Of a stretch of DNA of 64,000 bases, positions 1-64,000 are shown piece after piece. The DNA is taken from contig CAIIXF020000010.1 in the NCBI GenBank assembly GCA_903813345.2, forward strand, positions 36,695,425-36,759,424, given 5' to 3'. The position numbers and the translations under genes are program-made. The notes below the pieces were generated by a model that worked only from the letters and a program-made list of their open reading frames with translations, was not told the DNA's origin and searched no databases. The stretch comes from Owenia fusiformis. Lineage: Eukaryota; Annelida; Polychaeta; Sabellida; Oweniidae. Numbering within the stretch: position 1 is the first letter of the stretch; every line of letters starts with the position of its first letter.

Positions 1-174
1 AATCGAAACAATGATCTGATTCTCCCTTTAATTGAACTGATCAATTTATAGTTTGATAATAATTTCATTTTACTAAACGATAACTAGTGCTGCTTTAAAA
101 GTAAGTAAGTCGGAGTCTTCTAGTTGCTCATTGTTTATATTTTCACGATGGTTTATCAAGGGCAGCTGAGGACT

Positions 175-3100
175 TCATTCGTCATAAACAAAGTTACAGA
201 ATCCACATGTCTTCGGGCAGAGTTTCTTTGCATTCAGCCTTGAGAAACAAAAGTCACCCGGGCGATCACATTCATGACTGTAGTCCCGACATAATTTTCC
301 TGAAAAAAACAAAATATTTATTCAGTGACTTATATGTCACGCACAATTTAACTGTGAAATAATTTAAAGAAATCATGATTACGTCGGGAAAGGAACACGT
401 AGATTATCGCTATCAATTTCAGACGATTGTAACTTGAATAATGAATATTTCCTGATCCTGAAAATAATGAATAGATAAAAGATATACATGTATACCTGTC
501 CTCATGGTCAGAAAATAGTCATAATCCAAGATATAACCTACACATTTGAATTACATGCAATCCGAAAATATGAATTTGTAAGTTCTTTTATCAAAGACAA
601 GCGATTAGTAAATCGACTTCTGAAAATGTGTGTGTGGATGTAATACTTCTTTCAAATAATGGCAAAGTTATTAAATCCCTTAAGAGAAAATTAAATAACT
701 TTGAAAATAGTAATGGTCTTAAACATCCGAAACATGAAATGCTCTGAGGATTTAATTGGACTTAAGGGAATATTGTGTCAACTTGTTGTATTTCTATCAA
801 TGAGCATCTTGGAACAAAATGCATGTACAGTAATACACAATTTGGTATTATTCTCCTCTCCTCGTATATCTACACAAATAACACCTTAAAACATTTGTGG
901 AACTAAATTTATTTATTTATTTTTGGTCTTTTCCTTACGCTTCCTGGTCAACTCAACCCCAAGTCAACTCAACCCAAGTCAAGTCAATCCTTAGTCAAGT
1001 CGACCCCAAGTCATCTCAACCCTTAGTCAACTCGACCCCAAGTCATCTCAACCCTTAGTCAACTCGACCCCAATGATTTTACTAGTTTTTCGTAGGTTAG
1101 AATAGATTATTCATACAATGTATCATTAAATTTTAATAGCAGTTAGTAAGATGATAGTAGATGAAATATCGAAGGAATGAATCAATAATACATAATCATG
1201 GTAAAGGTAAACTTTCCTATTTAAATTCTACTTGATTACTGCAAGGAATGTCTTCCCTAATTTAGCAAAAGACAAGTCCCGGTTTGGAGAACAGTCTATT
1301 GGGCTAATATTCTTTTACGAAAAATATAGAAATAAGGCCCAAATTATATTATGAATAAATCCAAAAGAGGACATTTGAATCTACAATATGTAAAAATATC
1401 GAAATTCTCCGAAGCATGCGAAACTTGCAGTAGACCGATTCAATTGAAGGCAAGTCTGGTTATTTGGAGAACGAAGATCATCAGTCTACTGCGCTAATAT
1501 TTTTTATAAAAGATATAGAAATAACACTCAAATTAAATTATGGATATTCAAAAGAGAACATTTAAATCTACAATATGTAAAGATATCAAAATTGTCCGAG
1601 CAGGCACAATGTGCAGTAGACTGATGCACTTTTTTCTCCAAACAGAGACTTGTCCTTTTTTACAAAATCATGAATCCCATTGTTTATGTGCAGTCTTGAT
1701 TTCAAATTTTATTTAAAAAGTAAAGATTTATTTTGCATATAGATCAGAAGGAAGATTTGAACTGGATCATAAAATCCTGTTATGTTGTATGTTATTAACC
1801 TTGTAAATCATTTATATTTGTTTAACTCCATATTTATGGAGGAAATAAAGAATAAACAAACAATCAAATATTTGAGTAGGATAATGAAAATCAAATAATA
1901 ATATATTATTGATTTTTTAAAACTTTTTTAATTAAAGAGATTTCAATATAGAAATGATAGAAATGTATTTACTTTTTAAAACAAATTCATATGTGAAAGT
2001 TAATCCAATGGCCAGCCATTTTACACATAGAAGGGGTGAAATATATGAATATCTTCGTGAATAGTCCTATTAAGATAGGCTAGATTAACTCTGTTAAACT
2101 ATATCAATCAAGAATTACAGTGGTAAATAAGTGTCATATTCTGAAAAATTGTTAAATTAAAAGTGTTGAGCATAAACTTATCTAGATAAAACCAATATAA
2201 TTAAATGTTTTCGAATTAATTCACCTAACTTTTCAAAATCTATAATTCAGAAAATTACTTAACATTTCATTCATATATCTTTCTAATTTTTCCCTAATTC
2301 TTTCAAAATTCATCAATATCATAATGAAAGATACATCTAATTTTTTATAGATAATAAATATGATGGGGTCGAGTTGACTAAGGGTTGAGTTGACCAAGGG
2401 TTGAGATGACTTGGGGTTGACTTGACTAAGGGTTGAGTTGACTAAGGGTCGACCTGACTAAGGGTTGAGTTGACTTGGGATGAGTTGACTTGGGGTTGAG
2501 TTGACCAGGCTGATGATGATCTATATACTAGTATAGATATGTTTTATCTTCCAAACAACGAAGAGTTGGTTTAAATAAAACAAGAAGCATAATACAACAT
2601 TTTATACTGTTTTTCATAGAGCGTTGATATACTTTACATTAGATGATACGCATTTATTCGATTACTTTAATAATTTCATGTTTGGTTGTTGTTTATTATA
2701 TTCTCACGAGAGTATAAAATGCACGATATACAGAATGAACCATTATATAATCTTATTATGCCACTCTGAGTTCAATTACAGTTGATACGAACACAATGCT
2801 TCCTGGTCAACTCAACCCCAAGTCAACTCAACCCAAGTCAAGTCAACCCTTAGTCAAGTCGACCCCAAGTCAAGTCAACCCTTAGTCAAGTCGACCCCAA
2901 GTCATCTCAACCCTTAGTCAACTCGACCCCAAGTCATCTCAACCCTTGGTCAACCCAACCCTTAGTCAACTCGACCCCGATGATTTCACTTGTTTTTAGT
3001 AGGTTAAAATACATTATCATATAATATATCATTATATTTTGATAGAATTTCGTTAAATATTTTGATAGTATATGAATTATTAAAGGAATAAATCTATAAT

Positions 3101-6100
3101 AGATAATCATGGTAAAGGTAAACATTCCTATTTGAATCCTATTTGATTAATGCAAAGAATTTCTTCTCTAATTCAAAAAGTTTATTACATTGAGAAAATA
3201 TACTGTTTTTAATTTGACTTTTTGATTTACTGGGTACTGAGTTTAGTTTTTTCAAATACACGAGTTCTTGTGAATTTGTTCCATCGTAAAGACATATAAA
3301 TCCCCCCTCCATCCTATCCCCCCTCCATCCAATATCGATTATTTCTTGTATAACGCATGAAAACTAACTTTAAAAAGTGAGCAATGTCATTAGTATTGTG
3401 ATAATAACGTCCCTTATACCTATTTATTACAGGTCGTGTAAACCTTTGTTGCCCGATTTATAGCAAAAACATTGACTTTTGCACATTTATGATGATGCGC
3501 CTTTTTTAATAGATCTCATATCTTAGAAGGGTTTCAGTTCCAAAAAATACTAGATGGCCTAACATATTTTGCCATGCACTGCACCTATTCATTCGGCAAT
3601 TCAGTTGTAAATTTTCTCTTGAAAAGATAAATCTTCCAAATTTGTTGAGTTTTCTTGCAGAAATCACCTAATCCCCCTTCCATCCATTTAGTACGATCAC
3701 CGGGCGTGAATATCATACCATGAAAGGTACATCTATTTGTTTTTATAGATATTTAAATATGGTGGGGTCGAGTTGACTAAGGGTTGAGATGACCAAGGGT
3801 TGAGATGACTTGGGGTCGAGTTAACTAAGGGTTGAGATGACTTGGGGTCGAGTTGACTAAGGGTTGAGTTGACTTGGGGTCGACTTGACTAAGGGTTGAG
3901 TTGACTTGGGTTGAGTTGACTTGGGGTTGAGTTGACCAGTTACCAACACAATCATAACAATTAAAAACCATAAAATATCCCATAGCCAACTCAATAATGC
4001 TGATGTTGATCTCGAACCATTTATGACGTGGCTTGATTCTAGCAAATCATGCCGGAACCATTTATGACATCACTTGATTCTAGGAAATCATGAAAATTTT
4101 CATGATTTTTTTATTCATTAGTTCCCAGAATTCACTTCTATAGTGGTATACGCTGGAGTGTATACGGAGGAGTTGTATACGATGACGATATAACACTCTC
4201 CACTGTATATCGTTGTTATAGACCCATGTTATACAACTGTAATTGGACTTAGAGTGGTATAATAATCAATATATTGATTTTATTTTGGAAACTTGGAAGC
4301 ATAAATCTGACTTGTTTTTTTGTCTTTATTTCTAGCTACGACTTACTGATCTTATCTGCAAATCCACTTCCGCAAATATCACAGCTCTTAGGACACTGCT
4401 GTTGAATGGATGCGTCGTCACACATGTCAGAGAATGCAGTCATTGGGCAATAGTATTTTTGGTCCTCACACACTGAAACAAAAACATCCGTCAACGATTA
4501 GCAAGATAAAAATACCACATAACGTAAAAAATGAATTTCCATATTCATATAGATGACACCATTTTAAAACTAGGAAGTACTAAAAAGGCTTACTAGTCGG
4601 ACAACTCAGACAACTCATCCCCTGGATAACTCATCTCCTAGACAACTCATCCTCTTGACAAGAAGTCCCCTAGTATAGACAGTTCATACCATTGACAACT
4701 CATCACCTAGACAATTCATCCCCTACACAAATTATCCCCTATACAACTCATACCCTAGACAACCAATCCCCTGTAAAATTAATCCTCTAGACCAGTCACC
4801 CTTTAGACAGTTCATCCCCTAGACAACTCATCACATTGTCAACGCATCTCCTTGACAACTCATCACCATTGATAATTCAGCATCTAGACAACTCATTCCC
4901 TGGACAAATTATCCCCTGGATATCTCATCTCCGTGACAGCTCATCTCCTGAACAACTCATCCCAAAGAACTAATACCATGGACAACTTATCCCCCTGACA
5001 ACCCATCCCCTGAACAACTCATCCCCTAGACAGCCCATCCCCTGTGTTACTCATCCCCTGGACAACTCATTCCCTTGATAATCCATCCATTGGATAGTTC
5101 ATTCCCTGAAAACTCGTCCCCTAGAAAACTCATCCCCTGGACAACTCATTCCCTACACAAAACATCCCCTAGACAACAAATCTCCTGGAAAGTTAATCCT
5201 CTAGACCAGTCATCCTTTGGACAGTTCATCCCCTAGACAACTCATCACATTGACAACTCATCCCCTGTACAACTCATTCCCTAGGCAACTCATACCCTGG
5301 ACAACTCATACACTGGACAACGCATCACCAAGACAACTCATCCCCTTAACGACTCGTCCTTTATCACATAAAGCTAAATTGTAAAGCGTCTACTGTGTTT
5401 TCTGTTAATATGGTAGTATTATCCATCGAAGAGTTAAAATCATGTTACAAGGGTTTAAAAAATATTCATTGTGTAAGACCTTCATTGAAATGTGATTTCA
5501 ATAGAATAAAAATGTTCTGATTTCTCAAATTTAAATTTTGTTCTCCGTTTATGACGTCACGTGATTAAAATTCAGAATGAGGCTTTGACCTCAATGTTTA
5601 TCGTTTGGGGGACTGTGGTGCAACTACGTTAAATCATTGAAAAATATTGAAAAAATCACAAAATTCAAGTTCTGGCGTACATATCGCCATTTTCGAACGA
5701 ATTAGCCAATACAATGACTATATTTCTGCGTTCCCCTATAAATAACCTTCATCTTGACACTATATTTAACATAGGGTTTGCGTCTTGATTTTAAATATCA
5801 CTACGCCAACATATGGACTCATTTTTAATTAGAATCCCCACTTCACTGATGAAATTTAACGAATAAAGTTCCCGTTTACCGGACTATATTCTTGCGATTT
5901 TTCTAAAAATGGCACATTTAGAAAGTACTTGGTCTCAGCTTTACATACAAGCTTTACATATGTACATACCTCAAATCACCACAGTACATATACTGGAACC
6001 TACTATACACACCATTGAAGTTGGTATGGCTTCGTTTTTAAAGTATTGAAAATATTTTACCGTTGTGACACCTTGTAAACACTTGTGTGTCGGCCTTTTG

Positions 6101-9100
6101 AAAGTCAGTTGGTAAATACCTCAATTGCCTACGGGCATTTCCTGAGAAGGAATATGCAACCAACCAACTCACATGTCTCTCCTGTGTCTTCACAAACCCC
6201 GCAGCTCTTTTCACATCTTCTTTTTATGAAGCTCACACCACAGTTTAGACGGTTGTTTTCCTTATTTTGCGAACACCAACGACCTGCAAAGTCCCTACAA
6301 ACTGGACGATACGGTTCAACCGCTTCGAGTTCTCGCCTGTTCGGAACACCTGTAACAAACGTTAATATTATTTAGAAAACTGAATTTATTTCATTTATTT
6401 CATTTTGTGGAGTATCTAACTCTATTTTATACGAATAAAACCGAGTAAAAAGCAATACGAGGAAAGCGTTTCACAGACAATCATATGTCACGCAATGGTA
6501 ACTGGATATGATTTACGGAAGCTCGAGAAGATGAACCCTAAACTTGACTAGGTTTTTGAGTTTAAGTAAAACATGTTCCGTTAATTACAAATATACCGTT
6601 TCTGTTTTGAAAAATATCCCATGCATTTTGAAGTTACTATGGAACAAACAATCGTTTCTATTATTTGGCTCTAAACCCTTTAGAAACAGGCAAGGGCCAT
6701 TGTAGGTACATTCGAAGATATAGAGATTATCCTATATGAGGTTCAGGATATTGTGATTATCCCGAGGCCAATATAATATATCTGCCCGAGGGCCGTATGT
6801 TGGCCCTTCTCTAAAGCATCAAACAGATCGCGATTGTTTGCGTTTTTCTCCATGTCCTTTACAGTATGCGAACGTTACAAAAAAAGAACCAATACGGGAA
6901 CAGCGATTATGACGTAGCGGGCAGATAACTATATCTGCCCGCTCGGAGCGGGACGTAAAGCTATACCTGCCTGCTGATGAAAATATAAGTTTTTACAAAC
7001 CGGCTTTATGTACCCGTAACACGTCCAAGTATGGGATAAATATGTTTATGACACGGGGTATAACGTCCTTTAAATCAAGCCCCAGTTAGGTTACAACATA
7101 ATAGACTTAACTGTAATTTATTTTTAAGAATATACAGTTGTAACAAAGAGTTGGGAAGCTATCCACAACATTATGGCACAAACGAAGATTGCTCAATGCT
7201 TAACATTGACTGTCACATGCAGTGAACTTGCGCTCATATAATCATCTATTGTTTGACTCTTGGCAATTGTAGAGATATTTCCCATAATCCCAAGGTTCAT
7301 TGTTAATCTCTAACCGAAGTCAATGTTCAATCATGTCGGTAACTATGCTAACCGAAGTCAATATTCAATCATATTGGTAACTATGCTGTATAACACAAAT
7401 AATCATCTACTGTTTGACTCTTGGCAATTCAACAACGGACGTAGAGAAAAATATGATATTATGAATATTTTCTTGAATTTATATGTACCTTACTTTTAAC
7501 CTTACCTTCCTTTACCTTAACATATTAATTTTTTAAATTTGCCAAACGCATGTTCAATAAAAAGGTGGTTTACTCACTAAGGTCGCAAGCGTTGCATGTT
7601 TTCCTGCAAGCCGCCTTAACGGCCGATCTGCCACAATCCATTTCACCCAAGCTTTTATATAGAGCACATTCCGTAAATTGGTCCTCACAGACTGAAACAA
7701 AGGCATATGACGTAAAGATGATAAGGATGATAACTTAGATTTAAGATATACGACATAGACTTCTTGCAATTTCAAAATTGAGTCGAGGAAATTTCTTAAA
7801 GGGAACTCTCAACGATTTTTTCTCCGAATAATCGTTCGCCTACGTCACCCTGTATCAAGATAGCAGCTAGAGTAACATCGAATAGTCAATGTAACTTTTA
7901 AAATATTTAGAAGAAAATGAACCCATTTCAATTTGCACTGGTATTTATTAAACGACCCTACTAGCATAAACATAAAAATACTTTTGTCAAAGCATGCATA
8001 AATACAGACTTGTTTTCAGTGAATCATTTTTGTTTCTCACAATGAATGTAATATGTCATCGAATACATTCAAGCTTTTTGCCTGGTTTTCGTTTGATGAT
8101 ACTTAGTTAACATTTTTTTGAATATACACATTTCAAATTTTCCGATGTTGATTCACTACCTACATGAACTTGTTGGGAGTTTTGCGTCTTTGAAGTAATG
8201 TATTATAATTCCATATCTGGTACAACTCTGGATGAATTGAAATAATAAGTTTACCCATTTAAATGCATAATTCTTTTTATTTTTAATTTCCGTTTTTTAA
8301 TTTACAGTATATTTCACTTACCAGTTGGCGTCTGCTCGCTGGCAGTACACCTGCCGCAGCTCTTCGCGCAATGGAGTCCTAGTCTTATCCAGTCATGATT
8401 GCAATAAAGACTATTCTTGTCCTTGGATATAACGCAAGAGAGATAATCATCTTTGCAATCTAAAAAATAAAAATTTGTTACATTCCCGCCATAGGTTTGG
8501 AAACAGGAAGTCCCCCTTTAGGTCACGTGGTATGATTGTCACGTGGTATGATTGTCATGAACAACGAAAAACATTCATCGTGTCAATCCAATTTGAAGTT
8601 GAATTTTGGTTTACTTTTTGTGAACGCCCTGTGTTTATATTATGGTAGTTCTCCACAAAAAGTATTTTGATAGGTTTTGAAATGAAGACTGTTATTCTCG
8701 GGGGACAAGTACTATTTGATCAGGGACACATTAGGCTTTTAACTGTTAAATGTGCCTAGGATACTAGTAATCTGGTTTTGAATTCAGGTACACATTTTTG
8801 TGGACGCCCTGTATATCGCGCTATCAGAATAACAATGTCCCAACTCACATTTTTATGAAACTGAATTCATTTTTTTGAAAGTTAAGACACTTTTAAATTC
8901 AATAGTATCTATTTCGCACGTGTGAAATTTTTACATTGTTTTTGTCATAGATTCGTGTAAATACATAAATAGCTTATTAAAAATGCATTTTCAATTGACA
9001 AAACTTTCTTTATTCATTACAAAAATAAATTAAACTCTCAGTTTAAAATTTTTATTAGTAATTCCTAGTCAAATGGTGTATGATTTAAATCGCATTACAT

Positions 9101-9248
9101 TCCACATTCATCAAGGAATACGCAATTCATCTTGCAAAACATATTGTTGACGTTGTCAGTGATTTAAATAAAAACACATACCTTCATCTGCGGTGGATCC
9201 AATAACTAACAATGCACAAACGGCGAGTGTCCATGTAAAGCCTTCCAT
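175..9248 (-). CDS. Secreted five-ShK-domain protein, copy 1 (six exons)
   Basis: Exons in transcript order are 9248-9182, 8459-8322, 7691-7578, 6349-6173, 4472-4347 and 299-175. All have AG/GT boundaries and all introns are phase 1. The joined frame is open for 248 codons and ends in TGA. Exon 1 encodes MEGFTWTLAVCALLVIG, a typical signal peptide. Each later exon encodes one six-cysteine ShK (ShKT) domain ending in a KSCxxC or KTCxxC-type pair. ShK domains are disulfide-stabilised modules found in potassium-channel-blocking peptides, in astacin proteases and in many invertebrate secreted proteins. Here there is no enzyme domain, so the product is a pure ShK tandem protein that is probably secreted. 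I cannot tell whether it acts as a toxin, an immune factor or a structural protein. It is a close paralogue of the gene at 14599-44973. Confidence 0.85.
944..2508. mobile_element. TIR element with tandem-repeat ends, copy A
   Basis: The left end is an array of CTGGTCAACTCAACCCCAAG-type units (944-1072), and the right end is its inverse, GGGTCGAGTTGACTAAGG-type units (2364-2508) ending TTGACCAG. The interior matches the element at 2803-3939 at both sides (for example AATCATGGTAAAGGTAAAC) but carries extra sequence. There is no coding capacity. It lies in the last intron of ShK copy 1. A clear target-site duplication was not found. Confidence 0.6.
1266..1660. repeat. Small inverted-end repeat nested in element A
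   Basis: GACAAGTCCCGGTTTGGAGA at the left faces TCTCCAAACAGAGACTTGTC at the right. Between them a block of about 200 bp (GGAGAAC...GCTAATATT...CAAAAGAG...CTACAATATGTAAA) occurs twice in tandem. Copy B lacks this stretch, so it is probably a separate insertion. Confidence 0.45.
2803..3939. mobile_element. TIR element with tandem-repeat ends, copy B
   Basis: This is the same family as 944-2508. It begins CTGGTCAACTCAACCCCAAG, has a left array to about 2980 and an inverted right array at 3762-3939 ending TTGACCAG. The units are 13-15 bp variants of AAGTCAACTCAACCC and AGTCGACCCC. Interior segments next to each array match copy A. It is non-coding, and the copies share no obvious target-site duplication. 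Confidence 0.6.
4605..5360 (+). repeat. Minisatellite, about 16-bp unit GACAACTCATCCCCTA
   Basis: More than forty degenerate copies of GACAACTCATCCCCTA lie in the intron of ShK copy 1 between its fourth and fifth exons. Units vary by substitution and by 1-2 bp indels. The equivalent intron of copy 2 is short and lacks the array, so it arose after the duplication. No coding or regulatory role is visible. Confidence 0.8.
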
Positions 9249-9345
9249 CTTAGTGTGATTGCCAAAACACATCTGACAAAAACCAAGGAAGATCGCCTTT
9301 TTGTAGATTTTGCGCCTGTTTTTGCGCGTTTTTGCGTGCAGAGAG

Positions 9346-9358
9346 GCGTATATATAAA
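9346..9358 (-). promoter_or_regulatory. TATA-like box of ShK copy 1
   Basis: Read on the minus strand the sequence is GTTTATATATACGCC, about 100 nt upstream of the signal-peptide ATG at 9248. The flanking block (GCCAAAACRCATCTGAC near the ATG, GAGGCGTATA at the TATA box, GCGCATTCAACTTG beyond) is conserved upstream of copy 2. This supports a shared core promoter and 5' UTR. Confidence 0.5.
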
Positions 9359-9394
9359 CAACACATACGTAAACAACTCTACTAGTTCTCTTTA

Positions 9395-10400
9395 AGTGGT
9401 GCGCATTCAACTTGAACAATGCAGTTCCTTATTAATGGTCGTTAATTGGTCTCTTGAAAGCAATTTTGGTTCCCTAGGTTCAATAGTTCACTGGCCAGAC
9501 TGCAACCTTGTAAACTTATCCTCGAGATGTCACTTTTTTCATTTTTTCTTTTATATTCTTGTAAATATAAGAAGTATAATTTCTATTATAATAATAGTTT
9601 CATTAAAGTTTGATATAGTTTAGTTCTCTATCAGAAGCAATAATAATATATTAAAATGCATTTAAACATTTCTAAAAACATCTCTTCCAGTCGATTCCGG
9701 ATTTCGGGACATCAAATTGTACATAGTACAATTTCCAATGAGGATTTACTAAATGCTCAAAAATAAAAAGTGATAAAGACCATATAATATTGAGTTCATT
9801 GTTCCTTTTCTTCTACTAAAAGTTTGATGTTCCAGTAGATAAGTGGAAAAAGAAACTCTGACCAATCGGTGATGTAAGGGTCCTCTGGTTGGCCCGATAC
9901 CCCCCCCCCGGGGTCCCTCACATCACAGTTGATATACGGAGTTGCATTAATGCTATAAATTATGACGGAGATGTTTTTGCATCTTAAGTAATGAAAGCAT
10001 CACAATTTTAAATAGTGTGTGAAACGTGCTGTAAAGTGGCAGTCCATCCAGTCATACTAAATATATAATTGAACATCGACAGACAATATTTCTGTACTTA
10101 TAACAAAATAGAATATGAGACAATTCATTACAGTTTGCTGTTCTGGAGTAATTACAAATACAGGTAATGTAAAAATCTGCTTGCAACGGTTCTCGATTAA
10201 GTCATGTATATACGTCTTGTAAACAGAATAACCATTAATTGTACGAGTATCAATGTTAACGGCGAGCGTGAGAGAACATGAGAATGAAGTGTATCGCATC
10301 CTAAATCTCATGCATTAGTGTCACATTTTTGTTCCTCCTGGGTGTATTGGTATAAAGGCCTGTTTCAATGTGTAGTTTTAATGTTCCAGTTCCTAGTTTT
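9395..10400. other. Upstream region of ShK copy 1, non-coding
   Basis: No convincing gene. It contains a poly-C/poly-G tract near 9900 inside a short inverted repeat (GTGATGTAAGGG near 9869, CCCTCACATCAC near 9925). The segment 9995-10400 recurs at 58960-59410. Confidence 0.6.
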
Positions 10401-10401
10401 G

Positions 10402-12335
10402 CAAGGATTCAAGATTCAAGATTTTATTGTGTTTCAAACCAAACACTTGGTTTCCTCACAAAATCAATTACAAGACATTTACATATAATTATACAGTTAA
10501 AAAACACCATGCATTGTTTCACAAATACTATCATACAATCTATTTTTTCCTTTTTCAAATAGCTCCCGACGCTGATTAAAAAGTTTATTTATAAAATGTA
10601 TCAATTCGTTAACAATTTCAAAATCATCAGAAGTCATTAAAAAGTTATATTTTTTTATCATCCGACATATTATCAAATGTGTCAATAAAACTTAGTTTAT
10701 TAAAAAATTCAAATCTACATTTTTATAGCCATCACACACAAGAAGAAAATGTTTTTCATCCTCTACTTCCCCCTTATTGCAAATCTGACAAATTCTTTCA
10801 TTTATTTCAAGTCGATGCTGTTTAGTGCCATCTTTTTTCTTTTTCTCGTGTCTCCCTGTTTCAATTCTTAAATTATGGTTTGCTAATCTAAACCTGGCCA
10901 TTTTAAAAATTAACATTTTGTTCACGCTTAATGTTAAATATCTTTCCAGATTGTAATCAATTTTTATATAATTTCCAAGTTTTCTATTTTCCCTTATGGC
11001 TCTATCATTATGTTCTATATATTTTCTTTGCATTTCAAGTTTAATTGCTTTTAGTAATCGTTTTATTCCAAACGTACTCCCATTTTCAAAGACATGTTGA
11101 AAATGAAAGTACTTTAATATGCATTCCATATGTTTGACATATATGTTATTTTTTATCCCGAAATGATATATTTATTAAGCTATCCGCGTTTGTTTGATGC
11201 ACACATTTCAACCAATATTTTATGGAATATATAAGTGAGTCTATGGCTAATGGAAATCTTCCTAAATCTTTTTTGACGGCATAACTTGAAGTATATTTGT
11301 TAACCCCTAAAAGGAATTTGCAAAATTTATTGTGTATTTTTTCAGGAATAAAGTCTTCATAAGAACTCTCTAGTTTAAGGTCCCCTTGACTAATCCTTCT
11401 GTCAACTTTCAAGTGAAGCATTGACCAAAATTCACTTCCGTATAATAATATAGGCTTAACACACATGTCAAAGATTTTTGTGTGCAATTCTACATTGATA
11501 GTTGAAAACTAAAAATTTTGTCTCATCATAAAAATAACTTTCAACGCCTTCTTGCTTAATTCTGATATGCCATGTTTCAAACTCCCAGAGCTTTTTAAAA
11601 CAAATCCCAAATATTTATATTCATTTACTCTTTCTATATTTATACTTCCAAATTTAAAATGACTGTGCTTTATTATTTTTCCTGAGTTTTTTCAATATTT
11701 ATATTTAATTTCCATTTTGAACAATATGTTTTTAGTTTATCAAGACAGTATTGTAGTCCCTCATTTGTTTCTGATATCAAGACCAGATCATCCGCATATA
11801 AGAGTACATTTATTAACGTTTCATCATTACTACTGATTTTGACAGGCTTACATTGGTCATCAAAAATATCTATCATGTCATTTATATATAAGTTGAAACA
11901 TAAAGGACTGATTAAGCAGCCTTGTTTTAATCCTAATTTAGAGTGTATTGGACTTGTTAACCCGTTTTTAAGTTTTACTCTGTATATGACACTTGAGTAC
12001 ATGTTATCGATTATATCATATATTTTGACTCCCATGCCTAGATTTTTTAATTTCTGCAATAAAAGTGGCCTGGGTATGCTATCATAGGCTTTTCTGAAAT
12101 CTACAAAGCATGTATATAAATATTTCCCTACCGTCACGTAGTTATCAATTAACTGTTTCAATATCAATAAGTGATCTGCAGTTCGGCAATTCTTTTTAAA
12201 CCCGATTTGTTCTCTATGAATTATATTTTGCGACTCTATGAATTCTTCCATTCTTTTATTCAAAATATCCGCAAACAATTTACTCATTGCACTTGATAAC
12301 GCAATCTCACGATAATTATTTGGTAATAAATAATA
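10402..12335 (-). pseudogene. Decayed LINE retrotransposon (reverse transcriptase and 3' end)
   Basis: The best-preserved frame (12287-11673) has reverse transcriptase motifs: FVDFRKAYD (palm motif A), LKQGCLISPLCFNLYIN (motif B) and LLYADDLVLIS (catalytic YADD). Downstream frames at 11487-11146 (CVKPILLYGSEFW) and 11129-10692 (a CQIC...H...C metal-binding end) continue the ORF after frameshifts. The 5' part, including the endonuclease, is missing. The 3' end is a short (CTTGAAT)n-like tail next to AAAATCTTG at about 10402-10430. It is an inactive 5'-truncated copy of a non-LTR element; I do not assign a clade. Confidence 0.8.
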
Positions 12336-14430
12336 CTTCTAGTATTGCGAGGCATAAACATTTCAATGAATGCTTCAGTTGACGCACCATATTTTAATTG
12401 GCGATATGCTGCCTTTAGTTTCATTATTTTTATCATTCCAGATATTTCGGAGAAGGGATCAGTAGTTTGGAGATGATAGTTAAGGAAAAATTGAGTATTA
12501 GAGACAGCATCTTGGAAACAAGGCACATTGATTAGATTCAAGATTTTATTGTGTTTAAGAGGAGGGAAAACCCAATGATTCAATTGATGACATAGGATTT
12601 CCTCCTTCGCGCATCTCCTTTCCCGGTGTAAAAGGGTAGATGGTCCTATCAAATTTTGGTCTTACTCTCTACTGATTTATATGGTGACCTAATTACAATT
12701 ATTTTCCTTATTGTTTATACACAGTCAGGGCCAGAAAGGGCTTTAGGGAAAGGGGACCATAATCCCCAGGGGACCATAATTTCTTTTACACCGGAATAGC
12801 TACCCTTTATCTTGGTTTTCAAAGTGTTCAAATTTACCTAGTTTTAAACCAATCAACGATCGGCTCGCTAAACCAATCAGCGGCGATGTCATCTCAGTAC
12901 AGATTTATATTATAAGCGTATGTCATTAACCCTTGGGTTTCTCCCCCTCGTATTGTGTTTCAAGCTATTGAAAACGTTTAATATAAAAACGTAAAAAATG
13001 TTCCCACCGGCATTCACCTCAGAGGTGTCAAATAAGATGAACTCTGAAGTTCAAACTTTATGTGTTTTGCGAAGAAAGGTCAACACGCGTCGCTTACAAT
13101 TCACGTGTATACTACATGTAAAGCTCAGACCTGTAAATAAGGCCAACGCCATTAGTTCCATTGGCTGATCTGGGGCCCGCTACCCCCCTTAAATGGGCCC
13201 AGAACAGAAATGGGTCCCAAAATATTTTGGAAACAAAAAAGGCCTCAAGGCCCAAAAAGGGCCTTTTTGGTCATAACTGGGCCTTTTAAGGCCTTATTTT
13301 TTTTTTTATTTCAGGACAATTTCTGAAGACAATGGGGCTCAAAATTTCAAAATTTCGGCCCAACTTTTTTTCTCTGACCGGAAATTTCACCCCCCTTGTT
13401 GATTTCCAGATCTGCCGCTGAGTTCTGTACTGTGTCTTAGTCCTAGAAAAATACTTCCAGTAAACAAAATTAGGTTTATTCCCTGAAATGATAGGTAAAT
13501 ATCAAGTACCTGATAAGATAAAATGGATAAACAGTCATATGAATCAAAAGAATCATATGAGGTATTTTAACTAAACTTCAAATCTGAATATGTTGGTCTG
13601 TCATGGTGGATTAAACAGTGCATCTAAATAAGCACACATGTAAGACGCGTGTGCTCCTTTTGTATATTCAATTTAATACTTACTCATTTTATTTAATTAT
13701 CAAACGATAGCAGGTATTGATATGGCAAACTGAATTGAACACATGTTCTTCTTAAACCAGTCATAAAAAATTCTGAAAATTGTACACATCGTCAATGTAG
13801 TGACCATCTCTTGAATGGTAATAGTTCAATTGCAGCACACAATTAATAACTTGTATAGATTGAAAAGAAATCAATTAAAACATCTCCGATTGTAACTTGA
13901 TAATGTAATTCACTTATTACTCTAGAATATAGGACTCCACATATTTAAAATATACCTTTTCAATTTAGTATAATGTAACATAATGAAATCTATTATAGGG
14001 TGCTTAATTTTGAGAACTTTTTCCTCGGATCATCCTTACCTTTTGACGAAATGATCTACTATATGACCACAAAAAAATTCAGCCCAATTGATCGATGTTT
14101 AAACTTCCCACCTGCGAGGTTTGTTTTGTATGGGGTCTGCTACGATGCAAAAAGTCATTTTTTGTTATACTTTTGTATTTGTGTGCAGTGTAATAAGTTG
14201 GTCATGATACTTTTATTCAAAAATGTACTTTAATGACAATGTTTATTCATTGTATTTATACATCATGTTTGATTTGCTCGATGATGTAATTGTGTCCTAC
14301 TGTTTTGTTTTAAAAAGTCAAGTTACGGCAAGCCAGACTTTCTAATTAGGAAATGTTGGTTGATATCTTATGGTAAATCACTGGGTTGATGATGTCAACG
14401 GACAATGAGATAACAATTTTCCGCGAAAAG
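12336..14430. other. Intergenic repeat-rich stretch between the two ShK genes
   Basis: No supportable gene. The segments 12345-12545, 12950-13135 and 13570-13640 recur in the same order at 59438-59640, 59640-59823 and 63300-63375, which marks a segmental duplication. A second LINE-tail motif (ATTCAAGATTTTATTGTGTT) sits at about 12536. Confidence 0.6.
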
Positions 14431-14487
14431 AAAAAATCGACAATCGATCTGATTCTCCTTGTAACTGAACTATAGTTCAATAATGAT

Positions 14488-14493
14488 TTTATT
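14488..14493 (-). terminator. Poly(A) signal of ShK copy 2
   Basis: The minus strand reads AATAAA about 105 nt beyond the TGA at 14599. The equivalent place in copy 1 has only an ATTAAA-like hexamer near position 27-32. Confidence 0.4.
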
Positions 14494-14598
14494 GACTAAA
14501 GAGTTACAAGTGCTGCTTTAAAAGTAAGTAAGATTCTTGTCTTTAAGTTACTCAGTGTCTATATTTCCACAATGGTCAATCAAGGACAGCTGAGGATT

Positions 14599-14720
14599 TC
14601 AAATGTCATACACAAAATTGCAGAATCCACACGTCTTGGGGCAGAGTTCTTTCGTATGCAGTCTTGAATAACAAAAATCAAGGCGGCCGCATTCATGACT
14701 GTAGTCCCGACATAGTTTCC
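14599..14720 (-). CDS. Terminal exon of ShK copy 2 (fifth ShK domain)
   Basis: The acceptor TTTCAG precedes GGAAACTATG. The exon encodes RKLCRDYSHECGRLDFC through KTCGFCNFVYDI and a stop. It is nearly identical to the terminal exon of copy 1 (175-299), and its 3' flank matches the start of the window (14436-14598 against 1-174). It is listed separately because 24.7 kb of intron, mostly a transposon, separates it from the previous exon at 39380. Confidence 0.8.
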
Positions 14721-17700
14721 CTGAAATAAAATTAAAAATTTTATTTATACGGTGACCAAAAATTTCACAATCTAAATTTTGAATGAGCTAACGGAATCGT
14801 TCTAACGTCTAGAAATGATTCAATTTGATGAGAATGCAATTCAAAAATATATTTGCCATTTTCTTAATGGAATCCCTTAGGAAAAAACCCATGTTTTGAC
14901 ATGCGTGGAGAAAAAGGGTACATGTTCTCACTTAGTTTTACACACTTTTACCTCAATCCTCCCATGTGTGGCATGGAAAATTAGGTAAAAACAGGAGATG
15001 GCATTCTTGTTTTTACACACTTTTACCTCAGGGAAAAATGTGGGTGACTGTGGAAAAATGTGGGGAAATGAAGTAACTCTCATCTTATTTTTACTTAACT
15101 TCCCCACATTTTTCACACTGTGGAGGAATGTGGGAAAGGGTAGTTACATGGTTTTACATGCATTGTAGCACATCTTAGAGAAAATAGAGGGACTTAAATA
15201 TGCTCTAATATTTACAGTTGTTTTATTTACATATGGTATAATTCTCAATAAGCCTTATATAATAATAATCTTTCAGAGCTCATCGAACATTAGCTGGTAA
15301 CATTATTAATTAATGACTATAATATGTGCATGTTTATAGTTTGCATCAAATACTTTATTTTATTAACATTCTTCATTTAACATTTAAAATACAAAAATTG
15401 ATAAATGTTTTTCATTCATATACTACTATCTGTGGCCTCCCTTGGCAAAAGCTGGGTATATAAGGCTGGGGAGGCATCAAAAGTTCAATGTCTGTTTAAA
15501 ACTTACTAATTTAGTTTTACCTTAATTATGAAATTTCAAAAACATTGATTTTGTTGGATGGAAAACTTTTCAGTTATGACCCCCCCCCCCACCCCCAAAC
15601 TTAATAAGTTAAGTTTCTAAACAGACATCGATATTTTGATGCCTCCTTAAGGCTTTAATTCTTACATGTACAAAAGTATATAATATGCATTTGGATATTC
15701 TTGCAGGATGTGGTTATTGAAATCAATCATATTTTAATATTTGAGAACTGCAAATGAGATAATTTCTCAAAGGTTTGAACAATATATGTAATGAGATACT
15801 TCAGGACGTTTGACAGCTGGAATAGCAGACATCAATAGGCGTACTCCAGAACAATTGGATTTGGCTTGAGATGTACCAAAAATAAGACATTGCAACATGT
15901 ATCCTGTGAGATGTCTTGTGACTACACATATCTCAGCTGATTGACAGTGAGTATTTATTCCAGAGAATATTAGAATATTTTAATCAGGATCAGATTTTGA
16001 CAAAATAAAAATACACAAGATTACTTTGTGATTCATTGATGGCAGTCAAACATCTTGTACGCTTCCTGTTTAAAATCAAAAATGCTTCAAGTTGGCGAAA
16101 ATGTAAGTTACCTTTAATCTCTAAAGCAATCAATTTTTAAAAATGATTGATTTCATAGGGATGATCTGGAAATATTTAAACTGCTTATTGTAGAAATTTT
16201 CAAATATAACACTCAAGATTCTACAGTTTCTGTGTTTTTTTTTTATTTTTCACCATTCCCTAGATTGATCTTAGTTAATCAGGCTATAGGCAAGATTAGT
16301 ACTGACTTTTTAATCAGAAAAGTTGAGTGTCTCTTTGTTCTCATAAAATTGAATGCAGGTATTTGGAGGTAAATTTGTCACTCAAGTTTTTGGCATAAAA
16401 GTTCCTTTTGCTAAATATATTTTCAAATTGATGTCTGTAAAAACTTGAAACTAAATGCTACGTTATTTCACTTACCTCTTATTGATTCTCCAAACATATT
16501 CTTTTAAAATCAAATTTGTTATTCTGTACCATTTTGACCAATAATTGTGTTGCTATTAGAAACAGTCGATTGTGATGTTGGGTCATGGACCAGTCCATTA
16601 AAATGGTAGTGGTGCCAGGTTGAAATTGATGTGATTTGTGGTAACGTGACTACATATTAATGGTCATGCAGAAAAGAAATGTGATGCAAAACTCATGTTT
16701 CATAATAATCTCAAAGCTCCAGTTACAAAACAAAACAAATATAAAATCGATTTGATTCTATGGCGATAACACCTCTGTGAAATTTAACATAATCTGGATT
16801 TTGTTTTTGAAGATTCCATGAAATTACAAGACAGGCTAAATTCCGTTTACAAATAGGATATCAGAGAATCAATAAATGATTGGTGAAATAAATTAGCATT
16901 TGCAGTTTCAAGTGTACATAGGACAATGTATAACTATGAAATGCTGACTGTAGCTTTTAATCACCAAAAGCTGAATGACAAGTTGAACTCCAAATTCATG
17001 AATAAACTATCAATTGGGCTAGCAAAGATAGTACTATTGTAAACAAGGACTAAGCTGATATGACTTGAGAGTAGTACTTTTAATTTCATATGCATATTAA
17101 GCATTCTTCTTTAGTTCAAAGCATCCTGTTTTCAGAAAAATTGATCTTTGCTTTTACCCTATTGACAGTGAAATTAACATTTTTGAAGAATAACATGTTT
17201 TCCTAATCATGTTCCACATGGTTTGGGATGTGAACTATTAAGGAGCTTTCATGGACTTGTAGTCTCACAACGTGTTCTGTAATTGTTCTCACTTCAATCA
17301 ATGTTTCAGTTTCATTCCTGAAAATACAGTATATGTGTTGCTGTTAAGACATAATTATTGTCATCTCAATTTAAATCAAATTAGTAATTTATGTTATCCT
17401 TATGACCCATACAAAACTGAATCGGTATAGCATGCTACATATGAATACTAATATAGCTTTCATTTTTGAGGAAAATTCCATTCAAATATTATTCAATTCA
17501 AACAGTGAAAATAATGTTTCTGATAATATTATTTCTTATCAAAATTGCCTCGTCAGTTGAAATTGGTCTTGCCTTTTTGTTGATCCTGACTACAGCTCAT
17601 GTTGATTACCATATTATTAAAGCTTTACTTTCATATCTCATACCTTTGACGCACTCTCTTAGTGTAATGAAGAGTGTTTTCTCTAAGTGCTGTTGATGTG

Positions 17701-20700
17701 GGGAAAGGGAATTTCATCGGCCACACATCAGTTTCCATCTCCAGGTTTTTAATCGATGCATAAGTTGTTCCGTCAATGTGTAGGAAATGCTGCACCTCTG
17801 CATATAACACTCTATAATATAAACAATCAATAGTCTTATAGGCAATGTCAAAGCACCAATATAAAAACATAAGGTTAGATCTATTTAATGTTTACAAGAC
17901 AAATTTACTGGCTATAATTGATAATCTCTGGATATAAGCTTGGTTTAAGTGGTACAATCAAGTTAGTATTTTATTTATTCATGCATTTATCATAGAAACC
18001 GAATCAAATATTTTCCCCAATGAATCATATTTTAATTATCACTTAATAACTGATGATCATATATTTACTGATGATCATATATTTACTGATGATCATATAT
18101 TTACTGATGATCATATATTTACTGATGATCATATATTTACTGATGATCATATATTTTGATATGTAGATATGCTTACTTACAAATTATTAATGCAGTAGGC
18201 AATGATTGAATCATTTCTCTTGGTATACTTTGGAGCATGGACACTTGTTATTGTTTGTCCCTTGTATATTATTTTGCTTGACCTCTGATGACCCGTCTCG
18301 GTGACAATGGGGTTTACCAAAAGGCAGTCATTGACATTGACAACATTTGTCCTGAAAACAATAATCAATAATTAGAGAATAATAACAATTATAAATTTTA
18401 TCTAGACTGATGCCTAATGGAAGTATTCAATTTGACGGATTCAGGACTGACGTTTAATTAACCTTTTGAATACCCAGAATGACGGATATATCTGTCACAA
18501 ATGAAATCCATTTGGAACCCAGAGCGACATATATATCTGTCACAGAATTTTTCACTAAAACTGCTCTAACTTTTGCAATTTTTATCCAATCTTCACAAAA
18601 CAGGTTTTAAAATGTTTTAAATTGACATTTTGAGAAATTTTGGGAAAATGAGGCCGATAAGTTAAATTCAGGAAATGCACTGCATGATTTGAATTCTATT
18701 AAATAGTTAAAAACACTCACAATTTTTTCTTCTTCAATATCTCTTGAACATCTGGGTTTGATACAAGAAGGGTCATTACTCTTAAGAGTTGAATCGACCT
18801 CAGATTGTTCAAGACCTGAAAAAATAAATTAGTATTGAAGATTATTGATAAGATTGAAATTGTGCAACACTAAACAAATAACATTTATGCAAAATGTTCC
18901 TCAGTTAGAGTACATTGTATTTTATGCTACGTGGACAATGCATGAATGACAAAATGTTGATTGACACTTTGTATGTGCAATACTTTATACATGTATTAAG
19001 TATATGAGTCTCTCATAAGCTGCACTGGCTGGGGCAGTGTTTTAAAAATGTTAATTAAGTATTATATATTAAATTCTTGCTGTGAGACGTAAATAAACTA
19101 TAAAATAAAATATCAATTGATCATATTCACATTGTAATTAGGATTTTTCTATTTTGATTAACACTGAACTGCCATTTCATATATTTAACTGAAGATCCAA
19201 CTCAAGTACCATCATCGCTATTAGATACAAATAAAAAAACAAACAATATTTAGTTACAGTTGATCAGTTTATTTAGAAAATACATTTTTATAGTACACTA
19301 TATTACATCATGTTAACATATTATCACATATTACATAACATCACTACTGAGAGGACAGGCACTTCTCTAAAATGTCTATCACTTGGATGATTGAAGGACG
19401 ATCTGCTGGTGACCTCTTGTGAAGGAGTGAAATTAGCCCAGACAAGCCTCTCACGGAAGTTCTCTGGCGAATGTCCTTAAATAATGTCCCAAGAGAGTAT
19501 AAGTCACTCTGGATTGAGGCTGCATACCCTTCCTGAATCTCAGGAGCAATCCAATCCCGTCCTGATGAAAGTCCATCCTTGAAGATAAGAGGTGCCGAAA
19601 GTGATGATGAGAGTCCAAAATCAATCAGTTTACCCTCTGTCTTGGTGACTAGACAGTAATTGTTCGTTTTGATATCATTGTGGAGCATTCCTCTAAAATG
19701 GATATGCATCAGTGTTGTAGTCAGGCAGAGGCACTGGGATATGTAGTCCTTGTTGTTGAGCTGGTAATAATCCTGGTGATCCAAAACACGTTCGAGGGTT
19801 GATCTCCTGCTTTTGTCCATGTGGACAAACTCTGTAACCAGTGTGTGAGAGTCGGGAATGGCGATCAGCTGCTGTACATGTTCTATCTCACTAAGATGGA
19901 TGAGGTTGATTGCTTCTCGTACAAGGTCTGTTGTTGATGCCATTCTCTTCACGGCAATCTCAGCTCCAGTCTGGTCACGCAATGCCTTTACGGACCCGAA
20001 AGCACCTTCTCCCAGAATGCCCAATGGTGTAGTGAATGCGGTTAATTCGACTTCACGGTATGGTAATAACGCTTCACGTGTTGGCAATTCCTGGAGATGT
20101 GATAAAGCTCTATATAAGCTGTTTTTCTCTTCACGCTCATTAGCTAGTGACGCCTCCAAGTCCCGAATCTTGTTATGAGCCCTTCGCAGCTCCCTCTGGT
20201 TGTTGGCAGCAGTTGCTGTTGCTTCTTGCAGAGCAGCCTCCAACTCTGCTATCTTGATGTCTTTGTTGGCGTCGTCCACATCCTCTATGATACGATTTAC
20301 GACATCATGAGGCGCGCTGAAATCAGTGTCATCAGATGTGAACAGCTCAGTTCTTGCAGTATCGTGCCAAACAATAGGCGTTGGTTGAGGGTGTACTGGG
20401 ATCTGGCTTTCGACATTCATAGTATACTCTTTCCAAGCCAGTTCCTTGTAGAAATATCTTCTCTGGCGTCCACGTCCTGCTCTTGTAATGGTAACTTTCC
20501 CGAACACCTGTCGCAGAAGGATACCAAATCTTGTCTTGGTAACTGGGCCGACTTCTTCTTGGCATCTCTTGAGGCAGCTATCAGAGAAGACTCTCTCAAT
20601 ATCAGGAACCTTGGTGTTGTCAGCTTGTAGAGTCTTCTGCATCCAGTTGGTTATTGTGTTTTCTGCTGTCATCTTGAGTGTTATGTAGTAGTTGCATTAA

Positions 20701-23700
20701 TAAATAATGAATTCCAAGAGAAATTTTCCTGCTTTTAAACCCAAAAATTGTTTGAAACTCAAAATGAAGCGTTCTGATTGGTCAATCTTAATCCTTTAAT
20801 TTCTTTAATCTGGCCTCAAAATATCACATATTATAAACAAAAGTGTCAGTGTCAGTGTCATCAAATAGTGATCATTTAATCCAGGTAATCAATCCTGACA
20901 TTGTTTAAAACATTAATCCTGCAATCTGATTGGTTATTGGAATTGAATGATCTGAAGATGAGTACTAAACAATTGCATCATATGATTCCTTGATCTTAAA
21001 ACAATAAGATAATCTCTCTCAGCCTGTCACCAGATGTATTTAAACAATTTGTCACTTTTTGGAATTATCTTTTATTAAAGTGATTACCCTTTTTGAAAAA
21101 TATTCTAAAGACTTGACCACTCAAATATCTTATTATTTATCACAATCCTACAGTACCATTAGTATTTCAATCACATTTTTGAAGGTGTGTCCAAAGACAA
21201 GAATTTTTTTTTACATGATTTTAACAGTATTTGGGAAATAAATAAAATAAAAAAAATGAAAATGCAATAATTGTTTGAAACTTGAAATGAAGCATTCTGA
21301 TTGGTCAATCTTAATTCTTTAATCTGGCCTCAAAATATCACATATTATAAACAAAAGTGTCAGTGTCATCAAATAGTGATCAGTTAATCCAGGTAATCAA
21401 TCCTGACATTGTTTAAAACATTAATCCTGCAATCTGATTGGTTATTGGAATTGAATGATCTGAAGATGAGTACTAAACAATTGCATCATATGATTCCTTG
21501 ATCTTAAAACAATAAGATAATCTCTCTCAGCCTGTCACCAAATGTATTTAAACAATTTGTCACTTTTTGGAATCAAGCTTTATCAAAGTGATTTCCTTTT
21601 TTGAAAAATAAACCAACCAAATATTTATAATTGATAAAATAGTACCATGTGTACTTATCAGACACATAAGGGTAATATGAAAATTGAATAATCGATCCAC
21701 TAAAACTAAAACTTATGAATATTCATTTAAAGGGAACTTTCTACTATATCTGCCATGCTATCTGACCTGAATTAGTCAACTGGTGGTGAAACGGGTAACT
21801 ATCTACTGGCATGTGGGTACTAACAATTGCTTGTGATTATTTGAATATTTACCTGAATTCCTTTATTCTGAGTCCCCTGGATTGTCCTGACTAGTGTACC
21901 AATATGTGACTCAGGGGCAAAGCATGATGTTGCCCAGATCGGACCAAATTTTTCTGCACACTGCACTAGGTGCAGCCCAGTGTTGTGGGAATTTATTGTC
22001 AGTGATGACTTTCCTACAAAATAGTACAATTGTCACAAAATGAATAGAAATGAAATAGAGCATGTTGGAAATTTGATATCATGCTGAAGATTTGAAAAGT
22101 ATGATATAATAGTAATGCCTGAAATCAATTGAACATTTTAATTGTAAGTTGTGTCAAATACTAGGTTGTTACGATCTTTGGAGGAGTAGCATTAGCATTG
22201 TTTGTCATTTGGCTGAGTGTGTTACAAAAACTACAAGCCTGCTTTATCTAAAAAGAGGTTTACCATAATGTGACTCTTGGAGATCATAGAAATTGTAAAG
22301 TAGTGCTGCTGCATGGCCCAGTTCAGTTGGTGATATTTTATCTTGGAGTAAAATCCTAACCCCAGCTGAGAGCATACAATAATGTGCTATGTAGTCATCA
22401 GGTAGGAGTCCAGTCAGTACCTCAGGCCCAAACATGATGAGAAATGCTCTATGTTCTGCAGCTGTAAAGCAAATTAAACATTACACGATGGTTAAAGCTG
22501 ATATGTCATTAAAGTGAACCTATAGTTGAACCCGTGGTTTGAAAATAAAATGTCATTGAAGTAAACCTATAGTTGAACCCATAGTTTGAAACTGATATCT
22601 CATTGAAGTGAACCTATAGTTGAACCCATGGTTTGAAGTGAATATGCCATTGAAGTAAACCTATAGTAGAACCCGTGGTTTGAAAATAAAATGTCATTGA
22701 AGTGAACCTATAGTTGAACCCATAGTTTGAAACTGATATCTCATTGAAGTGAACCTATAGTTGAACCCATGGTTTGAAGCTAACACATCATTGAAGTGAA
22801 CCTTTAGTTGAACCCGTGGTTTGAAGTTAATGTCATTGAAGTGAACCTATAGTTGAACCCATAGTTTGAAACTGATATGTCATTGAATGAACCTATAGTT
22901 GAACCCATGGTTTGAAGTGAATGTGCCATTGAAGTGAACCTATAGTTGAACCCGTAGTTTGAAACTGATATGTCATTGAAGTGAACCTATAGTTGAACCC
23001 GTGGTTTGAAGTGAATATGCCATTGAAGTGAACCTATAGTTGAACCCGTGGTTAGAAAATAAAATGTTTTTGAGGTGAAACTATAGTTGAACCCATAGTG
23101 TGAAGCTAACATATCATTGAAGTGAACCTATAGTTGAACCCATGGTTTGAAGTTGATGTCGTTGGGGTGAACCTATAGTTGAACCCGTGGTTGGACCAGT
23201 GAACCCGTAGTTGAACCCGTGGTTTGAAATTTACATGTGACTCAAGTGAACCCATAGTTCAACCCATACTTTGGAGCTTACATGTCTTTGAAGTGAACCT
23301 ATAGTTGAACCCATGGTTTGAAGTTTACATATGCATCCATTGAAGCTTTAGTGTAGCCCATATTTTGAGGCTTACATGTCATTAAAGTGAACCTTTAGTT
23401 GGACCAATATCACTCAATATCATTGAAAGTTTATAAGAAAGATTACATTGAAGCCTATATGTCAATGAAGTGAACCTATAGTTGGACCCTTGGTTTTAAG
23501 TTTGCATATGACTGTAACAATGTATGTAAATTATATCATTACCTTTCCAAGATTTATGATTGGTGACAGACCGTGGTGTCCTTGTGAAGTCTGATGTCAG
23601 TTGGACTTTGTTCAGCCTCTCATCAATTTTCTGAATTTCCCTTACTAGTGAGAAGGGCTCTTCTTTGTACTGTTTGTCAAAGAAATATTGCATCAGATTG

Positions 23701-26700
23701 CCATGAACTCCAAGGCACACACCATGTAGCCAATCAAGTGAGATGTCACAATACACTTGGCCCATGTTTAGAAAGTGGAGGCTCGAGAGGCGCTTCACTC
23801 CTTTTACCTAAGAAGACATTAATTCTTATGAATAACTATGATAATATTGTGCTTAAATGTCCCTTAAAGATTCTTGTACAAGAAGGATAAAATTGTTATT
23901 CTGATTCAATACTGAGAAAATTCAAAATGACCACCTTATGTTGGGTTTCACAATAATTTCCCAATATCTTCAAAGTATCGCTACTGTTAATACCATTTGT
24001 TTGTTTTTTATTTGTGCCACAGTTAATTCCAACTACCTTAAATTCGGAATTTGCTATAATTTATTTAGAGATATCTTCATAGTTGGTTTACATTTAGTTA
24101 TATTAGATCAAATATATTGTAGTTATTCATGTTAAAACACCTACTGCTTTGTTAGTTTCTTCTGCAGTTCTAGCTTGCTCCTTAATATTGTCTGGAGTTC
24201 GTAAGGGAGCAATGTCGTCAGGGGAAGGGCAGGAGTACACTTGCACACTTCCACGACCCTTCTTGATCCGTTCACCAGGGTCTTCACAAAATCCACAGCC
24301 AAATCTACCATTGTACTGCACTTGGTCGAGGACCATAGCTTGGGCAGGAAGGTCCAAAGTTCCAACAAGTAGCAGTATCCTGCAAGTCTGGTCCTGGTCA
24401 TTATCAATTGGAAAAATGGTGATTCCTTAAAAAAACAATCATTCCAAGATTTACATACAAAGAAGCATCCCTGGAAATTTCAAATCATCTGCGAAATGGT
24501 TTGCCTGAAAAGGTGTAGAGTTGTAGGTTCAATTCCAGTTTTTTGATAGTGAGTTGTTTACTAGGGATGCCATTCTAGATGAGAAGTGAATTCTATAAAT
24601 TTAACAAGATAACAGCAATGCCAATGCATAGCAAATTGAACAGCCATTTTTTTTAGAGTAGATTGCAAATATTGTATCGTTTTTCTGCCTAATATGGGAT
24701 TTCGCACTCATTTTCTGATCTCTTCGATGCATGGCTTTATTATACTCAAATCAAAGAAATTTAGAGTAGATCACAATTATGGTATTGTATTTCTTAGTTC
24801 ATTTTTAACCAAAGTTATGAGTATAACTGATTGGAATTTTGGTAATGGATATGTTGTTCATTGGGATTTGCTACTCTGTGGAGTTGCAGTTTTCTAGTAT
24901 ATCTTGTACCTAAAATACTATAAAACTGACACTAAAATGCTGCCCATTTTGAAACAAGTTTCCATTTTGAAAATTGGCTTGCATGCAGAACTTGTACTTC
25001 CATGAAGCATATACATACTTATAAAATATAAAGGTACCTGACGGTCCAACAGACGGTATTTGAATTATTGCTGTTCTCTATATCCCCACAAACTATGTTT
25101 GATGGGATAATGAGTTTATGTTTATTGCATCCAATGAACATACCATTTAGATATACTTCATTCAGTCTGTCAATGATCGGCTCCATGAATGTTATCATAG
25201 ATGGCTTTTTGGCCCCCTTCCATAAACCAATTACAATTCTGTAGTTTTGGTCAAATCTACAAAACAGAATTACAAAGCTATTAGTTTTATTTTAATTGAT
25301 GATGAAGCCTAATATAAACATTATACATGTACAGTGTATGTATGTATTTCTTTTCCATAACATCACCTAATGACCAGAATGCTATTGTCATGAGTATCAC
25401 TTTCTTGGCCTATCAGATATTGCAAACAATTATTTTGAATTATTTTGTAAAGTGGTGTCAATGTTACATGGCACTGCAGAGTTACATGCCTCACTTAACC
25501 CTTTCACGGCGATAGGCTCCATATGGAGCCCTATTATGTAATACCTTTCAGGATGATGGGCTCCTTTTTGTCACCATTATTTTTATTTTTATACATCAAT
25601 AAAATGATGATATCTCCAGTTCTGTTCAGTATTTTTACACCAAATTTTGACAAGTTGTTAAAATGTGATAATTCTTATTAAAAATTGTATTTAAGTGATA
25701 AAATGTAAAGTAAAGTTCCCAGGTAGAGATAATTTGCAGTTTTCCCCTTAAAAACACTCTTACTTATCCATCACCAGGCCAACCTTTTCCTCTTATATTC
25801 AGGTCATGAAAGGGTTAAAAGATCTTTATCTTTATTGAAGTTTATCACATTGATCAAATTTTAAAAAATTGAAAAATTATTCAATGAATTCATCTTTACC
25901 TCATAGATGGTGGTAATTCATTAATATACCCCGTCAGTGGCCAGATATCATATCTTGATGATTTGGAGCAGGCAGCACCATCAAAATGAATCATCAGTGA
26001 TAAATTGTATGGATTTGTAAGGAAGCCTCCTTCCTGCGTGTGCTTTTTATAGGCAGACCCATCCCAAATATCACAGATATTGTCCCCTGGACTTTCTCGA
26101 GTGAACCTTTTCTTGATTCCTTTACAGAACTTTGGATCTGAAAAACATCAAAATTACTACAGTAGTTGTTATTTTCAATATTGCAACTTGGGTATAAGGT
26201 CTCTGTACTAAATGTGTTTTAAAGTATCAAGGAAAAAGTCCAGTAAATAATGAAAAAATATTTTAAGTAACCTGTTCTTTATTTTGTTAAACTTTATTGA
26301 ACCCCGGGTGTCCTGTTACCTTTGAAAAATTCCTGAATTTGTCGCTCAACATCTAAACCGTGGAAGCTGGCATTTGGCAGTTTTGTTTTTGGATTTTTGT
26401 ACCGTGATGTATTACAATCAGGACATGTTATTGCAGCATCCTTATAGAGATATGAACAATTTTCGCAAATTTCAAAATTCAGAATGGATGATTCTTCAGT
26501 GTCACTTTGTTTGTATAGTTTATTAAAATAATACAAGCTTTTTAGATGAGGTGCATCACAATTGACTGGAAGATGCAGCTTCAATATGTTGATGATATTC
26601 TCAAGTGCTGCTTTTGATGTGTTGAAGGAGTGAAGGTGATTTACAAGAAGTACTAAACTTTCTAAATCAGACAATTGACTTCCTTCATATAGTGGAACAT

Positions 26701-29700
26701 GGTTAGATTGCATTTGAGACATATAATCCTGCACTTTGTCAATTTTGCGCTTTGCCATATTTGTATTAGGCAATGTATAGGGCAGATCTGGTAGTTCAAT
26801 TGACTTGAAGGTCTTTATGATGTCGATGATGTGACTTAGTTTATAATACAGGGATGAAAGGATCCTCAGATTCTAAAATGTAAAATCATTTCTATATTTT
26901 TGATCACATTGGTTATTAAAATGAAAACCAATCACCCCTTTAAAAAGTTAAGTAAGGCCTGGAGCCAATTAATGTAGATAATCTGTTCAAAAGTAAAATG
27001 AAATTTACTAATTGGCAGATATTGACTTAAATCATTACATTGCAATTTAAGTAATTAACTCCAGATTAATAATTGGTGCTTTACCATTACATATCAATAA
27101 TATGATTTAATTTGGCATATAAGTAATGGAAAAGTATAATACTGCAACAAATTATTTTATATCATTGGTTTTTTATCTGATTATACAAATGGATTTTTTT
27201 TATATCTAATGAGAAATCGGAGTAAGGAAAGAATAATGTGGGAAGATGTGGAAAATATGGGTGAAACTAAGAAAGTAGATAGGAAAATTTGGGGAAAGTG
27301 TGGAGAAATATGTCACCTTAAATAAACATTTACCTAGGAAAGTAAACAAATCTCAGTAGTTGTTTTGTTTATCATTTTGCCTTGAATTAGAGAAACCATT
27401 GTTTAAATTTATTAATTTTTATTTATTAATCTCATTGTTTTTTTTCATCTTATAAAACATGAATTTTCTTTGATATCTGATGAGAAACTAGGCTTAGCAA
27501 AGAATGTTGTGGAAAATATAAGTTGATAGCAAATTTGGGGAAATTGTGGAGAAATATCTCAGTTCAAATTATTTTATATCATTGGTTTTTTATCTGATTA
27601 TACAAATGGATTTTCTTTGATATCTAATGAGAAATTGGACTAAGGAAAGAATATTGTGGGAAGATGTGGAAAATATGGGTGAAACTAAGAAAGTAGATAG
27701 GAAAATTTGGGGAAAGTGTGGAGAAATATGTCACCTTAAATCAACATTTACCTAGAAATGTAAACAAATCTCAGTAGTTGTTTTGTTTATCATTTTGCTT
27801 TGAATTAGAGAAACCAATATGAACATGTAGAATTGAAGTTTAAAGAATACATATAGGATTTTATAATGAATTGTTATTGTTAAAGATTTAAAAAAGATTT
27901 TAATGTTCTATTTTAACAATTGATCATAAATGCATTGTATGTTTATTTATTTAAGTCTGGCTGTTTGATTGCTTTTGCAGAGTTCAAGTTGTGGAGATCA
28001 TAGAAAATTAGCATCATAAATGAGACTAACACTCCCCTTTCCTTTTCATTAATTAATTGGATTAAACATTTAGTGCCTATATATAGGGCTCTCCAGAGTA
28101 AAATTCAGTCTTAAATCAGATATCACAAGAGCTAGAACACTGATCATATCACAAGAAACAGAACACTGACCAAAAAGAAAGAATTTCAAAACATTTTGAC
28201 AGAATTAGAAATACTGTGTTCATAAAGAAGAAGATGACACTCAGACAACTCACAAAAGAAAAAGGTTTGAATATTATTGAAATAATTAAAATATAGGTTC
28301 ACTTCAATGACATATCGGTTTCAAACTATGGGTTCAACTATAGGTTCACTTCCAGTCAATGACATATCAGTTTCAAACTACGGGTTCAACTATAGGTTCA
28401 ACTATAGGTTCACTTCAATGACATATCAGTTTCAAACTACGGGTTCAACTATAGGTCCACTTCAAGTCAATGACATATCAGTTTCAAACTACGGGTTCAA
28501 CTATAGGTTCACTTCAATGACATATCAGTTTCAAACTACGGGTTCAACTATAGGTTCACTTCCAGTCAATGACATATCAGTTTCAAACTATGGGTTCAAC
28601 TATAGGTTTTTTTCAATAACATATCAGTTTCAAACTACGGGTTCAACTATAGGTTCACTTCAAGTCAATGACATATCAGTTTCAAACTACGGGTTCAACT
28701 ATAGGTTCACTTCCAGTCAATGACATATCAGTTTCAAACTGCGGGTTCAACTATAGGTTCACTTCAATGACATATCAGTTTCAAACTACGGGTTCAACTA
28801 TAGGTTCACTTCCAGTCAATGACATATCAGTTTCAAACTACGGGTTCAACTATAGGTTCACTTCCAGTCAATGACATATCAGTTTCAAACTACGGGTTCA
28901 ACTATAGGTTCACTTCAATGACATATCAGTTTCAAACTACGGGTTCAACTATAGGTCCACTTCAAGTCAATGACATATCAGTTTCAAACTACGGGTTCAA
29001 CTATAGGTTCACTTCAATGACATATCAGTTTCAAACTACGGGTTCAACTATAGGTTCACTTCCAGTCAATGACATATCAGTTTCAAACTATGGGTTCAAC
29101 TATAGGTTTTCTTCAATGACATATCAGTTTCAAACTACGGGTTCAACTATAGGTTCACTTCAAGTCAATGACATATCAGTTTCAAACTACGGGTTCAACT
29201 ATAGGTTCACTTCCAGTCAATGACATATCAGTTTCAAACTACGGGTTCAACTATAGGTTCACTTCAATGACATATCAGTTTCAAACTACGGGTTCAACTA
29301 TAGGTTCACTTCCAGTCAATGACATATCAGTTTCAAACTACGGGTTCAACTATAGGTTCACTTCCAGTCGATGACATATCAGTTTCAAACTACGGGTTCA
29401 ACTATAGGTTCACTTCAATGACAAATAAAGTTCAAACCTTGGATTCAATTATAGGTTCACTTTTGGGTTCAACCAGATTATTTTAATAACATGCAAATTT
29501 TATTTTTAACTTTAGGCCCTGACAAGTGGACTGTTATTTCCTTTGAGAGTGACAACAAGGGGCTAGTGATAAAATCCTCAAGACTGCGGCTTCTGGACAA
29601 CACAGATGAAATGATAGTGGGATGTGCAGTAAAGTGCAAAGCCTTTCCAAAGTACAAAGCAACAATTAAATGTATAACAGGTATATCAATATGAATTCCA

Positions 29701-32700
29701 GATTTTGTAATGAGTGCAGTGTGTGTATTACTTTCAAATAAATTCATTAGTTAACAACATAAATTACTTTTCTGAGATTTACATAATTTTATACGCTCAG
29801 TAGGAAAACTATGAATAAATATTTTATTTTATTCACAATGGTATGTAACATTATGTAATGTAGTTAATATGTAATTTACAGATGAGGAAGATGATGCCAA
29901 TACCTTGAGCTGCAATAATGCTATTAATATATAAGCATTCGGATTAGACAGATTTTAATGTGTGCTATAGTGACAAACTCTATTTACTTCATACAGGCAT
30001 TCAGCATCCCCGAGGAGCTAAGAAAAGAAGTACTGAGGAATATGCAGAATTGGCAACAACTAGTACTTCAGAAATAGAAAATGAAGATATCAGTGAAATT
30101 CAACGTAAGACGCTCTTAGTGTACTCTCTCCTATTTACAGCTAACCAAAATTATCTAAAAGGTCTTAGTTTAGCTTGAATTATTCTGAAAAACTGATTTT
30201 TAAACCTGCATATGAATCATATGTATGTATGTACATTTCATACATAAATAAGAATAATTTTGACACTCCTATTGAATCAGTGAAAGGTATGGAGCAAATA
30301 GAGCAAAGTGTATATATTGTATTTTTTCTTCTTAGCTGTAAAGCGTCGAAAGACAAGAAAACGGAAGAATGCATCCAAAATTAAGAAGCCCTTGAAGGAT
30401 GACAAAGTTACCAAAGTTAAACTGTCTCAGCTGAACAGTAAGTGGAACTAACATAAATCTGCAATTCATCTCAAACAATAATGTCAATAATTCTATATAA
30501 CAAAATAGCTATAAGATGAATGAAGTTGACAAGGCAAATGGATACAATATCTCATTCATTAATATATAATAAAAAAATATGTTTTGGTTATGTTTGTTGC
30601 TGTCAACATGGCACATGAAGATTTCCTATTACAGAATAGATTATCCTTGTAATTGTGATTGTAAAATGAGATGGTATTGTTAAAGTAAATATAAACTTTG
30701 CATTCATGAATTTTAATTTTTATTCTAGATATAGAACTAGTGCACAAACGCTCAAAAGAAAGAAGTGAAAAGTTTGCCACACTTTTTGCCACAAATTTGA
30801 ATGCCAAAGTTCAAGAAGTCTCGACACCTATTTCAAGACAATCAAGCCCAGTGCCTTCTTCACCAGTTCGAATTCCAAGTTCAAATGCCAAAGTTCAAGA
30901 AGTTTCGACACCTATTTCAAGACAACCGAGTCCAGTGCCTTCTTCGCCAGTTCGAAGTCCAAGTTCAAATGCCAAAGTTCAAGAAGTCTCGACACCTATT
31001 TCAAGACAACCGAGTCCAGTGCCTTCTTCGCCAGTTCGAATTCAAAGTTCAAATGCCAAAGTTCAAGAAGTCTCGACACCTATTTCAAGACAATCAAGCC
31101 CAACGCTTTCTTCGCCAGTTGCCATTCCAAATTCAAATGCCAAAGTTCAAGAAGTCTCGACACCTATTTCAAGACAATCAAGCCCAGTGTTTTCTTCACC
31201 AGTTGCCATTCGTAAGGCCCGCATGAGCACCAGCACCCACACCGTTGTAGAAGTAACTCAGATAACAGAGTGCAATAATCCTACCAATAACACAAGTCTG
31301 AATGTCAGAAATGATAAAGAGAATCAGTTGTCTGGATTGAACATATCTGGAAATTTAATAGAACTCATAGATGACATGGCAACAAACATGGAAACAAACC
31401 CGTCCTCAGGATATCAAGGTATGACAAACCCATCCTCAGGTTATCAAGGTATGACAAACACATCCTCAGGATATCAAGGTATGACAAACACATCCTCAGG
31501 ATATCAAGGTATGACAAACCCGTCCTCAGGATATCAAGGTATGACAAACCCGTCCTCAGGATATCAAGGTATGACAAACCCGTCCTCAGGATATCAAGGT
31601 ATGACAAACCCGTCCTCAGGATATCAAGGTATGACAAACCCATCCTCAGGATATCAAGGTATGACAAACCCGTCCTCAGGAGATCAAGGTATGACAAACC
31701 CGTCCTCAGGATATCAAGGTATGACAACCCAGTCCTCAGGATATCAAGGTATGACAAACCCGTCCTCAGGATATCAAAGTATGACAAACCCGTCCTCAGG
31801 ATATCAAAGTATGACAAACCCATCCTCAGGATATCAAAGTATGACAAACCCATCCTCAGGATATCAAGGTATGACAAACCCGTCCTCAGGATATCAAGGT
31901 ATGACAAACCCGTCCTCAGGATATCAATGTATGACAAACCCGTCCTCAGGATATCAAGGTATGGCGACAAACCCGTCCTCAGGATATCAGGGTATGGCGA
32001 CAAACCCGTCCTTGGGAAATCAGGGTATGGCGACAAACTTCTACTCTGGCTACCAAGGAATGGCGACTAATTACTCATCCCTCATCCCTCACAACAGCAT
32101 CACTGCAATGGCACCTTGGGCTGAGACAATGAAATCCCAATTATTTGTAAGTATACCAGCAGTTAAAATCTAAATTCTGCTCATTATTAGTTATATATGA
32201 AGCATTGAAAAGATTTTAATTATGTTTTGATGAAATAGTTTTTATGGAGTTCAACAATTTGCAAATATATCTCTAAAATTTCTTGTTATTGTCTAAGAAA
32301 CATTTTGATGCCTTTGCATATTATCTAAATGTGTAGCTGAAATGAGCAGTTTAATGCAAGTTTTTCACTCTATTTTTCAGAGAGATGTATGCAGCCATGT
32401 GTCCAATCAATTAAACATACTTCATGGAAGAATTGACTACAATACGTTTAAAAACCAGCAAAATGCCCAAGAAATCAATCTCATCCAGACCAGTTTTAAC
32501 AAAGGTAATATATCAAGAGCAAGTAAAAAATAATTTCAAATTCAAGTTTTTTTAATGGAATAGAATTGTATAATTTACTGAATTTTGTTTGACTATTGCA
32601 AACAATTTAGTCTCCGGCAAGCAAAGTTGGTTGTCAACTTCGAAATAATCAAAAGAGAAACCTGTACTTCTGACATCTCTCTAAATCCAAGGACTTCAAT

Positions 32701-35700
32701 TGTGAATATTTTTTTTCCCAATTACATACTTGCCCAATAACTACCTTCTTGATAAAACATTGACATATCACATGCTGGTCTGAACACATTTTTAAATTTC
32801 CAGTGGTGTTAAGATTACACCAACTATATTTTTCATGACTTTATCATGATAGTTTATAATTTATATATAATATATCATTTCAATTCTAAATTGTAGGCTT
32901 TGAGCAGTTCAATACCAATATGAACAGCATGAAGGACCGGATTGTGAATGAGATCACAGGAATAGTAAAACCTCCTACAGCCAGGAAGCTAGATCTGGAA
33001 TCATTGGGGAGCTCCATTGGATATAGTGAAACCCATAGGCAATACAGTGTCTCGCCACCCCTGTCACACTTGTCAGACGAAAGTGATTGTGAACTTTCTA
33101 TGGATATACAAGAATCTCAGTCACCTGAATCCCCAAGTTGTAAAACACCATCAACCGTTACTTCTCCTGTCTTCAATATACCATCTGCAAGTTCCAATAC
33201 TGAGATCCGACAAACACAATTACCAATTCAAGAATCTTCCTCTCTACCAGGCCAGACGTCTGATTCAGGTAATGTCATCTTTCATTTCTTAGACAACAGT
33301 TAGTAAACTTAACCCTGCATTTGTTCTTAACTAAAAGAATGGAAGCTATATAACTAATCAGAACCCAATAACTATGTCGTTCAACTCAAATTTCATTGCA
33401 GGTTGCTCTGTAAACAAAGAAACGCCAGAAGATCTGAGACCAGTTACTGTTGTTGAAAAAAGAAAAGCCAATATAACAGTGAGTATCAAGTTTCTAAGTT
33501 GAATGAAGGATTCAAATGGGTATTATGCATACTATGGGTTTAATTAAATAACATATTGACTATGGGTTCAACTATAGGTTCAATTACAGTCACATGTAAA
33601 CATCAAACCACAGTTTCAACTACGGGTTCAACTATAGCTTCACTTCAATGTCATGTAAACTTCAAACTACAGGTTTAACCACGGGTTCAACTATATTTTC
33701 ACTTCAATGATATGTCAGCTTCAAACCACGGGTTCAACTATAGGTTCATTTCAATGATATGTAAACTTCAAACCATGGGCTCAACTATAGGTTCATTTCA
33801 ATGACATTAACTTCAAACGACGGGTCCAACTATAGGTTCACTTCAATGACATATTAACTTCAAACCATGGATTCAACTATAGGTTCACTTCAATGACATA
33901 TTAATGACAATGTTCACTTCAATGACATTTCAGTTTAAAACCACGGGTTCAACTATAGGTTCACTTCAAAGGCATATCAGTTTCAAACCACGGGTGCAAC
34001 TATAGGTTCACTTTAATGACATTTCAGTTTCAAACCACGGGTTCAACTATAGGTTCACTTAACTGACATATTAATGACAATGTTCACTTCATTGACATTT
34101 CAGTTTAAAACCACAGGTTCAACTATAGGTTCACTTCAAAGACATATCAGTTTCAAACCACGGGTGCAACTATAGGTTCACTTTAATGACATTTCAGTTT
34201 CAAACCACGGGTTCAACTATAGGTTCACTTAACTGACATATTAATGACCATGTTCACTTCAATGACATTTCAGTTTAAAACCACGGGTTCAACTATAGGT
34301 TCACTTCAAAGACATATCAGTTTCAAACCACGGGTGCAACTATAGGTTCACTTCAATGACATTTTAATTTCAAACCACGGGTTCAACTATAGGTTCACTT
34401 CAATGACATATTAATTTCAAACCACAGGTGCAACTATAGGTTCACTTTCATGACATATCAGTTTCAAACCACGGGTTCAACTATAGGTTCACTTCAATGA
34501 CATATTAATTTCAAACCACAGGTGCAACTATAGGTTCATTTTCATGACATATCAGTTTCAAACCATGGGTTCAACTATAGGTTCACTTCAATGACATTAA
34601 TTTCAAACCACGGGTTCAACTATAGGTTCACTTCAAAGACATATCAGTTTCAAACCATGGGTGCAACTATAGGTTCACTTCAATGACATTTTATTTTCAA
34701 ACCATGGGTTCTACTATAGGTTTACTTCAATGGCATATTCACTTCAAACCATGGGTTCAACTATAGGTTCAATTCAATGATATGTTAGCTTCAAACTATG
34801 GGTTCAACTATAGGTTTACTTCAATGACATTTTATTTTCAAACCACGGGTTCACCTATAGGTTCACTTCAATGACATATTAATTTCAAACCACAGGTGCA
34901 ACTATAGGTTCACTTTCATGGCATATCAGTTTCAAACCACAGGTTCAACTATAGGTTCACTTCAATGTATAAGTTCAATGGGAAAATATGCAAACTTCGG
35001 GTTCAATTATAGCTTTAAATGAATAATATGTAGGCTTCAAACCACAGGTTCACCCATATGTATTTATAATTGAAACCATGACCTGAGGTATTCTGCAATT
35101 TATAAAGTTCTGATTCAGTTAATAAAAATCTTTCCTTTTACATAGGAAATCTCTGAATCGACAATGAAAGTAGTCGCAGATATAGTGAAGAAGAGAGGGC
35201 CAGGAAAAGCCATTTGCTACCTGCTAGATAAGATGTTTAGTGAAAGGGAACTCTTGAACACATTTGCCAGACCATCTGGGAACAACCTGACTTTAGATGA
35301 CCTTGGTGTTAGAATGCCGCTAATTAGAGGTATGTTCCTACTTTATCCAAAGTTTTATTTTTTAGATATTAAAGGATTCTGCAATAAATGTCTAGTTCAC
35401 CATTTCAATATTATCGTGTAGTAACACTGTAGGAAAATGGAGACAGTTTTGGTACCCCTTGATTATTTTACATAAGAAGGTGTTTCATTGTTCTGGCATA
35501 TTAACCAATTATAAAAAAGAATGTAATTCTAAAACAACTGCTCCACGTTAAATGATATGTCTCTAAAATGATTAATGTTTTGTAAAATCTTTTGTCATTG
35601 CAGAATTCTTGCAGACAAGACATGGGATAGATATAAATAAGATTGAGAAAACAACAAACCAAAAACGCAGAGATTTGAAAAGGAAAGCAAAGAAATAGAC

Positions 35701-38700
35701 TTTTGTTTATGGATTGTCCTGGGCTTAACAATCAATGTTACTAATGATTACAATTTATTAGTCTATGTCTACAATGCCATTAAAATAGCTTGTACATTTA
35801 AACATATATCAAAATTGATTTAATCAAATCCCATATTAGTTGTACAAAGTTGCATATTTTATGAATCTGTGTGTCAAATTATCTATTTTGTTTTCTTTAC
35901 AAAAGCAAAGTGCTGTCTCCTTTATTTTTATTTCAAAAAGTCAAATCATTTGTTCACAATATTATGTAAATACTTCCATTGGAAAACTATCAGATTGGTC
36001 CTTTTAATGACCTTGTATAGCACTGTAAGCATCAATAAAGGTATTTATTAACATCTGTATCATCCATCAATGAAACATTAGTTGGTTTAATTTTGAATAA
36101 TGATGAAATGTTTCTCAACTTGTAGGAAAATGATGAACTCAGATAAATACCTTATTTTGATTTCACAATTTTTGCAATTGCCAATGTATTATTATACTAC
36201 AGATTATAGATAGTCTAATAATGTTATTATCCCAGCCTTGCCTAATATAAGTGAGCGTTTTTTTTTTGTTTTTTTTGTTTTAATTCCATTAACAATAATT
36301 CAAGTAAAAATTCAAAATTAGATGAGTAAACAATACCAAATTGGGCAAGGCTACTATTATCCCTAGCTTAAGAATAAATTTGTCAACTTACCAAACATAC
36401 CCAGTTGTTCAATCCTGCTAGACCTTCGTATTTCAGAATGGACAGCTACAGTAACCTATAACTGTCTTAATAAAAAACTATAAACATTTGTAAATACTGA
36501 TTAGTTTGTACATAGAAAAAATATATGTATTGTATTATATATCAATGTAAATATAAATAAAGTTAAAACATTTGATACAAATGTGTACATGTTTATTTTA
36601 TATGAAGTCAAATCAATAGTATTGATGTTCAAGCTGGGTTCCACTAGGCTTATTGAGAATTATACCCTATGTAAATATTAAATAAAACAACTGTAAATAT
36701 TAGAGCATATTTAAGTCCCTCTATTTTCTCTAAGATGTACTACAATGCATGTAAAACCATGTAACTACCCTTTCCCACATTCCTCCACAGTGTGGAAAAT
36801 GTGGGGAAGTTAAGTAAAAATAAGATGAGAGTTACTTCATTTCCCCACATTTTTCCACAGTCACCCACATTTTTCCCTGAGGTAAAAGTGTGTAAAAACA
36901 AGAATGCCATCTCCTGTTTTTACCTAATTTTCCATGCCACACATGGGAGGATTGAGGTAAAAGTGTGTAAAACTAAGTGAGAACATGTACCCTTTTTCTC
37001 CACGCATGTCAAAACATGGGTTTTTTCCTAAGGGATGCATCAATTTCTCGACTTTGTACTACATTGCCGTATCAATTGCATACAGGTCCATATTATTGTA
37101 AATGATGGCTCGCCACATCTAGATACAGACCAAATAAATAATTATTGCATTCATACGTTTACTTATACCTGGGTCACATTTGCTCCGATCCATCGGCCGG
37201 CGCCCGGCCGATTGAGTGTTTTGCTCAATATTGTATTCAATTTTAACCAAATAATCAATTGGCCGGGCGCCGTAGTGAAAATCGGAGCAAATGTTACCAA
37301 GGCATTAGTGTAAGTTTCTAAATGGAGATATCCTGTGAGTGTTTCAGAATTTACAAATCGCCTCTAACTGCAAAGTTCGCCGTCTTATTATTAACATATT
37401 TGGATTCAGATATTACTCTGATTCACAGTTATTTTATTTATATAATATCCATGACTTTTTCAACTTTACTAACAAGTGTGGATCAAATTGATGTAATGTT
37501 GAAATTCTTTTAAATCTTGATCTATTCGTTCAACATCCATACAATTTTGAATTTCTTCAAAACCTTGATATATTCACAATACGTACTTTTACAGGGTCAA
37601 CGATTGTATGCCATTAGAGTTTTCATGAATCATGAAATTAAGTGACCAGTCCACATTTTTTACCATTGAAACAAAACCAAAACATATAAAGAACAAAGAG
37701 CTGACACCTATTCATCCATTTTTACTTAGCTAGATAGCAACTCCAATGTTGGATATTATCTTTGAGGATGACGTTGGTAGAATAACCACATAGTGATTCA
37801 GGACAAGTACATGTATCAGTGGTGTTAAAGGTGAGAACATCAAAAAGGTTTGACTTTACTAAAAGCTTTGCATAAGAGAGAACACGTATATGGAAGCCGA
37901 AATGTTGTTTTGCAAGGCATTAGAGTTCAAGGAAAATGAAGCAGTTTGTCCTTATTTATAGATAAAAAAATGTTGAGTTTTAGCACCAAACGAATCAATG
38001 GTCCAGGTCTCGTGTAGGTATCTGGTAGGATCAACATATTTGACGCACTGGGTCTAAAAATAATAAGCAGCGCTAATGTTGTTAGATTTCTTCTTTTGTG
38101 AACTAAATGCAATTAGATCAAAGCAAAGTAAAGAAGAAAAAATGGCCGTGCGATGGAACAATATGATGCTGTTAAAGAGTCAGTTGTTCGAGAAAATTCA
38201 ATTGTTGTATCTCTGCGGAATCCCAAGGGCTCACTTGGATTTATTTCCATACAGAATTCAGCTTTCAAAGCAAATATTATGCTTAACTTTGATGCCAAGT
38301 TAATACACAGAATTTTCGATGCTAGGGAACGAGGAATCCAGCCAATGAAATGAAAGTGCTAGATATGTTACCAAAGTGACAATATGGATTAAAATTGGCT
38401 GGTACTGTACACCTGACTATGGTATTTCGAAGATGAAGTTGGCAGAACACAGTGAACTGGTGAACCAGGTCAATTATCAGTGGAGTAGAAACGTGAAAGG
38501 TGAAAGGTACGACTTCACTAAAAGCATTTCATTGGGTAGAAAAGTTAAACGCGTCGGCTACATGGTCATGGATGGCCATATTGAGACCCCGTATGAGGTA
38601 GAGTTCTAAACCAATGACAAAAGCTATAACAAAAACTCGAATATCCCTAATATTTAAATCAAAAAAAAGAAATATACAGAATTTGACCATTATCTTAAAA

Positions 38701-41700
38701 GAAACAAATTGATATTAAATTTATAATTAAGAATTTCTCCATCTAAAATGTCACTCGACTTTTTGGCAATTAAAAGTCCCTGCCTGCATTTAGTAGTCAT
38801 GTGCATAATTTTGTAACCATATCCTAATTATTTCACAAACCCTTTGTTGATTCTGCCATAGTTTCCAATTTGTAAACAGCATTTAGCCTTTTTAATTGGG
38901 AACTTTTTTTTCGAAATTTCCAAAATGTCTGCCATGTGATTCCAGAATTAACATCAGTGTGACGTGACATCACAGTTGCTCGTTCCTAGGTAACAACAAG
39001 ATCACAATTGCTCGTTTCTAGATAGCAACAAGATTTTTGATAAAATGGCACAGAATTACCCTGATTAACACCCTTAAAATCCGATTTTCAAAGAATATAT
39101 TTGGAGAAACAATAAAAGGTAAGTGGAATAAATTAGAAGATGGTTTCAAGTTACCACAGAAGTCAATTTGAAACTCAAGAATGCTTTCTTTGACTCATAA
39201 TCACAAAAAGTCGAGTGACATTTTAGATGGAGAATTTCTTAGTTAAACGAATTTTATTGTAAGAAATCCGATGACGTTTATCCTTTGAAAGGTTCATGGA
39301 TGTTATTTGTAATTGAAAATATTAAATGAAAAACGGAGAAATGTTACAATATTATTGTTCTATCCCAGCTTCTACTTACTTATTTTATCTGCAAATCCAC
39401 TGCCGCAAATGTCACAACTCTTCGGACATTGTTCTCTTATCGGTATTGGATTACAATAACCATCTTTGAATGCAGTCATAGGGCATCGTTCACTCTGGTC
39501 CTCACACTCTAAAACCAAAAGATATGTCAAAGATGGGGCAAAAAGGAGACCTGTTCGATGATATCAGGATAAAATACAAAGTAACACCTATTATTCCATA
39601 ACACCTTTTATTCAAGAAAAGTAAGTAGTCTAAAGCTGCAACCCACTAACTCACCTGTCTCTCCTGTGTCTTCACAAACTCCACAACTTTTCTCACACCT
39701 TTTGCTTATAAAGGGAATATCACATCTCAGATTTGTAGTTGTACTACACCAACGACCTGCTTCGTCCCTGCAAACTTGACGGTACGGGTCGATCGGACCC
39801 AGTAGACCAGCTCGCTTGTTGGGAGTACCTGTGACAAAAAATAATATTACATAAAACTGAATTTAGAACCATTTTGTGCACGAAAAGATAATATTAATGG
39901 AGTGTATTGTCTATACAATATAACTTAACCAATGTTTATTCCATCCAATATTAATAACACAGGGGCTTCGTATGAGGCAATCAATCAAGACGTCAGTTTT
40001 GAGTGTTGTATTCGGCACTTTTATTTACGTTATAATTAACATGGTACGTTTTGCAACTATACAATAATATGGTTAAAGGAAAGTTTGAAGATGAACCCTT
40101 AAATTATCCGATTGTTAAGTAAAACATTTTCCAATGATAACAAATATATAGTTAATCTTAAGGAAAATATCCATTGCATTTTTACTGAAATGATCAGTTA
40201 TATTCCGTAGTAATGTCAACAAATCCAGTGCCTTGGAATGATCATAAGGAAGTGGTGTCCATGCCAGTTATACCAATCATGTTTTTGTTCTGTTCTTTAG
40301 AGATTACACACCCATAGGTGTCATGTAAAATTATACTCTAAAACAGGGGAATTTGAACAATGAGATTGCCCAGTGTGAATGATGATAATGTATTTCGTAG
40401 ATACGACATATGTAGAACATGACGTTACTGAATGACTACACGGTAACATCCTCTGTACGCAGGGCTCCAAAATCCAGAATACCTTCTTTCTTTTTACCGA
40501 AGATAGAGGGATTCTGGACACCGGCTTAGGAGAATACATTGTATTAAATTAGCAAAATTAGCTATCATATAGGGTAATTTAAATTATGACACCGATTAAA
40601 ATGATTGATGTTCTTTTAAAAGCATGTTTTATTCAAACTTGGAGTAATATAGTTTACCCACCATAAGGATCGCAAGCGTTGCATGTCTTCCTACAAGCCG
40701 CCTTTACGGCAGATCTGCTACAATCCATTTCACCCAACCTCTTATATAGAGGGCATTCGACAAATTGGTCCTCACAGACTGAAGTAAATTAAACACATGT
40801 CGATTGTTAGGCATATGAAGTATGACATATGATGTAATGAATAGTGTTTGTGAGCGAAACGATATGCATAACTTGACACACTTACAAACTGGTCCCCGTA
40901 GACTGAAGTGAATTAAACATTAGGCATGGCCTATGAAATATGAAGTATGACATAGATGTAATGAATATTGTTTGTGAGGGAAACAATATGCATATCTTGA
41001 CACACTTACAAACTGGTCCCCGTAGACTGAAGTTACTTAAACATCAGGCATGGCCTATGGCATATGAAGTATGACATATGATGTAATGAATATTGTTTGT
41101 GAGGGAAACGATATGCATATCTTGACACACTTACAAACTGGTCCCCGTAGACTGAAGTGAATTAAACATTAGGCATGGCCTATGGCATATGAAGTATGAC
41201 ATATGATGTAATGAATATTGTTTGTGAGGGAAACGATATGCGTATATCTTGACACACTTACGAACTGGTCCCCACAGACTGAAGTGAATTAAACATTAGG
41301 CATGGCCTATGGCATATGAAGTATGACATATGATGTAATGAATATTGTTTGTGAGGGAAACGATATGCGTATATCTTGACACACTTACGAACTGGTCCCC
41401 GCAGACTGAAGTGAATTAAACATTAGGCATGGCCTATGGCATATGAAGTATGACATATGATGTCATGAATATTGTTTGTGAGGGAAACGATATGCGTATA
41501 TGTTGACACACTTACAAACTGGTCCCCGTAGACTGAAGTGAATTAAACATTAGGCATGGCCTATGGCATATGAAGTATGACATATGATGTAATGAATATT
41601 GTTTGTGAGGGAAACGATATGCGTATATCTTGACACACTTACAAACTGGTCCCCGTAGACTGAAGTGAATTAAACATTAGGCATGGCCTATGGCATATGA

Positions 41701-44700
41701 AGTATGACATATGATGTAATGAATATTGTTTGTGAGGGAAACGATATGCGTATATCTTGACACACTTACGAACTGGTCCCTGCAGACTGAAGTGAATTAA
41801 ACATTAGGCATGGCCTATGGCATATGAAGTATGACATATGATGTAATGAATATTGTTTTTGAGGGAAACGATATGCGTATATGTTGACCGACTTACGAAT
41901 TGGTCCTCAAAGACTGAAGTAGATTAAACACATGTCGATTGTTAGGCATATGAAGTATGACATATGGTGTAATGAATGTTGTTTGTGAGCGAAACGATAT
42001 GCATAACTTGACACACTTACGAACTGGTCCCCACAGACTGAAGTGAATGAAACATTAGCCATGGCCTATGGCATATGATGCAATACATCTTGCCTGTGAG
42101 GTGTACGATACATGATGGAAAGGGAATGTTCCTTGAATATAGAAAACAAAAGTGACCTTAGATTTGAGATTTGGACTTTGGTTGATCTTCGAAATTTAAA
42201 ATTTGATTTTTAAATAGATTTTTTGGATTCGAATTATTAAGATATATTTAATCTCAATAACCCTATTGAGCTCTGGAAAAGTAAAATTGTCAAGGCCATA
42301 AAACTAGGTAAAAAAACTGTTATTTCAGTTTCTCGATATCCGTAACTACAAATCAATATTTGGTTGAAAGTTCCTCTTAAGGTTTTACACATACAAGTAT
42401 AAGCAATTAATGTATTATAAAAATTTTGCTTCAAAATGACAACATTTAGTTTTTGAAATCATTAAACAAATTTTAGGAGTTCAAATCTGACCTTAGATTT
42501 GAGATTTGACCTTTGGTTAACCTTCAGTGACATTCGAAAGGTAATAAAAATGTTTTCAAAATAAAGTTTTTGGATTCAAATCTATGTCACTTTTATTTAA
42601 AACCTACTAAGCCCTATAACGTGAACTCAAATTCATGTTGAGCACAACATTTTGGTTTCAATTTTATAATCTCTCTACATGACCCTGGTGATGAAAAGTC
42701 AGAATCAGTCAAAAAACTTAAATCGGAAAACTGTGCTCATTGTGAAAACTAAAAGTGAAGCAACATTTTTTCTGATATTTCTTACATCAAATGGCAGCCA
42801 TCTTGTTTTTCCCCTTTCAAATTAAACTGGCGGGAAATTCAAAAATTTGAAAATAATTTTAATCCTTAGATATATTTCAAAAATATGATTTTCTATTTAA
42901 TTCTTCATGGGTCTTTAGTTATTTCTTTTTTGTAAGTCATACATGTTGCCATTGGTGTTTTTTCTAAGATAATGACTATTTTTTGTTTGTTAAGATACTT
43001 ATTCTGACTCTCAGCAGGGGGTTAATTATGCATCAAAACTGTAAAAAAGTAAATATACTTGTCAAATATAACTAGGACAGTAATAAAAAAAACATATTTC
43101 ACATACATTTGACTGAGGGACCACATCCTTTTTGGTTTACTAGTAAAGGTAAAAATCTTGTTTATTTGGCTGGAACATATCTCGTAGTATACTAGTATTG
43201 TTTCGCGCCTTCAATATATTTAATGATAATCTTAATATTTTCCTTTCTCAAATACTTTAACAATGAATTGCCCAATATCCCTGTGAAGTACATGATCATT
43301 TTCTACACTTTCTACACTTTCGATACTGTTCGATACTTGATTTAATATAGTAGTTTTAGGAAGATACCCATTTCAAATTTTCCGTGGACTTGATCCATTA
43401 CCCAATTGTGAACTTGTTGGGGTTATTTTAAGTAGAACGTTTCAATTCAACAATTGAAATAGGATCATAACGTTTTACTTACCAGTGGATATATACTCGC
43501 TGGCTTGGCATTCGTTGCAGCTCCTTTTACAATATTTCATCGAGTAAGGTTCGCAATAAAGATTACCCTTGGCCTTAGAAACGACGCAAGAGAGATAATC
43601 ATCCTTGCAATCTGAAGAAAATGTTAAATTTCATAAATGAATAAACACAAGGAGCACACGCGTCTCGAACTCGCAACCTCGTGGTTACGGCGCCCAATCG
43701 CCTAGCCCCCCTCACATAAGTTTGGCAACCCGAAGATCCATTTTGGGTCACGTATCAAAGACTGTTAGTGATTGGCGATTAAAACTATTCATCAATTTTA
43801 ACATACATATTTTCATTCTATTGTTATATTAAAGAACCTAATTAGAATTGAAACTTGAACATGCTTTTACATGATATCCAGGGAACACTTCCGATTGAAA
43901 ATGTTATTAAGGGGAATTACTACATCTGGTAAATGACGTGCACATATATAATAGATGTCGCATGCTAAAGTAGACAGGATTTTTTGTTCGAAATTATGAA
44001 TTTAGCGATCGCTTCATCAGATATATAAAATTGTACGTTGGCCATATTTACGTTTAATTGATAATAATCTTAAAATGCATATTTACTGTAGGTTTGATTA
44101 AAAAACTAGTTTGCACTTTGTTGATATAAGAATAAATAAAATATTATTGAATATCATGTTTCATTATATTATACTTTATACAGCAAAATATCAAGAGAGC
44201 ATTTTAACTTTTCAGTGAATTTAAAAGCAAAAGTATTTATGCCTGGGTCACATTTGCTACGATCCATCGGCCGGCGCCCGACCGATTGAGTGTTTTGCTC
44301 AGTATTGTATTCAATTTTGAACAAAATACTCAATCGGCCGGGTGACGTAGTGAAAATCGGAGCAAATGTGACCAGGGCATTATCAGACCGAAGGCATAAT
44401 GGATTAGTATAGTCAAAACAGAAGTGTTTGGGAGTACTTTGAATTTAAACAATAAGCAATCAAATGACCAAATTGAAACAGTTTATGTAAAAATAGAAAC
44501 ATTTATATTTATGCTAACTTTTGTATATTTTAGTTTGTTTCCTAGTTTAGCTATCATATCTGTTTCCTCTTATATTTTGATACTTCTCTGCCATGTTATT
44601 TTCAGAAAAATTAACATGGCTGAAACTCCCTAAATTACAAAAGGACACAGCTTTGCTGCACCTTATACATTACTATCTGAAATATACAAAACTTAGGATA

Positions 44701-44973
44701 AATACAAATGTTTCTATCTCTACATAAACTGTTTCAATTTGGTCATTTGATTGCTTATTTTTTAATTCAAAGTACTCCCAAACATTACTGTTTTGACTGT
44801 ATGAAGACGAAATTTAAATAGTAATTAATGCATTCCTTGTTCATTTTGGAATCAGTAATGCATTTCAAAATATATAGTTTACGATGTCACCAATTAAAGA
44901 ACATACCTTCATTAGCGGATGATCCAATAACTAACAGGGCAAAGACAGCGAGTTTCCACGTAAAGCCTTCCAT
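14599..44973 (-). CDS. Secreted five-ShK-domain protein, copy 2 (six exons, transposon in last intron)
   Basis: Exons in transcript order are 44973-44907, 43611-43483, 40778-40662, 39828-39655, 39508-39380 and 14720-14599. All introns are phase 1, and the joined frame is open for 245 codons ending in TGA. Exon 1 encodes MEGFTWKLAVFALLVIG, a signal peptide matching copy 1. The next five exons each encode a six-cysteine ShK domain, for example DCKDDYLSC...KRSCNEC and VCEDQFVEC...KTCNAC. The last intron is 24.7 kb because a 22.2 kb transposon sits in it. The intron between exons 2 and 3 holds a ten-unit array of copies of the start of exon 3. The donor of exon 3 is ambiguous; ATG|GTGGGT keeps phase 1 and is preferred. 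Membership in one transcript is inferred from splice phases and from the same exon order in copy 1. A transcript must cross the whole transposon to reach the terminal exon. Confidence 0.8.
14872..15255 (+). repeat. Left terminal inverted repeat of the giant transposon
   Basis: This is the reverse complement of 36646-37036 with few differences and small indels. It starts ATCCCTTAGG and contains several GTGGGGAAA / GTGGAAAAATGTGGG-like motifs that could be protein-binding sites. The 62-codon open frames in the two TIRs are the same shadow sequence and are not genes. Confidence 0.9.
15256..17630. other. Left subterminal region of the giant transposon, no gene seen
   Basis: No coding sequence is supported. 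A hairpin MITE-like repeat lies at 15462-15655: GAGGCATCAAAAGTTCAATG and its approximate inverse flank about 100 bp that include a poly-C run. Confidence 0.5.
15462..15655. mobile_element. Small fold-back (MITE-like) inside the transposon
   Basis: The arms AAGGCTGGGGAGGCATCAAA (15462 onward) and TTTTGATGCCTCCTTAAGGC (to 15655) pair, with TGTCTGTTTAAAACTTA pairing further in. It is non-coding. Confidence 0.5.
17631..26872 (-). CDS. CACTA/EnSpm-like transposase (ten exons found)
   Basis: Exons in transcript order are 26872-26320, 26137-25900, 25256-25144, 24425-24141, 23800-23543, 22461-22264, 22013-21853, 18815-18721, 18351-18181 and 17811-17631. They join in one frame with canonical sites into 750 codons before TGA. 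The first exon has an AG acceptor at its 5' edge, so an upstream exon may exist. The first internal ATG is at 26758 (MAKRKIDK). Visible motifs are a CENC...CPDC zinc-binding pair, IHFDGAACSKSSRYDIWP, LPAQAMVLDQVQYNGRFGCGFC, DISLDWLHGVCLGVHG and FGPIWATSCFAPESHIGTL. This order matches the Transposase_21/DUF4218-type catalytic protein of CACTA-like elements. The acidic residues in FDGA and DWLH are candidates for catalysis. The product would cut and join the element ends in the nucleus. The seventh intron contains the kinase gene. Confidence 0.8.
18049..18155 (+). repeat. 18-bp tandem repeat, six copies
   Basis: About six nearly perfect units of TGATGATCATATATTTAC lie just beyond the donor of the transposase exon 18181-18351, in its last intron. 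The near identity of the units suggests recent expansion. Confidence 0.9.
19268..19273 (-). terminator. Poly(A) signal of the kinase gene
   Basis: The minus strand reads AATAAA about 75 nt beyond the TAG stop at 19344. This supports an independent kinase transcript that ends inside the transposase intron. Confidence 0.5.
19344..20672 (-). CDS. RFX-like winged helix, coiled coil and protein kinase fusion
   Basis: This is a single uninterrupted 442-codon frame with an in-frame TAA 27 nt upstream of the ATG. Residues about 6-80 resemble an RFX-type winged-helix DNA-binding domain (TRFGILLRQVF, RAGRGRQRRYFYK). Residues 138-195 form a heptad-rich coiled coil. Residues 210-440 are a kinase: glycine loop LGEGAFGSV (220-228), lysine in VKR (242), glutamate 253, catalytic loop HNDIKTNN (331-338), DFG (351-353) and APE (376-378). 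All catalytic residues are present, although HRD is HND. It should be an active kinase able to bind DNA, probably as a coiled-coil multimer. It lies in the same orientation inside the seventh intron of the transposase gene. Its role in transposition is not known to me. Repressor, cargo or host-derived capture are all possible. Confidence 0.85.
   Translation of the reverse strand: MTAENTITNWMQKTLQADNTKVPDIERVFSDSCLKRCQEEVGPVTKTRFGILLRQVFGKVTITRAGRGRQRRYFYKELAWKEYTMNVESQIPVHPQPTPIVWHDTARTELFTSDDTDFSAPHDVVNRIIEDVDDANKDIKIAELEAALQEATATAANNQRELRRAHNKIRDLEASLANEREEKNSLYRALSHLQELPTREALLPYREVELTAFTTPLGILGEGAFGSVKALRDQTGAEIAVKRMASTTDLVREAINLIHLSEIEHVQQLIAIPDSHTLVTEFVHMDKSRRSTLERVLDHQDYYQLNNKDYISQCLCLTTTLMHIHFRGMLHNDIKTNNYCLVTKTEGKLIDFGLSSSLSAPLIFKDGLSSGRDWIAPEIQEGYAASIQSDLYSLGTLFKDIRQRTSVRGLSGLISLLHKRSPADRPSIIQVIDILEKCLSSQ
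20733..20781 (-). promoter_or_regulatory. Putative kinase promoter (TATA-like plus CCAAT box)
   Basis: On the minus strand a CCAAT box (GACCAATCAGAAC, complement of 20772-20783) is followed about 40 nt later by GTTTAAAAG (20733-20739), about 60 nt before the kinase ATG. A further pair of CCAAT motifs lies near 20930-20942. The spacing fits a core promoter, but only the motifs support this. Confidence 0.4.
20745..21575. repeat. Direct duplication of the kinase upstream region (about 300 bp x 2)
   Basis: The blocks 20745-21070 and 21270-21575 are nearly identical direct repeats, from GAAGCRTTCTGATTGGTCAA to AACAATTTGTCACTTTTTGG, separated by about 200 bp. Each includes the CCAAT-type motifs, so the promoter-like region of the kinase exists twice. 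Confidence 0.8.
21640..21830. repeat. Diverged copy of the 57/63 kb repeat family
   Basis: The order CAGACACATAAGGGTAATATG, CCACTAAAACT, CTGCCATG, GGTGGTGAAACGGGTAACTA is the same as at 57235-57400 and, inverted, at 63465-63660. This is an interspersed repeat inside the seventh transposase intron, more diverged than the other two copies are from each other. Confidence 0.6.
22503..23505 (-). repeat. Intronic satellite array A (transposase intron)
   Basis: About 20 units of roughly 47 bp, reading on the plus strand GAAGTGAACCTATAGTTGAA and then CCCGTGGTTTGAAACTGATA. They fill the intron between transposase exons 23543-23800 and 22264-22461. In transcript sense the unit reads GGTTCAACTATAGGTTCACT, the same sense as arrays B and C in the BEN gene. 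Confidence 0.9.
25495..25818. mobile_element. piggyBac-type MITE (TTAA-flanked)
   Basis: The ends are TTAA-CCCTTTCA and TGAAAGGG-TTAA, giving a TTAA duplication on both sides and 8-bp terminal repeats over 324 bp. The interior has no frame. It is inserted in the transposase intron between exons 25900-26137 and 25144-25256. TTAA targeting is characteristic of piggyBac elements. Confidence 0.65.
26873..28077. promoter_or_regulatory. Divergent intergenic region with G-rich repeats
   Basis: This separates the divergent transposase and BEN genes. A block of about 250 bp occurs twice (27151-27400 and 27568-27816), with a partial third copy at 27450-27560. Each has GTGGGAAGATGTGGAAAATA and TTTGGGGAAAGTGTGGAGAA, resembling the GTGGGGAAA motifs of the TIRs. 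It is probably a control region, possibly a binding site for an element-encoded protein. A first exon of the transposase may also lie here. Confidence 0.5.
28078..28085 (+). promoter_or_regulatory. TATA box of the BEN-domain gene
   Basis: The sequence CCTATATATAGGGCT lies about 155 nt before the ATG at 28234 with no other ATG-initiated gene between, at a normal distance for a short 5' UTR. Confidence 0.55.
28234..35698 (+). CDS. BEN-domain protein with two repeat arrays (ten exons)
   Basis: Exons are 28234-28264, 29516-29680, 29997-30104, 30336-30437, 30729-32146, 32381-32504, 32897-33268, 33402-33478, 35146-35329 and 35604-35698. All joins are GT-AG and the 2676 nt are open to TAG, giving 891 aa. 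The N-terminus starts MTLRQLTKEKGPDKWTVISF. A very basic stretch follows (VKRRKTRKRKNASKIKK), a likely nuclear localisation signal. Exon 5 encodes five 28-residue units (NAKVQEVSTPISRQ core) and then 22 units of about NPSSGYQGMT. The C-terminus (last two exons) has ICYLLDKMFSERELLNTFAR, LTLDDLGVRMPLIREFLQTR and a basic tail, which I read as a BEN domain. BEN domains bind DNA or chromatin. In this context it may be the DNA-binding partner of the transposase. Confidence 0.85.
28296..29470 (+). repeat. Intronic satellite array B (BEN intron 1)
   Basis: Alternating 47-bp and 52-bp units of GGTTCAACTATAGGTTCACT followed by TCAATGACATATCAGTTTCA and AACTACG. They are very uniform and fill the first intron of the BEN gene. 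The 52-bp form has an extra CCAGT- or AAGTC-type pentamer. Long open frames here are by-products of the repeat and are not counted as genes. Confidence 0.9.
30800..31210 (+). repeat. 84-bp coding tandem repeat, five units
   Basis: Five in-frame copies of an 84-bp unit in exon 5 of the BEN gene encode NAKVQEVSTPISRQ followed by a serine-proline stretch such as SSPVPSSPVRIP. The SP pairs are candidate proline-directed phosphorylation sites. Confidence 0.9.
31391..32060 (+). repeat. 30-bp coding tandem repeat, 22 units (NPSSGYQGMT)
   Basis: Twenty-two in-frame 30-bp units in exon 5 of the BEN gene encode NPSSGYQGMT with few variants (QS, QC and GDQ forms). The last units have an extra GCG codon. 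The result is a long Ser, Gly, Tyr, Gln, Asn-rich low-complexity segment with no Lys or charged residues in most units. The antisense frame open across the array is an artefact of the repeat. Confidence 0.9.
33530..35060 (+). repeat. Intronic satellite array C (BEN intron 8)
   Basis: More than thirty degenerate units of GGTTCAACTATAGGTTCACT plus TCAATGACATATCAGTTTCA and AACCACG fill most of BEN intron 8 (33479-35145). They are the same family and orientation as array B but more diverged, including a higher-order unit near 33880-34330. Confidence 0.9.
36034..36039 (+). terminator. Poly(A) signal of the BEN gene
   Basis: AATAAA (in ATCAATAAAGG) lies about 335 nt after the TAG at 35698. A second AATAAA lies near 36555, still inside the element. 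Confidence 0.45.
36646..37036 (-). repeat. Right terminal inverted repeat of the giant transposon
   Basis: This is the inverted copy of 14872-15255. It runs from AGGCTTATTGAGAATTATAC to CCTAAGGGAT. The sequence outside it does not match the outside of the left end, which fixes the boundary. Confidence 0.9.
37166..37304. mobile_element. 139-bp MITE with TTA target duplication, copy 1
   Basis: The ends TACCTGGGTCACATTTGCTC and its approximate inverse GAGCAAATGTTACCAAGGCA flank a palindromic core with GGCCGGCGCCCGGCC. TTA lies immediately outside both ends (37163-37165 and 37305-37307). The same element is at 44240-44379. Confidence 0.75.
38727..39246. mobile_element. Fold-back MITE of about 520 bp
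   Basis: The terminal repeat AGAATTTCTCCATCTAAAAT continuing GTCACTCGACTTTTTG (38729-38765) recurs inverted at 39205-39242. TTAA flanks both sides, but the spacing to the repeat differs, so the target duplication is uncertain. The interior is non-coding. Confidence 0.6.
40860..42060 (-). repeat. 126-bp tandem array carrying the start of ShK exon 3
   Basis: Ten units are spaced 124-128 bp (CTGGTCC motifs near 40891, 41015, 41141, 41268, 41394, 41521, 41649, 41775, 41901 and 42028). In transcript sense most contain CTTCAG, then TCTGTGGGGACCAGTTC, then GTAAGTGTGTC. This is the acceptor and first 17 nt of exon 3 followed at once by a consensus donor. The array lies in the intron just upstream of the real exon 3 (40662-40778) of ShK copy 2 and is absent from copy 1. 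Confidence 0.85.
42120..43110. repeat. Degenerate intronic repeats in ShK copy 2
   Basis: Two blocks (42155-42200 and 42480-42540) carry TGACCTTAGATTTGAGATTT and are related to the minisatellite at 61.7-63 kb. The motif CTCAGCAGGGGGTTAATTATG near 43010 recurs inverted near 46090. No gene is seen. Confidence 0.4.
43650..43714 (-). repeat. tRNA-derived SINE fragment
   Basis: The minus strand reads GGCTAGGCGATTGGGCGCCG and then GTTGCGAGTTCGAGAC, resembling a tRNA A box, anticodon region and B box (GAGTTCGAGAC). There is no complete cloverleaf, so a functional tRNA is unlikely. It lies in the first intron of ShK copy 2. Confidence 0.45.
44240..44379. mobile_element. 140-bp MITE with TTA target duplication, copy 2
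   Basis: The ends TGCCTGGGTCACATTTGCTA and GAGCAAATGTGACCAGGGCA with TTA on both sides (44237-44239 and 44380-44382) match the element at 37166-37304. It is inserted in the first intron of ShK copy 2. Confidence 0.75.
44409..44802. mobile_element. Fold-back MITE of about 395 bp
   Basis: The arms 44409-44515 and 44690-44802 are inverted repeats (TATAGTCAAAACAGAAGTGT at the outside, CAATCAAATGACCAAATTGA inside). The 69-codon frame across the left arm is a by-product. Confidence 0.65.
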
Positions 44974-45055
44974 CTTCGAGTGATCGCCAAAACGCATCTG
45001 ACAAAAAACAAAACAGCTCGCCAATATATCGCTTTGCCTTTTTGTGTGCACAGAG

Positions 45056-45070
45056 GCGTATACATAAAAA
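45056..45070 (-). promoter_or_regulatory. TATA-like box of ShK copy 2
   Basis: The minus strand reads TTTTTATGTATACGCC at the same place relative to the ATG (44973) as the TATA box of copy 1. It is less canonical than in copy 1. Flanking sequence 44975-45140 aligns with 9250-9415. Confidence 0.4.
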
Positions 45071-45219
45071 TACAGATACGCTTTAAGTACCAAACAACCT
45101 TATATTCGACAAGTGAAGCGCATTCAACTTGGACAAAAGCGTACGTTGCAGTAGTCGTCTATTGCACACTACCCTACCACGTGACCACATTTAAAAATGA
45201 TACAGGGTACGGTTAAGTT

Positions 45220-46860
45220 GCAAATGGAGCGGGTATTCTCTATCTTTGTCCATTGGGCTTTTCTGGTAATAATACGTTGCAAACTGCTCGATGAATCTAT
45301 ACAATGTATAGTAGAACACTTAGAATATGTGTAAAATCTAGTATACATTCAGAACTATAGAAATAAACAAACGTCCTCCATTTGCAACTTCCCTGTAGCC
45401 TGTACTTCTTTTAAAGGAATACAGGATACAGTATGGGGGTATAGTAGTGTGTATTGATCTCATGAAAATAAGCATAGGCAGTTAGGCCATATGAAGTAGA
45501 GTCTTTGTTTTGTGTCCCCTTGCTTGCACGATTTTGAATAAATCAGAAAAAAAACACATCCAAATAGCAATCATAAGGGTCTGAAAGTACCATTGCGTTT
45601 CTTTCAATCAGAATCAGACGAAATAGCGGATAATTTGATAAGCTTCATAATTTGATTACTTTGGCATACATTGTTTATTTTCTTTTTTTACCCTTGAATA
45701 ATAGCTATATGTATATATTATAAAAAATGTATAGATATGTATAGATACGTGTTTGTAATCACTACAAATTGGTTTGTCATCCATTTGTATGCCCTTGAAA
45801 TGTATTCATTTCTCAGCAAACAAGTTTTTTTTTTGAGTTTGTGTTTGTTTTCCTTGTTCCTTGAATGATTTGGTTTCTGCCAGGACGTAAAACAAAGAAT
45901 CTACTTCTTATGGCCTTAACTGCCCTGACTTTAGTCAGTTAACTGGCCTGAGTGCTTACGCTAAACATGCAAAAGAATGAGTCACGGTATATGCCCTTTT
46001 AGTCCCTTGCCAAAATGTTTGTGAAATACCGTTTTCATAGTAATTATATTTAATAGATATATGCACCTTTTGAGTTTTGATTCTTAATGAACCCCCTGCT
46101 GAGAGTTAAATAAGTATCCTAACAAAAAAGCGAGGGGTCAAATCAAGAAATAACATATATTGAGCTAAGTCTAAGGGCAAATCCTAACACATCTTTAAGG
46201 AACATATGCATATTTTTAAAAACGAGCTACTTTAGGGAGAAATCCTCATTTCTAATTTATTGAGATAGACTTTAGAGTTCACATAAAGATATGTCAAATT
46301 CTGAAACATGCAATTTCCACAATTTAGTACTGAGATTATGATTTTTCTAGAACACTCCAAATCAGAAGATTGTATTTGGCATTTCATTTATAATAGAGGA
46401 GTGTTCATTCATAATGACCTTATGAACTTACATTTAGTTACTGTATCGAAGAATGTAATATTTATTTAATCATGGCGCACAAAAAGTCTTTATGGCGATA
46501 GAAGTGACAGATGAGAATTAGTAATGTAATAAAATGAAACATAGGCTGAAATTCCAAAACGACCAAATTATAATAACACGATATTTATTGTACTCCGTAT
46601 TCAAGTAGGCTCTACAATGAAACCTTTTCAAATTGCAATGCCTTACAACAAAGAACACCCGCTATTGTGCTGAAAATACCCAAGTTCTTTCTTTCTACGC
46701 AGATAAATTAAAAAAATGATATTTGAGTTTATACTAAAATGAGAGGATATTTTTTTCTGGGTCAACCTGTATATGGAGGTGTACACGTGAATTAGGGAGC
46801 ACGCGCATTACAAATGTCCATTGAAATTTAGCAAAAGTAGAACTCCTTTGAGAAATCTTG
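45220..46860. other. Upstream flank of ShK copy 2, no gene seen
   Basis: AT-rich non-coding sequence beyond the copy 2 promoter block. Only a dispersed inverted repeat near 46060-46140 (mate near 42950-43030) was noticed. Confidence 0.5.
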
Positions 46861-46875
46861 GCTACGGCCTGAGTA

Positions 46876-48562
46876 TACAGTCACTGTATGTACAGTGATC
46901 GCCTACTATTAAAAGTGCGTGATCAAAGACTCGACAAGATGCGCAAAATCCAAATAATTTGTAACGGTTATTTTTAAAAGATTTACTTGTGTTTATATTA
47001 CAGACTGTTGGTGATTCAAAAAGGTTCTGTAGGCACAAGAACACCCATATGCTTTTGAAAAATATATTTATGAAGCTGTAGTTTTCTGGGTACATGCGCT
47101 CTTAGGTAGGCAAAAGTAAAAGGAACAAAACTTAATAGGTTTGTAGTTGGCTATATAATATAATGACGTAATTTTATTATAAATTACATAATGTTATATA
47201 ACAATACTTTTTGCCGATAGGGCTAACAACCGCCAATAGCTGACTACGGCATTTTAAAGTCCCATTTCAGTCCATTTATTTTATCCTCGGATTCCAAGGT
47301 ATGAAAACTTTACACCTTGGCATCCAAGATGATTGTCGAATTGTAATGCAATAATTGAATAAATCATAAATGAAATTGTATGTCACTGTATCACCCATTG
47401 TTATGATTGTGCTTGTTATGGAGATTGGGTCTCATAATGAACTCATAAAATCTGAATTGTACATTATCTATTAAATTCGGGAGTTAAATCATTCTTTTGC
47501 AAGGTATCAATAAGTTAAATAAAAATGTAATGACGTAATAACCTTCAGTAGACGCCAGTAGTCAGTTCCCATTTTCACCACAAGGTGTCTAACTTGGGTC
47601 ATATATAAATGACAGGTATAAGGGAAAGCTCCTCTATAGTTCAATATTCAGAAGATTTATTGATCAATTTTCAACTAAGGTGTTTGGGTGATTAGCTTGA
47701 AAATTTTAGAACTGTGTGTAATCGAATGCAAAATAAACGACCAGTGGGCGTTTTTAGAGAAACAAAGTGTGAAATAAATACCATGCTATTATCTCTAATG
47801 ACAGCGTTATGTGGATGGGACCGAGGAAAAGTTCCAGTTTAGGCTTTTGGTCATATGGACACTAACGATTTGTTTGATTTATAATTAAAACCAAATCTTT
47901 ACTTTCATTTGGTATTATTCCAGAGAAATTTCTTGTTTTCATTCTAAATTTGCCTCCATTTTCAATAATCTTTCTCATCTTCATCTCTTCTTCTTCATGA
48001 TGTTCTATAAGGTGATTTATAATGTTTTGAAATTTAAGAGTTCGTAGTGAAGGACAGTAAAAACATGTATAAATCCAACCACTCTGAAATGCAAAGAACA
48101 TATCATTAGAATCCACATGGTAAATTCACTCACTTGGCTGATCATGCATTTTTTATAACATCCTCCTTACACTGAAGGGAGTTGGAACGTCTGATATGCA
48201 CGTAATGTTAAGTATTATGTATATTAGCCATTGATATATTGGTTTTGTGGTTTTGCAATCTAAAAACAGAAAATTTTGTGAAATACACATTTCCGTTCGG
48301 CGGGTTTTTGATTTTGCTTCTTTTATCAACTCAGTTCAGGTATTTCGGTTGAGTCAATCACTGAATCCTGTTACCAAATGAATCTTATGTCTCTTATACA
48401 GCATATGGAATTCCATCTGTAGGTAAAATGACATTAAAGTGGTAAAGAGAAGAGAAACAAACATACCTTTCCTCCGACATTTTGGATTTTGCGTTTCTTG
48501 TCGAGCCTTTGATCACGCACTTTTAATAGTAAGCGATCACTGTACATTCAGTGGTATAGCAG
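46876..48562. mobile_element. 1.7 kb TIR element with a possible zinc-finger ORF
   Basis: The left arm 46876-46960 and right arm 48475-48562 are inverted copies sharing CAGTGATCGCCTACTATTAA, AAGTGCGTGATCAAAG and GCGCAAAATCC. The interior holds one plausible short reading frame (47862-48100, minus strand) and otherwise no gene. The superfamily is not assigned. Confidence 0.6.
47862..48101 (-). CDS. Small C2H2-like zinc-finger ORF inside the TIR element
   Basis: From the ATG MFFAFQSG about 79 codons are open. The sequence CFYCPSLRTLKFQNIINHL continues IEHHEEEEMKMRK, giving a C-x2-C ... H-x4-H spacing like a C2H2 finger, and then a basic tail. It could be an exon remnant of a transposon protein or chance. 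A possible AG acceptor (TTTCAG before AGTGGT) would allow it to be an internal exon. No family is recognised. Confidence 0.3.
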   Translation of the reverse strand: MFFAFQSGWIYTCFYCPSLRTLKFQNIINHLIEHHEEEEMKMRKIIENGGKFRMKTRNFSGIIPNESKDLVLIINQTNR

Positions 48563-48599
48563 TCACATCGGAATGTCACGCCGAAGTTTGCGTTTGTCT

Positions 48600-49750
48600 A
48601 AACTGTAATCCAATAATATCTTTTTATACAATTTCGCATTTTAATTCCATTAAAAGTTTTAATATAAAAGAAATTGAAATGATGGATAATAAATGCTATA
48701 CACATTAAGATGCTTGTGTTTATAAATGATGTCTGCTTTTAATAATAACTCATTTTAAAATGTTTCTATTATATTATTTCATATTTGGTCTTGGGGACTA
48801 ATCAGCTCCGGGCAAGAAATTTGTATGAAATAAAACAAAACGAAGGCGCACAGATTTGAAAGAAAATTTGTTTTCATCAGTTTTTACACAATAAGTAGTT
48901 ATTTTTAATGTTTAAATGAAAAATAACTATGTTATGTTAAAGTGATTGAACACATTCATTGGTTTTAATAAACATCGTTGACATGATGCTATGCTACAAA
49001 ACATCGAAAATGGTAATGAGGGTTGGAGGGTCAATAAAGTGAACTAGTCGCATCATCAGTACTTCTACCTCCTCGGGTTTCGGGGCGCTCCGAAGACTGC
49101 TCTCCTTAGATGACTAGACCGTATTTCCAGGTCCTTCAGCAATATAATTATAATCATAGGAACAATTTTCAGTTGCTTGAAAAAGAATTGATCGAAATAT
49201 TGCAAAACTAAATCAATTTGTTAGTATTAAGACAGTTGGTTTATTTCACCGAATTTGAAGCAGCTTTTAAGTTGTGCGTAATAATTGTTATTTCTTTGCG
49301 TGATGATCCGGGGTCTTCCGAAAATTAGACAATCCCAACCCATGCCTAAGGTTGCTAAGATCGCAGCCACCCCCCCCCCCGACTGAAAGCTGGCTACGCC
49401 TCTGGGGTTTTATCGAAGACTATATCGTCGGAAATCTTAAATGGTAAATTGTTGCATTTATTTTAAACTATAATGTGAATGTTTGATATGAATTTTGATT
49501 GTCGGGAATAACGGATAGGTAACACAGGCAAATGAAAACTTTGAACTAACTCAATCATTAATCCGGGTAATCTAAACTCTAGTGATTAAGTCTTAATATT
49601 ATTGATCAAAGGGATTGTAATTCTTTTGATTTTGGGCCATTATTGACACTCAGCCAAAATGTACTACCTTTACTAAATGGGAAGGTAGTACATTTTGGCT
49701 GAGGCTCAGGAATACGTTAAAAATCTTTAAAAATGCCCGCTAGTGTACTG
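48600..49750. other. Non-coding stretch with a perfect short hairpin
   Basis: No gene is seen. A poly-C tract lies near 49370. A perfect 22-bp inverted repeat occurs at 49649-49703. Confidence 0.5.
49649..49703. repeat. Perfect 22-bp hairpin
   Basis: The arms 49649-49670 (starting CTCAGCCAAAATGTACTACC) and 49682-49703 are exact reverse complements around an 11-nt loop. Nothing nearby explains it. It may be a remnant of a very short MITE or a transcribed hairpin. Confidence 0.8.
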
Positions 49751-49754
49751 AGTT

Positions 49755-52700
49755 GCTATTTAGTATGCGCCAAATCGCTTCCAAAGTGGCTTAGTTAGTC
49801 TAAACCGATGTTGAGGTAGATTACTAAGAAGTGGCCCATAGTCATTATAGATTGGTTCATTGACTTTTCATTTTCACTTGTCTGCAGTTAAAAAGGTGAC
49901 ACGAAAGGGCTAAACGGCTTGCCCCAAGGTGCAACCGTCAAAAATATGAGTTTGAAAAAAATCATGTTTTTCGAATAATAGCAGTGAGTATATGAAATAG
50001 GAGGCATATTTGATATTGATATGTATGATAGTCTATTTGGGTGTGGCCATTTTTATTAAAAACAATAATGGTGAAGAATTATATATTTCTGACCTTGAAA
50101 TGCCATTTTAATTCAAAAGTCACTGTTGCTAATGATAATATTCCTATTTTACTTATTCAATGTTTTCTAAGTGTTTCAAATACCATTATGTTAGTTTTGG
50201 GCAAAGTAAATAATTATAGGGGTCACACAAGGATCCACTTTATTTACAACTTTTTCATATTTAGTGATGATTAAAAAAAATACTAAGTTTAACACAATTT
50301 TATTTGTTAAATAATTATTAAATAAAATGATGGTATTGTATTTGTTTCATTGTTTCAACTAAAAATCGAAATTCATTGCTCTTGCTCTTAGAGTGACAGG
50401 GCATATGCCAGTACGAAAAGTCTTTAATAAAATTTATCCTTGTGTGAGCCCTATGATTATTTACTTTGCCAAAAATGAATATAACGATTGTTCAGATATA
50501 TAAAAATCCTTTAATAGGTTAAATAGGAATACAATGATTGACTTTTGAATAAAAATGCATTATACATGTACATATATATGTAGTTGTTGCAGTAAAATTA
50601 CCACACCAAAGTGGACTATCTTTCCATATTGATATCAAATGGGCCTTCTATTTGCATTTTACTGAAATTATTCGGAACAAAAGTTTATTGTGATAAAGCA
50701 GGCAGTGATTTTGATACTTTTTTTTTTAGCTTGCAGTGATTTAGTCGAGACAACATCTTGTAGTAATTGGTGTAACAGTGGTGAGGCAGGAATTGATTTT
50801 GTAAATGCAACTTTTGAATAGGTAGGTGTAATTTTTTTCGAAACAAATGCGTGATATATACACATATTTTGTACAAAATGAGTGACATAAATGGCAATCG
50901 CGTGCAAAGACCGAACGGAATGCGTTCGCTTTTTTCGCCGTTCGGTATTTTACCGTATCAGCATTTCACAACATTTTTTTTTAAAAATATCAACAAAATG
51001 CGTGATTTGCGGGATATTTGATCATACACGCTAAATTGATGTGTGATTTCTATTTTTCCGGCAAATGCTTGACAATCACGCCTAATGCGTGAGGGTTGAC
51101 AGGGCAGTATCTAGCAAGTTGACGTGAGAACAATTGTGACCTTTGGCGACCAATGATAAGATGATTTCAAGGTCAAAGGTCAATATCTAGGTCATAGGTA
51201 GTTGGTTACTGTGGGTCTTCGGTAACATTTGATCACCAAAGATAAAGTGACCTACGGTTAATATCACTGTTTATGGGTCAAGGTCATCTCAAGGTCAGAG
51301 GTCAATATCTGAATATTTGGCATTTTGAGGATGCTGCTTCATGTGAGGACCCTTTGATATGTGTTTTGAGGTCAAGGTCATTCCTACAAGGTCAAAATCT
51401 CTGTATTTGGCATTTTGAGGCACTGGGGGCTGCTATAACCCTTTGCAACTCATGCTAAGGTGACATGAGGTCAAAGTCAATATCTATGGTTCAAAATTAT
51501 AGTAAGGTCAAAGGTCAATATCTAGGTAGTTGGCTCGTTTGAGGCTACACTGACATGAGATCAGTGACCTGAAATCAGTGACAATGTTATAGGTCAAGGT
51601 CAGTGATCAATATCTAAATATTTGGCGTTTTGGGGCGGCTGCTGCACTTGACTACATTGAAACGTGACCTGAGGTCATGGTCAATCTAAGGTCAAATTTC
51701 AATATCTTTTTTAGTGTTTGGTGTTTCAAGGCACTCGGAGGATGCTGTGACGCTTGGTGTCCCATTACTAGGCGACTTGGGGTGAAAGTCATTACTGATG
51801 TAAGGACCCGGGGGTTCCTTTGGGGAGTTGTGTGGTAATGCTCTGTGTGGGAACCAAACCTAGTACCTTCTTGTCTAGATTCTGATGCCTACTGCCTGAA
51901 CTAGCAGTCACGCTACATTTCCATTAAAAAGAAAACACGGACCGATATTGTTTTGTTTAGATAAATATGTCAAATCAATTTTCTACTACAATTCGGTTAG
52001 AGCAATATATTTTTTCAATTGACAAAAGTAATAGTCGATCATTTCTGTTTTATCATGTCAATTTTAATAAAATTTGCCAATTTGAAGTGACATTATAACA
52101 CAAGAGAGGTTATCCAAATATGAGGTCATATTAATGACTGTACTCAGTAATCTTCCGTCAAGCTGACGAAGTTTTTCATGAAAGAGTTACATTCTGTTGT
52201 GGTTATAAATTGAATAAGCAGGTGCGTTTTCAAAAATGCAAATTTAAAGCAAATTTAGTTATTGATATGTAGAGATAGTCCATTAGGGTATGGTTATTCT
52301 CTTAAAAACAATTATGGTACAAATTTGGTACTTCTGAATATATAATGCTTTTTTCAAAAGTCAATTATATTGTTCTTATTTTGACTATCAAATTATTTTC
52401 ATATATCTGAATAACCATTATATTAGTTTTTGGCAAAGTAAATAATAGTAGGGATCACACAAGGATCAACTGTATTGAAGATTGGCCATACTGGTATATG
52501 CTCTGCCGCTCTAAGATCAAGAGCAGTGAATTGTGATTTTTCAGTTGAAACAACCAAACAAACTCATAATCATTATTTTGTTTAACATTTAACAAATAAT
52601 TTTCTGTTAAACGTAGTAATTTTTCCAAACATCACTAAATATGAAAAAGTTGTAAATAAAGTGGATCCTTCTGTTAGCCCCATTATTATTTATTTTGCCA

Positions 52701-53130
52701 AAAATGAATATAATGGTAAGTATAATATATAGAAAATATTGAATAGGTAAAATAGGAATATAATTAATAGCAACCGTGACTTTTGCATTAAAATGGCATT
52801 TTAGGGTCAGAAATGTATAATTCTTCAATATTATTGTTTTTAATAAAAATGACCACACTAAGATGGACTATCATACATATCAATATCAAATTTGCCTCCT
52901 ATTTCATATACTCGCTGCTATTATTTGAAAAAAAAAGATTTTTGTCAAACTTTTTTGTTTTTTTGACGGTTGCACCTTGGGGCAAGCCGTTTAGCCCTTT
53001 CGTGTCACTTTTTTGAGTGCAGACAAGTTGAAATGAATAGTCAATGAATCAATCTATAATGACTATGGGTCAAATCATAGTAACCTACCTCAACATCAGT
53101 TAATGGGATTTTCTGGAGTTTTGGCGCACA
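49755..53130. mobile_element. 3.4 kb fold-back element with nested inverted arms
   Basis: The outer arms (49755-50660 and 52250-53130) are inverted copies, for example GGGGCAAGCCGTTTAGCCCT at 52979 against its inverse near 49910. Each arm is itself partly palindromic: GTGTGAGCCCTATGATTATT near 50450 mirrors AATAATTATAGGGGTCACAC near 50215. The centre (51110-51790) carries AGGTCA-rich degenerate repeats. No transposase frame was found, so it is non-autonomous. Confidence 0.7.
51110..51790 (+). repeat. Degenerate AGGTCA-rich repeats
   Basis: Repeated phrases of AAGGTCAAAGGTCAATATCT with spacers such as ATTTGGCATTTTGAGG. They are irregular in length, are the core of the fold-back element, and resemble the GGTCAAAAAGGTC units at 61.7-63 kb. 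Confidence 0.7.
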
Positions 53131-53219
53131 CTAATTGCGTGGTGTATACATGTTTATCATACTGACTAGATTACTTACATGTACTGGAAACACTTTGGAC
53201 GTTGCATTAAAATGAATTT

Positions 53220-53860
53220 ATGAAATGGGACACCAGTCAGTTTAATAATGTTGAAAGTATATGGTCCTCGTGGAGATCTAAAGTTATAAACGCAGGAACT
53301 AAGTCAGTAGTTGTAAAATCTGTTTCTATTGATTGTCTTTTTGGGATGATGAAATCAAAGATCTTATATACAGTAGGGAAGAAGCTAATCGTTTTTATAG
53401 GTACTGGTCAAAGTCAAAATCTGCCAACCCCGGTGTTCTACAGGAACTATTCGACATTTATATTGAAAGGAAAAACAGGTTTCTCTGAAGATCAAAGAAA
53501 AAATATGTAAAAAACGAATTATATGCTAAAAACAAAACTGCAACATCCAGAAGTTTCTGGAGAAGCCTAACCATGTTCAACAAACGAACCAATTACCCTA
53601 TTCAAATTAAAGACCCTGAAAATCCCGAGCCTATTATTACAGACCCTAGGAAGGTTCAAGAAACTCTATTGAATTACTGGAAAAATGTTGACATTGATAA
53701 TAAAAACCCTAAAACTAGCTCTGATGGTAATGCAGCAAAGGTTGCATCATTGGAAACTTTAAACGATATATCTGAAAATGCCCTCTCTAACATTCCCATT
53801 AATGTAGTAGACATAAAATTTATTGTATTCAATTTACAAAACCCCATAAGGTTTTAACTT
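53220..53860 (+). pseudogene. LINE fragment between endonuclease and reverse transcriptase
   Basis: Reading across frameshifts gives DDEIKDLIYSREEANRFYRY, SKSANPGVLQELFDIYIERK, and then the frame from 53573 with MFNKRTNYPIQIKDPEN and DPRKVQETLLNYWKN. This composition is typical of the linker upstream of the reverse transcriptase in LINE ORF2. No reverse transcriptase motif follows, so it is a short dead fragment. Confidence 0.6.
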
Positions 53861-56790
53861 ATTTGATAAACCAACATAGTGAAGGTAATTTGAAAATATG
53901 TGTCTAACATAAAGTCCATTTTAATCAAGAGGGGCATTGATGACGTTCTTTATCGAGATGACTGTAAGTGGTACAGTACCTATGAATTTGGTGAAATACA
54001 ACAGTCGTACAAAGCACTCACCGAAGGTGAGTGCATTTTAACTGACATTTTGTCCAACGAGTGTAGACTTTCACCATATTGAATGGCATATCATTATTTA
54101 TTGCGATCCAAACATAAAACAGAAAACCGTGTTCAGAAAATTGGGGATTCAAGTCAATGAAATAACCAAACTTTTTGTTATTTTCCCCATTCCCAGGTAT
54201 GACGTCATAATACAATGCAATACTATGAGTTTTTGAATGATTTGAAGTGCAATACATAACAGGATATATTTTGCTCGAGAAATTCCGTATTGGAACGAGA
54301 CGAAGTCGAGTGCCAATACAGAATATCGAAACCAGAATATATCCTGTATTGCATTGCATCATTTTATAACATTTTATCGTGTGATCCTCAGTTTGCTACT
54401 GAGAATGTCCCCTCCATACCAATATTTTCTGTATTAAGATAGAGATGATCAATGGGCACAATCTCAGTAGCAATACAGATTGGTACAGCACAAGGACTGA
54501 CCAATCAGAAGGCTTCATTATACAGACCATACGATAAATGTACATATATTCCCGGAAGCAAATTGTATAGAGCACGGTCGTGCCTGTATGGAGAAATAAT
54601 GAACTTCAATATTGGCTATGTTGCATTCTGATTATTGATTAAGTTAAAAATCTAATTATTTAAAAAAACATGGCAGTCATCTTGAAAAATGGTGGGCGTT
54701 ACACGCTATTTTACGATTTTTGCTGTATTTTGAAAAGAAGTGGAGCAATGCTGTACATACGCAAGTCGCGTTTGAAGATAATTTGTAGAGTTTTTCTACA
54801 TGTTGTAAAACCTCCAAATATATCAAATTCACATGTAAGATTACATTTTAACTCATATTCCTTCAAATTATTCGCCACCAAGGTCAGTGCAGTTGAGACA
54901 ATGTTTCACTCTGTCCTTAAAGAAGTTCAACATGTCACCATTCAATGACTGCAAAACTGCCATTGAAAGCTTAAATTATGGCTTTATTGACGTCCAAACG
55001 GACTCTCCGTAAGAACATCTTTGCATCTGGAAAGAATTCACATGGGGCCAGGACTGGGGAATAGTGAGGTTGGGGTAGTTGTGTGACCATGGAAAAGGCT
55101 TAATCTACTGTATCTTCAGTAATGTTGGCTCTTTGGAGGTGGACCATTGCCGTCATATCAGTAAAATTCCCCTTCAGCAACATTTGACCGGATTGAAACT
55201 GCGACTGAATCATGACCATCCTTATGGCAGATATACCCTTGAATTCCTTGTGTCAATGACTTACAAATGAGACAATGGAGCGTAGTTACCATTGTGATAA
55301 TACATAAAACAAATAATTCAGTCTTACATAAAAAATTGTTAGGTCATTTGGAGGAATACAGCATGTAGAAAACTCTACAAATCATCTTCCAAAGCCGCTT
55401 ACAAAAGGGTGCCCCACCTACCCAAAACAATCATCACCATAGCAACAGCCATAACAATGGCATTGACGCTAACCCATTTTACTTGGTCTTGTTTAATAGT
55501 TTAATATTTTCTACATTATCTATGAAAATTTCAATCTGATTGAATGAAGTATGAAAAAATGAGAGCAGTTGGTTACTTACTTTCTGATCGGTCCTCGTAT
55601 ATCCTATGTGTACATTCATCAGCCTATTGAGTGGCCATTATGCCATAGATTCTAGGACACTATTTTGAGTTAGTCTTGCAGATTAATATTCCTTAGTGTG
55701 CAATTTCAAGTTTTCAAAAGCTGATTTTAAAAATGGCTCCCAGATTCAATATGGCTACCGTTTCAGTGTTAATTTTACATTTTTAGATACAATATCGATA
55801 CTGCAATATTTACATATTTAAAATGGAAAAATTATATACTAGAACTAGGACGGCACTACAACTCCTGTATCGTAGGCTCCAGGACACTCTTTCGAGTCAA
55901 ATTGCAGATTGTTAAAGGTACCATCCTAACATACCCCCTTTTCTGCCCCCATCAGAATCAAACTTATTTTGCATCTAGAGTATCCTCACAAATGTACTAA
56001 ACAATAATATTTCAAAATTCGGTCAAATGATGAGCCAATGAGGTCACTGGGTGCAAAAAAGGTCAAGTTGGTAAAAGCAATCTAATGATCAAGTAATTTC
56101 CTTAAACATACCTAAATAAAATAAATTCATGATTTAAACCTGACTTTACATTGATTTCCATTGAGAATTGGTATCTTAATAGCCTTTGAGTAGTAGCACC
56201 ATACTTAACACAAGGAAAATGTTTGAAATTTTTAAGTCAAAATACATGTACTGGTATACTGTCAGCATATTGTATTGTAATATATTTGATATTAATATTC
56301 TAAAGCTTTGATACAACATATTAGTATTTATTGAATTTCTATGGGTACCATAAGGTACAGTTGCTGAAAGTTGAATGTACAGTTTCTAAGGGTCGGGTCA
56401 AAATATCTATGTCTGTCAAAAAACGTAATTAATTCAATTAGGTCTCCCCCTTGTAACGAAACCAAAAATCTTGAAAATTTAAATTCCCAGGAAAACAAAA
56501 TCGATGTCCGTCACCTAATGAAATCAGTGTTTGACCCCCTCCCCCAAATGAAATTAATTGACCCAACCCCTATCAGATATTTTAGTTATTTTGACATATA
56601 ACTGAATTATCAGGAGAATATTTGTGATATCTTCTTTCCATAATTTGCCAAGAGTGTTAGATTTAGTTACTTTTCACCTAGAGACAGTTAGGCTCTGTTG
56701 ATCACATCCAATACAACGGTACGTTTTGATATGTGGCATTGTATCCAAAATGGTGGCAGAAATGTTTTAGAAAAAATACCAAAGAAGTCC
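53861..56790. other. Non-coding stretch with MITE-like hairpins
   Basis: No convincing gene. The frame at 53900-54082 has no recognised domain. A hairpin at 54249-54355 pairs GCAATACATAACAGGATATA with TATATCCTGTATTGCATTGC. Confidence 0.5.
54249..54355. repeat. About 107-bp hairpin repeat
   Basis: The left arm GCAATACATAACAGGATATA and right arm TATATCCTGTATTGCATTGC pair, with CCGTATTGG against CCAATACAG further in, around GAACGAGACGAAGTCGAGTG. It is typical of a short MITE. Confidence 0.6.
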
Positions 56791-56798
56791 AAAAAAGT

Positions 56799-56905
56799 AT
56801 ATGAGCTGTGTTCTCCACCACTTTTTTGCAACTGAAAATGTTGCCTAATTCAATTTTGGATCTGTACAGCTAAAAATTAAAGTGGTGGAGAACACAGCTC
56901 ATAGT
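56799..56905. mobile_element. About 107-bp MITE with 25-bp inverted ends
   Basis: TATGAGCTGTGTTCTCCACC at 56799 and its inverse GGTGGAGAACACAGCTCATA at the right end enclose about 55 bp. Non-coding. Confidence 0.65.
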
Positions 56906-57410
56906 GAATTTGTCTATTCATTGAACCATGGTTCATGTTCAATATCCCAGATGCGAGTAGAAATAATCTTGCTTGATTTACGTCATTAAAAATTCACAAT
57001 TTAGTCAAACTGATGTCATATTTGATGAATAGTTGTAAAATTACATTTAGAAATGTGGTTTTGAAAAGAGTTTATCAACTTTGAAAATTTAATTTTCTTT
57101 GAAAATGTGACTTCTAGGTCGGGGAGATTCCCCAAAGACCCCATGTTGTAAAACCACAAAAAGTGAAATATATTTTCTTGTGTTGGGCAGATAATATTTT
57201 CCTTTACTGGACATATTTTAATTTGTATAACTATCAGATACATAAAGGTAATATGAAAAGTGAACCACTAAAACTGATGCATATTCAAGTTTAAGGGAAT
57301 TTTGTAATACCCTGCCATGTTAATTCCCCCGAATCAGCCACCTGGTGGCGAAACTGGTAACTACCTACTCGCATCTGAGTAATTGAGACAGGTAAATAAT
57401 GAGGGTCTGG

Positions 57411-58884
57411 ATTATAATCCCTTTTTATGCCACATATCATGCATCGTTACACATAAATCTGCTGGATATATATCACTAGGATAACATTATGCATAATTCA
57501 CTTAATCACTACTTAAAATTGTTTTAAGGCTTTATTTACTACATTTTCTAAAGAACACTAAATTTCACAAATAAGCTGCCATGGTGGGAGTGGTTACAGA
57601 GATGGGCCAGAAATCATATTTTTTACAAAAATATTCACTATATTTTTCAAGAAAATGAAAATACACATATCCGTGAAGAATATTTTGAATTATTTTTTTC
57701 AAAAATCTATAATTGCTTTTTCATGAAATTTTCTAAGTCCTTAAAGATTCTCGCAATCTTTATCCAATCAGCGTTTGCTAGTGTGTCGGCTCACGTATAA
57801 AAGGCGAATCCAACTCAAATCCATGCAGGGGTGTATGAGGTACTCGAATAGGAAAGAGCTCGTGAAATCTGAATTTATATGCACATGGTCAATGTTTACA
57901 TTTGTTTGGAGTTATTGAAGAAAATGTGCTATGGGTGTGGTTCCGAATTTGAAGTCATTGCTGGAAAATATGATTTTAATACGTGAAATTATATCGATAA
58001 ATACAGCACTAAAAATAACAGTACACATGAAGTACATGTATGATTGTGTTCAGAAATGTTTGAAACCCTTACGGAAAATTCTGTCTGCATTTTGTCACCA
58101 TTGCTCTTTCATCCCGCATTCTAGTGCTGTTTGAATGAATATATTAATTAAATGTATTTCTAACTAAAATATATCACATTTTTTATAAACCACAAACATT
58201 TAGATCATAAAAAAATTATTCAATACTTGAGTGAGCACGATATGCAAGGGTTACTAAGTTGACACAGTAAATGACCACTGATATTGTGTTAGTCCATGCA
58301 CACAGCGTAACACCCCTCACTTTCATCACACTACTATACCTTGCATTTGGTGTTCATGAGCAACCCATTTGGCTTATTAGTAAAGATTATGTATTTGTTT
58401 TTGTTTGTCTGTTCCTTATGAATGGTTTATCGGTTGAAAATTAGATGCTAGTAAGGCACTTTCAAAAATATATTAAACAATTCAATTAGACAAACAAAGT
58501 ATCTTATGCATTTCTAGGTGTTAGGTATAGTAGTGTGTTCATAGTGAAGTGACTAATTGGTTTATGTTTACGTTTTAATGTTTGTTGGGTTCCTTGTTAC
58601 AGCAAGGGGGCCAGTAAAGTAGACTAACATGTTTGCATGGCAAGTTTTGATCGAATATGTGAGACACTTTAAAGAGATCCCAATACGACTGTACCTTTGA
58701 AAACCATTTTAGAGTCAATTTTATGGTACAACTTAAAAACTGTAATATCAATAAATAAATGTTTTAAATGAAAAAAGTAGGCAGGAAATGAATAAGTTGA
58801 AAATATAAATATCTAAAAATACATGGCGGCCATCTTGAAAAGGGGTCCGTTCCTCTATTTCACGTTTTTTAGACTAATCAATTG
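57411..58884. other. Non-coding stretch inside the large inverted repeat
   Basis: AT-rich sequence with no supportable gene. The 67-codon frame at 57931-58134 has no recognisable domain. Confidence 0.45.
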
Positions 58885-59830
58885 AATTGCCAAAACGCAT
58901 CTGGCAAAAACCAAGGAAGATCGCCTAGTTACTAGTTTTCAAAAATTGGTGCGTATTTAATTTTAAATTGTGTGTGAAACGTGCTGTAAAGTGGCAGTCC
59001 CTACACAGTCATACTAAATATATAATTGAACATTGACAGATATAATTTCTGTACTTATAACAAAATATGATCTGAGACAATTCATTACAATTTTTGCTGT
59101 TCTGGAGTAATTACAAATATAGGTAATGTAAAAAGCTGCTTGCAACGGTTCTCTGTATTCAGGTTATGTGTATAAGTCTTGTAAACAGCATAATATGAAG
59201 ATTTGTACGAGTATCAATGTTAGCGGCCAGCGTATTTACAGGAGCCCGAAAATTATTTCTCAAATCATTGTAGTGAGAGCCGATGAGAGCACGTCATCCT
59301 CAATCTAATGCATTAATGTCACATAAAGCACATTTTTGTTCCTCCCGGTTGCATTGGTATAACGGCCTGTTTCAATGTGTAGTTTTAATGTTCTAGTTCC
59401 TAGTCTTGCAATGATACTTCTACATTATTATTGGCGAGGCATAAACATTTCAATGTATGCTTCAGTTGATGCACCGTCCATCTTTAAATGAGCGATATTT
59501 ATTTTGCCTTTATTTTCATTTTTATCATTCCAGATATTTCAGAAAGGGATCAATAGTTTGGAGATGATAGTTAAGGAAAAATTGAGTGTTAGTGCCACCA
59601 TGTTGGAAATAAGGCAAACTAATTAGATTCAAGATTCAAGATTTTATTGTGTTTCAAGCTATTGAAAACGTTTAATGTAAAAACGTAAAAAATGTTCCCA
59701 CCGGCATTCACCTCAGAGGTGTCAAATAAGATGAACTCTGAAGTTCAAACTTTATGTGTTTTTGTGACGTAAGGTCAACACGCGTCGCTTACATTTCACG
59801 TGTACGTGTAAAACTCTGACCTGATAGGCC
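58885..59830. repeat. Duplicate of the ShK copy 1 upstream region
   Basis: 58890-58935 (GCCAAAACGCATCTGGCAAA, AACCAAGGAAGATCGCC) matches the sequence next to the ShK copy 1 start (9255-9300). Then 58960-59410 matches 9995-10400, 59438-59640 matches 12345-12545, and 59640-59823 matches 12950-13135. It lacks the LINE found in the left copy. No ShK exon was found adjoining it. Confidence 0.7.
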
Positions 59831-60004
59831 GAAGTAAAGATTGGCATGGGATAAACAGATCAACCGGTAGTCGTTTCATGGTATTTCGATTATCCCTTGG
59901 CCAATATAATATATGTACCCTCGGGACCTACGGCCCTCGGGCAGATATATTATGATGGCCTCGGGATTACCCAAATATCCTGAAGCTCATATACGATACC
60001 CTCT

Positions 60005-64000: not shown

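Follow-up and report, generated by a model that had tools for sequence, protein, structure and literature searches.

The usual view is that a DNA transposon requires a transposase and no more than a DNA-binding partner besides. The plant En/Spm (CACTA) elements encode both, namely the transposase TNPD and the DNA-binding protein TNPA, the latter being an alternative splice product of a single gene. Animal TRC elements possess CCC ends and 2-bp duplications, and 2-bp direct repeats were found at the ends of 7 of 14 copies of SmTRC1 (PMC1636069). Further, fungal DNA transposons encode a TET/JBP dioxygenase, which was captured by several lineages including EnSpm and Plavaka and is thought to aid escape from silencing (PMC12730594). 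In the open-licence literature (Repbase is outside this scope), we found neither an EnSpm element with kinase and BEN domains nor a transposon combining an RFX DNA-binding domain with a protein kinase. The titles and abstract beginnings of the open-licence matches listed contained no transposon with such genes. The only open-licence match for a BEN domain together with CACTA, transposon and transposase was a review of lateral transfer in Lepidoptera, whose passages concern bracovirus Ben genes, and passages of a Hydra genome paper contained nothing relevant.

Here we describe a transposon in a 64 kb stretch of the Owenia fusiformis genome (the window). We consider it likely that this element is an autonomous, recently mobile CACTA transposon of the TRC branch, with a probable BEN protein as its proposed partner and a kinase that appears important to the element. 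It occupies positions 14874-37034 (22,161 nt) and carries CCCTTAGG at each end; plant-type CACTA tips were not found. The arms at 14872-15229 and 36679-37036 were inverted and 99% complementary over 358 nt, and their similarity extended to approximately 390 nt at 97.4% once a small indel was allowed. Each arm opens with AT, a self-complementary dinucleotide that represents the target duplication (14872-14873 and 37035-37036, outside CCCTTAGG on both sides). Thus, the inverted ends that the first-pass annotation placed at 14872 and 37036 are real, but each had been set 2 bp too far out. Comparison of the inverted repeats gave terminal inverted repeats (TIRs) of 0.38 kb, the left one (14874-15255, forward strand) starting with CCCTTAGGAAAAAACC and the right one lying at 36646-37034 on the reverse strand. 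When the flanks were joined, they matched C10:36761306-36761450 with 87% identity across the insertion point (query 50-189). This related flank, 28.8 kb away, lacks the element, and the remainder of the left flank is found approximately 0.9 kb further left.

A search of the genome with the TIR returned 40 matches, two of which were the own ends of the 22 kb element. We read 29 of the 40 at least in part; the remaining 11 include a pair on C12 spaced 27.8 kb apart. Among the matches read, four on C8, one at C2:20.32 Mb and one at C3:10.41 Mb were one-ended, the last being an older copy with an altered tip. All 11 two-ended copies read carried CCCTTAGG at both tips, and a 2-bp direct repeat flanked eight of them. 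A clean 2-bp repeat was not seen in the other three, which were the second full-length copy described below (TTA/TTA), r_C3 and r_C12_13.08. The latter two are copies of a related group.

The transposase gene (17203-26872, reverse strand) comprises 11 exons encoding 785 aa. Exons 1-6 (26320-26872, 25900-26137, 25144-25256, 24145-24425, 23543-23807 and 22264-22461) and exons 7-11 (21853-22013, 18721-18815, 18181-18351, 17644-17811 and 17203-17317), like those of the BEN gene, are predictions set by eye from splice signals. The frame stayed open between 26872 and a stop codon that ends at 17203, with GT/AG at every internal junction; the gene had been annotated as open through every predicted splice, which is correct, and as having ten exons, which is one too few. 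The earliest ATG of the first exon is at 26758, and no exon was identified upstream of 26320-26872. The protein matched Transposase_21 (PF02992; E 9e-12; 45.1 bits, passing the cut-off of 28.6). In a protein database search, one Tnp2 relative (P0001, 22%), which we read as fungal-like, was found among the best 7,999 candidates.

The Transposase_21 match above cut-off, the CCC ends and the 2-bp duplications, as in animal TRC elements, together place the element in the CACTA superfamily, and on these sequence features the animal TRC type holds, in agreement with the original CACTA-like label. SmTRC1 and other animal TRC elements share with it a Transposase_21 transposase, several spliced transcripts (in their case), CCC tips and an internal tandem-repeat region (PMC1636069). 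In contrast, their TIRs are 54, 27 and 10 bp long, compared with 0.38 kb in Owenia, and two other TRC elements measure 5.2 and 9.2 kb, compared with 22 kb. Further, the available part of that source mentions no BEN or kinase gene in TRC elements (PMC1636069), whereas the Owenia element has a kinase gene and a probable BEN gene.

The kinase gene (19347-20672, reverse strand) is intronless and sits in the transposase intron at 18816-21852, between exons 7 and 8. As the first-pass annotation had stated, it is intact: a single open frame encodes 442 aa with an RFX-type DNA-binding domain, a middle part containing a long predicted helix, and a protein kinase domain. An A(A/T)TAAA polyadenylation-type signal (19268-19273, reverse strand) follows directly after its stop codon within the intron, and a duplicated segment (20742-21610, consisting of 20742-21102 and 21265-21610, 92% alike) lies upstream. 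The Pkinase profile matched with E 1e-20. The glycine loop, AxK lysine, HND-K-N, DFG, APE, D and R were invariant in all three aligned kinases, so the predicted protein kinase has a full set of catalytic motifs. HND is found where HRD is usual. The proposal that the kinase binds DNA agrees with the RFX_DNA_binding profile, which exceeded its cut-off of 27 bits narrowly for the whole protein (27.4 bits; E 5.4e-6) and more clearly for the N-terminal piece (31.8 bits; E 2.2e-7). The best PDB match of this piece was hRFX1, with a weak E of 0.07, and at E 0.01 the kinase relatives on C1, C10 and C67 gave no call of the domain. The winged-helix domain is shared with RFX transcription factors; here it stands at the N-terminus of the protein, fused to a protein kinase. 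A protein database search with the kinase returned general kinases and the window's own protein (27 matches among the best 7,999 candidates), and a search with the N-terminus returned the window's own protein alone (1,945 candidates). An AlphaFold model of the kinase alone was poor (mean pLDDT 43).

The kinase could be a host gene that was caught by chance and has no role in transposition. The genome contains a broader family of kinases to which it belongs, and many of its relatives showed no transposase match alongside among the 57 of 134 transposase candidates scored. For example, the intact kinase at C1:60.13 Mb had no transposase match within approximately 9.8 kb to the left and 8.9 kb to the right, and its stretch contained no Tnp2 (best E 4), no BEN and no CCCTTAGG. 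Conversely, the other Tnp2 matches (nine that share one score and those at C4:5.89/C12:9.37, C2:11.0, C6:6.1/6.2 and C3:34.55 Mb) had no kinase match nearby. The diverged Tnp2 element at C3:34.55 Mb had no kinase match in the 5 kb past exon 7 and no BEN match in the 8.7 kb ahead of its first match. Further, the absence of introns, compared with 10-11 exons in the neighbouring genes, is as in a retrocopy. A degraded copy on C5, whose pieces were mostly 91-98% identical to the element, also lacks the kinase-bearing segment, which comparison with that copy places at 19008-21257. The junction on C5 would fit a short duplication (TGA/ATGA), which raised the possibility that the kinase was inserted late.

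A late insertion of the kinase that never reached the C5 copy is disfavoured, since more diverged copies on C3 and C78 pair the kinase with the same transposase; loss from C5 is thus the simpler explanation. At C3:8.26 Mb, a kinase relative (70% over residues 224-442) is followed by transposase exons 8-11 (64-85%) in the same order and strand as in the window. In the C78 fragments, transposase residues 352-469 are followed by kinase residues 200-272. C3 contains only post-kinase exons and C78 only pre-kinase exons, so each backs the intron position from one side. In addition, a diverged intact kinase adjoins a different, distant Tnp2 transposase at C10:31.24 Mb. When the kinase domain was compared with its C3 relative, pN was 0.19 and pS 0.76 (pN/pS 0.25; bootstrap 0.19-0.33; 218 codons), and residues 80-223 gave dN 0.29 and dS 1.18. 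Four transposase pieces in the C3 comparison gave a similar dN/dS of 0.19 (157 codons). A passenger kinase is expected to decay at the neutral rate, whereas these two copies, in a shared transposase context, are under purifying selection with most silent sites different. Selection of this kind between diverged copies supports the importance of the kinase for the element. Thus, we regard a chance-captured passenger without a role as unlikely, and these comparisons make the kinase look like a selected part of the transposon lineage and not like a recent acquisition.

The BEN gene (28234-35698, forward strand) is arranged divergently from the transposase gene. Its ten exons, predicted from splice signals (exons 1-5: 28234-28264, 29516-29680, 29997-30104, 30336-30437 and 30729-32146; exons 6-10: 32381-32504, 32897-33268, 33402-33478, 35146-35329 and 35604-35698), encode 891 aa open across all splices. 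The second gene probably encodes a BEN protein, predicted to bind DNA. The exon count and open frame thus agree with the earlier description, but the BEN assignment is weaker than it implied: the C-terminal piece matched profile positions 1-74 of 76 with E 0.03-0.04 and 14.6-14.9 bits, below the curated cut-off of 23.2, and the BEN matches overall spanned E 0.03-0.06. Accordingly, the product could instead be a DNA-binding or structural protein specific to this family, with no more than a resemblance to BEN. At E up to 10, the BEN piece found just two unrelated PDB chains (best E 0.1), and a profile search with the whole protein did not report BEN, the sole family being HTH_Tnp_Tc3_1 (E 1.4e-4; 22.1 bits against a cut-off of 21.1). 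We set this Tc3 identity aside, since its matches were short, lay in the repeat region and did not pass individually. Exon 5 contains a 30-nt coding repeat (31394-32062, forward strand) with units such as NPSSGYQGMT. Against a mere resemblance, BEN was the sole Pfam family at E up to 10 for the C-terminal piece and at E up to 1 for a relative at C2:22.12 Mb, with nearly the whole profile covered in both, and we consider a non-BEN protein unlikely.

The first-pass annotation had suggested a search for other copies bounded by the same TIR. Among the matches was a further full-length copy carrying the three genes (C10:36800355-36822514; 22,160 nt), located 90 kb away on the same contig and differing from the window element by a single 1-base indel (one T in a homopolymer). 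Its TIR matches likewise began at query base 3. The flanks of this copy (1.0 kb on the left and 1.8 kb on the right) gave no blastn match to the window. The whole 22 kb is therefore near-identical in unrelated flanks, indicating that all three genes moved together recently, and this sequence comparison supports the earlier suggestion that the element could have been active recently. The joint recurrence of the three genes also dismisses the idea that unrelated genes came to lie between repeats by chance. It is very improbable that an assembler or a segmental duplication doubled one locus, as the shared contig, the short distance and the single differing base might suggest, because similarity stops at the element, other family members carry the same ends in further different flanks, and a related flank lacks the element. 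No gene match was found in 9 of the 11 two-ended copies, and two fold-back derivatives that we read (on C1 and C2) both retain 1.2 kb at the right-hand end together with the region 27164-28238.

The region between the transposase and BEN genes (26873-28233) contains nine copies of TGTGGRRA, and the two TIRs contain four and five, so that 18 of the 29 copies in the window lie in these regions. The simulated mean was 0.23 for the intergenic region (nine observed) and 0.12 for the left TIR (four observed). Words common to the TIRs and intergenic region were enriched at 8-9 bases, with no enrichment at 11-12 bases. The plant CACTA elements suggest by analogy that BEN may be a sequence-specific DNA-binding partner, for which the TGTGGRRA repeats are candidate sites. 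Since these are present in both TIRs and the shared promoter region, BEN could bring the element ends together and control both genes. As judged from the Transposase_21 family, the transposase would cut at the CCCTTAGG ends and insert these into the target at cuts staggered by 2 bp. En/Spm shares the transposase, the second DNA-binding protein and the repeated motifs near the ends. In contrast to TNPA, which arises by splicing, the Owenia partner is encoded by a separate, divergent gene, and the kinase is a third gene.

The RFX-type domain may bring the kinase to element DNA, where its substrates could be the transposase, BEN or a host protein of chromatin or repair, and such phosphorylation might tune or protect transposition. 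More broadly, and tentatively, the RFX-kinases may be an early-gained, selected accessory enzyme of an animal CACTA-like branch, present in two or more widely different Tnp2 lineages of this genome and phosphorylating, on the element's DNA, proteins involved in transposition or host silencing. If true, animals would have a kinase-based equivalent of the fungal TET/JBP transposons, whose accessory enzyme is a dioxygenase (PMC12730594). If a recently mobile animal transposon does carry a selected, DNA-targeted kinase, such elements are able to bring along a signalling enzyme of their own, and the open genes and two near-identical copies make this idea directly testable. Further, one genome here provides a well-preserved, apparently autonomous animal CACTA element together with non-autonomous derivatives, which allows the workings of the superfamily to be studied outside plants.

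The element also contains three tandem arrays. A 47-nt unit containing TTCAACTATAGGTTCA is repeated in a transposase intron (22490-23500, reverse strand), and the same unit forms a 47/52-nt array in BEN intron 1 (28286-29462, forward strand) and a 47-nt array in BEN intron 8 (33531-35061, forward strand).

In the window (C10:36695425-36759424), the inverted arms at 14872-15229 and 36679-37036 (358 nt each) are 99% complementary, and their similarity reaches approximately 390 nt at 97.4% when a small indel is allowed. The outermost two bases on both sides of the element are AT and, because AT is self-complementary, the apparent inverted repeat is too long. Comparison with other copies placed the element proper, which starts at CCCTTAGG, at 14874-37034 (22,161 nt). 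The inverted ends described by the first-pass annotation were thus retained, and its limits of 14872 and 37036 were moved inward to exclude the outer AT.

When the assembly (498 Mb) was searched for the terminal inverted repeat (TIR), 40 matches were obtained from 42 candidates, of which 29 of the 40 were read. Other copies with the same TIR therefore exist, and one of them, copy 2 (C10:36800355-36822514; 22,160 nt), is full-length and, apart from one homopolymer T, the same as the window copy. The stretches read on its two sides, 1.0 and 1.8 kb, had no match when searched against the window. This near-identical copy in unrelated flanks agrees with the recent activity previously considered possible, and we infer from the sequences that the full element is mobile. 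A 2-bp direct repeat was detected at the ends of eight of the 11 two-ended copies read (AT, AT, TA, AG, AA, TT, AT and TG); among the other three, copy 2 has TTA/TTA and two have none. When both flanks of the window copy were joined and used in a DNA search of the assembly, a related site without the element was found 28.8 kb to the right, where query positions 50-189 matched across the join (87%) and the remainder of the left flank matched approximately 0.9 kb further left.

The transposase gene (minus strand, stop ending at 17203) is predicted to have an open frame of 785 aa across 11 exons, which were placed by eye from the sequence. Every internal junction is GT/AG and the frame is open throughout, as had been claimed, with 11 exons read instead of ten. 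The Transposase_21 profile matched this protein above the cut-off (E 9e-12). The intron between transposase exons 7 and 8 harbors the kinase gene, a single exon of 442 aa on the minus strand with an A(A/T)TAAA signal after it. This one open frame matched both a protein kinase domain (1e-20) and an RFX-type DNA-binding domain (N-terminal piece alone, 2.2e-7; whole protein, 27.4 bits, cut-off 27), which agrees with the earlier reading of a DNA-binding kinase. The catalytic residues are kept in all three aligned family members, with HND replacing HRD. The predicted structure contains a putative long helix in an otherwise poor model.

The BEN gene, divergent from the transposase gene on the plus strand, is predicted to encode 891 aa in 10 exons, likewise placed by eye. 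The earlier exon count was thus correct, and the BEN identity proved weaker: the match of nearly the full BEN profile to the C-terminal part (E 0.03-0.04) fell short of the curated cut-off, and BEN was not listed when the whole protein was compared with Pfam. The Tc3 helix-turn-helix model was listed for the whole protein (E 1.4e-4; 22.1 bits, cut-off 21.1); its matches were short and inside the repeat region, and none passed individually. A relative of this protein at C2:22.12 Mb aligns in two pieces with identities of 61% and 43%, and BEN (E 0.058) was the only Pfam family reported for it.

A kinase search of the assembly returned 48 matches, two of which were the full copies. A frameshifted kinase relative at C3:8.26 Mb (70% across residues 224-442) precedes transposase exons 8-11 (64-85%) in the same orientation, and a reverse-transcriptase-like frame, recognized by eye, separates the two. 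Contig C78 carries a piece of the transposase (residues 352-469) and, after it in the same orientation, part of a kinase (60%). When the window copy was compared with the C3 copy, the kinase domain showed a pN of 0.19 and a pS of 0.76 (silent sites saturated), with a pN/pS of 0.25 (bootstrap 0.19-0.33); kinase residues 80-223 gave a dN of 0.29 and a dS of 1.18, and four transposase pieces gave a dN/dS of 0.19. These values argue for similar purifying selection on the two genes since the copies parted. Because the C3 copy is broken, some of its changes were probably neutral, and the selection estimate is therefore conservative. The kinase looks to belong to the element lineage.

The gene of an intact 464-aa kinase at C10:31.24 Mb (28% identity in alignment) converges with that of a very different Tnp2, or Transposase_21-type, transposase (23% identical), whose Transposase_21 domain lies 5 kb away (3.6e-12 for the open frame; above cut-off). 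No inverted repeat flanking this pair was found in 23 kb. Hand arithmetic, with 48 kinase and 14 Transposase_21 matches evenly spread over 498 Mb, gave approximately 0.02 pairs within 6 kb expected by chance, only a rough guide since both classes cluster and this locus was chosen post hoc. On the right-hand side of this kinase gene, an approximately 200-bp satellite runs for over 6 kb from C10:31247.4 kb.

Kinase relatives, many of them broken, also cluster at C3:0.1-1.6 Mb and C4:27.95-28.4 Mb; among 57 scored of 134 candidates, every transposase match was at least approximately 59 kb away from them. Around an intact 449-aa kinase of similar architecture at C1:60.13 Mb, neither Tnp2 nor BEN nor CCCTTAGG was found in the sequence read, which covered 9.8 kb on its left and 8.9 kb on its right. 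Such relatives without a nearby transposase indicate, at the level of sequence, that the kinase family is wider than the 22 kb element; its members may be host genes that served elements as a source, or may be relics of elements. Pfam did not call RFX in the C1, C10 and C67 relatives. The relatives at C67:25566-26708 and C489:30967-32109 have the same score and one in-frame TGA each, and are perhaps two haplotypes of one locus.

Conversely, no kinase match was found near the Transposase_21 matches at C4:5.89/C12:9.37, C2:11.0, C6:6.1/6.2 and C3:34.55 Mb, or near nine others (C1:24242559, C1:26136072, C6:14011940, C6:16672042, C6:16870334, C7:33124872, C9:391472, C9:16113973 and C9:20344596). 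These nine have equal scores and a 608-aa open frame each, and by score and frame length may represent another, intron-poor Tnp2 family, also recently active.

A degraded copy on C5, with pieces mostly 91-98% identical, is without 19008-21257 and shows short microhomology at the junction. Because more diverged copies carry the kinase, its absence here looks like a loss. Elsewhere on this contig (C5:21418335-21420458), fragments of the transposase (78%) and of a TIR (89%), separated by 2 kb, are probably a relic of another copy. Two fold-back derivatives of 4.6-4.7 kb (C1:2862856-2867440 and C2:10896065-10900801) each have the right-hand 1.2 kb at both ends, in opposite orientations, around the intergenic region 27164-28238 and an array. 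In a related group with TIR identity of 73-76% (seven copies read, 3.0-12.7 kb), an array of a 47-nt unit accounts for 48-61% of the sequence read, in which 500 nt flanking either end are counted. Three introns of the full element are filled by the same unit, which is therefore a mark of the transposon family. At E 1e-3, none of the three proteins had a match in the two derivatives or in the seven related copies; a gene match was absent in nine of the 11 two-ended copies read. The related copies are non-autonomous elements built from the array, about half 47-nt unit. The two TIRs of a pair at C12:15991382-16019207 lie 27.8 kb from each other, a distance greater than the length of the full element.

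Of 29 occurrences of the motif TGTGGRRA in the window, 18 fall either in the TIRs (4 in the left, 5 in the right) or in the intergenic region of 1.36 kb between the divergent genes (9; 26873-28233). Simulated means from first-order sequence were 0.23 (intergenic) and 0.12 (left TIR); the motif was picked after inspection, and an internal duplication supplies part of the intergenic count. The intergenic density of TIR words exceeded that of 113 of 113 background windows at 8 bases and 112 of 113 at 9 bases; at 10, 11 and 12 bases, 11, 32 and 113 of the 113 windows reached it. This enrichment at 8-9 but not 11-12 bases shows that the TIRs and the intergenic region share short motifs, not long stretches. 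TNPA, a protein of plant CACTA elements, is the model for the role proposed for the BEN protein, which by analogy would bind TGTGGRRA sites, pair the ends and control the promoter region that the two genes share. The kinase would be recruited to DNA through its RFX-type domain; candidate substrates are the transposase, the BEN protein and chromatin factors.

Animal CACTA elements of the TRC type are already known (PMC1636069), as is a TET/JBP accessory enzyme in several fungal DNA transposon lineages (PMC12730594). Among the titles and abstract openings listed from open-licence papers (Repbase lay outside this scope), none described a kinase or BEN gene as part of an animal CACTA element, nor did any match the combination with the transposase that the first-pass annotation had not recognized. 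Outside the element, reverse-transcriptase-like (LINE-type) frames were seen by eye at 10692-12661 and 53489-53857, and long tandem repeats lie at 40760-42078 and 61695-62972.
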